A DNA stretch of 64,000 nucleotides from Anaeromyxobacter sp. Fw109-5 (GCF_000017505.1 NC_009675.1:2046001-2110000), one strand, 5' to 3'; positions 1 to 64,000 are shown, numbered from the stretch's first letter. Notes: generated by a model from the letters alone, not told the origin. Program-made: numbers and translations.

Positions 1-48
1 CACTCGCTCCCTGCGCCGACGGGATCCGCTCGCGTGACTGGCTTGAAT

Positions 49-81
49 CCGCTCGCCCTGAGCCTGTCGAAGGGCGAGCGG
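49..81. repeat. REP-like palindromic repeat, copy 1
   Basis: A nearly perfect inverted repeat with core CCTGAGCCTGTCGAAGG and flanking arms CCGCTCGC and GCGAGCGG. The same core recurs near 31.8, 52.6, 55.0, 60.1 and 60.36 kb. It lies just past the 3' end of the protease gene. The GCCTGTCGAA core is a widespread bacterial intergenic repeat in GC-rich genomes. Confidence 0.8.
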
Positions 82-103
82 AATGTCGAGGACGGCGCTC
101 GAC

Positions 104-1960
104 TCAGCCCTGCCGCTCCTCCCGCGCCTGGCCCGCGCGCACCCGCCTCCGCGCAGTGACCCGCTTCGCCGGCCGCTTCCCGCTCGCCGCGAGCACCGCC
201 TCCACCGCCTGCCGCGCGGACACCCGCCCGTTGCCGTAGCGCGCGTCCCATCCGGCCGCGCCGGCCGGCGTGACGGCCGAGAGGACGATCGCGCGGAGCT
301 CCTCGATGGAGAGCGACCGCCCCGCGGCGCGGGCCTCCGCGAGCACGAGCGCGGCGAGCCCCGTCACCGCGGGCGACGCCATGCTCGTCCCCGACATCGC
401 GATCGCGCCGTCGCTGGATCTCGCCGACGCCGCGACGACCTGGTGCCCCGGCGCACTCACCTCCGGCTTGTGCCGTCCGTCGCGGGTCGGTCCGGCGCTC
501 GAGAAGAAAGAGATCGGCGCCGCCGCCCGGTGCGCGTCGAACGAGCCGACCACGATCGAGTGGTGCCCGCACGAGATCGACCCGAGCGTGTGGGAGTTGT
601 CGAGCGGCCGCGCCGCGAACGACGACGGGCCTGCGTCGTCCCGCTCGATCCACGCGTGGAAGCGCCCGTCCTTCACGTCCGCCCCGTGGAGCCGCAGCGT
701 CCAGGGCCCCGGCGGCGCGCCGACGTCCAGGAACACGTTCACGACGTTGTCGCCGTTGTTCGGGTCCTTCGCCCGGTGCGCCGCGAACAGCACGGTGCGG
801 CCCTTCGATCTCGCGGTGGCGCTCTCTCCGAGCGCGACCCGCCCGGCCGACTCGCCGTCCGGGCCGATGAGCTCCACGTCGAAGCGGTCGTCGCCGTCGT
901 ACCAGAGCTCGACCTCGTTGGAGGTGTCGTCGCCGCGGCTGATCTCCCAGGAGACGTCCGCCGTCTTGCCGGCGCGGACGACGCCGGACGCGTGGATGCC
1001 GTCCGCGTACGCGTTCGACGCCGCGATGACGACGGCGCGGTCAGGGCGCGCCGCCACGAGCGCGTCGATGGCTTGCTCGACGAGCGTGCTGCCGTCGTGC
1101 GGGCCGCCATTGGTGCCGAGGCTGATGTTCACGGCGCAGGGCCTCTCCCCGGCGCGATCGAAGATGAACTTGAGCGCCTCGACGAGGTGGACGGAGTCGC
1201 CGAAGGTGCGGCCGACGACATCCGGGCCGTCCCAGGGGAGGTCGCCCGCGGACAGCTCGACGAAGACGAGGTCGGCGTTCGGCGCGACGCCCGGCGTGCC
1301 CGTGCCGCGGCCGTTCCCGGCGGCGATGTCCGTCACGTGCGTGCCATGCGAGCCGGGCTCGGGCTCGTAGCGGAGCGCGGCGTACGGGTCCTTCGCGCGC
1401 AGCGCCTTGTCGATGTCGGCGCGCTCGTGGACGCGGCCGTAGCCGGCGCGGCCCTTGGCGCGCGGCGTGCCGTCCTGGTCCCAGAGCGCGAGGAGCCGCG
1501 TGCTCCCGTCGGGGTTCCGGAAGTTCCGGTGCACGAAGTCGCAGCCGAAGTCGATGACGCCGATGACGACCCCCTGGCCCTGCGCGCCGCGCGCGCCCGC
1601 GGGCAGGAGGGTCTTGCGCGCCCCCATGCTCCGCGTCGTCGCGTCGAGGGTGGGACGCAGCAGCGTCGCCGCCTTGAGGCTCAGGACGGTGGGCTCCTGG
1701 CGGAGCGACTCGATGCGGTCGACCGGCACGCGGCCGGTGACGAGTACGCCGCCGTCCCTTGCAGGCCCGAGCTCAGTACCCTCGCGTATGTCTGCGAGCG
1801 CGCGCCAGGCGGCGGGATCGGCGACGCGGGCGATGACGGGGATCTCGCCGCGATCGGTCGACGCGGTCGCGCGCGGGATGAAGCCCCGGCGCTTGCGCTC
1901 GATGAGGGCCTGGAGGCGGGGATCGAGGGAGGGGAGGACGTCGCTCTTCTCGAGCTTCAT
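104..1960 (-). CDS. Subtilisin-like (S8 family) serine protease
   Basis: A 618-residue S8 peptidase with the full catalytic triad: Asp137 in GVIDFGCD, His208 in GSHGTHV, and the Ser in MSGTSMASPAV near residue 520. The oxyanion Asn is in VIAASNA. An insert of about 150 residues between the His and Ser blocks looks beta-rich, like the jelly-roll insert of larger subtilases. No signal peptide is visible at the N-terminus, which begins with a charged segment and a short inhibitor-like region (residues 30-100), so the enzyme may be cytoplasmic or use another export route. It stands alone, transcribed away from the polysaccharide genes. Its substrate is unknown. OmcZ-type nanowires are matured by a subtilisin-like protease in Geobacter, but nothing here links this gene to that role. 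Confidence 0.9.
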   Translation of the reverse strand: MKLEKSDVLPSLDPRLQALIERKRRGFIPRATASTDRGEIPVIARVADPAAWRALADIREGTELGPARDGGVLVTGRVPVDRIESLRQEPTVLSLKAATLLRPTLDATTRSMGARKTLLPAGARGAQGQGVVIGVIDFGCDFVHRNFRNPDGSTRLLALWDQDGTPRAKGRAGYGRVHERADIDKALRAKDPYAALRYEPEPGSHGTHVTDIAAGNGRGTGTPGVAPNADLVFVELSAGDLPWDGPDVVGRTFGDSVHLVEALKFIFDRAGERPCAVNISLGTNGGPHDGSTLVEQAIDALVAARPDRAVVIAASNAYADGIHASGVVRAGKTADVSWEISRGDDTSNEVELWYDGDDRFDVELIGPDGESAGRVALGESATARSKGRTVLFAAHRAKDPNNGDNVVNVFLDVGAPPGPWTLRLHGADVKDGRFHAWIERDDAGPSSFAARPLDNSHTLGSISCGHHSIVVGSFDAHRAAAPISFFSSAGPTRDGRHKPEVSAPGHQVVAASARSSDGAIAMSGTSMASPAVTGLAALVLAEARAAGRSLSIEELRAIVLSAVTPAGAAGWDARYGNGRVSARQAVEAVLAASGKRPAKRVTARRRVRAGQAREERQG

Positions 1961-2056
1961 GGGGACGAGCGTAGCAGACGGATGCGCCGGCGTGTCACCC
2001 CTTGTGCCAAGTCACGGAGAGAGAAAGTAGATGGAGTGGCAGGGATAGAGCTCTCA

Positions 2057-3901
2057 TCACCCACCCGCGTTCAGCGACCTCACGAAGACCTCGGGGTCGG
2101 AGGTCGCAGTCCACACGGCTGTGTCCGAGTGGGGTGGTGGGCCGCGATCAGTGAACACGACGCACGGCCACGCATCCGGACCTACTACATGGCGAACGGT
2201 GACGCCGCGCTGCATGGCCCGCCATGTCAGAGGGTAGTCCCAGCTGTCGCCACCGATGTAGAGGCCCAGGCGGTCACAGTTCGTCGAGTTTAGTAGGTGG
2301 AGTACCGAGTCGTGGCTCTTCTTAAGGTCGGGCCGGTTCGAGTAGTACGTATCGTCCCTCGAGGTGATTCCGCCGAACGGCCGGCGACTGATGTTCATTC
2401 CCGCAACGAGGAGCCCGTGCGCCAACAGGGCCAGCACGGCGGCGCCGAGCGTGCGTTCGACGCAGCGCGGTCGCGACCGGTGCGCCCCCCCGAGCGCAGC
2501 GAGCGCGACAACGCTCCACGCGAAGAGCGGAGTCTGAAGGCGAGATACCCAGGCATTCTCGCGGACGAAAAGGTGGAACACGATCCAGGACGCCGTCAGC
2601 GCGACCAGCGAGGCCCGGACTCGCGGACGGAGGCGGGTCCATGAGAACGCCGACACCGCGAGAAGTAACGCGATGACTCCGGCATGCGCGGGGTTCCCCA
2701 CCACATCCTCGTGTGGCATCAGGACGACCGCGAAGCAGATTGGGTGCGTGCCACAGGACTGGGTCACGTCGACCCCGATCGCCGATGCCAGGCTGCGTGG
2801 CAGGACCGCGTGATGCATGAGTCCGAGGATGATGTTGACCCCGCGCTCTCCCCAATCGCCCCACACCGGGAACAAGTAGCCCGCGAGGATTTGAACTCGG
2901 CCCGCGGCGGCATCGAGAGAGGTCCGGAGAGAACCGAGAGCCAGCGGGAGCGACAGCGCAGCGCCTCCCGCCAGCGCGCTCAGCGCCCGCACGCGGCCGC
3001 GCGAGCCGTCCAAGACCGCAGCGGCCGCCCCGGACGCTGCGAGGAGGATCACAGGAAGCGCGGCAATGATCGCGAGTGGCTTCACGAGTAGCGACGCTGC
3101 GCCCGAGATGCCCAGCAGCACGACATCAGCTAGACGCCACCGGCGACCCGACGCGTGAAGGAACGGCGTCGACGCGGCGAGTATCGCGACCGTCAGTACG
3201 GCAGCGACGAGATCGTTTTGCGTGCTCGTCGCCTGAAGGACGAGCATCGGCAGCCCGGCCACGAAGGGGCTCGCCCACCGACTCACCACGAGAGGCGCCC
3301 CGGCGATCCGGGCAAGGGACGGCGCCGCGACGACCACCACGGTCCAGCAGAAGAGTTGCAGGAAATTGGCGAGTCGGTCGGAGCCGGACACGACCTGAAG
3401 CACGAGTAGCAGGTACTCGGCGCCCGGGCCCAGCAGCACTTGCCGCGAAATGTTCGTCGGGTACGGCGCGACGGAACGGTTCTGGACCCAATGTGCCACC
3501 CGCGCCAGGTGGTACGTCATGCTGTCCCACGTGTTGGGCGCATAACGCACCGCGCTCAGGACGAGGAGCACGAACAGGGGGAGGACGAACACGCCTGGCG
3601 TCCCGAGCCGCGCAAGCGCCTTGCTGAGCGCGCCAGGAACGGAGCGCACGTAGTCGCCAACGCGTCGTGGGCTGGCCGCCAGGGCGATGATCACTGGGAC
3701 GAGGTGCGCGACGAGGACGCCGTCGCGCGTGATCGCCTGGAGCGCCGAGAGGGCCGTGAGCACGACCGATTCGAAACATACGATCACCGCGAGCGCGATG
3801 GGAGCCACCAGCTGGCCGGGACGCTGGCGCACGAGTCGAACGATCGCAAACGCGAGCGCGTAGTCGGCGAGCAACACGGCGATCGCGATGCAGAGCCACA
3901 T
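2057..3901 (-). CDS. GT-C type integral-membrane glycosyltransferase (ArnT/PMT-like)
   Basis: About 614 residues with roughly ten hydrophobic segments. A periplasmic-loop motif, NTWDSMTYHLARVAHW near residues 130-145, resembles the acidic first-loop motif of ArnT/PMT-like GT-C enzymes that transfer sugars from polyprenyl-phosphate donors. The ATG at 3901 was chosen because GAGAGG lies 8 bases upstream and the protein then begins directly with a membrane segment (MWLCIAIAVLL). The C-terminal 100 residues are soluble. It is followed upstream, on the same strand and 111 bases away, by a GT1 glycosyltransferase, so both probably act in the same surface polysaccharide pathway. The exact sugar cannot be read from the sequence. 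Confidence 0.7.
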   Translation of the reverse strand: MWLCIAIAVLLADYALAFAIVRLVRQRPGQLVAPIALAVIVCFESVVLTALSALQAITRDGVLVAHLVPVIIALAASPRRVGDYVRSVPGALSKALARLGTPGVFVLPLFVLLVLSAVRYAPNTWDSMTYHLARVAHWVQNRSVAPYPTNISRQVLLGPGAEYLLLVLQVVSGSDRLANFLQLFCWTVVVVAAPSLARIAGAPLVVSRWASPFVAGLPMLVLQATSTQNDLVAAVLTVAILAASTPFLHASGRRWRLADVVLLGISGAASLLVKPLAIIAALPVILLAASGAAAAVLDGSRGRVRALSALAGGAALSLPLALGSLRTSLDAAAGRVQILAGYLFPVWGDWGERGVNIILGLMHHAVLPRSLASAIGVDVTQSCGTHPICFAVVLMPHEDVVGNPAHAGVIALLLAVSAFSWTRLRPRVRASLVALTASWIVFHLFVRENAWVSRLQTPLFAWSVVALAALGGAHRSRPRCVERTLGAAVLALLAHGLLVAGMNISRRPFGGITSRDDTYYSNRPDLKKSHDSVLHLLNSTNCDRLGLYIGGDSWDYPLTWRAMQRGVTVRHVVGPDAWPCVVFTDRGPPPHSDTAVWTATSDPEVFVRSLNAGG

Positions 3902-4012
3902 CCGGAGAACCTCTCGACGCGAGTCTTCTACCAGATCGCTCGTGCACGACGCTGGTCTGTCACGCGGCGCTTGGCGTGCCAATCCAGGAGGAAGCAAGCC
4001 CCCCACCAGAAG

Positions 4013-5254
4013 CTACGTGGCGGCGCGGAGCAGGGCGACATCGTCGTCTTCCAGGGGCCGCGCCGCGACGGCTCGATACAGCGCGCGGTACGATCTCGCG
4101 ACGTGGTGCCAGGAGACGTGCTCGACACGCTGCGCCCCACGCTCCACCAGCTCTTCGCGCAGACGCGAGTCCGTCCACAGGCGTCGGATGGCGTTCGCCA
4201 TCGCGTCCACGTCGTGAGGCTCGAATTGCAGCGCCGCGTCGCCGGCGATGTCCGAGAGGGCAGCCGCGTTGGAGCAGGCGACGGCGAGGTGGGCTCGGAA
4301 GGCCTCCTGGACGGGCATCCCGAACCCCTCGAACTCGCTCGGGAACACGAGGAGGCGGGCGAGGGCGTAGAGGGAACGGAGCTCCGCGGGGGTGACGAAG
4401 CCGACGAATCGCAGCAGGTGAGAGACACGAAGCTCGCGGGCCCGTCGCTCGATTCGCGAGCGAAGCACGGTCGTGCGACCGGAACACACCACGGGAACTT
4501 CGATGCCGTAACGATCCCTCGCGAGCGCGAGGGACTCCACCAGGCCTCGGTGGTTCTTGTGTCCGAACGTCTGTGCAGGGTAGAGCGCGAAGGCGTCCGG
4601 CAGATGGAACGTGCTGCGGACGCGCCGCTGCTCTGCTTCCGTCGGCTCGGGATAGGCATCGAGGACGGGGGCCCAGCCGACGACTGCGACCTTCGATGCA
4701 GCCATCCCGAACTGCTCTACGAGGTCACGCTTTCCGCTAGGCGTGAGCGCCACGACGCGGGAAGCCTGCGCGCAGAGCGCGCGATACGTGCCCTCTCTCC
4801 AGCGCAGCTCGGAACGCGAGAAGTATCCGGGAAGATGGCGGTGCTGCAGATCATGCGGGACGTAGAGGCTCGGCGTCGCCGTGCGGAACCCGTGCTGAAG
4901 CGCGAAGTGCATCACGTCGGGTCGCGCGGACTCCACCACGGAGACCGGCGGCGGAAGCTGAACCGGGCGAAACGCCGCCACCTCCTGGGAGACGCGATCG
5001 AGGACGCGCGATGGGACTACCGACCGGACCGCTGCGCGCCACCCTCCACGTCGCACGACGAGTAGCCGGCAAGGGCCCTGCAGGTGTGGCTTGAGCCAAT
5101 CGCAGTCCTCGTACGAGAGGAACAGGTACTCGTCGTCCCCGTCGAGGCGGGACAACCCGTCCGCGAGGCCGATGAGCGTCTGTTGAACGCCCCCTGATAC
5201 CCCGTCCGTCAGCCGGGCGTCGATGCACACACGAAGCTTGCCAGCGGCGGGCAT
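4013..5254 (-). CDS. GT1-family glycosyltransferase (GT-B fold)
   Basis: 413 residues. It starts at MPAAGKLRVCIDARLTDG, a typical N-terminus with the Gly-rich acceptor loop (DGVSGGVQQ). The C-terminal donor domain carries FPSEFEGFGMPVQEAF, the E-x7-E signature of GT4-type retaining transferases such as mannosyltransferases. The open frame extends further upstream, but those residues are low-complexity and unlike a coding N-terminus, so the ATG at 5254 is preferred. It probably transfers a hexose from a nucleotide-sugar donor to a lipid-linked glycan in the cytoplasm. Confidence 0.85.
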   Translation of the reverse strand: MPAAGKLRVCIDARLTDGVSGGVQQTLIGLADGLSRLDGDDEYLFLSYEDCDWLKPHLQGPCRLLVVRRGGWRAAVRSVVPSRVLDRVSQEVAAFRPVQLPPPVSVVESARPDVMHFALQHGFRTATPSLYVPHDLQHRHLPGYFSRSELRWREGTYRALCAQASRVVALTPSGKRDLVEQFGMAASKVAVVGWAPVLDAYPEPTEAEQRRVRSTFHLPDAFALYPAQTFGHKNHRGLVESLALARDRYGIEVPVVCSGRTTVLRSRIERRARELRVSHLLRFVGFVTPAELRSLYALARLLVFPSEFEGFGMPVQEAFRAHLAVACSNAAALSDIAGDAALQFEPHDVDAMANAIRRLWTDSRLREELVERGAQRVEHVSWHHVARSYRALYRAVAARPLEDDDVALLRAAT

Positions 5255-5557
5255 CAGATAGCGGCCGGGGAGCGTGCTGGAGGGAGCACTCGGTGGACGT
5301 TCGCAAGTGCGGCGGCGAACAAGACGAGTTGAGCGGTGACCATCAAGATTCCCTGCGTGCCCGCGACGACCGCCCGAACTGGAATCCCTCACATCGACCT
5401 GGAGCGAACATAGCACGCGAAGGGGCGTCCGCAGGCTGCAGGGGAGACGAGCGTTCGGCGGTGTCGAGACGTTCCCCGGCGACTTCTTCGGCTCGCAACA
5501 GCGTCAAGGCATCCAGGCTGGTTGGGTCGGGCCTCGCGGGGTAGACTCAGCGCTCCC
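5255..5557. other. Divergent intergenic region
   Basis: A 303-base gap between the leftward GT1 gene and the rightward flippase. It should hold both promoters, but I see no confident -35/-10 or GG-N10-GC pair, no repeat and no credible small gene. Confidence 0.5.
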
Positions 5558-6964
5558 ATGAAGCCCGAACGCGCGCTCGTGCGCCACGTCTTGGACATGT
5601 CGCTCGGGCGCGGGTCGACGGATGGGAGCCGCAGGTACGCTCGGCTTCTGCAGGCGGCTGTCGCCGCGCTCGCGAGCAAGGCGCTCGGGATTCTGGTGGG
5701 TCTTGCGATCGTGCCGCTCACGGTCCGGTACCTGGGGAGCGAGCGCTACGGGATCTGGATGACGGTGAGCAGCATCGTCGTCTGGTTGCAGCTCGCTGAC
5801 CTGGGGCTCGCGAACGGGCTGACCAATGCGGTGTCTCGGGCGTACGCCCTGGACGATCGCATCGGGGCGCAGCGGCACGTCGCGAGCGCCTTCTGGCTAC
5901 TCACGGTCATCGCGGCGGTGTTGGGGATTGCCCTTGCGGTCGCGTGGCCACATGTCGACTGGGCTTCGCTGCTGAACGTTCGCTCGCAACAGGTCAGGAT
6001 CGAGGTGGGGCCTGCGCTTGCCGTCGGATTCGCGATCTTCCTCGTGGGACTTCCGCTTTCGATCCTGGAGCGGCTCTACGCGTCCCAGCAGGAAGGCTGG
6101 ATCGCGAATGGATGGGCATCCGCGGGGAGCATCGCGGCGCTTGCGGCCGTGTGGATGGTCACCCAGGCTGAGGGCGGGCTCGTGTCGCTCGTCGCCGCGT
6201 ATTCCGGGACGCAGCTCGCGACGTCCCTCCTCAGCGCAGGCTGGCTCTTCGGTCGTCACAAACCCCACCTCGCGCCTCGTGCATCGGCAGCCGAGTGGTC
6301 CAGTGCTCGACGGCTCATTCGCGACGGAGGGAAGTTCTTCGTCGTCCAGGTCGCCTTCCTGCTGGTGATGAGCACGGACAACATCATCATCGCGAGGGTC
6401 CTCGGGGCGGAGCACGTGACGCCGTACAGCGTGGCATGGCGGCTGTTCGGATTGCCGATGCTGCTGGTCGGCGTCTACCTCCCGTATCTGTGGCCCGCTT
6501 ACACCGAAGCGATCGTGCGCGGCGACGCTCAGTGGACCGCGAAGACCTTCCGCGCCTCGCTGCTCGTGACCGGGATCGGCTCCCTCGTTCTCTCGCTCCC
6601 GCTCGCGATCTTCGGAACCGAGATCATCCGGTTCTGGGCGGGTCCACAGGCGGTGCCACCGCCTGCGCTCCTGTGGTGGATGGGGGCCTGGGCGGTGATC
6701 GGCGCGACCATGAGCGCGGTCGCCGCCCTGCTCAACGGCTCGGGTCACCTTCGCGGTCAGATGGTCTACGGCGTCGCCGCTGCCGTCCTGAATGTCGGGC
6801 TCTCGGTGTGGTTCGCCCGCTCTCACGGCATCACGGGGGTCATCGCCGCGACCGTGATTTCATTCCTCTTCGTCAACGTCGTGCCGGCAGCCGCCGAGAG
6901 CGCGTGGGTGCTGCGCTCGATTCGGCGTGCCAGCACGGCGCTGGAAGAAGCAGGGCGACGATGA
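5558..6964 (+). CDS. Wzx-like polysaccharide flippase (MATE/MOP superfamily)
   Basis: 468 residues with about 12-14 membrane segments. The N-terminal pattern (ASKALGILVGLAIVPLTVRYLG followed by YGIWMTVSS) is typical of O-antigen/teichoic-acid flippases, which move undecaprenyl-linked repeat units across the inner membrane. The start at 5558 (ATG, MKPERALVRH) is preferred over an upstream TTG because the extra residues look random. The stop overlaps the start of the following methyltransferase (ATGATGA), indicating translational coupling in an operon with the next two genes. Confidence 0.85.
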   Translation: MKPERALVRHVLDMSLGRGSTDGSRRYARLLQAAVAALASKALGILVGLAIVPLTVRYLGSERYGIWMTVSSIVVWLQLADLGLANGLTNAVSRAYALDDRIGAQRHVASAFWLLTVIAAVLGIALAVAWPHVDWASLLNVRSQQVRIEVGPALAVGFAIFLVGLPLSILERLYASQQEGWIANGWASAGSIAALAAVWMVTQAEGGLVSLVAAYSGTQLATSLLSAGWLFGRHKPHLAPRASAAEWSSARRLIRDGGKFFVVQVAFLLVMSTDNIIIARVLGAEHVTPYSVAWRLFGLPMLLVGVYLPYLWPAYTEAIVRGDAQWTAKTFRASLLVTGIGSLVLSLPLAIFGTEIIRFWAGPQAVPPPALLWWMGAWAVIGATMSAVAALLNGSGHLRGQMVYGVAAAVLNVGLSVWFARSHGITGVIAATVISFLFVNVVPAAAESAWVLRSIRRASTALEEAGRR

Positions 6965-7788
6965 TGACGGTGGAGCAAGCTGTCCTTCGGCTGAGGTCCG
7001 ATCCGGCGACGGCGGAGCGGATGCGTGATTCGTATCTGATGGAGGACGTTCGAGAGGCTGCGCGGTCATTCGCTGCCTCGGCAGAATTCCGGGCGGTCGT
7101 CGAAACGGTCGGGTCGCAGCTGGCGGGAGCCAACGTTCTCGATCTGGGCGCAGGCACCGGGATCGCGAGCTTCGCGTTCGCGACCGCCGGCGCTGCGCGC
7201 GTCGTGGCGCTGGAGCCGGACCCCAGCGACGTGGTCGGACAGGGGGCGATCCGCCGATCGTGTGCTGGGCTTCCCGTGGAGATCTCCCCGGGAACAGGGG
7301 AGGCGCTCCCGTTTACGGACGGCGCATTCGACGTCGTCTATGCACGTCAGGTGCTGCACCATGCGAGGGATCTGCGGCGGCTCGTTCGAGAGTGTGCTCG
7401 AGTCCTTGCGCCCGACGGCCTGTTCCTTGCCTGTCGCGAGCACGTCGCTGATGACGATGCGCAGCTGCGCCAGTTCTTGGCGGCTCACCCGGTTCATCAG
7501 CTTGCCGGGGGCGAGAACGCCTTCTCGCTGGATGCATATCGAGGTGCGCTCGACGACGCTGGCTTCCGGACCGTGGAGGTGATCGGTCCGTGGGACAGCA
7601 TCATCAATGCGTATCCAGTCGTGAGAACCGAGGACGAGCGCCGTCGGTACCCGAGGACGTTGCTCTCACGAAGATTCGGGATGATGGGAAGAGTGGCGTG
7701 CCTGATCCCCGGAATCAACTCCCTCGTGTGGAGGCGCGTCGACGCACCGGCGCCGGGCCGGCTGTATTCGTTCGTCGCGCGAAGGTGA
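6961..7788 (+). CDS. SAM-dependent class I methyltransferase
   Basis: 275 residues. Motif I is VLDLGAGTGIASF at residues 59-71, followed by the acidic VVALEPDPS strand and FDVVYARQVLHHARD, as in UbiE/COQ5-like enzymes (Methyltransf_11). It begins at overlapping ATGs (6961/6964) inside the stop of the flippase gene. In this setting it probably methylates a sugar or lipid-linked glycan. The acceptor is unknown. Confidence 0.85.
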   Translation: MMTVEQAVLRLRSDPATAERMRDSYLMEDVREAARSFAASAEFRAVVETVGSQLAGANVLDLGAGTGIASFAFATAGAARVVALEPDPSDVVGQGAIRRSCAGLPVEISPGTGEALPFTDGAFDVVYARQVLHHARDLRRLVRECARVLAPDGLFLACREHVADDDAQLRQFLAAHPVHQLAGGENAFSLDAYRGALDDAGFRTVEVIGPWDSIINAYPVVRTEDERRRYPRTLLSRRFGMMGRVACLIPGINSLVWRRVDAPAPGRLYSFVARR

Positions 7789-8940
7789 ATGTTCCGGGTT
7801 CCAGCCAGCCTCGGCACGCGACGCCTCCGACCCTCGACGCTCCTCGCGGTCAGTGCGGTCACGCTCTGGAGCGTGCTCCTCGCCGGTTTCGTCCTGGCAC
7901 GGTATGGCGGTGACGTGCGAGGCCTCTTCCTCCTCGGATCGACGCTACCGCATCCCGCGGCGTTCGCCGGGGCTCCCACCACCGGCTCCATCGGATACGA
8001 TGGGCAGTACTTCGGCGCCCTCGCAACGGATCCCCTCCTGATCCACCCCGGGACGGCGGACGCGATCCACTCGTCCGTCTACCGCGCAGGGCGCATCGGG
8101 TTGCCACTCGTCGCCTGGCTCCTCGCGGCCGGGAACGCCAGCGCGGCGATCCACGTTTATCAGGCACTCTGCTGGGCGCTCGCGATCGTCGGCGTGTGGC
8201 TCGTAGCACGCTGGATCGAGGACGAGGGCTCCGCGGCCCTGTGGGCGGCGCCCCTCGTCGTGAGCGCGGGGCTCGTCTCGTCCATGGTGTCGAGCCTGCC
8301 GGATGGCGCCGCCGTCGCGCTCGTCGTCCTCGCGCTCTGGCTTCATCAGCAGGGACGGGGCGGCGTGCCGCTCGTCCTCACCTTCGCCTGCCTCGTTCGC
8401 GAGACGAGCTACATCGCGGCGCTCGCCGTCGCCGTCGCCGAGGTCCGCGCGGGGCGCTGGGCGCGGGCGCTCGCGGCCGTGATCGCTCCCGCGGCCGTGG
8501 TGCTGGGCTGGCGCCGATTCGTCGTCGCTCGGCTGGGGCAGGCGGACTCGAGCGGCGACGTGTTCGAAGTCCCGTTCAGCTGGGTGGCGCGCCGGTTCTC
8601 GGAGCCATTTCCGCCCTCCGAGGTCCTGGGCTTCCTCGCGCTCGTGCTCGCGGCGATGGCGGCGATCGTCTCGCTCCCGCGGCTCGTCGCCAGGGTTCGC
8701 CCGGAGCTGCTCGCGTTCGTCGGCTTCGTCGTGCTGACCGCCTTGCTGCCTTACGCCGTGTACGAAGGGGTCTGGAGCTACGCGCGAGTGACGCTCGCGC
8801 TCCCGTTCCTTGCGGTCGCCGTGGCGGAGGGGGAGGAAGACCGGTGGCGCCGCCGGCTCTTCCGCGCCGTCCCGGCTACCTTCGCGCTCGCCGGAATCGC
8901 CAAGGTGCTGCCGGAGGTCCTCGGCGTCGCGGTCCCGTGA
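7789..8940 (+). CDS. Integral membrane protein of the polysaccharide operon
   Basis: 383 residues and about nine hydrophobic helices. It starts immediately after the methyltransferase stop (TGA then ATG). The motif GYDGQYFGALATDPLL after the first helix recalls the first periplasmic loop of GT-C-type membrane glycosyltransferases, and YRAGRIGLPLVAWLLAAG follows. I do not recognise a named family with certainty. Most likely a polyprenyl-phosphate-sugar-using transferase, or a polymerase-like protein working with the flippase. Confidence 0.65.
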   Translation: MFRVPASLGTRRLRPSTLLAVSAVTLWSVLLAGFVLARYGGDVRGLFLLGSTLPHPAAFAGAPTTGSIGYDGQYFGALATDPLLIHPGTADAIHSSVYRAGRIGLPLVAWLLAAGNASAAIHVYQALCWALAIVGVWLVARWIEDEGSAALWAAPLVVSAGLVSSMVSSLPDGAAVALVVLALWLHQQGRGGVPLVLTFACLVRETSYIAALAVAVAEVRAGRWARALAAVIAPAAVVLGWRRFVVARLGQADSSGDVFEVPFSWVARRFSEPFPPSEVLGFLALVLAAMAAIVSLPRLVARVRPELLAFVGFVVLTALLPYAVYEGVWSYARVTLALPFLAVAVAEGEEDRWRRRLFRAVPATFALAGIAKVLPEVLGVAVP

Positions 8941-8964
8941 AAACGCGAAGCTGCTCGCGCGCGA

Positions 8965-10590
8965 TCACGGATTAGGACGAGAGATGAACATCCCCTCCCA
9001 GGCGAGGTTCGGGTCGTAGGTGGGCGTGCAGGGAGGAGGTGCGGTCCAGCATTGCATCCCTTCCACCGGCACGTTGACCTCGAGCCCGCTCGCCGTCACG
9101 CGCGGCTCGACGTGGGACTCCGGGTACGCCGGCCAGCGCACGAGCGCGGTCTCGTTCCAGGTCAGGTGACGCAGGGTCCACCCCGCAGCCGCGGTGGTGA
9201 ACAGGGCACACAGGAGGGCGAGCGCCTTTCGCGCTCGGCGCGCTCGACGGTCCTCCGCTGCGAGCGCGACTGCCAGCGGCAGGACGGTGAGCGGCAGGAG
9301 GTACGTCACGCCGAACCGCGGGTTCGGTGCGGTGGCAAGCCAGAAAACGACTCCCGCCGCTGCGACGCCGCCAACGAAGCGGACGCTTCCGCGAGCGACG
9401 GCGCTCCTCAGACCCTCGGTCCCGAGGACGACCGCGCTCGCGCCGAGGGTGAGCGCCAGCAACGCGAAAAGCGGCAGCCGTCCGGCCTCGGCGAGGTAAG
9501 GAACCACGCGCGCGATCGGAGTCAGGAATCCGGCCTGCTCGAGTGGCGGCGCCCGAGCGAAGTTCACCGCTGCCGCTGTGACGCCTTCGGCGTTCTGACG
9601 CGTGACCGTCCAGGGCAGCGAGCTGAGGCACGTCGGGTACGCTGGGTAGGCGACACACCCGGAGGCGATGATCCCGCGTACCGTGTACGGGACAAGGAGC
9701 GCCATCGCTCCGCCGACCGCGGCGATGACGTGGGGACGGCGGAGTCCGCGCGCGAGGAGGACGGTGCCTGCCGCCGCGCCGACGACGAGCGGCACCGCTG
9801 AGAGCTTCATCGTCGCTGCGAATACGGAGAGCAGGATCGCAGCCACGGTGCGCCACGGGCGGAGACCGTCGTCGCTCTCGATCGCGAGCGCCCATAGCGC
9901 CAGCGCGAGAAACGCGACGAGCGTGAGCGGGTCGTCGTAACCGGGAAAGGCGAGGCTCTCGAGCGCGAGGCACGCGGGGATCGCGGTCGCCGCGAGCAGC
10001 CCGTCACCGAACGTCTTCGAGCCCTCTCGAGAGAGGCGCGCCAGGCCGGCGAGAGCGGCCCACGCTGCGAACAGTACCGCGAGCCCGTTCAGCACGAATG
10101 GGCTCTTCCCCGTGAGCCCTGGTATCTCCAGCATCGCCGCCACGACGAACCAGGACACTCCGTAGCCGAACGGTCCGTACAGTGAAGCGAGCCCTGGAGG
10201 CTGGCGGTGGTGCCGGATCCACTCGAGCACCTGAAGGTGGTAGAGGCCCGCGTCGTAACCCTTTCCGCCCGCCGACGAGAACTGCGTGAGGGCCGCGCAC
10301 GCGACGGCAACCGCCGACACGTACCAGACGATCGGTGCCGCCGCGGACGGCAGGAAGACTCGTCGGCGCGCGATGACGAGCGCCCACCCGGTGGCGAACG
10401 CCACGGTGGGCCAGATAGAGCCGATGGGTGTCCAGGGATTCAACGCCATGCCGGCCGCGGCGAGGATGGCGAGGCCGAGGGACCCGCTGACGGCGGGACG
10501 AAGATCCGCGTCGATCCGGGAGGTGAAGACGCTCCCGAGCCCGAGCAGCGCGGGCGTCCAGAGTGTCAGCGCGAGCAGCGTCGGCAGCAT
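8965..10590 (-). CDS. Polytopic membrane protein, LIC_10190/GT-C-like
   Basis: 541 residues with about 11-12 membrane segments. The loop GKGYDAGLYHLQVLEWI followed by PPGLASLYGPFGYG resembles the family of large membrane proteins annotated LIC_10190, which look like GT-C glycosyltransferases. The ATG at 10590 (MLPTLLALTLWTPALLG) puts a membrane helix at the N-terminus. The soluble C-terminal tail (about 50 residues) has two nearby cysteines. It converges with the rightward operon (24-base gap) and lies 115 bases downstream of the GT2 gene on its own strand. Confidence 0.6.
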   Translation of the reverse strand: MLPTLLALTLWTPALLGLGSVFTSRIDADLRPAVSGSLGLAILAAAGMALNPWTPIGSIWPTVAFATGWALVIARRRVFLPSAAAPIVWYVSAVAVACAALTQFSSAGGKGYDAGLYHLQVLEWIRHHRQPPGLASLYGPFGYGVSWFVVAAMLEIPGLTGKSPFVLNGLAVLFAAWAALAGLARLSREGSKTFGDGLLAATAIPACLALESLAFPGYDDPLTLVAFLALALWALAIESDDGLRPWRTVAAILLSVFAATMKLSAVPLVVGAAAGTVLLARGLRRPHVIAAVGGAMALLVPYTVRGIIASGCVAYPAYPTCLSSLPWTVTRQNAEGVTAAAVNFARAPPLEQAGFLTPIARVVPYLAEAGRLPLFALLALTLGASAVVLGTEGLRSAVARGSVRFVGGVAAAGVVFWLATAPNPRFGVTYLLPLTVLPLAVALAAEDRRARRARKALALLCALFTTAAAGWTLRHLTWNETALVRWPAYPESHVEPRVTASGLEVNVPVEGMQCWTAPPPCTPTYDPNLAWEGMFISRPNP

Positions 10591-10705
10591 GTGGAGGGTT
10601 ACTTCTACGCTGGGTGCGCGAAGGATGCGAGCACCGAGACGACTTCCATCGCAACGAGATACGAGCGGCAAATGCCAGAATCGCCGCGCGGCGACGGGGT
10701 GCCCG

Positions 10706-11713
10706 TCAGTCGGCGGCGCTGCCTTCCAGCCGGAGCCTGCGTTCCTCGAGCCACCTCGTCTTCGATTCGCCGATCGCGCGCTCGCGTCCGAGGGCTATCC
10801 GCGTCCACGTCCGCAGTGCGCTCGCGGTCCTGACGGCGTAGTAGGCCAGCTGAACGGGGAGGACCGCGAGCGCCTCGCGCATCGGCTTGCCCTTGTAATG
10901 GAGCTCGTTGAACAGGATCGCTGCCACTTGAGCGCTCGCGCACAGCGCTGGGATGGCGAGGAGGAGCGGGTCGACGAGGCCGAGTGGCAGCGAGAGCACC
11001 GCGAGCCCTGCGAACATGATGTCGCGTCCCAGGAGCTTGCCGTGCTTGTACCAGTAGAGCGTATGCCCGCGTCCTGCGACGCGCGCCATTCGCATGTAGG
11101 AGGCGAAGTGGAGGGCGTGCTGGTGGTGGACGACCGCATCCGGCGCGAGCGCCACCACGTGGCCGGCGGCCCGTAGCCGCGTCGCGAGATCGTCGCCCTC
11201 TCCGTAGAAGATGGCCTCGTCGAGGCGGCACCCGAGGCTGCGCCGGTACCCCATGTTCGACTCCATGAGGTTCGGCGTCTTGCGGACGACGAGGCACGAG
11301 CCGACGTAGGCGCGCTCCGTGAGGTTCGTGGGCGGCTTGTCGAGGACCATGCCCGACACCGCGGGTGCACCCGAGCTCCGGAACGCCTTCACCATCTCCT
11401 CGATCCAGGTGGGCTCGACGATGCAGTCGGAGTCCGTGAAGAGAAGGAACTCTCCTTCCGCCGCGTCCGAGCCGATGTTCCGAGAGCCGGAGGCGCCGCG
11501 GTTGCGTTCGTTCTGGATGATCCGGATGCGATGAGCGGGATGAGCCGCCTTGAACCGCGCGAGCACCTGCGCCGAATCGTCAGTCGACGCGTCCTCCACG
11601 AGCACGAGCTCGAAATCCTGGAACGTCGAGGCGAGGAGGCTCTCGAGGCACGGCACGATCTGCCGCGCGCGGTTGAAGACGCCGATCACGACGCTGGCGG
11701 TCGGCGCCTTCAC
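10706..11713 (-). CDS. GT2-family glycosyltransferase with C-terminal membrane segment
   Basis: 335 residues. It begins at GTG 11713, whose GTGA overlaps the stop of the upstream gene. The GT-A fold starts with ASVVIGVFNRARQIVPCLESL, the donor-binding acidic motif is LLFTDSDCI near residue 100, and a WIEEMVKAF segment follows. Residues near 260-300 form one or two membrane helices. Last member of a chain of four overlapping glycosylation genes (13831 down to 10706). Probably an inverting transferase extending a lipid-linked glycan. Confidence 0.85.
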   Translation of the reverse strand: MKAPTASVVIGVFNRARQIVPCLESLLASTFQDFELVLVEDASTDDSAQVLARFKAAHPAHRIRIIQNERNRGASGSRNIGSDAAEGEFLLFTDSDCIVEPTWIEEMVKAFRSSGAPAVSGMVLDKPPTNLTERAYVGSCLVVRKTPNLMESNMGYRRSLGCRLDEAIFYGEGDDLATRLRAAGHVVALAPDAVVHHQHALHFASYMRMARVAGRGHTLYWYKHGKLLGRDIMFAGLAVLSLPLGLVDPLLLAIPALCASAQVAAILFNELHYKGKPMREALAVLPVQLAYYAVRTASALRTWTRIALGRERAIGESKTRWLEERRLRLEGSAAD

Positions 11714-12696
11714 GTGCGGCGCGCCCCCATGCCGAGTCGCGCGCCGATACGCCTCGCGAGAGGGGGTAGCCCGCGGAGCGCGAAGCCGAGCTTCCCGACG
11801 GGAGCGAGGCCAGGGACGCTCAGGTGCAGCGTCTCGAGCCTCCGGAGCGTCCGGCGCAGGCCCCGGGCACGACCGAGCCCTCCGGGCGAGAGCACGTGCG
11901 TCGCGTCGCCAATGTCGAAGAACCGTTCCGAACCGCCCATCAGGGAGCGATTCGTGCGCGCCTCGGGTCCCTCCCAGCGGTCGCCGGTCGCCGCCTTCAC
12001 GTGACCGTATCCGTGATTCTGGTGAACGAGCGTGACGGCGCCGGACGCGTCTACGAGGGCGATCCCGAGCTTTCGTGCTCGGTAGAGGAAGAAGTTGTCC
12101 CACCCCGGGCGGCCCACCGCGAACGGTGGCAGCTCAACGAGAGGGCTCTCGCGGGGGAAGACGAACACGTCGATGGCATCGCGGCGGTAGAGCTCGCCCT
12201 CCAGGAGGGCACGCGCGCGAAGCCGCTCGGCCCAGTCCGGCGCGCCGAAGTCGATCGGGTCCCGCACGTCGAGGTTCCAGCGCCGCGAGACGAGCAGGAA
12301 CGGCCGCGTATCGACCCGACCGATGGCCTCGACGAAGTCGGGGACGAGCAGGATGTCCGCGTTCAGGAAGACGAGCAGCTCGCCTGTGGCCTCCGTCGCC
12401 ACCCGCCGGAACGTCGAGCCGAGAAGTGGCGTCCCGTATTCGTTCCGCTCGACGTCTGGCAGCATCCGAGCCCCGACCGAGTGCGCCGCCTCCCGGGCGC
12501 CCGCCTCGTCGCCGCAGACGAAGATCTCCGCGCCGGGTGCGACGCGGCGCCAGCTCTCGAGCGCGTTTCGCTGGATGACGCCGATGTGGCCCGCGAACGG
12601 CTTCGGGATCGTGAAGAACGAGATCGACCCGGCGCGGGTGGCATCCACGGAGGGATCGACCGCGGTTCCGGCGCACGGCGAACCAGCCGCGCTCAC
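11710..12696 (-). CDS. GT-A-like glycosyltransferase
   Basis: 328 residues, starting at GTG 12696 inside the stop of the DUF2304 gene (GTGA overlap). The N-terminal ISFFTIPKPFAGHIGVIQRNAL segment and the FLNADILL acidic motif near residue 110 match glycosyltransferases of GT-A fold seen in surface polysaccharide clusters. RPGWDNFF near residue 210 is also typical of that group. The much longer open frame upstream belongs to other genes in other frames. Substrate unknown. Confidence 0.75.
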   Translation of the reverse strand: MSAAGSPCAGTAVDPSVDATRAGSISFFTIPKPFAGHIGVIQRNALESWRRVAPGAEIFVCGDEAGAREAAHSVGARMLPDVERNEYGTPLLGSTFRRVATEATGELLVFLNADILLVPDFVEAIGRVDTRPFLLVSRRWNLDVRDPIDFGAPDWAERLRARALLEGELYRRDAIDVFVFPRESPLVELPPFAVGRPGWDNFFLYRARKLGIALVDASGAVTLVHQNHGYGHVKAATGDRWEGPEARTNRSLMGGSERFFDIGDATHVLSPGGLGRARGLRRTLRRLETLHLSVPGLAPVGKLGFALRGLPPLARRIGARLGMGARRT

Positions 12697-13121
12697 GCGG
12701 TCGTCCTCCGCGGCGCCGGGGCCTGGGCCTCCTCGGAAGCGGTTGCCGCACCTGGCGACTGCCGGGTGGCATGCGACCGCCCCTCGTCCCGCTCCGCCGA
12801 CAGGATCGCCAGCTCCTGCGTCAGCCGCCGCACCTGCTCGGTCAGCCGCGACAGCACGGTCGAGAAGTGAACGCTGATGAGGAGCAGGAAGACGAGCCCG
12901 AAGATGAAGAGCGTCGTCGTCGGGGTGACGGCGCCGCTGAGGCGGGTGAGCCACTCGACCAGGCCGTACCAGATCGAGAGCACCAGCATGCCGAGCGTCG
13001 TGATCACCCACAGGAACGAGTACTCCTCGCGGAGCTTTCGCCTGCGGATGAGCTCCAGGATCACGCCGAGCGTCACGACGCTCACGGCCATCGCGAACAC
13101 GTGCTGGTTGGTCGTCATCAT
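12693..13121 (-). CDS. DUF2304 membrane protein
   Basis: 142 residues: three hydrophobic segments (residues 8-20, 35-55, 65-90) with the RRRKLREEYSFLWV motif typical of DUF2304, then a coiled-coil-like stretch (VLSRLTEQVRRLTQELAILS) and a low-complexity tail. DUF2304 proteins nearly always lie next to a dolichol-phosphate-mannose-synthase-like GT2, as here, and are thought to be its membrane partner. ATGATGA overlap with the upstream GT2 stop. Confidence 0.85.
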   Translation of the reverse strand: MMTTNQHVFAMAVSVVTLGVILELIRRRKLREEYSFLWVITTLGMLVLSIWYGLVEWLTRLSGAVTPTTTLFIFGLVFLLLISVHFSTVLSRLTEQVRRLTQELAILSAERDEGRSHATRQSPGAATASEEAQAPAPRRTTA

Positions 13122-13831
13122 CGCTTCTCGCTCCGTAGGGGAACGAAGAACAGCGCGAGGGACATCCGGAACACGTAATAGAACGGCTTGATGAAGCCGC
13201 CGTGCATGCTCTTCCCGGGCGGCGACGGCAGCATGCGGACGGGCACCTCGGTGAGTCGCAGCCCGGAGCGCGCCACCATCGCGAGCACGTCGGCGTCCGG
13301 GTAGTCCACCGGATACCGCTCGTGCGAGTAGAAGTGCAGCGCCTCGCGCGAGATGGCCTGGAAGCCGCTCGTGGGGTCGGTGATCCGCTGACCGGACAGC
13401 GCGCTCGCGACGGAGCCGAAGAGCCACATCCCGAGCCGCCGGAGCAGGGGAGGGCGGTACGAGTCGCCATCGAGGAAGCGCGAGCCGACCACCACGTCCG
13501 CGCGCTCGAGCGCTCGGAGCAGCGGCGGAATCGACGCCGGGTCGTGCTGCCCGTCGGCGTCGAGCTGCAGCACCGCGTCGTACCCGTGCCGCAGCGCGTA
13601 GCGATAGCCCGTCTGGAGGGCCGCGCCGTAGCCGAGGTTGACCGGGTGCGTCGCCACCACAGCGCCGCCACGCCGTGCCTCGCCGGCGGTCTCGTCTCGC
13701 GAGCCGTCGTCCACCACGAGCACGTCGCCTGCGACTTGTCCGCGAACCGCCTCGACGACGCGCCGGATCTGCCGTGCCTCGTTGAAGGCCGGCATCACCA
13801 CGAGAATCCGGGCGTTCTCGGAGAGCATCAT
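13118..13831 (-). CDS. DPM1-like GT2 glycosyltransferase (polyprenyl-phosphate sugar synthase)
   Basis: 237 residues. It opens with ARILVVMPAFNEARQIRRVVEAV, then VVDDGSRDET, the catalytic acidic motif QLDADGQHDP and ITDPTSGFQAI, all hallmarks of the DPG/DPM synthase-like GT2 group that loads sugars onto undecaprenyl phosphate. Start at one of two consecutive ATGs (13831/13828). First gene of a translationally coupled leftward operon with DUF2304 and two further glycosyltransferases. It could supply the lipid-linked donor for the GT-C enzymes nearby. Confidence 0.88.
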   Translation of the reverse strand: MMLSENARILVVMPAFNEARQIRRVVEAVRGQVAGDVLVVDDGSRDETAGEARRGGAVVATHPVNLGYGAALQTGYRYALRHGYDAVLQLDADGQHDPASIPPLLRALERADVVVGSRFLDGDSYRPPLLRRLGMWLFGSVASALSGQRITDPTSGFQAISREALHFYSHERYPVDYPDADVLAMVARSGLRLTEVPVRMLPSPPGKSMHGGFIKPFYYVFRMSLALFFVPLRSEKR

Positions 13832-13990
13832 CGCTTTCGCCGCAAGTGCACGGGACGTACCTGCGGCCTGGCCACGTAACACATCGGGAACGTGCGAGAA
13901 ACTCTGCGCATGCCCGAGCCGAGCATTCGGCCTCTCGCGAAAAAAATGCGCTCCGGTGATGTTCGCACGTCTGGGAGGGAACGGCGGATA

Positions 13991-14788
13991 ATGCGCCGCT
14001 CCGGAGGAGCCTTGAAGGTCAGCGTCGTGACGCCCTCGTTCAACCAGGGCGCCTACATCGAGAGGACGATCGAGAGCGTGCTCGCGCAGCGCGGCGAGTT
14101 CGAGCTCGAGTATCTCGTGGTGGACGGCGGCTCGACGGACGAGACCGTCTCCATCCTCCGGCGGTACGAGGGCCGGCTGCGGTTCGTGTCGGAGCCGGAC
14201 CGGGGACAGTCGGACGCGATCAACAAGGGGTTCCGGGCGACCACGGGGGACATCGTCGCCTGGCTCAACTCGGACGACACGTACGCACCGGGCGCGCTCG
14301 ACGCCGTCGTGACGACGCTGGCCCGTACCGGCGCGCGCTGGTGCTTCGGCGAGTGCCCGATCATCGACGAGCGCGACGCCGAGGTCCGGAGCGCCATCGC
14401 CCGCTACAAGGCCTGGGTCGCGCGCCGCTATAGCCTGCGCCGCCTCGTCGGCCGGAACTTCATCCCCCAGCCGGCGACGTTCTTCCGGCGCGATCTGATC
14501 GACGAGGTCGGGCCCATCGACGAGTCGCTCCACTACGCGATGGACTACGACCTGTGGCTGCGGTTCGCGCGCGTGGCGGAGCCGGTGTTCGTGCCGCGGC
14601 CGCTCGCGCGGTTCCGGTGGCACGGCGCCTCGAAGACGGGCGCAGGGTACTCGGAGGGTGCGTGGGAGTGCTTCCGCATCGCTCGTGCGCGCGCGCGGGG
14701 AGTCGAGCGGTTCGCGCTCGCGGAACACCTCGCGCACCTGGCCGCCCAGCTCGCCGTCTATCGCCTGCTCGACGCCGGTCGACGATGA
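13991..14788 (+). CDS. GT2-family glycosyltransferase (WcaA-like)
   Basis: 265 residues from ATG 13991 (MRRSGGALKVSVVTPSFNQG). The Shine-Dalgarno-like GGGAGGG is upstream. Motifs: VVDGGSTDETV, then SEPDRGQSDAINKGF, the metal-binding WLNSDDTYAPGAL, and AMDYDLWLRFA, which together match GT2 enzymes of colanic-acid/O-antigen pathways. Transcribed alone, divergent from the DPM1-like operon. Confidence 0.88.
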   Translation: MRRSGGALKVSVVTPSFNQGAYIERTIESVLAQRGEFELEYLVVDGGSTDETVSILRRYEGRLRFVSEPDRGQSDAINKGFRATTGDIVAWLNSDDTYAPGALDAVVTTLARTGARWCFGECPIIDERDAEVRSAIARYKAWVARRYSLRRLVGRNFIPQPATFFRRDLIDEVGPIDESLHYAMDYDLWLRFARVAEPVFVPRPLARFRWHGASKTGAGYSEGAWECFRIARARARGVERFALAEHLAHLAAQLAVYRLLDAGRR

Positions 14789-15275
14789 CGTGACGTGCGC
14801 TCGTCGTCGGCGGGCGCTGTCGACCGAGTCCGAGCCCTTGGTCGCCTCTTCATCCATGGGGCAGGGTGGGGCATATCGCCCACCTCGGACGCCGGGTGCG
14901 GCGTTTGACCCGCTGCGCCCCCGCCCGCGAAACCCGGGTACTCTCTGGAGCGACTGCGAGAGCGTGCTCCGGCGCATCGAGGCGCTTCGGCACGCGAGGT
15001 GCTTCGCGCGCGCCCACAAGTGCCTCAGCACGTCTCTCGTTCGAACGCTGCCGCAGGGTCACGTGCCGTGGGGGTGGGGCCGGTCGCGCCCGCCCAGCGG
15101 TATTGGATTGAGCACGATCAAAAGTCGCCCGGGTGCGTCAACGTTTCGCCGGGGCGGGCGTGTCTTCCGGTGCAATGCGGCCTACACTGGGGCCCTTCTT
15201 TTGAGCCATGAACCGGGGCTTGCGCGCAACCGCCGAGGCGTCGTCGCGCGAATGGCCATCCGCGGGGGAAGAGTG
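14789..15275. other. Long leader upstream of the first giant cytochrome
   Basis: A 487-base region without a credible gene. It must contain the cytochrome promoter. At 14861-14877 the sequence GCAGGGTGGGGCATATC recurs, with one mismatch, upstream of the omcS-like gene at 35145-35161. I found no GG-N10-GC element or clear -35/-10 pair. Near its end a GGGGGAAGA Shine-Dalgarno precedes the start codon. Confidence 0.45.
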
Positions 15276-18200
15276 ATGAAGCGTCAGGTCTTCGGCATCG
15301 CAGTCTCCCTCGCGGCGTTCGCGCTGAGCGCATGCTCGGCGCGCCCCGTCGCCGGCGAGGAGGAGACGGCGGTCGCGGCGACGTGCACGCGCTGCCACGG
15401 CGGCGACGAGAACTCCACCGGCGCGCCGCCGCGCGACGTGCACGCGAACACGAGCACGGAGCTCCGCTCGGTCGGCGCGCACACGGCGCACGTGATGGGC
15501 ACGAGCCGGATCTCGCCGCCGCTCGGCTGCGACGCGTGTCACGTCGCCCCGCCGCCGGAGAACCCCGCGGCGCACATCGACGGGGACCCGGGCTTCGTGC
15601 CCGGAGTCCTCGCGCGCGCGGACGGCGCCGCCGCGGCGTTCCACGAGGCCGACGCGTCCTGCACCGTCTACTGCCACGGCGCGACGCTCCGTGGGGGCTC
15701 GAGGACGGCGCCGGTCTGGACGACCGTCGACGGGACGCAGGCCACCTGCGGGAGCTGCCACGGGCTGCCTCCCTCCGCGCCGCACCCGCAGCGGTTCGAC
15801 TGCGAGCGCTGCCATCCCGACTCGCTCACGCCCGCCGGTCCGGGCGCCATCGCGCCCTCGCTCCACCTGAACGGCCAGGTCGAGCTCGCCGGCGGCTGCG
15901 CCACCTGCCACGGCAACGCGCAGCGCGTCGCGCCGAACGAGCTCGCCAAGGCGGCTCCGCCCACCGGCCTCAACGGCGAAACGGCCACCACCCAGCGCGC
16001 GGTGGGCGCGCACGAGGCGCACGTCCTCGGCGGAGCCGTCGCCGGGCCCATGGGCTGCGACAACTGCCACCTCGTCCCCGCCGCGGCGGACCACGCGGAC
16101 GGAGTCGTGGACGTCGCGTTCGGCGCCCTCGCCAGCCGCGAGGGCGTGACGCCGGTGCTCGACAAGACGAGCCCGGAGAGCCCGAGCTGCAGCTCCACCT
16201 ACTGCCACGGCGCCACGCTCGCCGGCGGTACCCTCAACAACCCGGTCTGGACCCAGGTGAACGGAACGGCCAACGCGTGCGGCGCCTGCCACGGCGCACC
16301 GCCCCCGTCCCCGCACCCGGCCGGCACCACCTGCTCCGTCTGCCACCCCGGCACCGTGCGGACGGACGGCACGATCAACCTCGTCAACGGCCTCCACGTG
16401 AACGGCACCGTAGACGTGAACGACTACCACCCGGCTGGCTGGGTCGTGCCCACCGCCCACGGCTACGCGGCGAACCGCGATCTCGCGAGCTGCAAGAGCT
16501 GCCACGGCGCCGACCTCACGGGCGGCATGACCGGCATCTCCTGCGACACGTGTCACCAGGCGGGTTGGCGGACGAGCTGCACGTTCTGCCACGGCGACGG
16601 AAACCGGGCCGCCAACAAGGCGATGCCGCCGGTCGGCACGCAGGGCGAGCTCGCGAAGACGGATCGCGCGGTCGGCGCGCACGAGGCCCACCTCGTCGCC
16701 GGCAAGGTGCGCGGGCCGATGCAGTGCACCGAGTGCCACACGGTCCCGACCGACATCGGGCACGTGACCGGGAGCGTGGACCTCGTCTGGGGCCCGCTCG
16801 CCTCCGCGAACGGCGCCACCGCGCCGTCCTTCACGACGGACCTCACCTGCGCGAGCACCTACTGCCACGGCGGCACGCTCGCCGCGGGCGGCACGATCAC
16901 CGCGCCCCTCTGGACCAAGGTGGACGGCACGCAGGCCGCCTGCGGCACCTGCCACGGCAACCCGCCGCCTTCGCCGCACCCGCAGATGAGCAGCTGCAAG
17001 GGCTGCCACCCCGAGACGATGGCGACGGACACCACGCTCGATCTCGCAGGCGGCAAGCACCTCGACGGCGTGCTCCAGAAGACGAGCTATCACCCCGACG
17101 GCTGGTCCAACCCGGCGACGCACGGCCTCGCCGCGAACGCCGATCTCGCGAGCTGCAAGGGCTGCCACGGCTCGGACCTCACCGGCGGCGCGTCGGGCGT
17201 CTCCTGCGCGAGCTGCCACGGGGCGAGCTGGCAGTCGAACTGCAGCTTCTGCCACGGCGATCCGGCCCGCGCCGGCACGGCGCTCGTGAAGGCGGCGCCG
17301 CCCCAGGGCTCGCAGAACGAGACCGCCACCTCCGACCGCGCGGTCGGGGCCCACGTGAAGCACCTCACCGGTGGGGCGCTCTCCGGCGGCTTCGCCTGCG
17401 CCGAGTGCCACGCCGTCCCCGCCAGCCTTACGCACGTCGACGGCAGGCCCGCGCTCGCCTTCGGGACGATCGCCAACTCGGACGGGGTCGCCTCCACGTT
17501 CAGCGGGACGACCTGCAACACCTACTGCCACGGCGCCAAGCTCGGCGGCGGCTCGATCCCGGCGCCGGCGTGGACCACGGTGAACGGCACGCAGGCCGCC
17601 TGCGGCGCCTGCCACGGCCTGCCGCCCCCGGCGCCGCACTCGCAGAACCCGAACTGTGGCGGCTGCCACGACGGCTACACGCAGTCCTCCGTCAACAAGA
17701 CGACCCACGTGAACGGCCGCGCGGACGTGAAGGCCATGACGTGCAGCTCCTGCCACGGTGACTCGGCGCGCGCCGGGTCCGAGCTCCTCAAGGCCGCGCC
17801 GCCGGTCGGCACCGGGGGCGAGACCGCCACGACCTCGCTCGCGGTCGGCGCCCACCAGGTCCACTTGCAGGGGAACGCGCTCGCCGGCCCGGTGGCGTGC
17901 AACGAGTGCCACGCCGTCCCGACCTCGATGGGCCACTCCGACGTGAAGGTGGACCTGGCGTTCGGCACGCTGGCCCGCACCGACGGGGCCGCGCCGACGT
18001 GGACGCGCACCACCGCGACCTGCGCGAGCACGTACTGCCACGGCGCGACGCTCGCGGCGGGCGGCTCGAAGACCAACCCGGTCTGGACCGGCGGGGCGTC
18101 GCAGGGCGCGTGCGGCACCTGTCACGGCGCCCCGCCGCCCGCACCGCACTCGCAGAATCCGGCCTGCGGCAACTGCCACGACGGCTACACCGCCACGACC

Positions 18201-19829
18201 GTCAACCTCGCCGATCACATCGACGGCGGGCTCGATCTCAAGGCGATGACGTGCAGCTCCTGCCACGGCGACTCGATCAGGGCGGGCGCGGAGCTCGTGA
18301 AGGCCGCGCCGCCCATCGGCGCGGGCGGCGAGACGGCGACGACCTCGCTCGCGGTCGGCGCGCACCAGACGCACGTGATCGGGAGCGTCCTCTCGAACGG
18401 CTACGCGTGCAGCGAGTGTCACGTGGTGCCCGCGACGATGACCCATCCGAACGCGACGGTCGACGTCGCCTGGGGCACGATCGCGACGAAGGACGGCGCC
18501 ACGCCCTCCTGGAACCGCGCCGCCGCGACCTGCTCCAGCACCTACTGCCACGGCGCCTTCGTCGGCGGCGCGCCGCTCAACGCGCCGTCCTGGACGACCG
18601 TGGACGGTTCGCAGGCGGTCTGCGGCAGCTGCCACGGTGCCCCGCCGCCCGCGCCGCACTCGCGCAGCACCAACTGTGGGAGCTGCCACCCCTCGTACCC
18701 GCCGGGCGGCGTGAACCGCGCCGTCCACGCGAACGGCCAGCTGGACCTCCTGCCGATGACCTGCGCCTCCTGCCACGGCGATCCGAGCCGCGCCGGCAGC
18801 GCGTCCTTGAAGGCCTCGCCGCCTTACGGCACCGGCGGCGAGTCGGCGACCACCGCTCGCGCGGTCGGCGCCCACCTGTCGCACGTGATCGGCAAGGGCG
18901 TCATGCGGGCGCTCGCGTGCAGCGAGTGCCACGTCGAGCCCACGTCGATGACGCACCCCGACGGCGCGGTGGTGATGACCTGGGGCGCGACGGCGAAGCT
19001 CCACGGCGTGATCCCGAGCTGGAACGGCGCGACCTGCACCAACTACTGCCACGGCGCGTCGCTCGCCATCGGCGGCGGCTCGGCCACGGCGCCGACCTGG
19101 ACGAAGGTGGACGGGACGCAGGGCGCCTGCGGCTCCTGCCACGGCGCGCCGCCGCCGGCGCCGCACCCCGGCAGCCCGCTGTGCGGGAGCTGCCACGACG
19201 GCTACACGGCGACGACCACGAACCCGGTGACGCACATCGACGGGACGGTGGACGTGAAGGCGCTCACCTGCACGTCGTGCCACGGCGACTCCGCGCGCGC
19301 GGGCACCGACACGCTCAAGTCGGCGCCGCCCATCGGCACGCACGGCGAGACGGCGACGACCCAGCGCGCGGTCGGCGCCCACCAGAAGCACCTCCTCGGC
19401 GGCGCGCTCTCGAAGCCGATCGCCTGCGAGGAGTGCCACGCGGTGCCGACCTCCACGAGCCACCCGGACTCGACGGTCCAGCTCGCGTGGGGCGCCAAGG
19501 CCTCGGCGAACGGAGTCACGCCCACGTTCAACACCGCCAACGCGACGTGCACCAACTACTGCCACGGGGCGCTGTCGACGACGGGCAGCAACAAGACCCC
19601 GTCTTGGACCGGCGGGCCGAGCCAGGCGGCGTGCGGGACCTGTCACTTCAGCCCGTCTGCCCCGGGAGCAGGCACCTTCCACTACATTCATCGGGGACTC
19701 TCTTGCGCCGGGGGGAATGGGCAGTGCCACCCCTCCGGTTACAGCCAGACCTCGGTGAACCTCGAGCTGCACGTGGACGGTACGAAGCAGGCCAGCGCCG
19801 TCTGCGAAGCGTGCCACTACTACGAGTGA
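15276..19829 (+). CDS. Giant lipoprotein multiheme cytochrome c (about 44 heme motifs)
   Basis: 1,517 residues. The N-terminus is a lipoprotein signal (MKRQVFGIAVSL...LSAC), so the mature protein should be lipid-anchored, probably at the outer membrane. I count by eye about 36 CXXCH sites plus eight noncanonical CX3CH/CX4CH sites (CASTYCH, CSSTYCH, CNTYCH, CTNYCH, CTVYCH). They lie in roughly eight tandem modules of 130-200 residues: RAVGAHxxH, CxxCHxVP, TYCHGA, CGxCHGAPPPAPH, CxxCHxGYT. This is the Geobacter CxxxxCH...CXXCH repeat type. The extreme C-terminus (GGNGQCHP, then ASAVCEACHYYE) is shared with the cytochrome ending at 30575. Likely role: extracellular or outer-membrane electron transfer. 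The start ATG is preceded by GGGGGAAGA. Confidence 0.9.
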   Translation: MKRQVFGIAVSLAAFALSACSARPVAGEEETAVAATCTRCHGGDENSTGAPPRDVHANTSTELRSVGAHTAHVMGTSRISPPLGCDACHVAPPPENPAAHIDGDPGFVPGVLARADGAAAAFHEADASCTVYCHGATLRGGSRTAPVWTTVDGTQATCGSCHGLPPSAPHPQRFDCERCHPDSLTPAGPGAIAPSLHLNGQVELAGGCATCHGNAQRVAPNELAKAAPPTGLNGETATTQRAVGAHEAHVLGGAVAGPMGCDNCHLVPAAADHADGVVDVAFGALASREGVTPVLDKTSPESPSCSSTYCHGATLAGGTLNNPVWTQVNGTANACGACHGAPPPSPHPAGTTCSVCHPGTVRTDGTINLVNGLHVNGTVDVNDYHPAGWVVPTAHGYAANRDLASCKSCHGADLTGGMTGISCDTCHQAGWRTSCTFCHGDGNRAANKAMPPVGTQGELAKTDRAVGAHEAHLVAGKVRGPMQCTECHTVPTDIGHVTGSVDLVWGPLASANGATAPSFTTDLTCASTYCHGGTLAAGGTITAPLWTKVDGTQAACGTCHGNPPPSPHPQMSSCKGCHPETMATDTTLDLAGGKHLDGVLQKTSYHPDGWSNPATHGLAANADLASCKGCHGSDLTGGASGVSCASCHGASWQSNCSFCHGDPARAGTALVKAAPPQGSQNETATSDRAVGAHVKHLTGGALSGGFACAECHAVPASLTHVDGRPALAFGTIANSDGVASTFSGTTCNTYCHGAKLGGGSIPAPAWTTVNGTQAACGACHGLPPPAPHSQNPNCGGCHDGYTQSSVNKTTHVNGRADVKAMTCSSCHGDSARAGSELLKAAPPVGTGGETATTSLAVGAHQVHLQGNALAGPVACNECHAVPTSMGHSDVKVDLAFGTLARTDGAAPTWTRTTATCASTYCHGATLAAGGSKTNPVWTGGASQGACGTCHGAPPPAPHSQNPACGNCHDGYTATTVNLADHIDGGLDLKAMTCSSCHGDSIRAGAELVKAAPPIGAGGETATTSLAVGAHQTHVIGSVLSNGYACSECHVVPATMTHPNATVDVAWGTIATKDGATPSWNRAAATCSSTYCHGAFVGGAPLNAPSWTTVDGSQAVCGSCHGAPPPAPHSRSTNCGSCHPSYPPGGVNRAVHANGQLDLLPMTCASCHGDPSRAGSASLKASPPYGTGGESATTARAVGAHLSHVIGKGVMRALACSECHVEPTSMTHPDGAVVMTWGATAKLHGVIPSWNGATCTNYCHGASLAIGGGSATAPTWTKVDGTQGACGSCHGAPPPAPHPGSPLCGSCHDGYTATTTNPVTHIDGTVDVKALTCTSCHGDSARAGTDTLKSAPPIGTHGETATTQRAVGAHQKHLLGGALSKPIACEECHAVPTSTSHPDSTVQLAWGAKASANGVTPTFNTANATCTNYCHGALSTTGSNKTPSWTGGPSQAACGTCHFSPSAPGAGTFHYIHRGLSCAGGNGQCHPSGYSQTSVNLELHVDGTKQASAVCEACHYYE

Positions 19830-19835
19830 TTGAAG

Positions 19836-20225
19836 TCACTCGCTGTCCGGACTGCCGGCGCCGCTCTCCGGGGCGGCGTCCGGTACGGGCGCGGGGACCG
19901 CCTGATCCAGGATCTCGATCCGGACGACCTGCTGAACGCCGTCGACCTCGTCGAGCGACGCACGGACGCGCTGGCCTTCCTGGATGTCGTCGAACGACGC
20001 CTTGAAGTCGTCGATCCGGACCTCGGCGTCTGGCGCGATGAGGACGACCTCCTCTCGCGCCCTCCCGTCGAGCACCGTGACGCTCGTGTCGCCGGGGGTC
20101 ACGCGCTCGACGCGCCCCTCGACCACCGCCCCTCCTTCATGGCCCTCGGCCGCTCCGTGGCTGACGGTGCGACAACCTGACGCGGCAAGCGCGGCGACGA
20201 ACGCGACGACGGTTCGAATTCTCAT
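19836..20225 (-). CDS. Small lipoprotein with DUF5666-like beta domain
   Basis: 129 residues. Lipobox at AALAASGC (Cys18). The mature part, VEGRVERVTPGDTSVTVLDG through GQRVRASLDEVDG, has the alternating beta pattern of DUF5666-like OB domains. The tail is Pro/Ala-rich. GGGGAGGAG precedes the ATG. It converges on the giant cytochrome with a 6-base gap. Function unknown. It may be divergently controlled with the following MFS-synthase gene. Confidence 0.75.
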   Translation of the reverse strand: MRIRTVVAFVAALAASGCRTVSHGAAEGHEGGAVVEGRVERVTPGDTSVTVLDGRAREEVVLIAPDAEVRIDDFKASFDDIQEGQRVRASLDEVDGVQQVVRIEILDQAVPAPVPDAAPESGAGSPDSE

Positions 20226-20350
20226 GGCGTAACGCTCCTCCCCGGAAGCTGGTGCCCGAGCCGTCGGTTGGCATACCGAAGGTTCGGGACCGCCAGCGGA
20301 GGGTCCGCCACCTTTCCCCGCATTGCCTGAACGGGGCGTTGTGGATCATC

Positions 20351-23300
20351 ATGCGGGCCCCCGAGGCCCGCGAAGAGGTCGCTGGGCAGCGTCATCTCAC
20401 TCGCTCGGAGCTCCGCGTGCGTGCACTGGTCTTCCTGCTCTTCCTCCTCTCCGGCGCGGCAGCGCTCGTGTACCAGGTCGCGTGGGTGCGCTCGCTCGGG
20501 CTCGTGTTCGGCGCGTCGCACCTCGCGGTCACGACCGTGCTCGCGGTCTTCATGGGAGGCCAGGCGCTCGGGAGCCGCATCTTCGGCGGGCGCGCGGACC
20601 GGACGGACCGGCCGCTCTTCCTCTACGGCCTCCTCGAGCTCGGCATCGCCGCGTCCGCGCTCGCCTCGCTCGGCCTCATCCATGCCTTCCCGTGGCTGTA
20701 CGGACCGCTGGCCCGCGTCGCCGAGACGAACGCCCCCTGGCTCACGTTCCTGCGCGTGACCTTCGCCGTGCTCGCGCTGGCGATCCCCACCACGCTCATG
20801 GGGGGTACGCTCCCCGTGCTCACCCGCTACGTCGTCCGCCGCGGCGAGGGGCTCGGCAACCAGCTCTCGTTCCTCTACGCGTTCAACACGTTCGGCGCGG
20901 TGGTCGGCACGGTGCTGGCCGGGTTCGTGCTCCTCAAGGCGCTCGGCGTGACGACCACCTTCGTCTTCGCGGCCGTGGTGAGCGCCGGCGTCGGCGTCGC
21001 CTCCGTCCTCCTCGGGCGCAAGGCGGCTCCGGATGCAGGGCCGGTCGCCACCTCCTCGCCCCGCGAGGCCCCAGCGCGTCCGGAAGGGGAGGGCGCCAGC
21101 GCGCTCGCGCGGAAGCTCACCGTGCTCGGCATCGGCGTGTCGGGGTTCTGCGCCCTCGGCTACGAGGTCCTGTGGACGCGGATGCTCACGCTCGTGGTGG
21201 GGACGTCCGTCTACAGCTTCACGATCATGCTCGCGGCGTTCCTCGCCGGCATCGGGATCGGCAGCCACGCCTTCGCGCTGCTGCGCGCCGCGCGGTGGGC
21301 TCGGCCGAGCCGGGGCGGCGTCCTCATCTTCGCCGGCACGCAGGTCGCCATCGGCGCCAGCGCGCTCGGCGTGACGGTCCTGATGCGCCACCTGCCCTGG
21401 ACGTCGAATCAGCTCCAGGTGCTCCTCGTCGGCGCGGCCGAGGCGGAGTTCAGCGGGCGGCTCCTCGCGTCGGCCCTCATCGCCTTCGTCTTCATGTTCG
21501 TCCCCGCCTTCTTCATGGGGATGGCCTTCCCGGCCGCGGGGGCCATCTGGGCGTCCGCCGACGACGAGACGGGCGGGACGGTGGGCCGGCTCCTCAGCTC
21601 GAACACGATCGGCGCGATCCTCGGCTCCACCGTGAGCGGATTCGCCCTCGTCTACCTCTTCGGGATCGAGCGCTCCCTCCAGATGCTCGTCGTGCTGAAC
21701 GTCGCCATGGGGCTCGCCGTCGCCGCGGCCCTGGTGACGGCTCCGCGCAAGGCCTTCACCGCGATCGCGACGGCTGCGGCGGTCCTGCTCGTCGCGCGAG
21801 GCGCGCTCCCTGACTGGGGCCGCGCGTGGGACCGCGACTTCTTCGCCGCGTTCCAGAACAACGCCCGCACGCTCGACACGCCGGAGACCATCAAGCGCAA
21901 GAACATCGACGTCCTCTACTACCACGAGGGCGTGAACGAGATCGTGAGCGTCATCCGCCCCAAGGGCAGCGTGCAGACCTTCATCGTGAACGGGCGCCCC
22001 GAGGCGTCCACGTACTCGGGGGACGTGCAGGTGCAGCGCACCCTCGGGCACCTCCCGATGCTGCTCCACCCGGATCCGAAGCGCGTATTCGTGCTCGGCA
22101 CCGGCACCGCCATGACCCTGGGCGCCGTGGGGTCCCATCCGGAGGCGGAGCGCATCGTCCTCGGCGAGATCGAGCCGGCCATGCTGGGGGTGGCGCGCAC
22201 GTTCTCCGCCTGGAACGGCGGCGTGCTCGACGACCCGCGGCTCCACGTCGTGTTCAACGACGGACGGAACTTCCTCTCCACCACGCGCGAGAAGTTCGAC
22301 GTCATCACCGCCGATCCCATCCACCCCTGGTCGGGCGGCGCCGGGTACATCTACACGCGCGAGTTCTTCGGGAGCGTCTCGGATCGACTCGCGCCGGGCG
22401 GCATCGCCTGCCAGTGGCTGCCCATGTACGAGCTGACGGTGAAGGACGTGCAGACCGTGCTGCGCACGTTCGCGGACAGTTTCGAGCACGTGGTCGTCTG
22501 GCTCACGTACTACGACGCGGTGCTCATCGGCTCGCAGTCTCCCATCGTGATCGACGAGGCGGCGCTCGCGCGCCGACTCCAGACCCCGAAGATCCACGAC
22601 GCGCTCGCGCCCATCCACATGGCCAGCGCCGAGGACTTCCTCTCCTTCTTCCTCATGGGGACGGAGGGGGCCCGGGCGTTCGGCGCCGGCGGAGCCCTCA
22701 ACACGGACGACAACCTCGCGCTGGAGTTCTCTGCGCCGGCCTCCCAGGGCAAGCCGGGTCTGGACGGCGACAACGTGCGCGCGCTGTCGCAGCACCGGGA
22801 GAGCCTGTACGGTCTCCTGGCTCCCTCCGGCGACCCGGCGACGGAGACGGCGCGGAAGGCTCGCTGGGACCGGCACGTCGAGACGAGCCGCCTGTTCGAT
22901 CAAGCCCACGCGGAGTTCCTCCAGGGCCGCCGCCGGGGTCCGCTCGCGACGCGGATCCTCGAGATCCTCTCCGTACGCGAGCCGACGTTCGCGCCGCTCC
23001 GCTATGCCCTCGACGAGCGGGCGTTCTGGGACCGCACGGAGCCCGCGCTGGTGCTCGACGTGCCGTTTCAGGTCCGCACCGCGAGCGGAGAGCAGGGCTC
23101 CCTGCGCCTGAGCGCGGTCCGCCAGTTCCTCGGCCGGGAGCGCGTGCTGGTCTCCATCGTGGACAACCGGCGGCGCGAGATCTACGGGCAGCGCTACCTC
23201 GACGGTCCCTACGAGGAGCTGGACGCGCAGGTGTCGAGCTACATCTCCGAGACCGTGGGCGCGCTCCGCGCCGCCGCCGCACGCGTGCAGCCCGGCGCCG

Positions 23301-23392
23301 CCGGAGCGCCGAGCGAGGCCGAGCTCGTGGACGCCCTCAAGCAGGAGGCGTCCAGCCGCGTCGGGCACCTGCCCGAGGTCGCCGCGCGCTGA
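20351..23392 (+). CDS. Fused MFS-like membrane / spermidine synthase-like protein
   Basis: About 1,013 residues. The N-terminal half holds about 12-14 membrane helices (LSGAAALVYQVAWVRSLGLV is the typical opening). The middle part, from about residue 540, is a spermidine-synthase-like Rossmann domain with VFVLGTGTAMTLGAV near residue 580 and an acidic LGEIEPAM strand. The usual DSSDP gate is replaced by ADPIHPWSGG, so a genuine aminopropyltransferase activity is doubtful. A soluble C-terminal region of about 230 residues follows. Fusions of this type are common in deltaproteobacteria and lack an assigned function. It lies between two giant cytochromes. The ATG at 20351 is preferred; an upstream in-frame ATG is possible. 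Confidence 0.85.
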   Translation: MRAPEAREEVAGQRHLTRSELRVRALVFLLFLLSGAAALVYQVAWVRSLGLVFGASHLAVTTVLAVFMGGQALGSRIFGGRADRTDRPLFLYGLLELGIAASALASLGLIHAFPWLYGPLARVAETNAPWLTFLRVTFAVLALAIPTTLMGGTLPVLTRYVVRRGEGLGNQLSFLYAFNTFGAVVGTVLAGFVLLKALGVTTTFVFAAVVSAGVGVASVLLGRKAAPDAGPVATSSPREAPARPEGEGASALARKLTVLGIGVSGFCALGYEVLWTRMLTLVVGTSVYSFTIMLAAFLAGIGIGSHAFALLRAARWARPSRGGVLIFAGTQVAIGASALGVTVLMRHLPWTSNQLQVLLVGAAEAEFSGRLLASALIAFVFMFVPAFFMGMAFPAAGAIWASADDETGGTVGRLLSSNTIGAILGSTVSGFALVYLFGIERSLQMLVVLNVAMGLAVAAALVTAPRKAFTAIATAAAVLLVARGALPDWGRAWDRDFFAAFQNNARTLDTPETIKRKNIDVLYYHEGVNEIVSVIRPKGSVQTFIVNGRPEASTYSGDVQVQRTLGHLPMLLHPDPKRVFVLGTGTAMTLGAVGSHPEAERIVLGEIEPAMLGVARTFSAWNGGVLDDPRLHVVFNDGRNFLSTTREKFDVITADPIHPWSGGAGYIYTREFFGSVSDRLAPGGIACQWLPMYELTVKDVQTVLRTFADSFEHVVVWLTYYDAVLIGSQSPIVIDEAALARRLQTPKIHDALAPIHMASAEDFLSFFLMGTEGARAFGAGGALNTDDNLALEFSAPASQGKPGLDGDNVRALSQHRESLYGLLAPSGDPATETARKARWDRHVETSRLFDQAHAEFLQGRRRGPLATRILEILSVREPTFAPLRYALDERAFWDRTEPALVLDVPFQVRTASGEQGSLRLSAVRQFLGRERVLVSIVDNRRREIYGQRYLDGPYEELDAQVSSYISETVGALRAAAARVQPGAAGAPSEAELVDALKQEASSRVGHLPEVAAR

Positions 23393-23598
23393 CTCAGCGC
23401 CGGCGGCCCCATCCCGGAAACGCGCGGGCACCTCCGTGAGGCGGTGCCTCGATGCCCGCCGCGACAATTGGTCGCTTCGCCTTTAAACGGTTCGTGACGC
23501 CGATCAGGTCGGAATGTAGTTCACCCTGATACCTAGCCTCCACTCGCCTGCACTCGCAGCGAAGTCGCGCCCGGTCCGCCGTGCGCGGTGGAGGAACC

Positions 23599-26500
23599 GT
23601 GAGGAACACCGTCCGCGCCGCGGCGTGCGCCGCGCTCCTGCTCGCCGCGTGTGGCCCCGACGCTCCGCCTCCGGCGACCGCGACGCCGAAGCCCTCGGTC
23701 CCGCGCGCGACCTCGTCCGCGCTCGTCGCCGGTCCGGGCGCCACCGCCCACGACCTCTACGCCACGAAGGGCATCGGCTGCGACGCTTGCCATCCGTGCG
23801 GCAAGCGGCTCCCGGGCGGTCACGCCCAGCCGTGGATGGACTCCGCGAGCGCGAGCTTCCACGCGTACTCCGCCAACTCGGGCCTCGCGGCGTGCACCGC
23901 CTGCCACGGCCCGGCGCTCGACGGCGTGGGCGGCTCGGTGTCGATCTCCTGCGCCCAGTGCCACGGCGCGAGCTGGCGCACCGAGTGCTCGCTCTGCCAC
24001 GGCGGGCCCGACGGCGCCGCGCCGCCGCGCACGACCTGGGGTCACGCCGGCGACGCGCTCCGCGTGGGGGCGCACGCCGCGCACCTGAGCGCGACGCACG
24101 GGGTCTCGAAGCCGGTTTCCTGCGGGGCGTGCCACGTCGTCCCGGCGGACGCCCTGGCTCCCGGCCACGCGGACGGCGTCGCGGGCGTGGCGTTCTCCGG
24201 CCTGGCCGTCCCGCCGGTCGGCACGCCGGCCTGGGATCGCGCCCAGGCGACCTGCGCCTCGACCTACTGCCACGGAGGCCGGGCCGGTGGCTCGGTCCCG
24301 GTCCCGCTCTGGACGCGCACCGACGGCAGCGATCGCGCGTGCGGCGCCTGCCACGGCGCGCCGCCGCCGGTGCCGCACCCGGCCAACGCCGACTGCGGCG
24401 CATGCCACCCGGGCTACGCCGCCGGCGCGGTCAACGTCGAGACGCACGTGAACGGGCTCGTCGAGCTGGGCGGCGCCGGGCTCACCTGCTCGTCGTGCCA
24501 CGGCGGCGCGCAGAACGCCGCCCCGCCGTACGGGACGCGCGGCGAGCTCGAGACCACCACCCTCGCCGTGGGCGCGCACCAGCAGCACCTCGGTGGCGGG
24601 TCGATGTCCGCTCCGGTCTCGTGCGAGACCTGCCACGCGGTGCCGGCCGACCTGCGCCACGCCGACGGCGTGGTCGAGGTCGCGGCGGCCGTGGGGTGGA
24701 GCCGCGAGACAGCCACGTGCACGACGGCCTGTCACGGCGCGTTCTCGCCGGTCTGGACGCAGGTGGACGGAACCCAGGCGGCCTGCGGGACCTGTCACCT
24801 CGCGCCGCCCCCCGCGCCGCACTCCCAGAACCCCGCCTGCGCGAACTGCCACGAGGGCTACACGCAGACCTCCGTCAACGTCGCGCTCCACCTGGACGGC
24901 GACGTGGACGTGAAGGCGCTCGCCTGCAACTCCTGCCACGGCTCCGAGGTGAACGCCGCGCCGCCGCTCGGAACGGGCGGGGAGACCGATGCCACCGCGC
25001 GCGCGGTCGGCGCGCACCAGGCGCACCTCGCCGGCGGCGCGCTCCGCGGCCCGATGGAGTGCGCCGAGTGCCACGTCGTGCCGGCCTCGATGGATCACGC
25101 CGATGGCGCGGTCCAGCTCACCTTCGGTCCGCTCTCCAGCACCGGTGGCGCGACGCCGGCCTGGGACCCTCAGACCCTCACCTGCGCCTCGACGTACTGC
25201 CACGGCGCGGTCCTGCGGGGCGGCGGGACGAACCAGGCGCCGGTCTGGACCGGCGGGGCTTCGCAGGCGGCCTGCGGCACGTGCCACCTCGCGCCGCCGC
25301 CGCCGCCGCACCCGCGCACGCAGATCTGCGACAACTGCCACCCCGGCTACACGCTCACGAGCGTCGACGCCGCGACCCACATCAACGGCGTCGTGGAGGC
25401 GACGAACCTCACCTGCTCGTCGTGCCACGGCGACAACTCGCGCGTCCTCGTCATGCAGGCGGACCCGCTCGCCATCGCCGCGCCACCCTACGGCTCCCGC
25501 GGTGAGACGGACTCCGCCTCGCGCTCCGTCGGCCAGCATCAGGCGCACGTGAACCGCGGCAATGGGATCGCGATCCCGAACAAGTGCCGCTACTGCCACG
25601 CCGTCCCGACGACGTTCGATCACGCGGACGGCACCTCCCAGGTGACGTTCGGCAGCCTCGCCACGATGGACGACGCCACGCCCACGTTCGATGGCCAGAC
25701 CTGCTCGAACACCTACTGCCACGGCTCGACGCTCGGCCGCGGCGGCACGGACCACAGCCCGACCTGGACGAACCCCTCGCCGGTCGGCTGCACGACCTGC
25801 CACGGCGCGCCGCCGCCGGCGCCGCACCCGCAGGACTCGGACTGCATCCGCTGCCACCCTGGCTACACCGAGACGAGCGTCCGCAAGGCGACGCACGTGA
25901 ACGGCGTCTCCGACTTCCCGAGCGGCTGCAACAGCTGCCACGACACGCCGCCGATGACCGGCGAGCACCTCGAGCACCTCCACGAGCGCGTCGCGTGCGA
26001 CCGCTGCCACGCCGGCTACACGGCCACGACCGAGAACCCCGCGCTCCACCGGAACGCCCGCCAGGACGTGACGCTGTCCGGCTGGGACCCCGTCCGCCGC
26101 ACCTGCAGCAACCTCTCGTGCCACGGCGGCGAGTACTGGGGCCGCACCGGCCAGGCGGCCCGCCAGAGCTGCAACCAGTGCCACGGCGTGCCGCCCGCGT
26201 CCGGCGAGCACTTCGAGCACAGCGAGTACGCGTGCAGCCGCTGTCACGGGACCGGCTACTCGACGACGACCACGAACGCGATGACGCACATGAACAGCGT
26301 CGCGGACGTGCCGTTCGCCTTCTACAACCGGACGACGCGCACGTGCTCGAGCACGGGCTGCCACGGCGCCGAGTACTGGGGCACGCCGAAGCCGGTCACC
26401 CCGAACTGCGCCAACTGCCACGGCTTCCCGCCCGGCCTGCCCCACCCGCAGGACTCGGCGTGCCAGAGCTGCCACCCGAGCATGCAGTCCAGCGGCGTGC

Positions 26501-28536
26501 TCACCGAGGCGCACAACGACGGCACGCTCGACATCGCCGGAGAGGGCTGCCAGAGCTGCCACGGCGCTCCGCCGACCTCCACGCGGAGCGGCGGCGTCCA
26601 TACCACCGACACCAACTGCTACGGCTGCCACTCGACCACGGTCGACGCGTCGAACCAGGTGGTGCCCAACGGGACGCACAACGATGGGTACGTCCAGGTC
26701 GGCGGCGGCGGCGTCGGCACCTACGGATGCCAGAGCTGCCACGGTGACCAGGCGCGCCAGGCTCCCGCCGGCGCGGACGCGCACGTGAAGTCCGCGCCGC
26801 CGCTCGGCACGCGCGGCGAGGCCGAGGCCACCACCCGCGCGGTCGGCGCGCACCTCGCGCACGTGAGCCCGGCAGCCGGCACGCTCGCCGGCCCCGCGCA
26901 GTGCGGCGAGTGCCACGCGGTGCCGACCTCGATGAGCCACGCCATGGGCTCGGTCGTCATGCAGTTCGGCGGCCGCGCCACGCTCCAGGGCGCCGCGCCC
27001 GTGTTCGACCCGGTCGCGGTCTCCTGCTCGTCCACCTACTGCCACGGCGCCACGCTCGGCGCGGGTGGCTCGAACCACGCTCCGGCCTGGACCGGCGGCG
27101 CGGCCGAGGCCGCCTGCGGGACCTGCCACGGCGCGCCCCCGCCGGCGCCGCACACCCAGAGCACGAGCTGCGGCGGGTGCCACGAGGGCTACACCGCGAC
27201 GAACGTGAACCTCGCCACGCACGTCAACGGCGCGGTCGAGCTCAGCGCCATGGCCTGCAACTCGTGCCACGGGAGCGGCATCAACGCCGCCCCTCCTTCC
27301 GGGACGCAGGGCGAGACGCTGACCACCTCGCTGGCCGTCGGCGCGCACCAGCAGCACCTCCAGGGCGGCGCCTACTCGAACCCGATCGCCTGCTCGGAGT
27401 GCCACGTGCCGCCCACCTCGCTGGATCACGCGGACGGCACGGCGCAGCTCGCGTTCGGCGCCCTCGCCACGACGGGCGGGGCGGTTCCGGCGTGGGACCC
27501 CATCACCGGGACCTGCTCCTCGAGCTACTGCCACGGTCAGTTCGTGGGGGGCGACCTGCTCAACGCGCCGTCGTGGACCACCGTGAACGGAACGCAGGCC
27601 GCCTGCGGCACCTGCCACGGCGCGCCGCCGCAGGCGCCGCACACCGCGAGCACGGCCTGCGGGAGCTGCCACACCGGCTACACGCAGACGAGCGTCAACC
27701 TGGCGACGCACGTGAACGGGATCGTCGAGGCCGTCGCCTCGCCGCACGCGGCCGGCTGGGCCGAGCCGGCGCAGCACGGCAAGCAGGTGAACCTCACCGG
27801 CCTCACGGGCTGCAAGAGCTGCCACGGCGATCTCGGCGCCACGAGCTCGTGCGGGACCTGCCACGCGAGCGCCGGCTTCGCGACCTGGGACACGAGCTGC
27901 ACCTTCTGCCACGGCAGCACGGCCACCGGACGCCAGAACCCGCCGGTGGACATCCAGGGCCGGACCGTCGCGACGAACGTGAGCGTCGGCGTCCACGAGG
28001 CCCACGCGACGACGACGATCGCGACCGCCGTCGCCTGCACGCAGTGTCATCCCGCGCGCACGGCGAGCGTCACGACGGACACGGCACACATCGACGGAAA
28101 CGGCGTCGCAGAGGTCGTCTTCGGCGCGCTCGCGAAGACCGGCGGCGCGAACGCGACCTACACGCGGTCGAGCGCGACGAGCGCCACCTGCGCCTCGACG
28201 TACTGCCACGGTCGATTCAGCGGCGGGGTGAACTCCGGCTCCGGCGCGACCGTGGGCTGGACCAGCACGACGCAGGTCGGCTGCACGTCCTGCCACGGCA
28301 ATCCGCCCTCGAGCGGCAGGCACTCGAAGCACTCGGGGTCGAGCTTCCGCTGCACCAACTGCCACAACGCCGTGGTGAACTCGTCGAACGGGTTCGTGGA
28401 CAGGACGCTCCACGTGAATGGCGCGGACAACGTGAAGTTCGGCGGCACGTACAACAGCCGCACCGTGACCGGCACCTGGAATCCGACGAGCCGGTCGTGC
28501 TCCGGCCTGAGCTGCCACGGGAGCGAGTCGTGGTGA
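23599..28536 (+). CDS. Giant lipoprotein multiheme cytochrome c (about 51 heme motifs)
   Basis: About 1,645 residues, the largest gene here. GTG 23599 is preferred because GGAGGA lies 4-5 bases upstream and the protein then starts with a lipoprotein signal (CAALLLAAC). By eye I count about 41 CXXCH sites and ten CX3CH/CX4CH sites (CASTYCH, CSNTYCH, CSSSYCH, CTTACH, CSNLSCH, CSSTGCH, CSGLSCH). The modules are like those of the 15 kb cytochrome, but the centre (about residues 770-1030) is a different, denser array with HLEHLHERVACDRCH and YWG motifs. Such a protein could span 20 nm or more if extended. It is probably transcribed with the next cytochrome (68-base gap). Electron-transfer partners are unknown. 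Confidence 0.9.
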   Translation: MRNTVRAAACAALLLAACGPDAPPPATATPKPSVPRATSSALVAGPGATAHDLYATKGIGCDACHPCGKRLPGGHAQPWMDSASASFHAYSANSGLAACTACHGPALDGVGGSVSISCAQCHGASWRTECSLCHGGPDGAAPPRTTWGHAGDALRVGAHAAHLSATHGVSKPVSCGACHVVPADALAPGHADGVAGVAFSGLAVPPVGTPAWDRAQATCASTYCHGGRAGGSVPVPLWTRTDGSDRACGACHGAPPPVPHPANADCGACHPGYAAGAVNVETHVNGLVELGGAGLTCSSCHGGAQNAAPPYGTRGELETTTLAVGAHQQHLGGGSMSAPVSCETCHAVPADLRHADGVVEVAAAVGWSRETATCTTACHGAFSPVWTQVDGTQAACGTCHLAPPPAPHSQNPACANCHEGYTQTSVNVALHLDGDVDVKALACNSCHGSEVNAAPPLGTGGETDATARAVGAHQAHLAGGALRGPMECAECHVVPASMDHADGAVQLTFGPLSSTGGATPAWDPQTLTCASTYCHGAVLRGGGTNQAPVWTGGASQAACGTCHLAPPPPPHPRTQICDNCHPGYTLTSVDAATHINGVVEATNLTCSSCHGDNSRVLVMQADPLAIAAPPYGSRGETDSASRSVGQHQAHVNRGNGIAIPNKCRYCHAVPTTFDHADGTSQVTFGSLATMDDATPTFDGQTCSNTYCHGSTLGRGGTDHSPTWTNPSPVGCTTCHGAPPPAPHPQDSDCIRCHPGYTETSVRKATHVNGVSDFPSGCNSCHDTPPMTGEHLEHLHERVACDRCHAGYTATTENPALHRNARQDVTLSGWDPVRRTCSNLSCHGGEYWGRTGQAARQSCNQCHGVPPASGEHFEHSEYACSRCHGTGYSTTTTNAMTHMNSVADVPFAFYNRTTRTCSSTGCHGAEYWGTPKPVTPNCANCHGFPPGLPHPQDSACQSCHPSMQSSGVLTEAHNDGTLDIAGEGCQSCHGAPPTSTRSGGVHTTDTNCYGCHSTTVDASNQVVPNGTHNDGYVQVGGGGVGTYGCQSCHGDQARQAPAGADAHVKSAPPLGTRGEAEATTRAVGAHLAHVSPAAGTLAGPAQCGECHAVPTSMSHAMGSVVMQFGGRATLQGAAPVFDPVAVSCSSTYCHGATLGAGGSNHAPAWTGGAAEAACGTCHGAPPPAPHTQSTSCGGCHEGYTATNVNLATHVNGAVELSAMACNSCHGSGINAAPPSGTQGETLTTSLAVGAHQQHLQGGAYSNPIACSECHVPPTSLDHADGTAQLAFGALATTGGAVPAWDPITGTCSSSYCHGQFVGGDLLNAPSWTTVNGTQAACGTCHGAPPQAPHTASTACGSCHTGYTQTSVNLATHVNGIVEAVASPHAAGWAEPAQHGKQVNLTGLTGCKSCHGDLGATSSCGTCHASAGFATWDTSCTFCHGSTATGRQNPPVDIQGRTVATNVSVGVHEAHATTTIATAVACTQCHPARTASVTTDTAHIDGNGVAEVVFGALAKTGGANATYTRSSATSATCASTYCHGRFSGGVNSGSGATVGWTSTTQVGCTSCHGNPPSSGRHSKHSGSSFRCTNCHNAVVNSSNGFVDRTLHVNGADNVKFGGTYNSRTVTGTWNPTSRSCSGLSCHGSESW

Positions 28537-28604
28537 CGCGCACGGCGAGGGTGGACGCGATGACGAGCCGGGTCGAGTGTGAGCGCCGCGACGGGGAGAT
28601 CGCC

Positions 28605-30575
28605 ATGAGCACCAGGCGAGCTGTCGGTGAGGTGGGGTCGAAGAAGGCCGGAGCGCGGGCGATCCCGGCGCTGGCGGTCCTGGCTGCGCTGTCCGCGTGC
28701 GGGCAGGGCGGGGCTCCGGCGGTCCCCGCGGATCCTTCCCGGCCGCTCACGGCGCACAGGGCGGCGGTGATCTCGGGCGCCGATTGCCCCGGGACGGACG
28801 TCCACCAGAAGCACCTCAACGCGTTCGCGTGCAGTACGTGCCATCCGACCGGAGCGACGTTCGGGTTCGACGTGCCGTACACGTTCGTGGGCGGCACGAC
28901 CACGGCGGGCGGGAGCATCACGCCGCGGACCGCGACGACACCGACGACGTGCACGGTCGCCTGCCACTTCCCGAAGGGCGCGCTGGCGAAGAGCGTCGCC
29001 TGGAACACGCCGGGCCCGCTCGAGTGTACGGAGTGCCACGCCGCCCCGGCGCTGCCGCCGACGCACCCGGCGGTGAGCGCGAACGCGACGCGCGCCGACT
29101 GCCAGACGTGCCACGTCCTCGGCAACCACATGGACGGAGCCGTGGCGCTCGTCGGCCACGAGCCGGCCTGGAAGGATCCGGCGAACCCGCGGTTCCACGC
29201 CTCCTCCGCCAACGCGGGGATCGACTCCTGCCGGAGCTGCCACGGCGCCGACCTCTCCGGCGGCGCCGCGAGCTCGGCGTGCGCGACCTGCCACGACGTG
29301 GGGCTCCCGGCCGGCGTCGCGAGCTGGAAGGTGAACTGCGTGATGTGCCACGGCGGCACGGAGCTCGCGAACGGCGCGCCGCCGGAGCCGACCTGGGGCA
29401 ACGCCGCCGACGCGGTCCGGACCGGCGCGCACACGGCGCACCTCACGGCGACCGATCGCGCTCCAGCGGCGCCCTGCGCGGCCTGTCACACCGTCCCGAC
29501 GGACGTCTTCACGCCAGGTCACCTGGACGGCGGGACCGCCGAGGTGGTGTTCGCGCGGTCGATCCCCGGCGCTCCCGCGCCGGCCTGGGACCGGACGACG
29601 GCGAGCTGCGCGAACACCTACTGCCACGCAGGCGCGGCCGGCGGCTCGCGCCCGGCGCCGGTCTGGACGAACGTCGGGCAGGGCGAGGCGGCCTGCGGGA
29701 GCTGTCACGCGGTGCCGCCCGCCGCGCCGCACCCCACGGTCGCGGCCGGCCTCACAGGCTGTACCGAGTGTCACCCTGAGTCGATGGATGCCGCCGGAGT
29801 CCTCATCCCGCCGTCGCAGGGCGGCATGCACCTCGACGGCTCGCTCCAGGCGAGCGGACACCCCGACGCGTTCAAGGACCCGGCCAGCCCCGAGTTCCAC
29901 GCGTTCGAGGCCAACCGCGGCCTGAGCCCGTGCCAGGGCTGCCACGGTCCGGCGCTCGATGGCGTGGGCGGATCCACGCGGGTCTCGTGCGCCAGCTGCC
30001 ACGGCACCGACTGGACCACGCGGTGCACGATGTGCCACGGCGGCGTGGCGAACGCGACCGGCGCACCTCCCGACGCGACGTGGGGCAACGCAGGCGATCC
30101 GCTCCGCGCCGGCGCGCACGAGAAGCACGTCATGGGCGGCGCCCTCTCGCGCCCGATGGCGTGCGAGAGCTGCCACACGGTTCCCGTGGACGCCTTCGCT
30201 CCCGAGCACCTGGACGGCGGCTTCGCCGAGGTGCGCTTCGGAGGAGTCGCCGCCGCAGGCGGCGCGACCCCGGGCTGGAGCCGCGCCGACGGGACGTGCT
30301 CGAGCGTCTACTGTCACGGGGCGACGACCGCGACCGGGACGAACAAGACGCCGTCCTGGACCGGCGGTCCCTCGCAGGCAGCCTGCGGGACCTGCCACTT
30401 CAACTCGGCGGTGACCGCGACGGGCTTCCATTACACGCACCGCCGGGTCGCCTGCGGCGGCGGAAACGGCCAGTGCCACCCCGGCTACACCGGCGCGAGC
30501 GTGGTGCTCGAGACTCACGTGGACGGCGTGCTGCAGGCGAGCGCCGTCTGCGAGGCTTGCCACTACTATGAGTGA
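28605..30575 (+). CDS. Lipoprotein multiheme cytochrome c (about 18 heme motifs)
   Basis: 656 residues from ATG 28605. The signal ends in LAVLAALSAC, a lipobox. About 15 CXXCH sites, CX3CH/CX4CH sites (CTVACH, CANTYCH, CSSVYCH) and one GGNGQCH site. Two blocks are clearly duplicated from its neighbours: FHAFEANRG...CQGCHGPALDGVGG matches the N-terminus of the preceding 51-heme protein, and the last 60 residues match the end of the 44-heme protein. These look like shuffled modules. Likely cell-surface electron transfer. Confidence 0.9.
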   Translation: MSTRRAVGEVGSKKAGARAIPALAVLAALSACGQGGAPAVPADPSRPLTAHRAAVISGADCPGTDVHQKHLNAFACSTCHPTGATFGFDVPYTFVGGTTTAGGSITPRTATTPTTCTVACHFPKGALAKSVAWNTPGPLECTECHAAPALPPTHPAVSANATRADCQTCHVLGNHMDGAVALVGHEPAWKDPANPRFHASSANAGIDSCRSCHGADLSGGAASSACATCHDVGLPAGVASWKVNCVMCHGGTELANGAPPEPTWGNAADAVRTGAHTAHLTATDRAPAAPCAACHTVPTDVFTPGHLDGGTAEVVFARSIPGAPAPAWDRTTASCANTYCHAGAAGGSRPAPVWTNVGQGEAACGSCHAVPPAAPHPTVAAGLTGCTECHPESMDAAGVLIPPSQGGMHLDGSLQASGHPDAFKDPASPEFHAFEANRGLSPCQGCHGPALDGVGGSTRVSCASCHGTDWTTRCTMCHGGVANATGAPPDATWGNAGDPLRAGAHEKHVMGGALSRPMACESCHTVPVDAFAPEHLDGGFAEVRFGGVAAAGGATPGWSRADGTCSSVYCHGATTATGTNKTPSWTGGPSQAACGTCHFNSAVTATGFHYTHRRVACGGGNGQCHPGYTGASVVLETHVDGVLQASAVCEACHYYE

Positions 30576-30586
30576 CGCATGACTGC

Positions 30587-30607
30587 GACGCCTGACGGAG
30601 AGGCGTC
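30587..30607. terminator. Inverted repeat between convergent genes
   Basis: GACGCCT, a 7-base loop, then AGGCGTC: a perfect 7-bp stem in the 30-base gap between the convergent cytochrome and YfhO genes. There is no T tract, so it is only a weak bidirectional terminator candidate. Confidence 0.35.
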
Positions 30608-32996
30608 ACTGCCCGATGGCTCTGCGCCGTCGCTCCAGGAGGAGGAGCACGGCCAGGGCGGCCACGCCCGCCGCCGACGCGGCGAGCCCCCAGGTCAGCT
30701 CCGGCGGTGCGTAGCGCATCTCCAGCACGTGGCGGCCGGCCGGGAAGGGCACGGCCCGCACGAGCACGTCGGCCCGCTGGACCTCGACTGGCACGCCGTC
30801 GAGAGTCGACTGCCAGCCCGGCCAGAATGCGTCGTTTACGACGAGCAGCGCGGGCCCGTCCGCCTCGGCCTCTATCCGGACCAGGCCGCCGCGCCGCTCC
30901 CAGGCGAGAACCCGGCCCGAGGACATCCCCGGCGGTGAGGGTCCTTCCAGCACGACCTCGGGGCGACCGAGGGAGAGCTGCGTCGCGAGCGCGACGTAAG
31001 CCTCCTGGGCATCGCGCGCAGCGAACACCCCCTGGGCGAACGACGCCCACGGGCGATGCGGGACCTCCCAGACGCCGAACCCGTAGTCGGCCTCCTGCAG
31101 CACCTTCACGCCGCCCTCGACCGACGCGGCGACGCTCGGGAGCTGGTCCGGGAGGAGCGCGCGCGGCGCCGACACGTGGGTCAGCCCGAGACGGCGCCAG
31201 GCCTCCCAGTGGCGCACGCCGAGATCGCGTTCGACCGCCTCCGAGAAACGGTCGAAGTGCACGGAGGCGAACCCGCTGTAGCAGTCGAGCTGATCGATGG
31301 CGGTCGCGGAGGTATAGGGCGCGGCGCCCAGCCGCGACTGGAAGGCGGCGAGCCGGTCGGCGGGGTCGAGGTCGGGGCGGGGGAGGGCGGGCGTCGAGAC
31401 CACGGGCGTCGTGATCCGCACCGGTCCCTCCTCGGTCCGCAGCGCCGCGAGCGGCTGGCGCTCGATCGCACCCTGGGCTCCGGCGTGCAGGGCGAAGCTG
31501 GCCGCGGCCCCGGACTGGAGCGCGACCGCCGCGGCCGCCGCGGGCGCCGCCCAGCGAGGCGCGTTCCGGCTGGTGATGACGACCGCAGCCAGCAGCGCCG
31601 CCGCGAGCGCGAGATGGCCGAGCCCGACCAGCAGCCGCTGCCGCAGCGCCTGCGCCGCCTCCGCCGACACGACCGCCTCCGGCCATGTCGCCATCGCCCC
31701 GGCCGCGAGCATGAAGACCCCGAGCGCAATCCCGATCGGGAGGAAACCGCGGATGAACGAATCCGGCTCGCCCTGCTCCCGGATCCGCTCACCCTGAGCC
31801 TGTCGAAGGGTGAGCGGACCCGGCTGCGCCACCCGGTCCGTCCCCAGCGCCGCGAGCACCGCCAGGCACAGCGAGAGTGGCCCCACCAGCTTCTCGGAGT
31901 AGCGGAACGCGCCCCAGACCGGGACTCCGCCGAGGAGCTGATCCGCCCCGGCGTTGACCCCGAGCGCCAGCCACAGGGCAACCCCCGCTGCGCCAGCCAG
32001 GACGAGCCCGGTCCTCGAGCGCCGCACCGCGAGGGCGGCCAGGACGATCGTGAGCGCCCCCACGAAGACGCTCGGCACGAAGGACGTCGTGTGCCGCCCG
32101 ACGTCGCCGCCGAGCTCGCGGAACACCGGCGCGACGCCGCTCCCCGGAACGCCGTTGAAGAATCCCGGCAGCACCAGCTCCGCGATCCGCCAGAACGAGA
32201 GGTCCCAGAGCGCGCGCTCCCAGCCGGCCACCGACGCCGTCCGCGAGGTCTCCGGCAGGAACGCGAGCGCCGGGAGGAGCTGCACGCCCGCGAGGAGCCC
32301 TCCCGTCGCGCCCACGAGCACCGCGCGCAGCCCGCCGCTCCAACCGCCGGCCTCGAGCGCCAGGACGCCGCCGATCAGCAGCCCCACGATGAGCCACTGG
32401 GGATCGCCGGCGAAGACGAGCGCCGCGACCGCCAGGCCGCCGAGGAGCACGCCCCCTCGGCGGGCCGCGCCGGTGAGCCGCAGGCCAGCCACCGCCCACG
32501 GCGCGGTCGAGGCGCCGGCAAGGTACGTCAGGACGCAGCTCATCCCCAGCACGTAGCCGGAGAGCCCGTAGGCGAGCCCCGCCACCGCGGCGGCCCACGG
32601 CGTCGCGCCGAGGACGCGCGCGAGGAGCCAGGCGCCGGCGGCGGCGAGCGCCAGGTGCAGCACGATCTGCAGGTCCATCGGCGCGCCAGGCGCGACGAAC
32701 GCCGCGACGAGGGACACCGGGTGCAGCACCCCGTGCATGAGCTGGGCGAGGAGCGGCAGCCCCAGCGCCTCGTGCGGTTGCCACAGCGGCAGCGAGAAGG
32801 CGCGGAGCTCCGCCTCGACCGCCGGCCGGAGCGACCCGAGGAGCCGCGCCGTGTCGCGCCAGGAGAGGGTGTACCCCGCGACGAGCACCAGGAGCGGCGG
32901 CAGCGTCGTGCCGGCGACGGCGACGGCGACGGCGACTGCGGCAGGCAGCGCGGCGCGCCCGCGCGCGCGAAGGGAGCCTGGGGCGGTCTCGGTCAT
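30606..32996 (-). CDS. YfhO-family membrane protein
   Basis: About 796 residues from ATG 32996 (MTETAPGSL). About 13 membrane helices, a large exoplasmic domain in the C-terminal third, and a final helix. The motif SWRDTARLLGSLRPAVEAEL followed by LPLWQPHEALGLPLLAQ is the YfhO first-loop signature (GT-C-like; some YfhO proteins glycosylate teichoic acids). The reading frame contains one copy of the REP-like repeat (31785-31817), translated as PLTLRQAQGER, which looks like a tolerated in-frame insertion between helices. Its place between cytochrome genes is notable. Confidence 0.8.
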   Translation of the reverse strand: MTETAPGSLRARGRAALPAAVAVAVAVAGTTLPPLLVLVAGYTLSWRDTARLLGSLRPAVEAELRAFSLPLWQPHEALGLPLLAQLMHGVLHPVSLVAAFVAPGAPMDLQIVLHLALAAAGAWLLARVLGATPWAAAVAGLAYGLSGYVLGMSCVLTYLAGASTAPWAVAGLRLTGAARRGGVLLGGLAVAALVFAGDPQWLIVGLLIGGVLALEAGGWSGGLRAVLVGATGGLLAGVQLLPALAFLPETSRTASVAGWERALWDLSFWRIAELVLPGFFNGVPGSGVAPVFRELGGDVGRHTTSFVPSVFVGALTIVLAALAVRRSRTGLVLAGAAGVALWLALGVNAGADQLLGGVPVWGAFRYSEKLVGPLSLCLAVLAALGTDRVAQPGPLTLRQAQGERIREQGEPDSFIRGFLPIGIALGVFMLAAGAMATWPEAVVSAEAAQALRQRLLVGLGHLALAAALLAAVVITSRNAPRWAAPAAAAAVALQSGAAASFALHAGAQGAIERQPLAALRTEEGPVRITTPVVSTPALPRPDLDPADRLAAFQSRLGAAPYTSATAIDQLDCYSGFASVHFDRFSEAVERDLGVRHWEAWRRLGLTHVSAPRALLPDQLPSVAASVEGGVKVLQEADYGFGVWEVPHRPWASFAQGVFAARDAQEAYVALATQLSLGRPEVVLEGPSPPGMSSGRVLAWERRGGLVRIEAEADGPALLVVNDAFWPGWQSTLDGVPVEVQRADVLVRAVPFPAGRHVLEMRYAPPELTWGLAASAAGVAALAVLLLLERRRRAIGQ
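31785..31817. repeat. REP-like palindromic repeat inside a coding sequence, copy 2
   Basis: Arms CCGCTCACC and GGTGAGCGG around the core CTGAGCCTGTCGAA. It sits in frame within the YfhO gene on the opposite strand and adds the RQAQGE-type peptide. Confidence 0.85.
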
Positions 32997-33277
32997 TGGG
33001 TCGTGGACTCTATCGCGACTCCCTCGGGGCGCTGCCGCCACGCTCCGCGAGCCCGCGCACGGGGGCCCGGGGGAAACAGCGGCTCGTCTCGCGCGTCAGA
33101 TCGCCGCTCCCCGTCCTGTGACCTGGCGAGAACCCGGCGGCGTGTACACGAATCGTCAAGGCATTTTTCTGCTTGCTTGGGTCTGTTGATGGCCGTCAAT
33201 CGCCGCGGCTGCTTGCTCTGGCATCTTGCTGAATCAGTTCGCCGCCACTCGTGTCGGTCGGCACCCGGGGGGAGATC

Positions 33278-34990
33278 ATGATGGTCGTGTCCAGGCGTAC
33301 GCGGACGTGGGTGGGCCTCGTCGCGGTCCTCGCGCTTTCGGGGCTGGTCTCCGCGTGCGGCCTCGAAGAGCCCGTCGCGCAAGAGCCCGAGGCCAGACCG
33401 ACGTTTGCCGCCGAGCGCAGCGCCGTCCAGGTCGTCTCGGGCGCCGTGTGCACGGGCACGGGCGCCCACGACGCGCACGAGGGCTTCGCGAACGGCTGCA
33501 TCACCTGCCACCCCTGCGGCGGGGCACTGGGCTTCGCGCCCGACGCCACGCTCCCCAGCGGCCGCCCCGTCTCGGGCAACATCACCACCGACGCGACCGG
33601 CACGAGCTGCACCGTCGCCTGCCACACGCCCGAGGGCCAGCCGTCGACCGCGATCTCCTGGAGTGCGACGGGGCCTTTCCCGTGCTCGCAGTGCCACTCG
33701 CAGGGGCTCGCCGCCCCCGCGGGCGGCTCCTCACACCCCGCCGACAACAGCAGCGTCGAGGCGAACCGCACGGCGTGCCAGTCCTGCCACGACACCTCGC
33801 GGCACGTGACCGGGACGCCGCTCGTGAAGACGCCGAACGGCCCGATCGAGATCCCGCCGGGCGGCTCGGTCGAGGCGAACGGCGTCTGCGAGCAGTGCCA
33901 CCTGGGTGATGGTCTGGTCCTCGCCGGCAAGTCGCCGCCGTTCCTCGTCGGCTGGGAGAACACGACCACGGGCGATTGGCACGGTGCCAGGGCCGGCACC
34001 GGCTCGGGCGGCACGCTCGCGGCGCCGTACGCGCGAGGCCAAGGGCCGTTGCCGTGCACGGTCTGCCACGACGCGCACGTCTCGCCGAACGCGTTCATCT
34101 TCGCTTCCCAGGTGAACGGCGTCTCGATCCCCGCCGGCGCCATCGGCCGCGCCGGCGTCGGCGCCGAGCAGCTCTGCAGCGCATGCCACCTCGGCAACCG
34201 CCATGCCTACTGCACGACCTGCCACACCTCCGACCCGCAGCCGGCGGGCAGCCCGTGCTTCGCGTGCCACGGCCACGAAGGGATCCGCTACATCCCGATC
34301 CCCAACGTGAAGCCCCACAACATGGCGCCGAAGGAGGGTAGTGGTTGCGCGCACTGCCACAGCCCTGGGTGGAGACCGGTCGCGGAGTCCGTCCCTCCGA
34401 CGATCACCGTCGCTCCGGCGATCTCGAACGTCACCTCCTCGAGCGTCACCGTGCGGTGGACCACCAATGAGCCTTCGTCCTCGTACGTCGAGTACGGCGT
34501 CGGCTCGCCCGGCCAGGTCGCCGGCACGCCAGAGGTCGTGACGGACCACGTCGTCGAGCTGATCAACCTCTCCGGCCCGACGACCTACGTGTTCCGCGTT
34601 CGCTCCGCCGATGTCTCGCGGAACGTGGTGCAGTCGGCGCTCTCCACCTTCGCGACGAGCGATCCGAACGCTCCGATGCCGCCGCTCCTCGACGTGGAGC
34701 CCACCTTCTACTCCTACGAGTACATCCAGCCCGTCGAGCTGACCTGGACTGCCGTCAGCTCCCCGATAGCGGGCAACGGCGTTCAGTACCGCTGCGTGGT
34801 GGAGTTCGGGGACGGCAGCGTCGCCTCCGATTCCGGCTGGATCTCGACCCCAAGCTACAATGCCCAGCTCTACACGCTCTGGTGGCCCGACGAGTATCGC
34901 TGGCGCGTGAAGGCCCGCGACGCGGTGACGGGCGTCGAGTCGGTCTGGTCCGACTACAGCACGTTCGGCATCTGGTCTCCCGAATGGTGA
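33278..34990 (+). CDS. Lipoprotein multiheme cytochrome c with fibronectin type III-like C-terminus
   Basis: 570 residues from the first of two ATGs at 33278, preceded by GGGGGGAGA. Lipobox LSGLVSAC. About nine CXXCH sites plus one CTVACH, all in the first 375 residues. The remaining 190 residues contain no hemes and start PPTITVAPAISNVTSSSVTV with RWTTNEPSSSYVEYG, a typical fibronectin III / purple-acid-phosphatase-N type beta sandwich, followed by a second beta-rich domain with WRVKARDAVTG. The beta domains may bind polysaccharide, protein or mineral surfaces and tether the heme part. A strong terminator follows. Confidence 0.88.
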   Translation: MMVVSRRTRTWVGLVAVLALSGLVSACGLEEPVAQEPEARPTFAAERSAVQVVSGAVCTGTGAHDAHEGFANGCITCHPCGGALGFAPDATLPSGRPVSGNITTDATGTSCTVACHTPEGQPSTAISWSATGPFPCSQCHSQGLAAPAGGSSHPADNSSVEANRTACQSCHDTSRHVTGTPLVKTPNGPIEIPPGGSVEANGVCEQCHLGDGLVLAGKSPPFLVGWENTTTGDWHGARAGTGSGGTLAAPYARGQGPLPCTVCHDAHVSPNAFIFASQVNGVSIPAGAIGRAGVGAEQLCSACHLGNRHAYCTTCHTSDPQPAGSPCFACHGHEGIRYIPIPNVKPHNMAPKEGSGCAHCHSPGWRPVAESVPPTITVAPAISNVTSSSVTVRWTTNEPSSSYVEYGVGSPGQVAGTPEVVTDHVVELINLSGPTTYVFRVRSADVSRNVVQSALSTFATSDPNAPMPPLLDVEPTFYSYEYIQPVELTWTAVSSPIAGNGVQYRCVVEFGDGSVASDSGWISTPSYNAQLYTLWWPDEYRWRVKARDAVTGVESVWSDYSTFGIWSPEW

Positions 34991-35026
34991 CGTGGGCGCG
35001 CGGTCTACGCGCGCGATGAGGTTCCC

Positions 35027-35064
35027 GGGGCGGGCGCCGCGAGGCGACCCGCCCCGAGCTTTTT
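35027..35064 (+). terminator. Rho-independent terminator after the FN3 cytochrome
   Basis: GGGGCGGG and CCCGCCCC form a perfect 8-bp stem with a 13-base loop, followed by GAGCTTTTT. Confidence 0.8.
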
Positions 35065-35258
35065 CGGGCTCCGCGCGCGAGCTGTGCGCCGATGTATGCG
35101 GAGCGCGGCCGTCTCGCGTTCACGGGACGGCGGTGGGTGTGGGCGCAGGGTGGGGCAGATCACGCAGCCCGGGTGCTAGCCCCCAGCCCGCAGCCGACTT
35201 CACACCCCGCTGATCGTGATCTCGCGGACTTACACGAGCCACGGCGTACCCGGGTTCG

Positions 35259-35273
35259 GGCACGCCCGTTGCT
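35259..35273 (+). promoter_or_regulatory. Sigma-54 promoter of the omcS-like gene
   Basis: GGGCACGCCCGTTGCT (35258-35273) has GG-N10-GC spacing (GG at 35259-35260, GC at 35271-35272) and matches TGGCACG-N4-TTGCW at all but the first base. The predicted start of transcription is near 35284, giving a leader of about 113 bases. An inverted repeat CCGTC...GACGG at 35109-35130 lies about 130 bases upstream, a usual position for an activator site. Confidence 0.75.
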
Positions 35274-35362
35274 CTAGGGGCTCGACGCCGGCGACGTCAG
35301 GCGCAGGGGCCGAACGAAGGCGGCGAAGCACGCAGGGCGGGTTGCCGGTGGGCAGCTCGAGG

Positions 35363-35388
35363 GAACTTTCAGCAGTTCAACAGGGGAG
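35363..35388 (+). promoter_or_regulatory. Leader hairpin and ribosome binding site of the omcS-like gene
   Basis: GAACT, loop TTCAGC, AGTTC form a small hairpin 4 bases before the strong Shine-Dalgarno AGGGGAG (35382-35388), itself 8 bases before ATG. It may protect the mRNA end or modulate initiation. Confidence 0.45.
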
Positions 35389-35396
35389 AATAACCA

Positions 35397-36773
35397 ATGA
35401 AGTTCATGAAGCTCGCAGTCGCTGCCGTCGCGTCGTTCGCGTTCGGCAACGCCTACGCCTTCCACTCCGGCGGCGTCGCCGAGTGCGAGGGCTGCCACAC
35501 GATGCACAACTCGCTGGACGGCCAGCCGATGATCCCGGCGGACGTCATGGCGGCGAACGGCCTGGCGCAGTACGAGGCCGGCCCGTACCTGCTGCAGGGC
35601 AACCAGTCGGAGAACTGCCTCAACTGCCACCAGAACTCCAGCCAGGATCCGCTGGCCCAGGACAAGGGCCCGACCGGCTACCACATCTCCACGCAGCCGT
35701 CGCAGCTGGCGCTGGCCGGTGACACGGCGGGCGTTCCGGCAGTCCCGATGCAGATGACGCCGGGCGGCGACTTCGGCTGGATCCGCGCGGACGTGCCGTA
35801 CGCGGTCCGCGGCACGCCGGCCACCAACCACGGCAGCGCCCGTGGCCACAACATCGTCGCCCCCGGCTACGGCTACACGGCCGACCCGGTCAAGACGACG
35901 GCGCCGGGCGGCTCGTTCGTCGCGGCGAACCTGATGTGCTCGAGCTGCCACGACCCGCACGGCCGCGCCCGCGTGCTCGACTCGACCACCGCTGACGTGC
36001 AGGTCGTTCCTGCCCTCGGCGGCGCGACGGCCCCCATCTACACGTCCGGCTCCTACGGCGCGACGACGAAGCCGGGCCTCGCCATCGGCGTGTTCCGCAT
36101 CCTCGGCGGCGTGGGCTACGCGCCGAAGTCCTACAACGCGGGCGCCTTCACCGCCCCGGCGCCGGTCGCGGCCGCGCCGTCCAGCTACAACGCGTCTGAG
36201 GCGGTCTCCGAGACGGTCGTCGCGTACGGTAAGGGCATGTCCGAGTACTGCGCGAACTGCCACCCGGCGATGCTCCAGAACGGCTACGTGAGCGGCACGT
36301 CGATGCAGGTCCACCCGGCCGGCAACGGCGCGCCCCTCGGCGCGACGATCGCCGCCAACTACCTGGCGTACGTGAAGTCGGGCGACCTCTCGAAGACGGG
36401 CGCGAACTACACCTCGCTCATCCCCTTCGAGACGGGCGTCGTCGACACGGGCGCGCTCAGGCCGCTGTCGGGCCGCCTCGCGCCGGGCGCCGGCCCTGTG
36501 GCCGAGGCGACGGACAACGTCTCCTGCCTCTCCTGCCACCGCGCCCACGCGTCGGGCTTCGACTCGATGCTCCGCTTCGCGCACGAGAACGAGTTCATGA
36601 CGATCGCGGACGCCACGGGCGCCGCCGCGTTCGACACGAACGCCGCCGAGGGCAAGGTCAACCGCGGCTTCTACGGTAAGGTCGCGCAGGAGACGCAGTA
36701 CTACGGCCGTCCGGCGACGAAGTTCGCGCCGTACCAGCGCCTCCTCTGCAACAAGTGCCACGCGAAGGACTAG
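35397..36773 (+). CDS. OmcS-like hexaheme nanowire cytochrome
   Basis: 458 residues with a cleavable signal (cut after residue 21, ...NAYA). The mature protein starts FHSGGVAECEGCHTMHNS, essentially the same as my recollection of Geobacter sulfurreducens OmcS. Further shared blocks: MTPGGDFGW, GHNIVA, CSSCHDPHG, GMSEYCANCH, LSCHRAHASGFDSM and the C-terminus KFAPYQRLLCNKCHAKD. Exactly six CXXCH sites (residues 30, 74, 181, 285, 377, 451), as in OmcS. OmcS subunits polymerise into micrometre-long extracellular filaments with stacked hemes. Conservation of both termini, which form the inter-subunit contact in OmcS, favours the same assembly here. It has its own sigma-54 promoter and terminator, consistent with high-level monocistronic expression. 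It heads the block of accessory genes that follows. Confidence 0.92.
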   Translation: MKFMKLAVAAVASFAFGNAYAFHSGGVAECEGCHTMHNSLDGQPMIPADVMAANGLAQYEAGPYLLQGNQSENCLNCHQNSSQDPLAQDKGPTGYHISTQPSQLALAGDTAGVPAVPMQMTPGGDFGWIRADVPYAVRGTPATNHGSARGHNIVAPGYGYTADPVKTTAPGGSFVAANLMCSSCHDPHGRARVLDSTTADVQVVPALGGATAPIYTSGSYGATTKPGLAIGVFRILGGVGYAPKSYNAGAFTAPAPVAAAPSSYNASEAVSETVVAYGKGMSEYCANCHPAMLQNGYVSGTSMQVHPAGNGAPLGATIAANYLAYVKSGDLSKTGANYTSLIPFETGVVDTGALRPLSGRLAPGAGPVAEATDNVSCLSCHRAHASGFDSMLRFAHENEFMTIADATGAAAFDTNAAEGKVNRGFYGKVAQETQYYGRPATKFAPYQRLLCNKCHAKD

Positions 36774-36808
36774 TCTCGCGCTGGCGTAGCAGCACGGTGT
36801 GAAGGGGA

Positions 36809-36840
36809 GGGGGCCGCGCGAGCGGCCCCCTTTTCTTTTT
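36809..36840 (+). terminator. Strong Rho-independent terminator after the omcS-like gene
   Basis: GGGGGCCGC, tetraloop GCGA, GCGGCCCCC: a perfect 9-bp stem followed by TTTTCTTTTT. It should separate the cytochrome transcript from the accessory operon. Confidence 0.93.
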
Positions 36841-36911
36841 CCCGCTCCACCCTCGGCGGCGCCTTCGGCTAGAGTCGTCGCTCTCCAACCCAGCGGCTCG
36901 GCGGTCTGACG

Positions 36912-38345
36912 ATGCGACGCCCATTCACCCTCAGCGCCGCCCTCGCGGTGCTTCTCGCCACGACGGCGTGCCGTCCCGCCGTTCGGGCCACGCCTCCCCG
37001 GGCCCTGCGGGGCGACCAGGCTGAGCTGGCCGTCTACGTTCAGCCCCTGGCCGCGGGGCCGCTGGTGCTGGAGCTCGCGACGATCGCGGCCACTCGCGAG
37101 GACGGGCCGCCGGTGCCGCTGGAGCTCCACCTCGGACGCCTCTCGCCCGAGACCGCGACGCGCCAGCGGCTCGTCGCCTCCGGGCGGCTTCCGCCTGGAA
37201 GCTACACGGGGCTCGCCGTGGCGCTCCGCCGCGCCACCCTCGCGCCCAACGGTGGCACGGGGGCGGCCCTGGCCATCCCCGAGGAGCCGCTCGTCGCGCT
37301 GGTGCCGTTCGCCGTCGCGTCCGGGCGAGGCCAGGTCCTGCTCCTGTCGGTGCGGCCCGAAGCCGTCAACGCGGGGGCGGTCCTCGAGGGCTCCGCGCTC
37401 GCCGCGTATGCGCCCGACCGTCCCAGCGCGCCGCTCCTCGGCGTCTCGGCGGTCGACTACGCCGATAGCCTCCTTCTATTCGACCGTCGGGCGGGCGGCG
37501 TCGTCGCTCTCTTCCCCACGGGGCCGGAACCGCGCACGGTCGCGATCGACGCGTTCCGGCAGCGCGTATACGTGGCGAGCAGCGGCGCGAACCGCATCGA
37601 CGCGTTCGATCTCGCCACCTTCGAGACGCTCGACTCCACCCGGCTCCGCGTCGGCGATCGGCCGCTTTCGATGGCCCTCACCCCGAGCGGCGGGCTGCTG
37701 GTGGTCGCGAACCCCGGCTCGGACACCGTGAGCCTGGTCGATCCCATCGGCGGGCAGGAGCTGGAGCGCGTCTCGGTGGCGGGCGAGCCGTCGTGGGTGA
37801 CCCTCGACCGTCCCGGGTTGCGCGCCTTCGTGGCGAGCCGTCGCACCTCGACCGTCAGCATCATCACCACGGACGTCGCGCTCCTCACGTCGGGGTCCGC
37901 GGCCGTGCTGGGCTCCTTCTCCGTGGAGCCCGACCCGATCCGGCTCTTCGTCGAGCCTGCCGGCGACCGGCTCATCATCGCTTACGCCCGCACGCCGTAC
38001 GTCACCGTGCACGCCCTCCCGAGCGGAGCGATGGCGGACCGGATCTTCACCGGAGCCCCTGCCTCGGCGCTCCTGCGCGACCCGCGCAGCGGCGCCCTCG
38101 TCGTGGCGACCGCGGACGGGAAGCTTCAGCTCTACGACCCGGGAACGCTCCTCGCGACGGCCACGATCGCGTTGCCCGCGCCCGCCACGTACCTCGTCAT
38201 CGACGACGCCGAGAACGCGCTCCTCGCGCTGCTCCCCGGGCGGGGCTCCGTGGCCGTGGTGGATCTCACGGCGCGCAAGCTGCGGGGCGAGTTCGAGCTC
38301 GGGCCCGGTCCACACGACCTCGCCCTGGTGGCGGAGCGGCGCTAG
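36912..38345 (+). CDS. Beta-propeller (YVTN-type) lipoprotein
   Basis: 477 residues. Signal with lipobox LLATTAC. Residues about 35-170 form a carbohydrate-binding-like beta domain (LPPGSYTGLAVAL resembles the DUF4382-type pattern). Residues 175-475 are about seven repeated propeller blades (VYVASSGANRIDAFDLATFE, LVVANPGSDTVSLVDP and similar). No heme motif. The following barrel gene starts 3 bases after its stop, so they form an operon with the next two lipoproteins. It probably sits at the outer membrane and may cap, guide or anchor the cytochrome filament; that is inference. Confidence 0.78.
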   Translation: MRRPFTLSAALAVLLATTACRPAVRATPPRALRGDQAELAVYVQPLAAGPLVLELATIAATREDGPPVPLELHLGRLSPETATRQRLVASGRLPPGSYTGLAVALRRATLAPNGGTGAALAIPEEPLVALVPFAVASGRGQVLLLSVRPEAVNAGAVLEGSALAAYAPDRPSAPLLGVSAVDYADSLLLFDRRAGGVVALFPTGPEPRTVAIDAFRQRVYVASSGANRIDAFDLATFETLDSTRLRVGDRPLSMALTPSGGLLVVANPGSDTVSLVDPIGGQELERVSVAGEPSWVTLDRPGLRAFVASRRTSTVSIITTDVALLTSGSAAVLGSFSVEPDPIRLFVEPAGDRLIIAYARTPYVTVHALPSGAMADRIFTGAPASALLRDPRSGALVVATADGKLQLYDPGTLLATATIALPAPATYLVIDDAENALLALLPGRGSVAVVDLTARKLRGEFELGPGPHDLALVAERR

Positions 38346-38348
38346 CGG

Positions 38349-40547
38349 ATGCGAGCCCGCGTCATTCTCCGGATCGTGTGCCTGGGGGGGCTCCTCGCGC
38401 TCGGTGTCCCCGCTCGCGGAGGGGACATCAACCTGCGTTACGCGCCGGACTACCGGCTCCAGCGCACGCGGGTCCTGCGCGCCGACGGCGTGGGGTTCGA
38501 TACCGAAGGGCAAACGCTGGCCCAGCGGGTCACCCTCGGCTTGAGCCAGACCTTCACCCCCACGCTCTCGTGGGCCGGCGACGGGCTCTTCGACTGGGAC
38601 CAGTCCTGGGCCCGGGACGCCGACGATGTTTGGGTCTCCTCGGACAGCCGGCGCTGGACCCTCAACACGCGGCTCGAGCTCCGCCAGGACCCGTTCCAGA
38701 CGGGCGTCTCCTACGCCCGGCGGGACGCGCTCCTCGAGTCGACCCGCCTGGGGGAGACGCGGACCATCCGCGCGCCGATCAACGACACCTACGCGAGCTG
38801 GCTCCAGTGGAACCCGGCCGGGCTCCCGCGTCTCTCCCTGAACGCTTCGCGGGGGAACACTTACGATCCAGGAAAGGACGAGGTGGACCGGACCACGGAC
38901 GCGGCCTCGCTCGCCCTGGTGTACCAGGAACTCGAGGACTGGGATTTCCGCTACGGGTACCTCATCTCGCACGGGGTGGATCGGTTCAAGGATACGGACG
39001 CGCTGACCCAGGCGCATTCGGCGCGGGTCGGCTGGGGCGAGGACTGGCTCGACGGCCGGGTGTTCACGGCGGTCTCCTACGGAGCGGGCTACAACTCGTC
39101 GCGCCTCACCGCCGGTTCGGCGGGGGCTACCCGCGAGACGCAGCAGCGCCCGTCTACGGGGCTCTCCCGCGTCGAGGTCTTCCCGGACGAGCCCTCGCGG
39201 GTGAAGCTCGATCCAAACCCCGCCCTCGCCGACGCTGACACCGTCGTCCCCACCCAGCTCGACCTCGGCCACGCGCGCTCCACCGCACGCGACGTGGCGC
39301 CGCGCGACCTCGGCGCCCAGTTCCCCGACGACCGGCTGGAGGTCAACCTGATCCGCGTCTGGGTGGACCGGCAGCTCCCGGCCCACGTCGTCGCGGGGTT
39401 CGCCTGGGAGGCCTGGCAGAGCGACGACAACCTGGAGTGGACGCGCGTGCCGCTCGCGGGCGCGGTCAGCTTCGGGGTGTTCGACAACCGGTTCGAGATC
39501 CCCATCCAGCGGACCGGCGCGCGTTATCTCAAGGTGGTGACCCGCCCCATCACCACCGCGGTGACGACCGATCCACTTTACGCGAGCATCCTCGTCACGG
39601 AGCTCGAGTTCCTGCTCGTCGAGTTCCTCCCCTCCGGTACCACGCAGACGAGCGGGATCTCCGGCGACCTGAGCGGCTCGCTCCGCTGGGTGATCCTGCG
39701 GGAGCCGAGCCTCGCTTACAGCCTCGCCGTGCTCACCTCCCATCGAGGCGATCCCATCGACATTCGCACGGCGGTTCAGCAGTCGCTCGGCTTCCTGCGC
39801 ACGCTCGGCGGGAACGCACGGCTGTCGGCCCAGGTCTCGCGGACCGACTCCTTCGACGACCAGGGACTGCGTTCCCAGGACGGCTGGGGCGCGTCGCTGG
39901 GCGCCGACCCGCTGCCGGCCCTCTCCTGGAACCTCAGCTACTCGGGGTCGTACGCCGAGGACACGCGCGACCTCTCGAACACCACGGCCGCGTCGGTGCG
40001 CGCGGACCTGTATGAAGGCTTCTCTGCGAGCGCGAACGGGGGCCTCGCCTGGACGAGCGCCGGGACCGGACGGCAGAGCCAGTCCGCAGAGAGCAGCGCA
40101 TCCCTCAACGTGACGCCACACCGGGCGGTCAGCGCCAACGGCGTCATCACCTGGCGCTACGCGCAGGGCTGGGGCGGAGGTGCGCCCGAGAGCTCCGAAC
40201 GGGCCGGACGGGTAGACGGCACGATCTCGGTGAACCCGTTCCCGGCCCTCTATCTCTCGGCCTCGGCTGGCCGGAACCTCTTCGGCCTGGCGCCGGCCAC
40301 GACCACGGCCGTGAGCGCAGGGCTGTCGCTCTTCCGCGGCGGTGCCCTCGCCCTGCGCCTCAACGCGGGTCAGACGACCGACGCGGCGAGCCGCGTGCGC
40401 AACCGCTCGACGGGGGCCGGCCTGAGCGTGAAGCTCGGCCCAGGCCGAACGTTCGACGTGAACTCCATCTGGAGCGAGTCCCGCGCCCCCGTGGAACGGG
40501 TTCGCAGCTTCGCGCTGACCGCTGGGCTACGCCTCGTCCTACTCTAA
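38349..40547 (+). CDS. Outer-membrane beta-barrel protein with discoidin-like insertion
   Basis: 732 residues. Signal peptide of about 25 residues, then repeated amphipathic strands with alternating aromatic residues from residue 25 to the end, the pattern of a large barrel (more than 20 strands). The last residues (FALTAGLRLVLL) form a terminal strand. Between about residues 275 and 420 there is a globular segment (WEAWQSDDNLEWTRV, ARYLKVVTRP) that resembles an F5/8 C-type discoidin sandwich. The size matches porins of Geobacter porin-cytochrome conduits (about 740 residues), and the 26-heme and 16-heme cytochromes downstream could be its partners. Alternatively it is the export channel of the filament. 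No homologue is identified with certainty. Confidence 0.75.
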   Translation: MRARVILRIVCLGGLLALGVPARGGDINLRYAPDYRLQRTRVLRADGVGFDTEGQTLAQRVTLGLSQTFTPTLSWAGDGLFDWDQSWARDADDVWVSSDSRRWTLNTRLELRQDPFQTGVSYARRDALLESTRLGETRTIRAPINDTYASWLQWNPAGLPRLSLNASRGNTYDPGKDEVDRTTDAASLALVYQELEDWDFRYGYLISHGVDRFKDTDALTQAHSARVGWGEDWLDGRVFTAVSYGAGYNSSRLTAGSAGATRETQQRPSTGLSRVEVFPDEPSRVKLDPNPALADADTVVPTQLDLGHARSTARDVAPRDLGAQFPDDRLEVNLIRVWVDRQLPAHVVAGFAWEAWQSDDNLEWTRVPLAGAVSFGVFDNRFEIPIQRTGARYLKVVTRPITTAVTTDPLYASILVTELEFLLVEFLPSGTTQTSGISGDLSGSLRWVILREPSLAYSLAVLTSHRGDPIDIRTAVQQSLGFLRTLGGNARLSAQVSRTDSFDDQGLRSQDGWGASLGADPLPALSWNLSYSGSYAEDTRDLSNTTAASVRADLYEGFSASANGGLAWTSAGTGRQSQSAESSASLNVTPHRAVSANGVITWRYAQGWGGGAPESSERAGRVDGTISVNPFPALYLSASAGRNLFGLAPATTTAVSAGLSLFRGGALALRLNAGQTTDAASRVRNRSTGAGLSVKLGPGRTFDVNSIWSESRAPVERVRSFALTAGLRLVLL

Positions 40548-40566
40548 GATGCAGGGAGGAGACCCC

Positions 40567-41139
40567 TTGAGCTGCCCATCCCCTTCGCGTCTGGCCACCG
40601 TCGCCCTGCTGCTCGCTACGGCCTGCTCGTCCGGTCCTCAGCGCACCTACACCGATCCCAGCATGGACTTCGGGGCGATCCGCACGGTGGCGGTGCTGCC
40701 GTTCCAGAACCTCAGCCGAGAGCAGACGGCCAATCAGCGGGTGCGTGACGTCTTCGTCACGCTGCTGCTCGCGGCGGAGGCGGTCTATGTCGTGCCGACG
40801 GGCGAGACCGCGCGCGGGCTCGAGCAGGCGGTGGTCGCAAACCCCACCGCGCCGAGCATCGCGGAGGTGGTGAAGCTGGGCACCATCCTCAAGGCTGACG
40901 CCGTGATCACCGGGGTCGTCAAGGAGTACGGCGAGATCCGCTCCGGGACCGCGACCTCGAACGCCGTCTCGATCAGCATCCAGCTCCAGGAGGCGGGTAC
41001 CGGGAAGGTGGTCTGGTCCGGGGCCAGCACCAAGGGCGGAATCGGGTTCACGGATCGGCTGTTCGGAGGGGGAGGGGAGCCCCTGAACCGCGTCACCGAG
41101 GAAGCGGTCCGTGACATTCTCGACCAGCTCTTCCGGTAG
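40567..41139 (+). CDS. CsgG/GNA1162-like lipoprotein
   Basis: 190 residues from TTG 40567, chosen because GGGAGGAG lies just upstream; an ATG at 40549 is the alternative. Lipobox LLLATAC. The mature part has IRTVAVLPFQNLS, then VVPTGETARGLEQA, ADAVITGVVKEYG and GTGKVVWSGAST, the pattern of the GNA1162 (DUF799)/CsgG-type fold. CsgG forms the outer-membrane secretion pore for curli fibres. Start about 20 bases after the barrel stop. The downstream gene overlaps its 3' end by 29 bases. Confidence 0.78.
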   Translation: MSCPSPSRLATVALLLATACSSGPQRTYTDPSMDFGAIRTVAVLPFQNLSREQTANQRVRDVFVTLLLAAEAVYVVPTGETARGLEQAVVANPTAPSIAEVVKLGTILKADAVITGVVKEYGEIRSGTATSNAVSISIQLQEAGTGKVVWSGASTKGGIGFTDRLFGGGGEPLNRVTEEAVRDILDQLFR

Positions 41140-42280
41140 GCGCCGCAGCCTCGCGATCGGCTGGCTGGTCGCGTTGACGCTCGCGTGCTCCGGAGCTTCG
41201 CCCCAGCGAGCGCCCCTCTCCTCGCGACAGCCGGTCGCCGATCTCCCGCCCGAGGTGCCGGCAGGCGGGCGCGCCGCGCGCATCGCCCTTCTCCCGCCGC
41301 AGAACCTGACCGGCACCACCTTCGACGAGGAGGCGCTCGCCACCCGGTTCGAGCAGGCCCTGGCGCGCGCCGGCCTCGACGTGGTCTCCGGAGCGCCGGT
41401 GGACGCCTTCCTCGCGAGCCGCCGCATCCGCTTCACCGGCGGCCTCGACCGGGAGGACGCGGTCGCGGCGGGCGAGACGCTCGACGTTCGCGGCGTGCTC
41501 GTGACCACCGTGGTGCAGCGCGAGGAAGGGTCGTCGCCGCGGCTCGCCGTGCTCGCGCGGCTCGTGTCGGTGGACGATGACCCGAGCGTCTACTGGATGG
41601 ACGGGATCGCCATCTCGGGCGAGGACCACCGCGGGCTGCTCGAGCTCCGGCTGGTGCACCGCGTCGACCGGCTGGAGCGCCGAGCGTTCTCGCGGCTCGC
41701 CGGGTCGCTCGCCGAGTTCCTCGAAGGGGAGCGCACTGGCGGTCACCGCTGCAGCAGCGGACGCCGGTACCGCCCGAGCATCGTGTACCGGAACCTGGTG
41801 CCGCCGAAGGACCGAGCGGTCACCATCGCCGTGGTTCCTTTCCAGAACCGGACCCAGCGCGAGCACGCCGGAGAGGTGGCCTCGCTTCAGCTGACGCGGG
41901 CGCTCGCGGGGATTCGAGGGTACCGGGTGCTCGAGCCGGCGGTCGTCCGCGAGGAGATGCTCCGCCGGCGGATCGTCGTGCAAGAGGGAGTGTCCCGCGA
42001 GACGGTGCGGATGCTCCGGGGCGGGCTCGAGGCGGACTACGTGATCGGCGGGATGGTGACGCGCTACGACGAGGCACGGGGCGCGAAGGGGATACCGGCC
42101 GTGGACGTCACCGTCACCATGCTCGAGACGGCGACCGGACGGGTCGCCTGGCATTCACGCTCGGAAGGGCGCGGAAACGACGGAGTCGTCCTCTTCGATC
42201 TCGGGACGATCCGGAACACCGAGGAGCTTTCCTGCCGATTGCTGGCGCAGGTGGCGGACGGGCTTTCGGGGAAACGCTGA
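41111..42280 (+). CDS. Tandem-domain CsgG-like lipoprotein
   Basis: 389 residues from GTG 41111, overlapping the preceding gene. Lipobox LVALTLAC. Two copies of the same fold: residues 55-210 (ARIALLPPQNLTGTTF, VRGVLVTTVVQRE) and 235-385 (VTIAVVPFQNRTQ, LEADYVIGGMVTRYDE, ATGRVAWHSRSEG). Each copy aligns with the single-domain protein upstream. It is the last gene of the operon that starts at 36912. Either a periplasmic/outer-membrane assembly factor or part of a secretion pore for extracellular protein. The name is inferred from motifs only. Confidence 0.75.
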   Translation: MTFSTSSSGRRRSLAIGWLVALTLACSGASPQRAPLSSRQPVADLPPEVPAGGRAARIALLPPQNLTGTTFDEEALATRFEQALARAGLDVVSGAPVDAFLASRRIRFTGGLDREDAVAAGETLDVRGVLVTTVVQREEGSSPRLAVLARLVSVDDDPSVYWMDGIAISGEDHRGLLELRLVHRVDRLERRAFSRLAGSLAEFLEGERTGGHRCSSGRRYRPSIVYRNLVPPKDRAVTIAVVPFQNRTQREHAGEVASLQLTRALAGIRGYRVLEPAVVREEMLRRRIVVQEGVSRETVRMLRGGLEADYVIGGMVTRYDEARGAKGIPAVDVTVTMLETATGRVAWHSRSEGRGNDGVVLFDLGTIRNTEELSCRLLAQVADGLSGKR

Positions 42281-42308
42281 CCCAACCCATGCTGCGTCGG
42301 AAAACGGA

Positions 42309-42330
42309 GGGAACGCAAATGGTGCGTCCC
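42309..42330. promoter_or_regulatory. Inverted repeat upstream of the isomerase operon (possible activator site)
   Basis: GGGAACGCA, then AATGG, then TGCGTCCC: an almost perfect palindrome about 70-90 bases upstream of the -24 element. That is the usual distance for an NtrC-type enhancer site. Confidence 0.45.
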
Positions 42331-42400
42331 GCTCTTAGCCTACATTCCAACTTCGCCAAAGAAATTCAGCCAGTTAGGTGATTTCGTTCGCTTATCGGAA

Positions 42401-42415
42401 GGCATGCCGGATGCA
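42401..42415 (+). promoter_or_regulatory. Sigma-54 promoter of the isomerase-cytochrome operon
   Basis: AGGCATGCCGGATGCA (42400-42415) has GG at 42401-42402 and GC at 42413-42414, exactly N10, with two deviations from TGGCACG-N4-TTGCA in the inner parts. The predicted transcription start is near 42426, about 47 bases before the start codon. Confidence 0.6.
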
Positions 42416-42472
42416 ATCCCGCCCGCTGCCTCAACCACCGAAGGGTCGCTGGACCCACCTCCTGAGGACTGA

Positions 42473-44227
42473 ATGCTCTCTCGCCTGCTGCCCTGTGCCC
42501 TCGCTATCGCCGCGCCGCTGACCTGGGCGCGCGCCGATGCCCCGAAGGCCGCTGCGCCCGCACCCGCCCCGGCTGCCGCCGCAGGCGCGGGCGCGACCTC
42601 GGATTCGGCCAAGTCGCCGAACGCCGGGTCCGTGTCGATTCGCGTACGGGTTCCGCTCGCCGACGAGCGCTTCGGCCCGGTGCCGGTCGCGACGGTCGCG
42701 GACGAGGTCATCACGGTGGACGATCTTCGCGAGCTCGCCGCGATCACCCACCAGGACCGCGCGGAGGGGATGACCGGCAAGGCCGACTTCACGAAGCTCG
42801 TCGAGCGGCTCGTCGCCGTGCGGACGATCGTCGCCGAGGCGAGGGCCATCGGCCTCGACGATCTCGAGGAGGTGAAGAAGCCGATCGCCGACAACAAGGA
42901 GCGCATCCGCTTCGATCTCGTCCGCAAGCACGCGTCGAAGGACGTGACGGTCGATCCCGCCGAGGTCAAGCGTCTCTACGACGAGGCCAGACGCGAGTGG
43001 CGCATCCGCTCGGTCTTCTTCGGGCAGGAGGCCGAGGCGAAGAAGTTCACCGCGGCCCTGGCGGCCGGCGGCGAGTTCGACGCGCTCGCGAAGAAGGCGG
43101 CCGAGGACAAGGTCGCGCGGAGCGGCGAGGGTTCGCAGTGGATCCGCGTGTCCGAGATCCAGGTGAGCGTCGCGAAGGAGGTGGAGAAGCTCGCCCCCGG
43201 GAAGGCGACGGCGCCCTTGAAGGCCGGACCGGGCTGGACCGTCGTCCGGCTCGACGAGAAGCGCTCGGTCGAGGACGAGGCGCTCCGGGCCAAGATCGAG
43301 TCGACGGTCCGCGGCGAGGCCGTCGCGAAGGCGCTCCAGGCCTACTACGCGAAGCTCAAGAAGCAGCTCGTCCGCATCGACACGAAGCTCCTCCGCGCCG
43401 TGAGCTTCGACAAGCCGAAGGGTGGCTTCGAGGCGCTCAGGAAGGACCGCCGCGTCGTCGCCCGGGTCGAGGGTGCGAAGCCGGTGACCCTTGGTGAGGT
43501 CGCGGAATCCCTCGCGCGCCCCCTCTTCCACGGCGTCGCTCCGGCGCAGGAGCAGGGCAAGCTGGACAAGCAGAAGCAGGACGCGCTCGACGCGCTCGTG
43601 TCGAAGCGGCTCGTCACGATCGAGGCGGAGCGGCTCCGGCTCGACGACACGCCGGAGGCGAAGCGCCGGGCCGCCGAGTTCGAGACGAACCTCCTCTTCA
43701 CCACGTTCATCGATCGCGTCGTCATCCCCGAGGTGAAGGTGACCGAGGCGGAGGATCGGGCCGCGTACGAGAAGCGCAAGGACGAGTTCAAGTACCCGGC
43801 GTTCTACCGGCTCGAGGGGCTGGCCTTCCAGGACGCGAAGAACGCGCAGAAGGCCCTGAAGAGCCTGCAGGGCGGTACGGACTTCAAGTGGCTCCGGTCG
43901 AACAGCGACGGCCTCGTGCCCGAGGAGGAGCAGGTGTTCCGCCTCGACGCCACGCAGACGATCAGCGCGCGCGCCATGCCGGAGGAGTTCCGCAAGGCGC
44001 TGGCGGGGGCCCAGGACGGCGACGTCCGGCTCGTGGCCTCCAAGGACCAGCACTACGTCGTGCGGGTCGCGCAGTTCACCCCCGAGAGCGTGCGGCCGTT
44101 CGAGGAGGTCCGCCCGGAAATCCACAAGGACGTGTTCGGGACTGCGATCGCCCGCGCGCTCGACGGATGGGTGGAGAAGCTGCGCGACGCGCACGAGGTC
44201 AACGTCTACCTCGTCACCTCGCCGTGA
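42473..44227 (+). CDS. Periplasmic SurA/PpiC-type peptidyl-prolyl isomerase
   Basis: 584 residues. Signal peptide (cut near residue 21), a Pro/Ala linker (residues 23-50), a SurA-N-like helical region (VADEVITVDDLRELAA, LVERLVAVRTIVAEAR) and two parvulin-like modules: residues about 175-265 (IRSVFFGQEAEAKKF, AGGEFDALAKKAAED) and 440-545 (YRLEGLAFQDAKNAQKAL, DFKWLRSNSDG). The Shine-Dalgarno GAGGA precedes the ATG. It leads an operon of five with two cytochromes and two propellers. Periplasmic isomerases of this kind accompany OmcS/OmcE-type cytochromes in other genomes, so the likely client is the Pro-rich nanowire subunit. Whether both parvulin sites are active cannot be judged. Confidence 0.83.
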   Translation: MLSRLLPCALAIAAPLTWARADAPKAAAPAPAPAAAAGAGATSDSAKSPNAGSVSIRVRVPLADERFGPVPVATVADEVITVDDLRELAAITHQDRAEGMTGKADFTKLVERLVAVRTIVAEARAIGLDDLEEVKKPIADNKERIRFDLVRKHASKDVTVDPAEVKRLYDEARREWRIRSVFFGQEAEAKKFTAALAAGGEFDALAKKAAEDKVARSGEGSQWIRVSEIQVSVAKEVEKLAPGKATAPLKAGPGWTVVRLDEKRSVEDEALRAKIESTVRGEAVAKALQAYYAKLKKQLVRIDTKLLRAVSFDKPKGGFEALRKDRRVVARVEGAKPVTLGEVAESLARPLFHGVAPAQEQGKLDKQKQDALDALVSKRLVTIEAERLRLDDTPEAKRRAAEFETNLLFTTFIDRVVIPEVKVTEAEDRAAYEKRKDEFKYPAFYRLEGLAFQDAKNAQKALKSLQGGTDFKWLRSNSDGLVPEEEQVFRLDATQTISARAMPEEFRKALAGAQDGDVRLVASKDQHYVVRVAQFTPESVRPFEEVRPEIHKDVFGTAIARALDGWVEKLRDAHEVNVYLVTSP

Positions 44228-44241
44228 GACGGAGCGGAGAC

Positions 44242-46218
44242 ATGGCGATGAATCCCAGGATCCGGATCCCCGTCCTCGTCGCTGCGCTCGCCGTGGGCGC
44301 GGCCCTCGCGACGCCCTCGGTGGCCACCGCCGCGGCGAAGTTCGCCAAGCGCGACTGCTACGACTGCCACAAGGACTTCGCGAAGCGCGTCGGCGGCCTC
44401 TCGAACGTGCACCCCGCGGTGAAGGCGCAGAAGTGCGAGGACTGCCACCTGCGGCACGGCGCGGTGCCGCGCCTCCTGCTCAAGAAGAACGGCAACGCCC
44501 TCTGCGCCGAGTGCCATGCCTCCGCGAAGATCGGCACCGACAAGAAGGTCGTCCACCCGGTCGCCGGGAAGGGCACGTGCGTCACGTGCCACGATCCGCA
44601 CGGCGGCAACGACCGCGCCATGATGAAGAAGGCGGGCGCTGAGGGGTGCTACGCCTGCCACGATCGCAAGCCCTTCGAGCGCCAGGCGGTCCACGCCGTC
44701 CTGAAGCAGAAGGGCTGCAACGCGTGCCACGCCGGGCACGGCTCCGACGAGCGGCACATCCTGCGCGCGTCGGAGGACAAGCTCTGCGCGAGCTGTCACG
44801 CCGCGAACGACGGCTTCAAGAAGAAGCACGGCGGCTACCCGGTCGCGACCTGCACGCGCTGCCACGATCCCCACTCCGCCCCCGGCGCCAAGCTCCTCAA
44901 GGCCGTCGTCCACGATCCGGTGAAGAGCGCCTCGTGCTCGGACTGCCACGTCGCCGCGACCTCCCCGAAGCCGTTCGCGCTGGCCCAGAAGGGCGGGGCA
45001 GTCTGCGCGTCCTGCCACGACCAGAAGGACGTCACCGGCGGCAAGAAGGTGGTCCACTCTCCCGTGAAGGACGGCGAGTGCGTCGCCTGCCACGATCCCC
45101 ACGCGTCCGAGCAGAAGGCTCTCCTCGCACGCCCGGGCGCCAAGACCTGCGAGCAGTGCCACCCCGCGCAGATGGGCATCCGCACGGTCGTGCACAAGCC
45201 GATCGCGGGTGAGCGCGCGTGCCTCACCTGCCACGGCGCCCACGCCGCGGGCGAGGCGAAGCTGCTCGACAAGAAGGAGCCGGAGCTCTGCTACGGCTGC
45301 CACGCGAAGACCTCCGCGCAGCAGAAGGCGAAGGTCGCCCACCAGCCGTTCAAGTCGGGCGACTGCTCGTCCTGTCACGACCCCCACGGCTCCACGGTGG
45401 CGGGCATGCTGAAGGCCCGCCCCGACCGCGTCTGCTACGGCTGCCACGTGGACGCCGAGGCGAGGTTCGTGAAGTCGAGCACCCACGCGCCCGTGCGAGA
45501 GGGGCAATGCACGGCCTGCCACCTCGCGCACGGCGGCGAGAGCAAGGGGCTCCTCAAGGCGCGCGGCGCGGACCTGTGCAAGTCTTGCCACGCGGACCTC
45601 GTGAAGAAGTCCACGACCAAGTCGTCGGACGGCAGCCCCGTCCACGCTCCGTTCGCCAAGGGTGACTGCCTCGGCTGCCACGATCCCCACGGCTCCAACG
45701 TGAAGGGGATGCTGGTCGCGGACGAGCGCGCCATGTGCGTCCGGTGCCACGAGAAGGAGGCGAAGGCGGCGGGGGCGGCCAAGAGCGTCCACGCGCCGTT
45801 CTCCGGCGGCGAGTGCTCGAAGTGCCACAACGCCCACGCCGCGCCGCTGAAGAACCTGCTGCTCGCGAAGAGCCCGGACCTCTGCCTGTCCTGCCACAAG
45901 GACATCAAGGAGCGGCTCTCGAAGAAGACGATGCACTCGCCGGCGGAGGACTGCATGAGCTGCCACCGGCCGCACTCGGGCACGCAGCCGTTCCTCGTCG
46001 ATCAGGCGCCGAACGAGCTGTGCGGCCAGTGCCACGAGCCCACGGACGGCTTCACGAAGGCCCACCTCGGCATCGAGCCGAAGGCGATGGCCTGCGCGAG
46101 CTGCCACGACCCGCACGCCTCGGACGATCCGAAGTTCTTCAAGGAACGCCAGCACGCGCCCTTCGGCTCGCGCAAGTGCGACGCCTGCCACGCCGCGACG
46201 ATGGAGAAGAAGAAGTGA
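44242..46218 (+). CDS. 26-heme periplasmic cytochrome c (doubled CXXCH type)
   Basis: 658 residues from ATG 44242 (GGAG upstream; 14 bases after the isomerase stop). Cleavable signal without a lipobox (SVATAAAKF). By eye count 26 CXXCH motifs, arranged as pairs: an LCxxCH followed about 35 residues later by a CxxCHDPH, the Paired_CXXCH / doubled-CXXCH pattern. The protein is very lysine-rich. It is probably periplasmic, or fills the barrel protein as the electron conduit of a porin-cytochrome complex, passing electrons to the OmcS-like filament. Confidence 0.9.
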   Translation: MAMNPRIRIPVLVAALAVGAALATPSVATAAAKFAKRDCYDCHKDFAKRVGGLSNVHPAVKAQKCEDCHLRHGAVPRLLLKKNGNALCAECHASAKIGTDKKVVHPVAGKGTCVTCHDPHGGNDRAMMKKAGAEGCYACHDRKPFERQAVHAVLKQKGCNACHAGHGSDERHILRASEDKLCASCHAANDGFKKKHGGYPVATCTRCHDPHSAPGAKLLKAVVHDPVKSASCSDCHVAATSPKPFALAQKGGAVCASCHDQKDVTGGKKVVHSPVKDGECVACHDPHASEQKALLARPGAKTCEQCHPAQMGIRTVVHKPIAGERACLTCHGAHAAGEAKLLDKKEPELCYGCHAKTSAQQKAKVAHQPFKSGDCSSCHDPHGSTVAGMLKARPDRVCYGCHVDAEARFVKSSTHAPVREGQCTACHLAHGGESKGLLKARGADLCKSCHADLVKKSTTKSSDGSPVHAPFAKGDCLGCHDPHGSNVKGMLVADERAMCVRCHEKEAKAAGAAKSVHAPFSGGECSKCHNAHAAPLKNLLLAKSPDLCLSCHKDIKERLSKKTMHSPAEDCMSCHRPHSGTQPFLVDQAPNELCGQCHEPTDGFTKAHLGIEPKAMACASCHDPHASDDPKFFKERQHAPFGSRKCDACHAATMEKKK

Positions 46219-46226
46219 GTGGCCCC

Positions 46227-47504
46227 ATGCGCACGATCCCCGTCCTCCTCGCGCTCTCCGTCGCGCTGGGCTCAGCCCCGGCGAGCGCCGCTCCCCGCTC
46301 CGCCAAGCCGAACCACCGGTTGAAGACAGGCGCGGAGGGCAAGCTCTGCGTGGACTGTCACACCGAGTTCGCGAAGGAGCTCGCGAAGCCCGTGATCCAC
46401 AGCCCGGTCCGCGCCCGGGACTGCGTCGGGTGCCACGACCCGCACGCGTCGAAGCTGCCGGGCCTGCTCGCCGGCGCGCCGAACGACATCTGCGCGAGCT
46501 GCCACGGCGAGGTCGTCCCCGCCGGCGCGACGAGCGCCCACAAGCCGGCGGTCGAGCGGAAGTGCACGACCTGCCACGATCCGCACGCCTCCGAGACCAA
46601 GGGCGTGCTGGTGAAGCCCACGCTCGAGCTGTGCGGCTCCTGCCACAAGCCGCTCGTCGAGCGGATCGCCAAGGTCAAGCGGAAGCACGCGCCCGTGCAG
46701 AACGGCTGCGCGAGCTGCCACGAGTCCCACGCCTCCGCGAAGGCGCCGTCGATCCTCAAGGCGGCGGTCCCGGCGCTCTGCATCGGCTGCCACAAGACGG
46801 ACAAGCCGATCTTCCTGAAGCAGCACCTCGGGTACAAGGTGGGCGCGGCCGACTGCACCACCTGCCACGATCCGCACGGCTCCGACACGAAGGGCATGCT
46901 CTTCGACCGGGTGCACTCGCCGGTGGCGCGCGGCATGTGCTCTCAATGCCACGAGGCCGCGGGCTCGACGAACCAGTTCGCCACCAAGGCCAAGGGCGCC
47001 GAGCTCTGCAAGACCTGCCACGGGCCGCTGGTCACCAAGATGCTCTCCAAGAACCGGGTCCACTCGCCGGTCCTCGGCGGAGAGGACGACTGCCTGAAGT
47101 GCCACAACCCCCACGCATCGCAGCAGAAGGCGCTCCTCGAGCGGCCGATCCGCGACCTCTGCGGCTCCTGCCACGTGGACACGATGCAGCGCGAGGCGCG
47201 GGCGTTCTCCCGCCACGAGCCGGTGCGCGATGGTGACTGCGCCGCCTGCCACGATCCGCACGGCACCGACGGACCGCTGCTGCTCACCAACGAGAACATC
47301 GTCGCGTTGTGCAAGGGCTGCCACGACTGGGGCGCGCACTCCTCGCACCCCCTCGGCGAGAACTTCGTCGATCCCCGCAATCCGAACCTCACGCTCGACT
47401 GCCTGAGCTGCCATCGCTCGCACGGCACCGAGTACAAGAAGCTCATGCCCTTCCCGAAGCAGAGCGACCTCTGCACGACCTGCCACGCGAAGTACCGGAG
47501 GTGA
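46227..47504 (+). CDS. 16-heme periplasmic cytochrome c (doubled CXXCH type)
   Basis: 425 residues from ATG 46227; a GTG at 46215 overlapping the previous stop is possible. Signal peptide (SAPASAAPRSAKPNH), no lipobox. About 16 CXXCH motifs in the same paired arrangement as the 26-heme protein (CxxCHDPHAS, LCGSCHKPLV), so the two are paralogues differing in repeat number. Stop and next start overlap (TGATG). Confidence 0.9.
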   Translation: MRTIPVLLALSVALGSAPASAAPRSAKPNHRLKTGAEGKLCVDCHTEFAKELAKPVIHSPVRARDCVGCHDPHASKLPGLLAGAPNDICASCHGEVVPAGATSAHKPAVERKCTTCHDPHASETKGVLVKPTLELCGSCHKPLVERIAKVKRKHAPVQNGCASCHESHASAKAPSILKAAVPALCIGCHKTDKPIFLKQHLGYKVGAADCTTCHDPHGSDTKGMLFDRVHSPVARGMCSQCHEAAGSTNQFATKAKGAELCKTCHGPLVTKMLSKNRVHSPVLGGEDDCLKCHNPHASQQKALLERPIRDLCGSCHVDTMQREARAFSRHEPVRDGDCAACHDPHGTDGPLLLTNENIVALCKGCHDWGAHSSHPLGENFVDPRNPNLTLDCLSCHRSHGTEYKKLMPFPKQSDLCTTCHAKYRR

Positions 47505-48400
47505 TGACCGTGAAGCGCTCCAGCTTTGGGATCCTCGCCGCCGTCCTCGCCTCCCTCGCCGGGACGGCCGCTCGCGCCGAGGGCGTCGTATTTCGATTCT
47601 CCGGCGCGCTGTACGCCGACGACAAGAAGGTGAAGCTCCGCGCCCCCGAGGGTGTGGGCTGCGCGGACGATCGCGTCGTCGTCGCCGACAGCGGCAACGC
47701 GCGCCTCGTCGTGTACCGGCTGTCCGAGGGCGGCGTGGTCTCCCCCGGCAATCCCGTGAAGGTCGACGCGATGAAGTACCCCACGCGCGTGGTCCTCGAC
47801 GGCAGCAAGACCGCCTGGTTCCTGGACCGCAAGGAGCGCAAGATCGGGCGGGTGGCCGCCGACGGCGCCTTCAAGGGCTGGCTCGTTCCGAAGGACGTGC
47901 CAGGCTTCCTCCCGACGAGCTTCGTGCTCGCGAAGGGCGGTGGCGTCCTCGCGCTGGACGGGTCTGGCCGCGCGGTGCTCGACGTCGGAGAGGACGGCGC
48001 CGTGGCCCGGCGCCTGCCCCTGCCCGAGGGGCAGTTCACGGACCTCGCGGTGGACGCGGCGGGCACGATCTTCACGATCGACGCCGTGACCGCCACGGTG
48101 TTTACCGCGGGCAAGGGCGACGCGGCCTTCAAGGCGCTGACGAAGTCGCTCAAGGAGTCGATGAGCTTCCCCATCCAGCTCGTCTCGAACGAGCGCGGCC
48201 GCTTCTACGTGGTGGACCAGAACGGGATGGGCGTGGTGGTGCTCGGTAACGACGGGAGCTACCAGGGGCGGCAGCTCACCCTCGGCTGGTCGGAGGGGAA
48301 CCTCTACTACCCCTCGCAGCTCTGCGTGACCGGGAAGGGTCTCGCGGCGATCGCGGACCGCGGCAACCACCGCGTCCAGGTCTTCACGACCGTGGAGTGA
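47504..48400 (+). CDS. Secreted NHL-type beta-propeller protein
   Basis: 298 residues with a cleavable signal (LASLAGTAARA). Repeated propeller blades (VVVADSGNARLVVYRL, FLDRKERKIGRV, IADRGNHRVQVF) give about six blades of NHL type. No heme. Start overlaps the stop of the 16-heme gene, and its own stop overlaps the next gene (GTGA), so translation is coupled. NHL proteins next to omcS-type genes may act as filament caps or scaffolds. Inference. Confidence 0.85.
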   Translation: MTVKRSSFGILAAVLASLAGTAARAEGVVFRFSGALYADDKKVKLRAPEGVGCADDRVVVADSGNARLVVYRLSEGGVVSPGNPVKVDAMKYPTRVVLDGSKTAWFLDRKERKIGRVAADGAFKGWLVPKDVPGFLPTSFVLAKGGGVLALDGSGRAVLDVGEDGAVARRLPLPEGQFTDLAVDAAGTIFTIDAVTATVFTAGKGDAAFKALTKSLKESMSFPIQLVSNERGRFYVVDQNGMGVVVLGNDGSYQGRQLTLGWSEGNLYYPSQLCVTGKGLAAIADRGNHRVQVFTTVE

Positions 48401-49323
48401 GCCCGCCGTTGGTCTCTCTCGCCCTCGCGCTCGCGCTCGCCGCCGTCACGCCGCGCATGGTCCCGGCGCCGGACCGGGGAGAGGTGCGGGTCCGGTATCT
48501 CTTCTCGCTCACGGCCCACACCGGCAAGACCACGCTCGACGTCCCGGGGCTCTCGTGGGACCCGGAGGCTCGCGAGCTGTTCGTGCTGTTCGCGGGCGAC
48601 CTCCGGGTCTTCAACGCGTCGGGGATGGAGATCTACCGGTTCAATCGGCAGCCGGAGCTCGGCTGGTTGCAGTCGGTGACGCCGCTCCCAGGCGGCGACC
48701 TGCTGCTGTGGACCGTCAAGGAAGGTCAGTCGAGGTTCGTCCGCTGCGACTTCCGCGGCCGCCCGCTCGGCGAGTTCACGCTGAGCGGCGTCCCCCCCGA
48801 CCTCGTCGGCATCGGGCGCATCGGTCCGTTTCGCGCCGGCGATCGCCTCTACTTTCCCGAGGAGACGGGGAAGCGGCTCGCGGTGACCTCGCTGGAGGGC
48901 GAGTTCATCGCGGTGCGGGACCTCACCCTCAAGTTCGGCGACGAAGAGGACAAGCTCGAGAAGGAAGACCTCGACCGGGGGGGATTCTGGATCGACGAGA
49001 AGGAGAACGTCTACTTCTCGTTCCCCCTGATCTTCCACGTCGCCGTGCTCGGGCCCGACGGAAAGCAGCGCGGCTTCGGTCAGAAGGGCAGCACGGTCGG
49101 CAAGTTCAACGTCATCGGAAACCTGGCGGCGGACGAGGACGGCTACGTCTACGTCGCGGACGTGCTGAAATCGACCGTGATGGTGTTCAACTCCGAGTTC
49201 CGCTACGTCGGCCAGGTGGCCGGGATCCATCGCCCGGCGGGCATCCTCTACGGCGGCGGCAAGCTCTTCGTGGCGCAGGGCCGCGGCGCCGGTGTGGCAG
49301 TCTTCGAGGTGCTTCGGAACTGA
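48397..49323 (+). CDS. Secreted NHL-type beta-propeller protein
   Basis: 308 residues from GTG 48397, overlapping the previous stop. Signal-like N-terminus (VSLALALALAAVTPRM). Blades include LSWDPEARELFVLFAG, NVYFSFPLIFHVAVLG and YVYVADVLKSTVMVFNSE. Only weakly similar to the preceding propeller, so they are probably two different subunits. Last gene of the isomerase operon. Confidence 0.83.
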   Translation: MSPPLVSLALALALAAVTPRMVPAPDRGEVRVRYLFSLTAHTGKTTLDVPGLSWDPEARELFVLFAGDLRVFNASGMEIYRFNRQPELGWLQSVTPLPGGDLLLWTVKEGQSRFVRCDFRGRPLGEFTLSGVPPDLVGIGRIGPFRAGDRLYFPEETGKRLAVTSLEGEFIAVRDLTLKFGDEEDKLEKEDLDRGGFWIDEKENVYFSFPLIFHVAVLGPDGKQRGFGQKGSTVGKFNVIGNLAADEDGYVYVADVLKSTVMVFNSEFRYVGQVAGIHRPAGILYGGGKLFVAQGRGAGVAVFEVLRN

Positions 49324-49338
49324 GTCAGCCGTCGTTCG

Positions 49339-51243
49339 TCACCGCATGCCGCGGGACGCCATGAACGCGGCGAGCTGACCTGCCCGATCGCTGCCGCCGC
49401 GCTGGAGCGCCGCCAGCTGCGCGCTCGCGCCGGCGGCGTTCCCCAGCAGCACGTGCGCGACGCCGAGGTTGAAGCGCGCCTCCGGGCTGGCCTGCACGAC
49501 CTGCGGCGCCGATTCCAGCAGCCGGAGCGTCTCGTCGGGACGGCCGAGAGAGTTCAGCGCACCCGAGAGGTTCGCGTAGGCATCGCGGTAACCAGGGTCC
49601 AGCTCGATCGCCCTCTGCGAGAGCGCGGCGGCCTCCGGCGCGCGCCCTTCCACCAGGAGCAGGCGCCCCAGGTTCACGTAGGTCTCCGCGTGATCGGGCT
49701 TGGAGCGGAGCGCCAGCTCGAGCCACTGCGCCGCCTCGTCCGTGCGTCCGAGCCGCTCCAGGTGGACCGCGAGGTTGTTCATCCCGTCCACGTGGTCCGG
49801 CGAGATGCGGACCACCGCGCGGAAGTGCTCGAGCGCCTCCTCGTCGCGCCCGAGCTTGCGGAGCGCGTGGGCGTAGTTCGTGTGCGGCCGCGTCTTGTTC
49901 GGCGCCTTCGCGACGGCGTCGCCCCACAGCGCGAGCTCGTCCTGCCAGACGAGGTTGCGTGCGAACGTCGCCGCGCCGAGCGCGATCGCCAGCACCGCTG
50001 CCGTCGCGACGGTGACCCGGTCCGGGACGGAGTACCGCCGCGCCAGCCAGAGCGCGGCCGTGACGGCGCCGATGAAGAGGCCCGCGGACGGCAGGTAGAC
50101 GCGGTGCTCGAACATCACGTCCCTGATCGGGATGACGCTCGACTCGACGGAGAGCGCGAGGAAGAACCAGAGGATCCCGAACCCCACGACCCGGCCGCTG
50201 GGATCGAGACGTCCCGCCGCGCCCGGGCGGGAGCGCCACAGCAGGTGAGCGGCCACCGCGAGGAGACCCCCGACGACCACGAGCCCGAGCAGCACGCGTG
50301 GCTCGAGCAACGATCGCGCGATCGGCACGTCGTGATCGAACGTCAGCCCGACCGGAGCGATCAGGAGCCGGAGGTAGCTCGCCACGACCGGCAGCTGCGT
50401 CATCAGGTACTCGACCCGGGACAGCTCGGAGTTCCGCGTGGCTCCTTCCAGGCGCTGGACCGCAGCGCCGACGTCCGCGGTCACTCCCAGCATCGTGAGC
50501 GGGATGATCGCGAGCGTCGCGAGGATCGGCGCGAGCGCGAGGGCGGTCTTCTTGCGGAGAGGCCCGAAGAAGACGAGCTCGTATCCGGCGATCGCGAGCG
50601 GAAGCGTGAAGGCGATCTCCTTCGTTCGCATGGCGGCGACGACCGACGCGAGCACGAGCCCGTAGCTCGCGGCGCTCCAGGCGGGCGCGAGCGGATGGGT
50701 CTCCTGCCGCAGGCGCCACCACGCGTACAGCACGACGGCGAGCAGGTAGAACATCGTCGCGAGCGACGCGAACCGCTGGACCACGTACGTGACCGCGTTC
50801 GTCTGGAGCGGGTGCGCGACGAAGAGCGCCGCGGCGGCGAACGCGACGATGCGCGACGACCCGGCGAGCTTCGAGTCCCGCACGCCGGGCGTCCGGAAGG
50901 TGAGGATCGCGAGCGCGTAGACCAGCAACGCGTTCGCGAGGTGCACGCACAGGTTGACGACGTGGTACCCGGCCGGATCCAGGCCGCCTGCGGCGTAGTT
51001 CAGCGCGAAGCTCAGGTATCCGAGGTAGCGATTCGGCGCTGCCGCGTAGGTGCCGCCGCCTGGCAGGTAATGTCGCAGATCGCGGATGAGGACGTTCTCG
51101 ACGATGCTCGGGACGTCGTCGAAGACGAACGCGGCGCCGAACGAGTTCGAGTAGGAGAGGAGGCCGAGGACCGTGACGGCGAGCAGCGGGAGCCAGTGCC
51201 CCTCGGCTCCGGGCGTCTTCGGTTCAGGGGCCGTCCGTTTCAT
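49339..51243 (-). CDS. TMTC-like membrane glycosyltransferase with TPR repeats
   Basis: 634 residues from ATG 51243. About 10-11 membrane helices (residues 20-410). The loop motif FGAAFVFDDVPSIVEN after the first helix is the DD signature of TMTC/PMT-like GT-C enzymes, and FEHRVYLPSAG near residue 370 is also typical. Residues about 430-625 are five or six TPR repeats (DGMNNLAVHLERLGRTDEAA, ETYVNLGRLLLVEGRAPEAA). Eukaryotic TMTCs are O-mannosyltransferases of secreted proteins; bacterial members are mostly uncharacterised. Convergent with the nanowire operon. It may glycosylate exported proteins, possibly cytochromes. Confidence 0.78.
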   Translation of the reverse strand: MKRTAPEPKTPGAEGHWLPLLAVTVLGLLSYSNSFGAAFVFDDVPSIVENVLIRDLRHYLPGGGTYAAAPNRYLGYLSFALNYAAGGLDPAGYHVVNLCVHLANALLVYALAILTFRTPGVRDSKLAGSSRIVAFAAAALFVAHPLQTNAVTYVVQRFASLATMFYLLAVVLYAWWRLRQETHPLAPAWSAASYGLVLASVVAAMRTKEIAFTLPLAIAGYELVFFGPLRKKTALALAPILATLAIIPLTMLGVTADVGAAVQRLEGATRNSELSRVEYLMTQLPVVASYLRLLIAPVGLTFDHDVPIARSLLEPRVLLGLVVVGGLLAVAAHLLWRSRPGAAGRLDPSGRVVGFGILWFFLALSVESSVIPIRDVMFEHRVYLPSAGLFIGAVTAALWLARRYSVPDRVTVATAAVLAIALGAATFARNLVWQDELALWGDAVAKAPNKTRPHTNYAHALRKLGRDEEALEHFRAVVRISPDHVDGMNNLAVHLERLGRTDEAAQWLELALRSKPDHAETYVNLGRLLLVEGRAPEAAALSQRAIELDPGYRDAYANLSGALNSLGRPDETLRLLESAPQVVQASPEARFNLGVAHVLLGNAAGASAQLAALQRGGSDRAGQLAAFMASRGMR

Positions 51244-51364
51244 TCGCGTCGCATCCGGTGAGGGAGAGAGCTGGGCCGCGAACGATATCACGCGCCCATG
51301 GAGCCCGGACACTCGCCCGCACCCCTGCCGGACGAACGAAACTGCGGCGCTGCTTGGAAAGAAC

Positions 51365-51392
51365 GGGCCGGCGGGATCGCTCCCGCCGGCCC
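51365..51392 (-). terminator. Terminator after the small membrane-protein pair
   Basis: GGGCCGGCGGG, 6-base loop, CCCGCCGGCCC: a perfect 11-bp stem. Read leftward it is followed by GTTCTTTCC. It lies 28 bases past the stop of the 139-residue gene. Confidence 0.75.
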
Positions 51393-51419
51393 GCGCTGTC
51401 GAGGTCCCCCGCCTTCAGC

Positions 51420-51839
51420 CTACTTGCGCTCGTCCTTCCGAGCCGCGATCTCCTTCTCCAGCTCCTCCAGCTCCGGCGTCTTCGCCTCGCCGGCCCTCTT
51501 CTCCTCGCCGGCCTTGCCGGTCAGGTGGGCCTCACCGGGCGCCCAGCCCGGGGACACGGTCGAGGCGAGCTCCTTCGCGCCCCGCCGCGCACCGCCCGTC
51601 AGCTTCCTGGCGATGGCGTTGGCGAAGAGCACGAAGCCGATGAGCGGGAGGAACATCAGGAACACGAGCCCGGCGATGGGCAGGACCGCGAGCACGACGG
51701 GGAAGGGGAGCTTCATGTACTTCGCCCCGACGTCGCCCGGGAGCCGCCCGCCCTCCGGCGGGACCACTTCCACGCCCCAGCGCCGCGGATTCCAGTAGTA
51801 GCCGCTGCCGACCTTCATTCCGCCCGTGTAGCTGGCCAT
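51420..51839 (-). CDS. Small conserved membrane protein, paralogue A
   Basis: 139 residues. An aromatic N-terminus (GGMKVGSGYYWNPRRWGVEV), a central membrane hairpin (AVLPIAGLVFLMFLPLIGFV), the block GAKELASTVSPGWAPGEAH followed by LTGK, and a charged coiled-coil tail (LEELEKEIAARKDE). It shares all these with the next gene, so the pair arose by duplication. I do not recognise the family. Probably inner-membrane. Confidence 0.8.
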   Translation of the reverse strand: MASYTGGMKVGSGYYWNPRRWGVEVVPPEGGRLPGDVGAKYMKLPFPVVLAVLPIAGLVFLMFLPLIGFVLFANAIARKLTGGARRGAKELASTVSPGWAPGEAHLTGKAGEEKRAGEAKTPELEELEKEIAARKDERK

Positions 51840-51874
51840 GATCGCCTCCTCACCGTGCTCGGGTCCGCTCCGCG

Positions 51875-52300
51875 CTAGCTCTTCCGCTTCTCCTGGATCT
51901 CCTTCTCGAGGGCGTCGAGCTGCGCGTCCGCGGCAGTCGGCCCCTTCTCCTCGGTCCCGGCGCCCTCGGTGGGCTTGCCGGTGAAGTGCGCCTCGCCGGG
52001 CTGCCAGCCGGGGCTCACGGTGGAGGCCAGCTCGGTCGCGCCGCGGTTGAACATCGCGATGATGGGGTTCACGAGCGCCCGGGCGAAGATGACGAAGCCG
52101 ATCATCGGGAGGAACATGAGGAAGGTGAGGCCGAGGATCGGGATGAGCGCGAGGGCGGCGAGCGTCGGCACCTTCATCCACTCGCCCTTGCCCTCGGGCA
52201 GCCGGTCGCCGTCCTTGGCGATGGGCTCGACGTGCCACTTCATCGCGTTGAAGTAGTAACCGCTCTGCACCGCGCTCCCGCTCTTGAACTTGTTGGCCAT
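51875..52300 (-). CDS. Small conserved membrane protein, paralogue B
   Basis: 141 residues from ATG 52300, with a strong AAAGGAG Shine-Dalgarno. Same architecture as paralogue A: SGYYFNAMKWHVEP, LALIPILGLTFLMFLPMIG, TELASTVSPGWQPGEAHFT and a charged tail. A weak GG-N10-GC element lies upstream on this strand (GG at 52367-52368, GC at 52355-52356, complement). Function unknown; the near-identity of the SPGWxPGEAH block suggests a conserved interaction site. Confidence 0.82.
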   Translation of the reverse strand: MANKFKSGSAVQSGYYFNAMKWHVEPIAKDGDRLPEGKGEWMKVPTLAALALIPILGLTFLMFLPMIGFVIFARALVNPIIAMFNRGATELASTVSPGWQPGEAHFTGKPTEGAGTEEKGPTAADAQLDALEKEIQEKRKS

Positions 52301-52667
52301 GGTGTTTGGCTCCTTTCGATGCTCAATCTCGCTCAATCCGAGGCGTTTCGAAATGCGGACGAATGCCCAATCTCGCAGGAAAAAGTCCGGGGGGAGGGGC
52401 GCGCCGCGCCGGAGCGGGGCATGTCCGCGGACCGGAGCGGAGCGGCGGCGCGGTCCCGAGGGTCGCGGGTGCGGAGTCCGCGCCGCGAGGCGGGCGCCCA
52501 CCGGAGGCCAGGTCCGGCGAGCTCCGGAGAGGACGTCGGGCGAATTCCCGATGCGGCCGGGTGGCGCAGTTTCTGGCGCCGTTCGGCCCGTGCTTGACGC
52601 GGATGGGGGAGCCTGGTCCGCTGGTGGCTCGACAGGCTCACCACGAGGGGACGAGAAAAGCCACCGC
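52301..52667. other. Divergent intergenic region
   Basis: 367 bases between paralogue B and the YfhO gene. It contains the Shine-Dalgarno and possible promoter of paralogue B and one REP-like repeat near the right end. No credible small gene. Confidence 0.5.
52621..52647. repeat. REP-like palindromic repeat, copy 3
   Basis: CTGGTGGCTCGACAGG followed by CTCACCACGAG: a variant of the same element, located 20 bases before the YfhO start codon. Confidence 0.75.
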
Positions 52668-54965
52668 ATGAGCACCCGAACGTCCACGCGCGTCGCTCGC
52701 GCTTCCGCTCAGGAGAGCTCGCCCGTCGAGTCCAGTCGAGCGGGATGGGCCGCCATCGCCGGCCTCGTCCTCGTCGTCCTCGTCTCCAACTACCGCGTGG
52801 CGCTCCTGGGCGAGACCTACTCCACCCGCGACGCGCTCGGGTTCATGTCCCCCGTGCTCGCGTTCCTCGGCTCGGCGCTGCGCAGCGGGCGAATTCCGGA
52901 GTGGTGCGACGGCATCGGGATCGGCGTTCCGTTCGCGACGAACCCGATCGACGGGGTGACCTATCCGCCGTTCTGGATCGCGGCGTTCGTCCGTCCGCTG
53001 CTCGCGAAGGACCTCGTCGTGCTCGCGCATCTCCTCGTGGCGGCGGGAGGAGCGGCGGCGCTCGCTCGCAGCCTCGGGGCGGGCTGGCGGGGCGCGTGGC
53101 TGTCGGGGGCAGCCTTCGTGACCTGCGGCTACGCGGCGTCGATGCCGGGGAACAACAACGTCCACCTGCTGTGCTGGACGCCGTGGGTGGCCTGGGCCGC
53201 GAACCGGGTCGCGCTGTCGCCGGGGGGCCTGCGGGAGCCGTTGCTCCTCGCCGCTGCGCTGGCGATGCAGATCGTCGTCGGAGAGCCGGCCCACCTCGTC
53301 GTCTCGCTCGGCCTCGCCCTGGTGCTCCTGCTGATTCCCCGCGGCCTCGATCGCCGCCGCCCGCTGCTCCGCGGCGCGCTGGCGATGGCGGGCGCCCTTC
53401 CCTTGAGCGCCGCGACGCTGCTCCCCGCGCTCGGCATCCTCGGCTGGACGACCCGGGGACAGGGGTTGTCGACCGAGGAGCGCCTGAGCTGGTCGATGGC
53501 GCCCATCCGCGTGCTCGAGTGGCTCTGGCCGGGCCTGCTGGGGACCCAGCTGCCTCCCGGCGGGCTCGTCGACAACCTCGCCCGCGCCCTCGGCCCCGTC
53601 TACGGACTCAACGACTCGACGTGGGCCGCCAGCGTCTACGTGGGCGTTCCCCTGCTCGCGCTCGTCGCCTGGACGGCCTGGCGGGACCGCCTGGCCAGGT
53701 GGCTCCTCTGGGCGTCGCTGGGATTCGTGGTCCTGGCCCTCGGCGCCGCGACCCCCGTGCACGAGGCGCTCGCCGCGCTCCTGCCGCCCCTCAGGATCGT
53801 CCGCTATCCCGAGAAGTACCTGATCGGCAGCATCGTCCTGTGGTGCGCCATGGCGGGCATGGGGGCCGCACGCGTCCAGAAGCACGGCGTGGAGCGTCCT
53901 CTCGTGAGCATCGCGTGGGCCGGGACGGCCTTGCTCGGGCTGCTCGTGGCCGCGGCGACCGCGTCCCGAAGCCTGATCGTGCCGGCGATCGCAGCGCGGG
54001 TCGATGCCTCCCAGCTTCCGTTCGAGGCGGGCGCCGCGTTCCAGCGCGTCCTCGTCTCCGGCGCGATCGCCACGGTCGTGGCGGCAGCGTTCGCGACGCT
54101 CCTCTGGCTGGGCGCTCGAGCTCGCCAGCCCCGCTTCGCCGTCGCCGCCGGCTTGCTCCTCGTCGCGGAGTTGGTCGTCCGCTCCTGGGCGGTTCATCCC
54201 TCCACCGATCCCGGGCCGCTGGAGACGCCCCCGAGGCTCCTCGCCGGGCTCCTCCCCTCGCAGTCGGCGACGATTCGACCGCGCCTGTGGGCGAGCAGCA
54301 CGAGGCTGGTGGGACCGCCGGATTTCCGGAACGAGGCGACGTACGCTCAGTACGTGTTCCAGGGGCTCTTCGACAACGTGCCGATGATGTTCGGCTTCAA
54401 CGCGTTCCCCGGCCACAGCTCGATCGAGAGCTCGGCCCTGCAGCGGCTCACGTCGAGCGAGGAGGGTGGCGCCCTGCTCGGCATCGAGTACGTGCGGATG
54501 GCGGAGGAGCTCCTCGTCGGCCCGGGCGGCGTGCCCACCGTTCCTCCCGAGCTCATCGTCGCGCGGGATGCGGAGCTGCGAACCGCCATCGTCCGGGTCC
54601 CCGATCCCAGGCCCAGGGCCTTCGTCACGGCCGAAGCGTTCGACTCGCCGCGTCCATGCTCCGTCCGCTCGGCCATCCCGGAACAGGTCGAGCTCGACTG
54701 CGTGACGCCGTCTCCAGGGTACGCCGTGCTCCTCGACGCGGCGGCCCCCGGCTGGACGGTCAGCGTGGACGGCATCCCCGCGCCCATCGAGACGGCGGAC
54801 GGCGTCTTCCGTGCCGTCCGCGTGGGCGCCGGAGCTCACCGCGTCGATTTCCGATACCGGACGCCGTGGCTTCGAGGCGGCGCCGCGATCGCCGGCGCGA
54901 GCTGGCTCGCGTGGCTCGTGATCCTGATGCTCGCAGCTCGCAAGCACGCAGCGCACTCGCCCTGA
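52668..54965 (+). CDS. YfhO-family membrane protein
   Basis: 765 residues from ATG 52668. About 13 membrane helices; first-loop motif STRDALGFMSPVLAFLG with GRIPEWCDGIGIGVPFATNP; conserved LRIVRYPEKYL near residue 380. The C-terminal extracytoplasmic domain (residues 540-735) ends with APGWTVSVDGIPAP, as in other YfhO proteins. It is the second YfhO protein in the window and is not closely similar to the one at 30.6-33.0 kb. Proposed GT-C glycosyltransferase; substrate unknown. The Shine-Dalgarno is poor. Confidence 0.8.
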   Translation: MSTRTSTRVARASAQESSPVESSRAGWAAIAGLVLVVLVSNYRVALLGETYSTRDALGFMSPVLAFLGSALRSGRIPEWCDGIGIGVPFATNPIDGVTYPPFWIAAFVRPLLAKDLVVLAHLLVAAGGAAALARSLGAGWRGAWLSGAAFVTCGYAASMPGNNNVHLLCWTPWVAWAANRVALSPGGLREPLLLAAALAMQIVVGEPAHLVVSLGLALVLLLIPRGLDRRRPLLRGALAMAGALPLSAATLLPALGILGWTTRGQGLSTEERLSWSMAPIRVLEWLWPGLLGTQLPPGGLVDNLARALGPVYGLNDSTWAASVYVGVPLLALVAWTAWRDRLARWLLWASLGFVVLALGAATPVHEALAALLPPLRIVRYPEKYLIGSIVLWCAMAGMGAARVQKHGVERPLVSIAWAGTALLGLLVAAATASRSLIVPAIAARVDASQLPFEAGAAFQRVLVSGAIATVVAAAFATLLWLGARARQPRFAVAAGLLLVAELVVRSWAVHPSTDPGPLETPPRLLAGLLPSQSATIRPRLWASSTRLVGPPDFRNEATYAQYVFQGLFDNVPMMFGFNAFPGHSSIESSALQRLTSSEEGGALLGIEYVRMAEELLVGPGGVPTVPPELIVARDAELRTAIVRVPDPRPRAFVTAEAFDSPRPCSVRSAIPEQVELDCVTPSPGYAVLLDAAAPGWTVSVDGIPAPIETADGVFRAVRVGAGAHRVDFRYRTPWLRGGAAIAGASWLAWLVILMLAARKHAAHSP

Positions 54966-54987
54966 CGCGCTCGATTGGGCCGGGCCG

Positions 54988-55020
54988 CCGCTCGTGGTTC
55001 GACAGGCTCACCACGAGCGG
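54988..55020. repeat. REP-like palindromic repeat, copy 4
   Basis: Arms CCGCTCGTGG and CCACGAGCGG around TTCGACAGGCTCA. It lies between the converging YfhO and HTH genes. Confidence 0.82.
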
Positions 55021-55048
55021 TTCGTGCGACGAGAAGATCGCGTCGCGC

Positions 55049-55564
55049 TCAAGTCGCTCGCTCGCGCCGGCTCCGCGTGAGCCCGAACTGCGAGAGGGTC
55101 CGCTCGACGCTGCGCACCGAGACCTCGTGGCCGAGGGAGCCCAGCTCCTCGGCGATCTCGGCGGCGCTGCGCTCGGGAGCCCGGAGGCGCGTGCGGACGA
55201 TGTGGCGGACGACCTCCAGCGGTCTCCGCCACTGACCTCGCGGGCCCGACGGCTGCGCGATGAGCCCTTCCAGCCCTCGTTCGCGGAACCGGCGCAGCTT
55301 CTCGTAGTAGGTGCTCCGCGAGCGCCCGAACCGGGCGAGGACGTCGTCGAGGGGAGCGCCGCTCGTTTCTCCCTCGATCAGCATAGCCAGATCGGACGAC
55401 GCCTCGTCGCTCTCGGGTAAGGAAAGGGAGCCGCCGGGGCCGTGGATCGCGTTTGCGAGGAGCTTCAAGAAGGTTCCTCCGGCCGACGTCTTCCGCCGGA
55501 TCCTGGCGGCGGAAGCGCGGTGCGGCGGCGTGCGAAGCAAGGGCAGTGCCGGGGTCAGCCGCAC
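55049..55564 (-). CDS. Solitary helix-turn-helix protein (transposase-type HTH)
   Basis: 171 residues from GTG 55564; the start is uncertain and no clear Shine-Dalgarno is seen. Residues about 65-105 (LDDVLARFGRSRSTYYEKLRR) are a homeodomain-like HTH_29/IS630-type helix-turn-helix, and residues 125-165 (SAAEIAEELGSLGHEVSVRS) a second one. No DDE catalytic domain follows, so this is either a domesticated DNA-binding protein or the N-terminal remnant of a transposase. Confidence 0.6.
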   Translation of the reverse strand: MRLTPALPLLRTPPHRASAARIRRKTSAGGTFLKLLANAIHGPGGSLSLPESDEASSDLAMLIEGETSGAPLDDVLARFGRSRSTYYEKLRRFRERGLEGLIAQPSGPRGQWRRPLEVVRHIVRTRLRAPERSAAEIAEELGSLGHEVSVRSVERTLSQFGLTRSRRERAT

Positions 55565-55603
55565 GTAAAGTCAAGCGAATTCCAGAAGCGGGGGCGTCCC
55601 GTT

Positions 55604-55639
55604 GGGGATCTCACCCAGCGGCCATGGGTGAGGTACCCC
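55604..55639. promoter_or_regulatory. Long inverted repeat upstream of hemA
   Basis: CTCACCCA, 7-base loop, TGGGTGAG: a perfect 8-bp stem, flanked further out by GGGG and CCCC. It is centred about 150 bases upstream of the hemA -24 element, which is where an NtrC-type activator would bind. No T tract, so a terminator is less likely. Confidence 0.45.
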
Positions 55640-55779
55640 AGCCCCCTTCACGCGCGGTCGTCCGGTCGGCCCCGCAGCGCGCGTGCAGGGGTTTCGTCCC
55701 CTTCATACGCGCGGGTGAAATGGCGCAAGGGATGCGCGCCCACAGCGTGAATTCCCCCGGATGTTGCGAGGATGTGAAG

Positions 55780-55794
55780 GGCACGGTGCTTGCT
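55780..55794 (+). promoter_or_regulatory. Sigma-54 promoter of hemA
   Basis: GGGCACGGTGCTTGCT (55779-55794): GG at 55780-55781, GC at 55792-55793, N10 spacing, and full match to GGCACG-N4-TTGCT. The predicted transcription start near 55805 leaves a leader of about 22 bases with AAAGGA before the GTG. Confidence 0.78.
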
Positions 55795-55826
55795 CACGAA
55801 GCGCGCAGATCGCGAAAGGAGCCGCC

Positions 55827-57098
55827 GTGCTCGTCGCAGTCGGTCTGAACCAGAAGGGCGCAACCGTCGCCGACCGCGAGGTGCTCGCCCTCCCCGCGGA
55901 GGGGTTCCAGTCGACGCTCGCGGAGTACGCCGCGCTCGACGCCGTCGACGAGATCGCGGTGATGTCCACGTGCTACCGCGTGGAGATCTATGCCGCGACG
56001 CGCTGCCCCGCGGCCGCGACGCTCTCTCTTCGCCAGGCGCTGAACGCGCGCGCCGGGCGTGAGCTGCCGCTGTTCGAGCTCCACGGCGAGGAGGCGTACC
56101 GCCACCTCGTCCGTGTCGCGTCGAGCCTCGAGTCCGCCATCCTCGGCGAGCCGCAGATCCTCGGGCAGGTGAAGGAGGCCTTCCAGCGGTCCATCGACCA
56201 GGGCGTCGCGGCCAAGGAGCTCACCTCGGTGCTGAACCGGGCGCTCTCCGCGGCGAAGCGCGTCCGCACCGACACGGCGATCGGGCGGGCGGGCATCTCC
56301 TGGGGGCACGCGGCGGCCACGCTGGCAGAGAAGGTTCTCGGCAAGATGCAGGGCCGGCGCGTGGTGGTGGTCGGCGCCGGCGAGATGGCGCGGCTCTCGG
56401 CGCAGCACCTCCGCGACCAGGGCGCGCGCATCGTGGTCCTGAACCGCACCCTCGTGAACGGCGAGGCCCTCGCGCGGGAGGTCGGGGGCGTCGCCCGTCC
56501 CCTCGAGGCGCTCGGGGAGGAGCTGGCGCAGGCGGACGTGGTCGTCTCCGCGGCGCCGGTGGCGCCGGATGCGTTCCAGCCGGAGGCGATGGCCGAGCTC
56601 TCCCGCAGCCGCAAGCGGCCCATCGTGCTCGTCGATCTCGCCGTCCCACGGGCCATCCCCGCCGCCACCGGAGCCATCCGCGACGTGTACCTGTGCGACG
56701 TCGACGACCTGGATCGGGTGATGAAGGCGGCCATGAGCGAGCGGGCGGCAGCAGTGGCCGACGCGGACCGGATCATCGCCGAGGAGGTCGGCAAGTTCGT
56801 CCGCGCCGAGGCGGAGCGCCGGGCCGCCCCGCTCATCCAGGAGATGCGCACCCGCGCGAGCGCCATCGCCCGGGAGGAGGTGGAGCGCACCCTCCGGAGG
56901 CTCGGGGAGGATCCGGAGGTGGAGCGGCGCCTCGAGGCGATGGCCGGCTCGATCGTCTCGAAGATCCTGCACGCCCCGAGCGCCCGGCTGCGTCAGGCGG
57001 TGTGCGACGGCTGCTCCGGGGAGGCGCTCGTGTCGGCGGCGGTGGAGATCTTCGAGCTCTCCGCCGACATCCGCGTACATCGCGGGAACGCGGCCTGA
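55827..57098 (+). CDS. hemA: Glutamyl-tRNA reductase
   Basis: 423 residues from GTG 55827. It catalyses the first committed step of C5-pathway tetrapyrrole synthesis (glutamyl-tRNA to glutamate-1-semialdehyde, NADPH-dependent). The catalytic Cys49 sits in [11 protein letters not shown], where most family members have STCNR. The tRNA/substrate block [19 protein letters not shown] and the NADPH site [17 protein letters not shown] are intact, and a C-terminal dimerisation helix domain is present. Length is normal. Being next to a heme-demanding cytochrome region and behind a sigma-54 promoter suggests inducible heme supply. Confidence 0.96.
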
Positions 57099-57181
57099 CG
57101 CACCGAGCGCGAGGGCGCCTTCCTTACCGTCCACGTCCTTGCAATGATGGCGGTCGCCCGGGCGTTGTCCCTGGCGAATAG

Positions 57182-58683
57182 ATGAACCCCTTCGAACGCC
57201 TCTTCAAGCGGCTCGATTCGAGCATCCGGGCGCGCATCCTGCTCCCGACGGCGCTCCTGTTCGCCCTGACGATGGCGGCCATGGTCGCGAGCGGCGTCCA
57301 CCTGTACAGCTCCGACATCGAGCGGGGGCGCCGGGAGCGCGCCCAGATCTTCACCGAGATGGTGGCCTCCGGCGTCTCGAACACCATGCTCTCGGGGCAG
57401 CCGAACGCGGTCCCCGCGCTGCTCGGGACGCTCCTCGCCCACAACAGCGAGCTCCTCGCGGCGAGCCTCGTCGCCCCGACGGGCTACGTCTCGGTGTCCA
57501 CCGCCCCGGCGCTGGTCGGCTCGGTGCCCTGGCCCGAGCTGGGGCAGTACGAGAAGACGACCGTGGTGCAGTCTCCCAACGGGAACGCGCTCGAGTACGC
57601 CGTCCTCCACCCCATCCCGAACGCGGCCGCCTGCGTGCGCTGCCACGGCGACCACTCCCACGTGAACGGCTGGCTGGACCTGCGCTTCACGCGTCACTCG
57701 ATCGAGGACGCCGAGTCCCGGCTCGCGCGGACGCTCATCCTCGCCGCCTCGGGCGCGCTGGTCTGCCTCCTCGCCATCCTCCTGTGGCTCCTCGGGCGGG
57801 AGGCGGTGACCCCGCTCCAGCGCCTCGTCAACGCGATGCGCCGCGCAGAGGCCGGCGAGCTGACGGTGCGCGCCGACGAGGGGCGGCCCGACGAGCTCGG
57901 CATCGCCGCGCGCGGCTTCGACGCGATGCTCGCGGCGCTGCGGCGCAGCCAGTCGGAGCTGGAGGCCTTCTACCGGGAGCGGATGGTGCGCGCCGATCGC
58001 TTCGCCGCGGTGGGCGAGATCGCCACGGGCCTCGCCCACGAGATCAAGAACCCGCTCGCCGGGCTCTCCGGCGCGCTCGAGCTGCTCGCCGAGGACCTCT
58101 CCGCCAACCCGCAGCACGCCGAGGTGGTCGGCGAGATGCGCCACCAGGTGCAGCGGCTCACGCACACGATGGAGAGCCTCCTCAGCTTCGCACGCCCACC
58201 CAAGGCGAAGCTCCGCTCCACCGACGTGAACGCCACGCTGGAGAAGGTGCTGTTCCTCATCCGCCAGCAGCGGAACGGGGGAGTGTCGGAGGTGGTGCCG
58301 GAGCTGATGCCCGAGCTCCCCTCCGTCCTCGCGGATCCGTCGCAGCTCGAGCAGGTGTTCCTCAACATCTGCCTGAACGCCTGCCAGGCGATGGGCGCGC
58401 AGGGCGGCGGCAAGCTCACGGTCCGCTCGCGGCCAGGGGACGGGAACGTCGTCGTCGAGATCGCCGACACCGGCCCAGGCATCCCGGCGGATCTCCGCGC
58501 CCAGGTCTTCAAGCCGTTCTTCACGACCAAGCGCGAGGGGAACGGCCTCGGCCTCGCGATCTCCGCCCGCATCGTGGCGGAGCACGGAGGCCACATCGGT
58601 TACCGCTGCCCACCGGAGGGAGGAACGGTGTTCACGGTCACGTTGCAGCAGGTCCGCGCCGCCCGCGCCCCGGAGCAAGCCGC

Positions 58684-58687
<4 letters not shown>
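57182..58687 (+). CDS. Sensor histidine kinase with periplasmic heme motif
   Basis: 501 residues: membrane helix 1 (about 17-37), a periplasmic domain of about 145 residues, helix 2 (about 183-203), HAMP (205-255), a HisKA helix with His286 in GLAHEIKNPLAGL, and a HATPase_c domain with LNICLNACQAM (N box), DTGPGIP and NGLGLAI. Just before helix 2 the periplasmic domain contains NAAACVRCHGD (CXXCH, residues 151-155), so a covalently bound heme c is likely. The stop overlaps the start of the response regulator. It could sense redox potential, oxygen or NO. Confidence 0.93.
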
Positions 58688-60063
<1,376 letters not shown>

Positions 60064-60085
60064 GGCCGGGATCGGCGGTACCCGT

Positions 60086-60118
60086 ACGCTCGTGCTTCGA
60101 CAGGCTCAGCACGAGCGG
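60086..60118. repeat. REP-like palindromic repeat, copy 5
   Basis: ACGCTCGTGC and GCACGAGCGG around TTCGACAGGCTCA, 23 bases after the response-regulator stop. Confidence 0.8.
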
Positions 60119-60278
60119 AGCGCGGATGGCCGAGCACGAGCGGAGCCTCGGTGACACGGGTAGGGCGGGATGGGTGGCTGTGCCCGTGAGCAACTCCCGT
60201 TCGTCCCGAGCGTAGGGTGCGCGATGCGCGCCCGAAGTCGAGGGACGAGCAGGGTGACCCGGGTCCGCCCAAACGCGA

Positions 60279-60306
60279 GCGGCCCGAGGCGAGGCGCCCG
60301 GGCCGC
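60279..60306 (-). terminator. Candidate terminator of rpoH
   Basis: GCGGCCCG, 12-base loop, CGGGCCGC. Read leftward it is followed by TCGCGTTTGGG, a weak T tract. It lies about 90 bases past the rpoH stop. Confidence 0.45.
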
Positions 60307-60338
60307 GAATAGCCTTCTTCCACTCAGGCCAGACGGAT

Positions 60339-60383
60339 CCGCTCACCCTGACCCCTCGACAAGCTCGGGGGAAGGGTGAGCGG
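60339..60383. repeat. REP-like palindromic repeat, longer variant, copy 6
   Basis: Arms CCGCTCACCCT and AGGGTGAGCGG, as in the shorter copies, but the centre is expanded to CCCCTCGACAAGCTCGGGG. This is a second subtype of the element. Confidence 0.75.
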
Positions 60384-60395
60384 TGCGGGAAGGCG

Positions 60396-61319
60396 CTACG
60401 CCAGCGCCGCGTCGTCGATGTCGATCGGTCTGCCGTCCGTCGGGTAGTCGATCTCCGCCGCGAGCGCGTGCAGCTCCTGCTTCAGCTTCTCCTTGGCGCG
60501 GATCTCGAGCTGGCGCGCGCGCTCGCGGGAGAACCCGAAGTGCTCGCCCAGCTCCTTCAACGTGAGCGGGCGATCGCTCATGACGCGCTGCTCGATGATG
60601 TACCGCTCGCGCTGGTCGAGCCGCGCGAGCGCGGCGGTGACCTTGGCGGAGACGATCTGCTGCTCCTCGGCGTCGGAGAGCTCGTCGTCCTGCGCCGCCG
60701 ACTTCGCGGCCACGAAGTCGATGTGGGAGTAGCCGCCGTCGTCGCCCATCGGCGCGTCGAGGGAGAGATCGCGGCCGTCCATCCGCTGCTCCATCTCCTC
60801 GACCTCGGCCGGCTTCACGCGGAGCTTCTTCGCGATCTTGCCCTTGTCCTGCGCGTCGGAGTCGCGGCCGTGCTCGACCGACATCTTGTCGAGCTCGCGC
60901 TTGGTCCGCGCGAGAGAGAAGAACAGCTTCCGCTGTGCCTGGGTCGTCCCCAGCTTCACGAGCGACCACGACTTGAGGATGTAGTTCTGGATGTACGCCC
61001 GGATCCACCAGACGGCGTAGGAGATGAGTCGGATCCCCTTGTCCGGGTCGAACTTCTGGACCGCCTTCATCAGGCCGATGTTCCCCTCCTGGATGAGGTC
61101 GGCCATCTTGAAGCCGTAGGAGCGGTACTCGTAGGACACCTTCACGACGAAGCGCAGGTTGGCCGTGACCAGCCGGTGCGCCGCGCGCGTGTCGCCCTCG
61201 TCCCGGAACAGCCGCGCGAGGCGCTGCTCCTCGTCCACCGTCAGGAGAGGAAAGCGATTGATCTCCGATAGATACAGCTCGAGGGAGCTGGTGGTCGTCG
61301 GGATCGCGATGCGCTTCAT
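60396..61319 (-). CDS. rpoH: Heat-shock RNA polymerase sigma factor (sigma-32)
   Basis: 307 residues from ATG 61319 (GGAGG five bases upstream). Sigma-70 regions 1.2-2.4 ([35 protein letters not shown]), a region 4 HTH ([21 protein letters not shown]), and the RpoH-box [16 protein letters not shown], which identifies it as sigma-32 rather than RpoD or RpoS. It directs transcription of chaperone and protease genes under heat or protein-folding stress. A sigma-54-type promoter lies upstream. Confidence 0.95.
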
Positions 61320-61359
61320 TCGGCCTCCGGAAGTCTGCCTAGTGACGGGGGCGGAAGAA

Positions 61360-61374
61360 AGCAACGGGTATGCC
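61360..61374 (-). promoter_or_regulatory. Sigma-54-like promoter of rpoH
   Basis: On the complementary strand CGGCATACCCGTTGCT (61375-61360): GG at 61374-61373, GC at 61362-61361, exactly N10; CATA replaces CACG. Predicted transcription start near 61349, about 30 bases before the ATG. A palindrome GGTTGCAACC at 61534-61543 lies about 160 bases upstream. Confidence 0.6.
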
Positions 61375-61619
61375 GCAACGGGGCTATGGAAAATCTTTCG
61401 CAATTCCAATGGGTTGACAGTCAGGAAAGGAGCCGCTTGGATAGCATCCGGCTGTAAATATGACCGGAGTCGCGCGAACCCCTGGCCCTGTTGGGCTTTT
61501 TGGCTGTAATTCCTGCAACGAAAACTTCCGGGTGGTTGCAACCCCCACTTGCGGACGGCATAGGGGGGACCCACGTTGAGGTCGTACGCTCGTCGGGATG
61601 GCGGCTAGGCAGGTGGAAA

Positions 61620-62336
61620 GTGGAGCGCGAGCAAGCTGAACAACCCGAGACCGGCCGGAGCCGGGAAGCGGACGCGAACGACCGGAGCGGCTACCTCGGC
61701 TTCGTCGCTCATGAGGTCCGCAACCCCCTCTCGACTGCCCTCTGGACGGCCGAGCTGCTCACCCGCATGTCGCCCGAGGAACGCGGCGGTGCCCGGGGAG
61801 ACAAGCTCTCCGCGATGTGCCTCCGGTCGCTGTCCCGCGTCCGCCAGCTCATCGAGGACCACTTCCTTTGTGAGCGCCTGGACGTGGCCGGAATCCCCGT
61901 CCGCGCAGAGCCGCTCCGCGTCGGCGAGCTCATCGACGGCTTGCTGGAGCGTCGCGCGGCCGACGCCCCACCGGTCTCCGTCGAGCTCGACGAGCCGCTC
62001 GCGGTCGCAGCCGATCGCACGCTGCTCGAGCGCGCAGTGGAGGCGCTGCTCGCCGTCGCCGGCAGCGAGGGTACTCCAGTGCGCGTGGTCGTCCGGCCCG
62101 ACGGGGAGGGGCGGGTGTCGCTCTGGTTCTCCGGACACGCGCCGGGACCGGCCGGCCTCGAAGACCCGCGCAAGGGCTCGCCCAGCGATCCGAAGGGAAG
62201 GGCGCTCGCCCTGCCGGTCGCGCGACGGGTGGCGGCGGTGCTGCGCGGCGCGCTCGCGGTGTCCGAAGGGGACTACGTCCTCACGCTCCCGCGGGCGGCA
62301 TATACTGCCGCGCCGGAACCCTCCTTGGAGCCATGA
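61620..62336 (+). CDS. Degenerate histidine kinase-like protein
   Basis: About 238 residues from GTG 61620 (AGGTGG upstream); the frame is open further upstream and the true start is uncertain. HisKA-like helix with LGFVAHEVRNPLSTALW, so the phosphorylatable His is present. The following ATP-binding region is poor: the N box Asn is missing (LLERAVEALLAVAGS) and the G1 box reads SGHAPGPAG without Asp. No membrane helix or sensor domain. It overlaps the start of a single-domain receiver by four bases. It may be a phosphotransfer or pseudokinase partner rather than an active kinase. Confidence 0.7.
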   Translation: MEREQAEQPETGRSREADANDRSGYLGFVAHEVRNPLSTALWTAELLTRMSPEERGGARGDKLSAMCLRSLSRVRQLIEDHFLCERLDVAGIPVRAEPLRVGELIDGLLERRAADAPPVSVELDEPLAVAADRTLLERAVEALLAVAGSEGTPVRVVVRPDGEGRVSLWFSGHAPGPAGLEDPRKGSPSDPKGRALALPVARRVAAVLRGALAVSEGDYVLTLPRAAYTAAPEPSLEP

Positions 62337-62713
62337 GCCTGCCCCTCGTGCTGGTCGTCGATGACGACCCGGACATCCTCGAAGCGATCTGCGACATCCT
62401 CGAAGGCGAGGGTTATCGCGTGGCGCGCGCCCGTCACGGCGGCGAGGCGCTCGAGCGGGTCGCGGCCGAAGAACCCGCCATCATCCTCCTGGACCTGATG
62501 ATGCCGGTGATGGACGGGCTCGCCTTCGCCCAGGCGCTCCGGCAGCTTCCGGAAGGGCAGCGGATTCCCATCGTCGTCATCTCCGCCGACGGGAACCCGC
62601 AGCGCGCCGCCTCGATCGGAGCCGTCGGCTATCTCGCCAAGCCCTTCGACATCGACGCCCTGCTCGCGCAGGTGGCGCAGACCACCTCGGCGTGCGCCTC
62701 GGCGGGAGCGTAG
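62333..62713 (+). CDS. Single-domain response regulator
   Basis: 126 residues: VVDDDPD, phospho-acceptor Asp54 in IILLDLMMP, and the Lys switch in YLAKPFD, with no output domain. The ATG overlaps the kinase-like gene (ATGA). It probably works by protein-protein contact, for example in a phosphorelay. Target unknown. Confidence 0.92.
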   Translation: MSLPLVLVVDDDPDILEAICDILEGEGYRVARARHGGEALERVAAEEPAIILLDLMMPVMDGLAFAQALRQLPEGQRIPIVVISADGNPQRAASIGAVGYLAKPFDIDALLAQVAQTTSACASAGA

Positions 62714-62796
62714 GGAAAGCCGCTCCTCCCGCGCGGTCTGGCGAATGAGAGCGGGAGCGAGGGCGCCCGAAACCCCCGGCAGTTCGCGGTGTTCGC

Positions 62797-62825
62797 TTGA
62801 CTTCCCGCGCCGGCGCGGGTAGAAA
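62797..62825 (+). promoter_or_regulatory. Sigma-70-type promoter of rplC with palindromic spacer
   Basis: TTGACT (62797-62802), a 17-base spacer and TAGAAA (62820-62825). The last 16 spacer bases, CCCGCGCCGGCGCGGG (62804-62819), are a perfect palindrome. Predicted transcription start near 62832, leader about 63 bases. Confidence 0.6.
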
Positions 62826-62894
62826 CCGCCCCTTTCCAACGGCACGTCCTCCGCGGCCAGACGCGACGCGCGGCGGACCAATGCGAGGTGACAC

Positions 62895-63605
62895 ATGGCG
62901 ACTGGGCTTCTCGCGAAGAAGCTGGGCATGACGCAGATCTTCACCGCCGAGGGCGACTGCATCCCGGTGACGGTGCTCGAGGCGGGCCCCTGCACGGTGG
63001 TGCGCCGCAAGACGGCGGAGAAGGACGGCTACGACGCCGTCGTGATCGGCTGGGGCGAGGTGGACGAGAAGCACGCCCACCGGCTCACGAAGCCCGAGGT
63101 CGGGGTCTTCAAGAAGGCCGGCACCCCGGTCTTCCGGCACGTGAAGGAGATCCGCGTCAAGGACGCGAAGCTCCTCGGCGAGCTCAAGGCGGGCGACGTC
63201 CTCACCGTCGACAAGGTCTTCAAGCAGGACCAGCGCATCGACGTGGCCGGCGTGACGAAGGGCCGCGGGTTCACCGGCGTCATGAAGCGCTGGAACATGC
63301 ACGGCGCCGCGCGCGACTCGTCGACGACGCACGAGCACCACCGCCACGTCGGCGCGATCGGTCAGCGCAAGACGCCCGGCAAGGTGTGGAAGGGCAAGCA
63401 CCTCCCCGGCCACTACGGCGTCGACAACGTCACCATCCAGAACCTCACCATCGTCGGCGTGGAGGCGGACAAGAACCTCCTCCTCGTGAAGGGCGCGGTC
63501 CCGGGCCACAACGACGGGCTCCTCTTCGTGAACACGGCCGTGAAGGGCCAGCCGCGCGTGAAGAAGGTGCAGGAGGTCCGCGCGCGCGCCAAGCCGAAGG
63601 TCTAG
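62895..63605 (+). CDS. rplC: 50S ribosomal protein L3
   Basis: 236 residues from ATG 62895, with AGGTGA upstream. It opens with GLLAKKLGMTQIF and contains the central DVAGVTKGRGFTGVMKRW signature plus the loop HRHVGAIGQRKTPGKVWKG that reaches the peptidyl-transferase centre. Slightly longer than the usual 205-215 residues because of a basic C-terminal tail. L3 is normally in the S10 operon followed by rplD. Here it has its own promoter and terminator and no ribosomal neighbour in the window. Confidence 0.96.
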   Translation: MATGLLAKKLGMTQIFTAEGDCIPVTVLEAGPCTVVRRKTAEKDGYDAVVIGWGEVDEKHAHRLTKPEVGVFKKAGTPVFRHVKEIRVKDAKLLGELKAGDVLTVDKVFKQDQRIDVAGVTKGRGFTGVMKRWNMHGAARDSSTTHEHHRHVGAIGQRKTPGKVWKGKHLPGHYGVDNVTIQNLTIVGVEADKNLLLVKGAVPGHNDGLLFVNTAVKGQPRVKKVQEVRARAKPKV

Positions 63606-63639
63606 CCGACCTCCGCGGCTCGCACGGGCCTGGAACACG

Positions 63640-63669
63640 AACGCCGCTCCGGGGAACCGGGGCGGCGTT
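63640..63669 (+). terminator. Terminator after rplC
   Basis: AACGCCGCTCCGG, tetraloop GGAA, CCGGGGCGGCGTT: a 13-bp stem with one G-T pair, followed by TCCATTTC. It ends the rplC transcript. Confidence 0.8.
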
Positions 63670-63734
63670 TCCATTTCGCTTCGGCAGCCTGCGTGACTCG
63701 CGCTCGAGGCCGGTTAACACCTCGTGAGGCGAGT

Positions 63735-64000
63735 TCAGCGGGAAGAGTCGACTCGATACAGCCACCACATCCCGGAGCGCGCCTCCAGGCGTACCGGTTT
63801 CGTCGCATCGTGAAACAGGGATCGGCCCATGTCGGTGGGCGAGCGGACGATGAAGTAGTCGTACCATCCGTCACGCTCCCAATTGAACGAGTCGGGCTGC
63901 AACGCGAGCGCCTCGGTCGCGATCGGGCGGCTTGCCGTCGGGGCGTGTCGCGCGAGCTCCGGGTAGCAGCTCGCGAAGGAGTACCCGAAGGCTCCCCCTT
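63735..64000 (-). CDS. C-terminal part of an unidentified protein (cut by window edge)
   Basis: The frame is open from the window end leftward to a TGA at 63735-63737 and gives about 87 residues with a normal protein composition: FGYSFASCYPELARHAP, WERDGWYDYFIVRS, ending MWWLYRVDSSR. The aromatic-rich C-terminus is typical of an extracytoplasmic domain, perhaps of another YfhO/GT-C-like membrane enzyme, but I cannot name it. Convergent with rplC. Confidence 0.65.
   Translation of the reverse strand, partial: GGAFGYSFASCYPELARHAPTASRPIATEALALQPDSFNWERDGWYDYFIVRSPTDMGRSLFHDATKPVRLEARSGMWWLYRVDSSR

Follow-up and report, generated by a model that had tools for sequence, protein, structure and literature searches.

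The 64,000-nucleotide stretch of DNA analyzed here (the window; 71% GC, from a complete genome of 5,277,990 bp) very probably carries the osc-type system with which an Anaeromyxobacter-type soil bacterium folds the multiheme cytochrome OmcS, the subunit of electricity-conducting wires, and exports it across the outer membrane, an identification made through the published annotations of osc genes. The first-pass annotation had described a nanowire folding and export locus beside an OmcS gene in two transcription units, and this core reading is consistent with all of the tests that we ran.

Gene content of the locus

All nine genes that had been placed after the OmcS-like gene are present in the order described and on the plus strand (36912 to 49323; Table 1), and the upstream OmcS-like gene (35397 to 36773) is part of the unit. 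We refer to the genes as D (propeller lipoprotein), E (barrel), F (lipF), G (lipG), H (isomerase), I (26-heme cytochrome), J (16-heme cytochrome), and K and L (propellers). Gaps measure 138 nt between the OmcS gene and D, 3 nt for D-E, 1 nt for E-F, 192 nt for G-H, 14 nt for H-I, and 8 nt for I-J, while F and G overlap by 29 nt, J and K by 1 nt, and K and L by 4 nt. The CXXCH motif occurs 6 times in the OmcS-type protein, 26 times in I, and 16 times in J.

Table 1. Features of the osc-type locus, in window coordinates
Feature	Position	Strand	Details
Sigma-54-type (-24/-12) promoter element GGGCACGCCCGTTGCT	35258..35273	+	139 nt 5' of OmcS-like gene; score 20.5 of 21.5
OmcS-type hexaheme cytochrome, filament subunit, oscC/omcS position	35397..36773	+	phmmer to PDB 6ef8
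Intrinsic terminator-like hairpin and U-run, between OmcS and machinery genes	36803..36840	+	15-bp stem, -30 kcal/mol, tail TTTTCTTTTT
Beta-propeller lipoprotein, OscD-like	36912..38345	+	YVTN/PQQ-type propeller matches; lipobox ATTAC
Large outer-membrane beta-barrel, OscE-like	38349..40547	+	AlphaFold2 model; inserted domain at about residues 275-415
lipF, PelC/GNA1162-type lipoprotein, OscF-like	40549..41139	+	Pfam PF05643, 2.6e-9; PelC profile match
lipG, lipoprotein with two tandem PelC/TolB-N/CsgG-type domains, OscG-like	41111..42280	+	Model and fold matches; 29-nt overlap with lipF
Sigma-54-type element AGGCATGCCGGATGCA	42400..42415	+	73 nt 5' of isomerase gene; score 18 of 21.5
Periplasmic parvulin-type prolyl isomerase/chaperone, OscH-like	42473..44227	+	Rotamase_2, 1.3e-25
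26-heme cytochrome, OscI-like	44242..46218	+	26 CXXCH
16-heme cytochrome, OscJ-like	46227..47504	+	16 CXXCH
NHL propeller, OscK-like	47504..48400	+	NHL repeats, 4.3e-14
Second NHL-type propeller (gene L)	48397..49323	+	Weak NHL-type match (ScyF, 8e-6)

The OmcS-type cytochrome

A phmmer search aligned the OmcS-type protein with the solved OmcS (PDB 6ef8) across its whole mature length (residues 22 to 458, E = 1.4e-113), with 54.4% identity. The OmcS structure has 12 histidine ligands, 11 from its own subunit and 1 from its neighbor (PMC6584659). The window protein has the features that mark OmcS filament cytochromes, namely six CXXCH motifs and the 12 histidine ligands, the neighbor-donated one included; exactly 12 histidine columns are conserved in at least 27 of 28 aligned rows, and the window protein retains 12 of 12. 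The neighbor-donated ligand, which we take to be H16 of the mature protein, is among those conserved. Because all 12 OmcS ligand histidines are kept, the set needed for polymerization is predicted from the alignment to be intact.

Barrel and lipoproteins

The AlphaFold2 model of the 732-residue barrel protein is an all-beta barrel of about 28 strands with one inserted domain (pLDDT 86, pTM 0.64), and the protein is without a match in Pfam or NCBIfam. A fold search with this model returned no specific relative, since an usher, MtrB (Z 15.2), porins, LptD, and TonB receptors were all matched at about Z 14 to 16. The MtrB family (MtrB_PioB, PF11854) has no Pfam match in the barrel and none genome-wide at E <= 0.01, and a profile comparison of the barrel with lipG indicated that the two are unrelated.

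The lipobox of propeller lipoprotein D (ATTAC) is kept in 17 of 18 cases, and the lipobox cysteine of lipF is invariant. The 196-residue lipF matches the GNA1162-like family (PF05643, E = 2.6e-9) and LpoB in Pfam, and as a profile it matches GNA1162 (6e-7) and PelC (PDB 9h80, 5e-5). The 389-residue lipG is modeled (pLDDT 77) as two tandem copies of the alpha/beta unit that is found in lipF; its C-terminal half matches the subunit of the PelC dodecamer at Z 16.7 (rmsd 2.3, 138 residues aligned), and its N-terminal half matches FlgT best (Z 13.3), with the LPHT ring, GNA1162, CsgG, and TolB at Z 11 to 13 (CsgG at about 12). Membership in the CsgG family (PF03783) was rejected: lipG scored 13.5 of 20.8 bits, below the curated cut-off, lipF had no match, and the sole match in a scan of the whole genome lies outside the cluster. 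The earlier label "CsgG-like" was therefore loose, as the resemblance to PelC is stronger both for lipF (by profile) and for the C-terminal half of lipG (by fold), and the two lipoproteins are closer to PelC, the ring lipoprotein of an outer-membrane exporter, than to CsgG. PelC functions as a ring beneath the PelB barrel, so a barrel together with PelC-type lipoproteins makes a good model of an exporter; by this analogy, export through the barrel and lipoprotein rings would be the best model for the locus.

Isomerase, large cytochromes, and propellers

Gene H encodes a PPIC-type rotamase by Pfam, with SurA, PrsA, and CBF2 among its PDB profile matches. The two large cytochromes match the Paired_CXXCH family (E = 4.5e-148 and 1.5e-94); the 26-heme orthologs in the clusters are 47 to 55% identical with 26 hemes, and the count of the 16-heme protein is likewise constant among orthologs. 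It is plausible that these two proteins feed electrons to the filament, and the capping that the first-pass annotation also proposed would fall to the propellers. Homologs of both were not expressed in metal-respiring Anaeromyxobacter dehalogenans (PMC5539420), and what cytochrome filaments do physiologically is disputed (PMC11077965). The NHL propeller K is found throughout 17 clusters (in L083 the fetched region ends within it), and the second propeller, L, has two placements, either after K as in the window or 5' of OmcS.

Conservation and distribution

We fetched 20-kb regions around relatives and mapped the families in them. The order OmcS-D-E-F-G-H-I-J-K is kept in 17 of 17 further complete clusters from three families of Myxococcota; L083 is exceptional in that its OmcS gene lies 5 kb distant. 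Heme counts of 6, 26, and 16 are invariant in these clusters, save for one locus of the same genus (L041, 11555 to 13523) in which the 26-heme gene is split over two frames with 7 and 19 hemes, by frameshift or assembly error. Because the order repeats in every other cluster and the F/G overlap is exactly 29 nt in 12 of these 17, the arrangement is far beyond chance.

Of 195 Myxococcota genomes, 17 matched the barrel profile and 20 matched OmcS; 16 had both and 174 had neither. The single genome with a barrel and no OmcS has it at a contig edge, and the four with OmcS and no barrel comprise two contig-end fragments and two weak partial matches. This is the co-occurrence check that the first-pass annotation had proposed, and its core reading withstands the refuting outcome named there, since the cluster reaches beyond the genus and tracks OmcS (16 of the 17 barrel genomes). 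A restriction of the cluster to one genus was thereby rejected.

Two clusters per genome were seen in genomes of two genera. The D to K proteins of the window had been expected to group with those of congeners and instead form a separate deep branch (support of nearby branches is low, 0.56 and 0.25, which makes its exact position tentative); the cluster is therefore often duplicated, lost, or exchanged, as has likewise been published for omcS in Geobacter. A search of genome contigs with the 26-heme protein returned one unrelated 21-heme locus (L032), from a phylum represented by four genomes, and viral and plasmid collections yielded no OmcS. Large cytochromes of 23 to 42 hemes that are related to the 26-heme protein occur outside complete osc clusters in L042, L043, L044, and L045.

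Promoter and terminator elements

A sigma-54-type element is present 5' of 12 of 18 clusters (9 of 12 lineages), with 1.05 expected from dinucleotide shuffles, and a second is found in 13 of 17 orthologous G-H gaps (8 of 12 lineages; 0.52 expected from dinucleotide shuffles), where the window element is the lowest-scoring of the set. A scan for sigma-70 promoters found none. A strong hairpin follows OmcS in 17 of 18 loci (all but L083), mostly with a U-run (z scores of -1.8 to -6.4); the standard terminator scan missed it, probably because G-U pairs extend the stem into the U-run, and it was revealed by folding. The conserved elements 5' of the cluster and in the G-H gap argue for two regulated units, and the proposal of two operons is thus supported by the element in the 192-nt gap together with the hairpin after OmcS. 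The position of the hairpin suggests a terminator that keeps the subunit commoner than the machinery.

Some 8 kb downstream, on the plus strand (57182 to 60060), lie genes for a sensor histidine kinase with one CXXCH motif and an NtrC-type sigma-54 response regulator, and in Geobacter a kinase/sigma-54 regulator pair (GSU2507/GSU2506) adjoins omcS. The pair in the window may control its sigma-54 elements.

Neighboring genes and a glycosylation lead

The convergent neighbor of the cluster (49339 to 51312, minus strand) encodes a multi-span membrane protein with a TPR tail. Among congeners with a mapped cluster, 11 of 20 homologs of this protein, the window gene counted, lie within 25 kb of osc, compared with 0.26 expected; in the wider family, three genomes (G041, G042, and G047) add further linked cases, and some genomes without the cluster also carry homologs. 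A match to TMTC O-mannosyltransferases is weak and below the cut-off (E = 0.31 and 0.08), and an FVFDD motif is conserved in the family. Together, the weak TMTC match and the conserved motif suggest that the protein is a candidate GT-C glycosyltransferase, which we offer as a lead and not as a result. OmcS and OmcE wires carry glycosylation (PMC9473688). A broader scenario, in which the osc exporter would be a PelBC-like translocon turned from polysaccharide to heme-protein export, with a TMTC-like membrane glycosyltransferase (49339 to 51312 and its homologs) coating the OmcS wire in sugar and insulating it, strikes us as unlikely.

Other genes around the cluster were also recorded. Membrane proteins with C-terminal YfhO-type matches, possibly glycosyltransferases, are encoded on both flanks (30609 to 33041, minus strand; 52413 to 54962, plus strand). 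Giant cytochromes of about 36, 41, and 15 CXXCH motifs lie upstream (14658 to 30575, plus strand), and an MFS-spermidine synthase-type protein is encoded amid cytochrome genes (20363 to 23389, plus strand); in Geobacter sulfurreducens, the spermidine synthase gene GSU2502 sits between omcT and oscC. A lipoprotein cytochrome with nine hemes and a fibronectin-like domain is encoded just 5' of OmcS (33278 to 34990, plus strand), and its relatives, 43 to 45% identical, adjoin the osc clusters of L033, L034, L036, and L037.

Discussion

In the mechanism that we propose, sigma-54-dependent promoters would drive the OmcS unit and the isomerase/cytochrome unit, and the terminator 3' of OmcS would leave the subunit in excess over the machinery. 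OmcS would pass to the periplasm and be loaded with heme, with the prolyl isomerase folding and holding it, and the two PelC-type lipoproteins would act as ring-like adaptors below the large barrel that steer subunits through it. Outside the cell the subunits would join head to tail, each giving one histidine to a heme of the next, and the propeller lipoprotein would influence filament form. This scheme combines features seen directly here (gene content, order, conservation, and co-occurrence; homology and ligands of OmcS; the lipG fold; and promoter and terminator conservation) with roles for D, E/F/G, and H that are carried over from work in Geobacter, and with ring assembly, control of stoichiometry, and electron feeding as inferred elements. 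The putative function of the cluster as a whole likewise rests on Geobacter genetics, with D to K likened to OscD to OscK by their descriptions.

We regard it as improbable that the locus is instead a porin-cytochrome conduit, in which the barrel would enclose part of a multiheme cytochrome that spans the outer membrane and would have no export function, the 26- and 16-heme proteins would supply electrons, and OmcS would be merely the outer acceptor. An OmcKL conduit has been proposed for syntrophic sulfate reducers (Murali et al.), the barrel is about the size of MtrB and has it among its fold matches, and large periplasmic multihemes are encoded within the same operon. However, the MtrB match ties with those to usher, porin, and LptD, the genome yielded no barrel of the MtrB family, and the genes grouped with that of the barrel are those of OmcS and the PelC-type lipoproteins, whereas the cytochrome genes can lie behind a promoter of their own. 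The prolyl isomerase and the paired ring-type lipoproteins would also be superfluous to a conduit, and Geobacter genetics, as relayed by papers citing that work, assign secretion to OscE/F/G.

A refinement of the export reading would let the exporter stay at the filament base as an electrical socket, with the 26- and 16-heme proteins docking in the emptied barrel. That export-type and electron-carrier genes stay strictly linked, in a single order, across 17 clusters speaks for such a mixed machine, but separate promoters suggest that its two parts could be produced independently, and we hold it to be possible though doubtful. Export of some other cargo, such as polysaccharide in the manner of PelBC, with OmcS as a passenger, would agree with the PelC similarity of both lipoproteins and with the glycosyltransferase-like genes nearby; it is nonetheless very hard to credit given the near-perfect co-occurrence with OmcS, its fixed adjacency, and a cluster in which no polysaccharide synthase was found.

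Read as an osc-type exporter, the locus and its relatives mean that a phylum other than that of Geobacter has kept the OmcS assembly cluster whole in several of its families, heme counts and gene overlaps included. The natural variants, including some genomes with two clusters, provide material for dissecting export, the kinship with PelC offers a picture of the exporter that can be tested, and a model of regulation follows from the conservation of the sigma-54 elements and the terminator. Surface glycosylation of OmcS has been reported (PMC9473688), and the linked gene for the TPR membrane protein is a candidate to encode the enzyme involved.

Comparison with known systems

The first-pass annotation stated that no complete export machinery for such filaments had been defined, which is out of date, as the osc (omcS-companion) cluster of G. 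sulfurreducens presents, by published annotation, the corresponding genes in an identical order. Shen et al. reportedly describe a prolyl-isomerase chaperone OscH, a channel-like OscEFG, and a beta-propeller-like OscD. According to the portions of PMC13194489 and PMC12977616 that cite Shen et al. 2025, the cluster spans GSU2501-GSU2493, with OscH assigned to OmcS folding, OscE/F/G to secretion, and OscD to morphology. Published annotations list GSU2501 (OmcS-like oscC), GSU3586 (YVTN propeller), GSU2499, GSU2497 (lipoprotein), and GSU2495/2494 (cytochromes), and the Geobacter eight-gene block always lies 3' of a GSU2501-type gene. Matched through these annotations, the window shares the OmcS-type hexaheme protein, propeller, barrel or channel, lipoproteins, isomerase, two cytochromes, and propeller, with an adjacent OmcS/OscC-type gene upstream and a downstream block in the published order. 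It differs in that a lone OmcS-type gene takes the place of what in Geobacter is often a trio of omcS, omcT, and oscC, and in its extra second NHL propeller.

The isomerase/26-heme/16-heme/propeller core was described as an operon of SEEP-SRB1, Geobacter, and Anaeromyxobacter by Skennerton et al. 2017 (PMC5539420), and the OmcKL operon was described in PMC10553843. These operons have the same four core genes and heme numbers, and Anaeromyxobacter is a named carrier, but those papers draw no link to filament export and the barrel and PelC-like genes fall outside their core set. The PelB-PelC exopolysaccharide exporter (PDB 9h80, 5t10, and 5t0z) likewise pairs small PelC-fold outer-membrane lipoproteins with a barrel, whereas here the cargo would be a heme protein in place of a polysaccharide, one of the lipoproteins is duplicated in tandem, and the barrel showed no match to PelB. 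Curli CsgG shares the broad alpha/beta superfamily fold and exports an extracellular fiber subunit, but lipG falls below its family cut-off and the window cluster has a separate barrel protein. The locus, real and conserved, is very probably a further member of a known system and not a new one.
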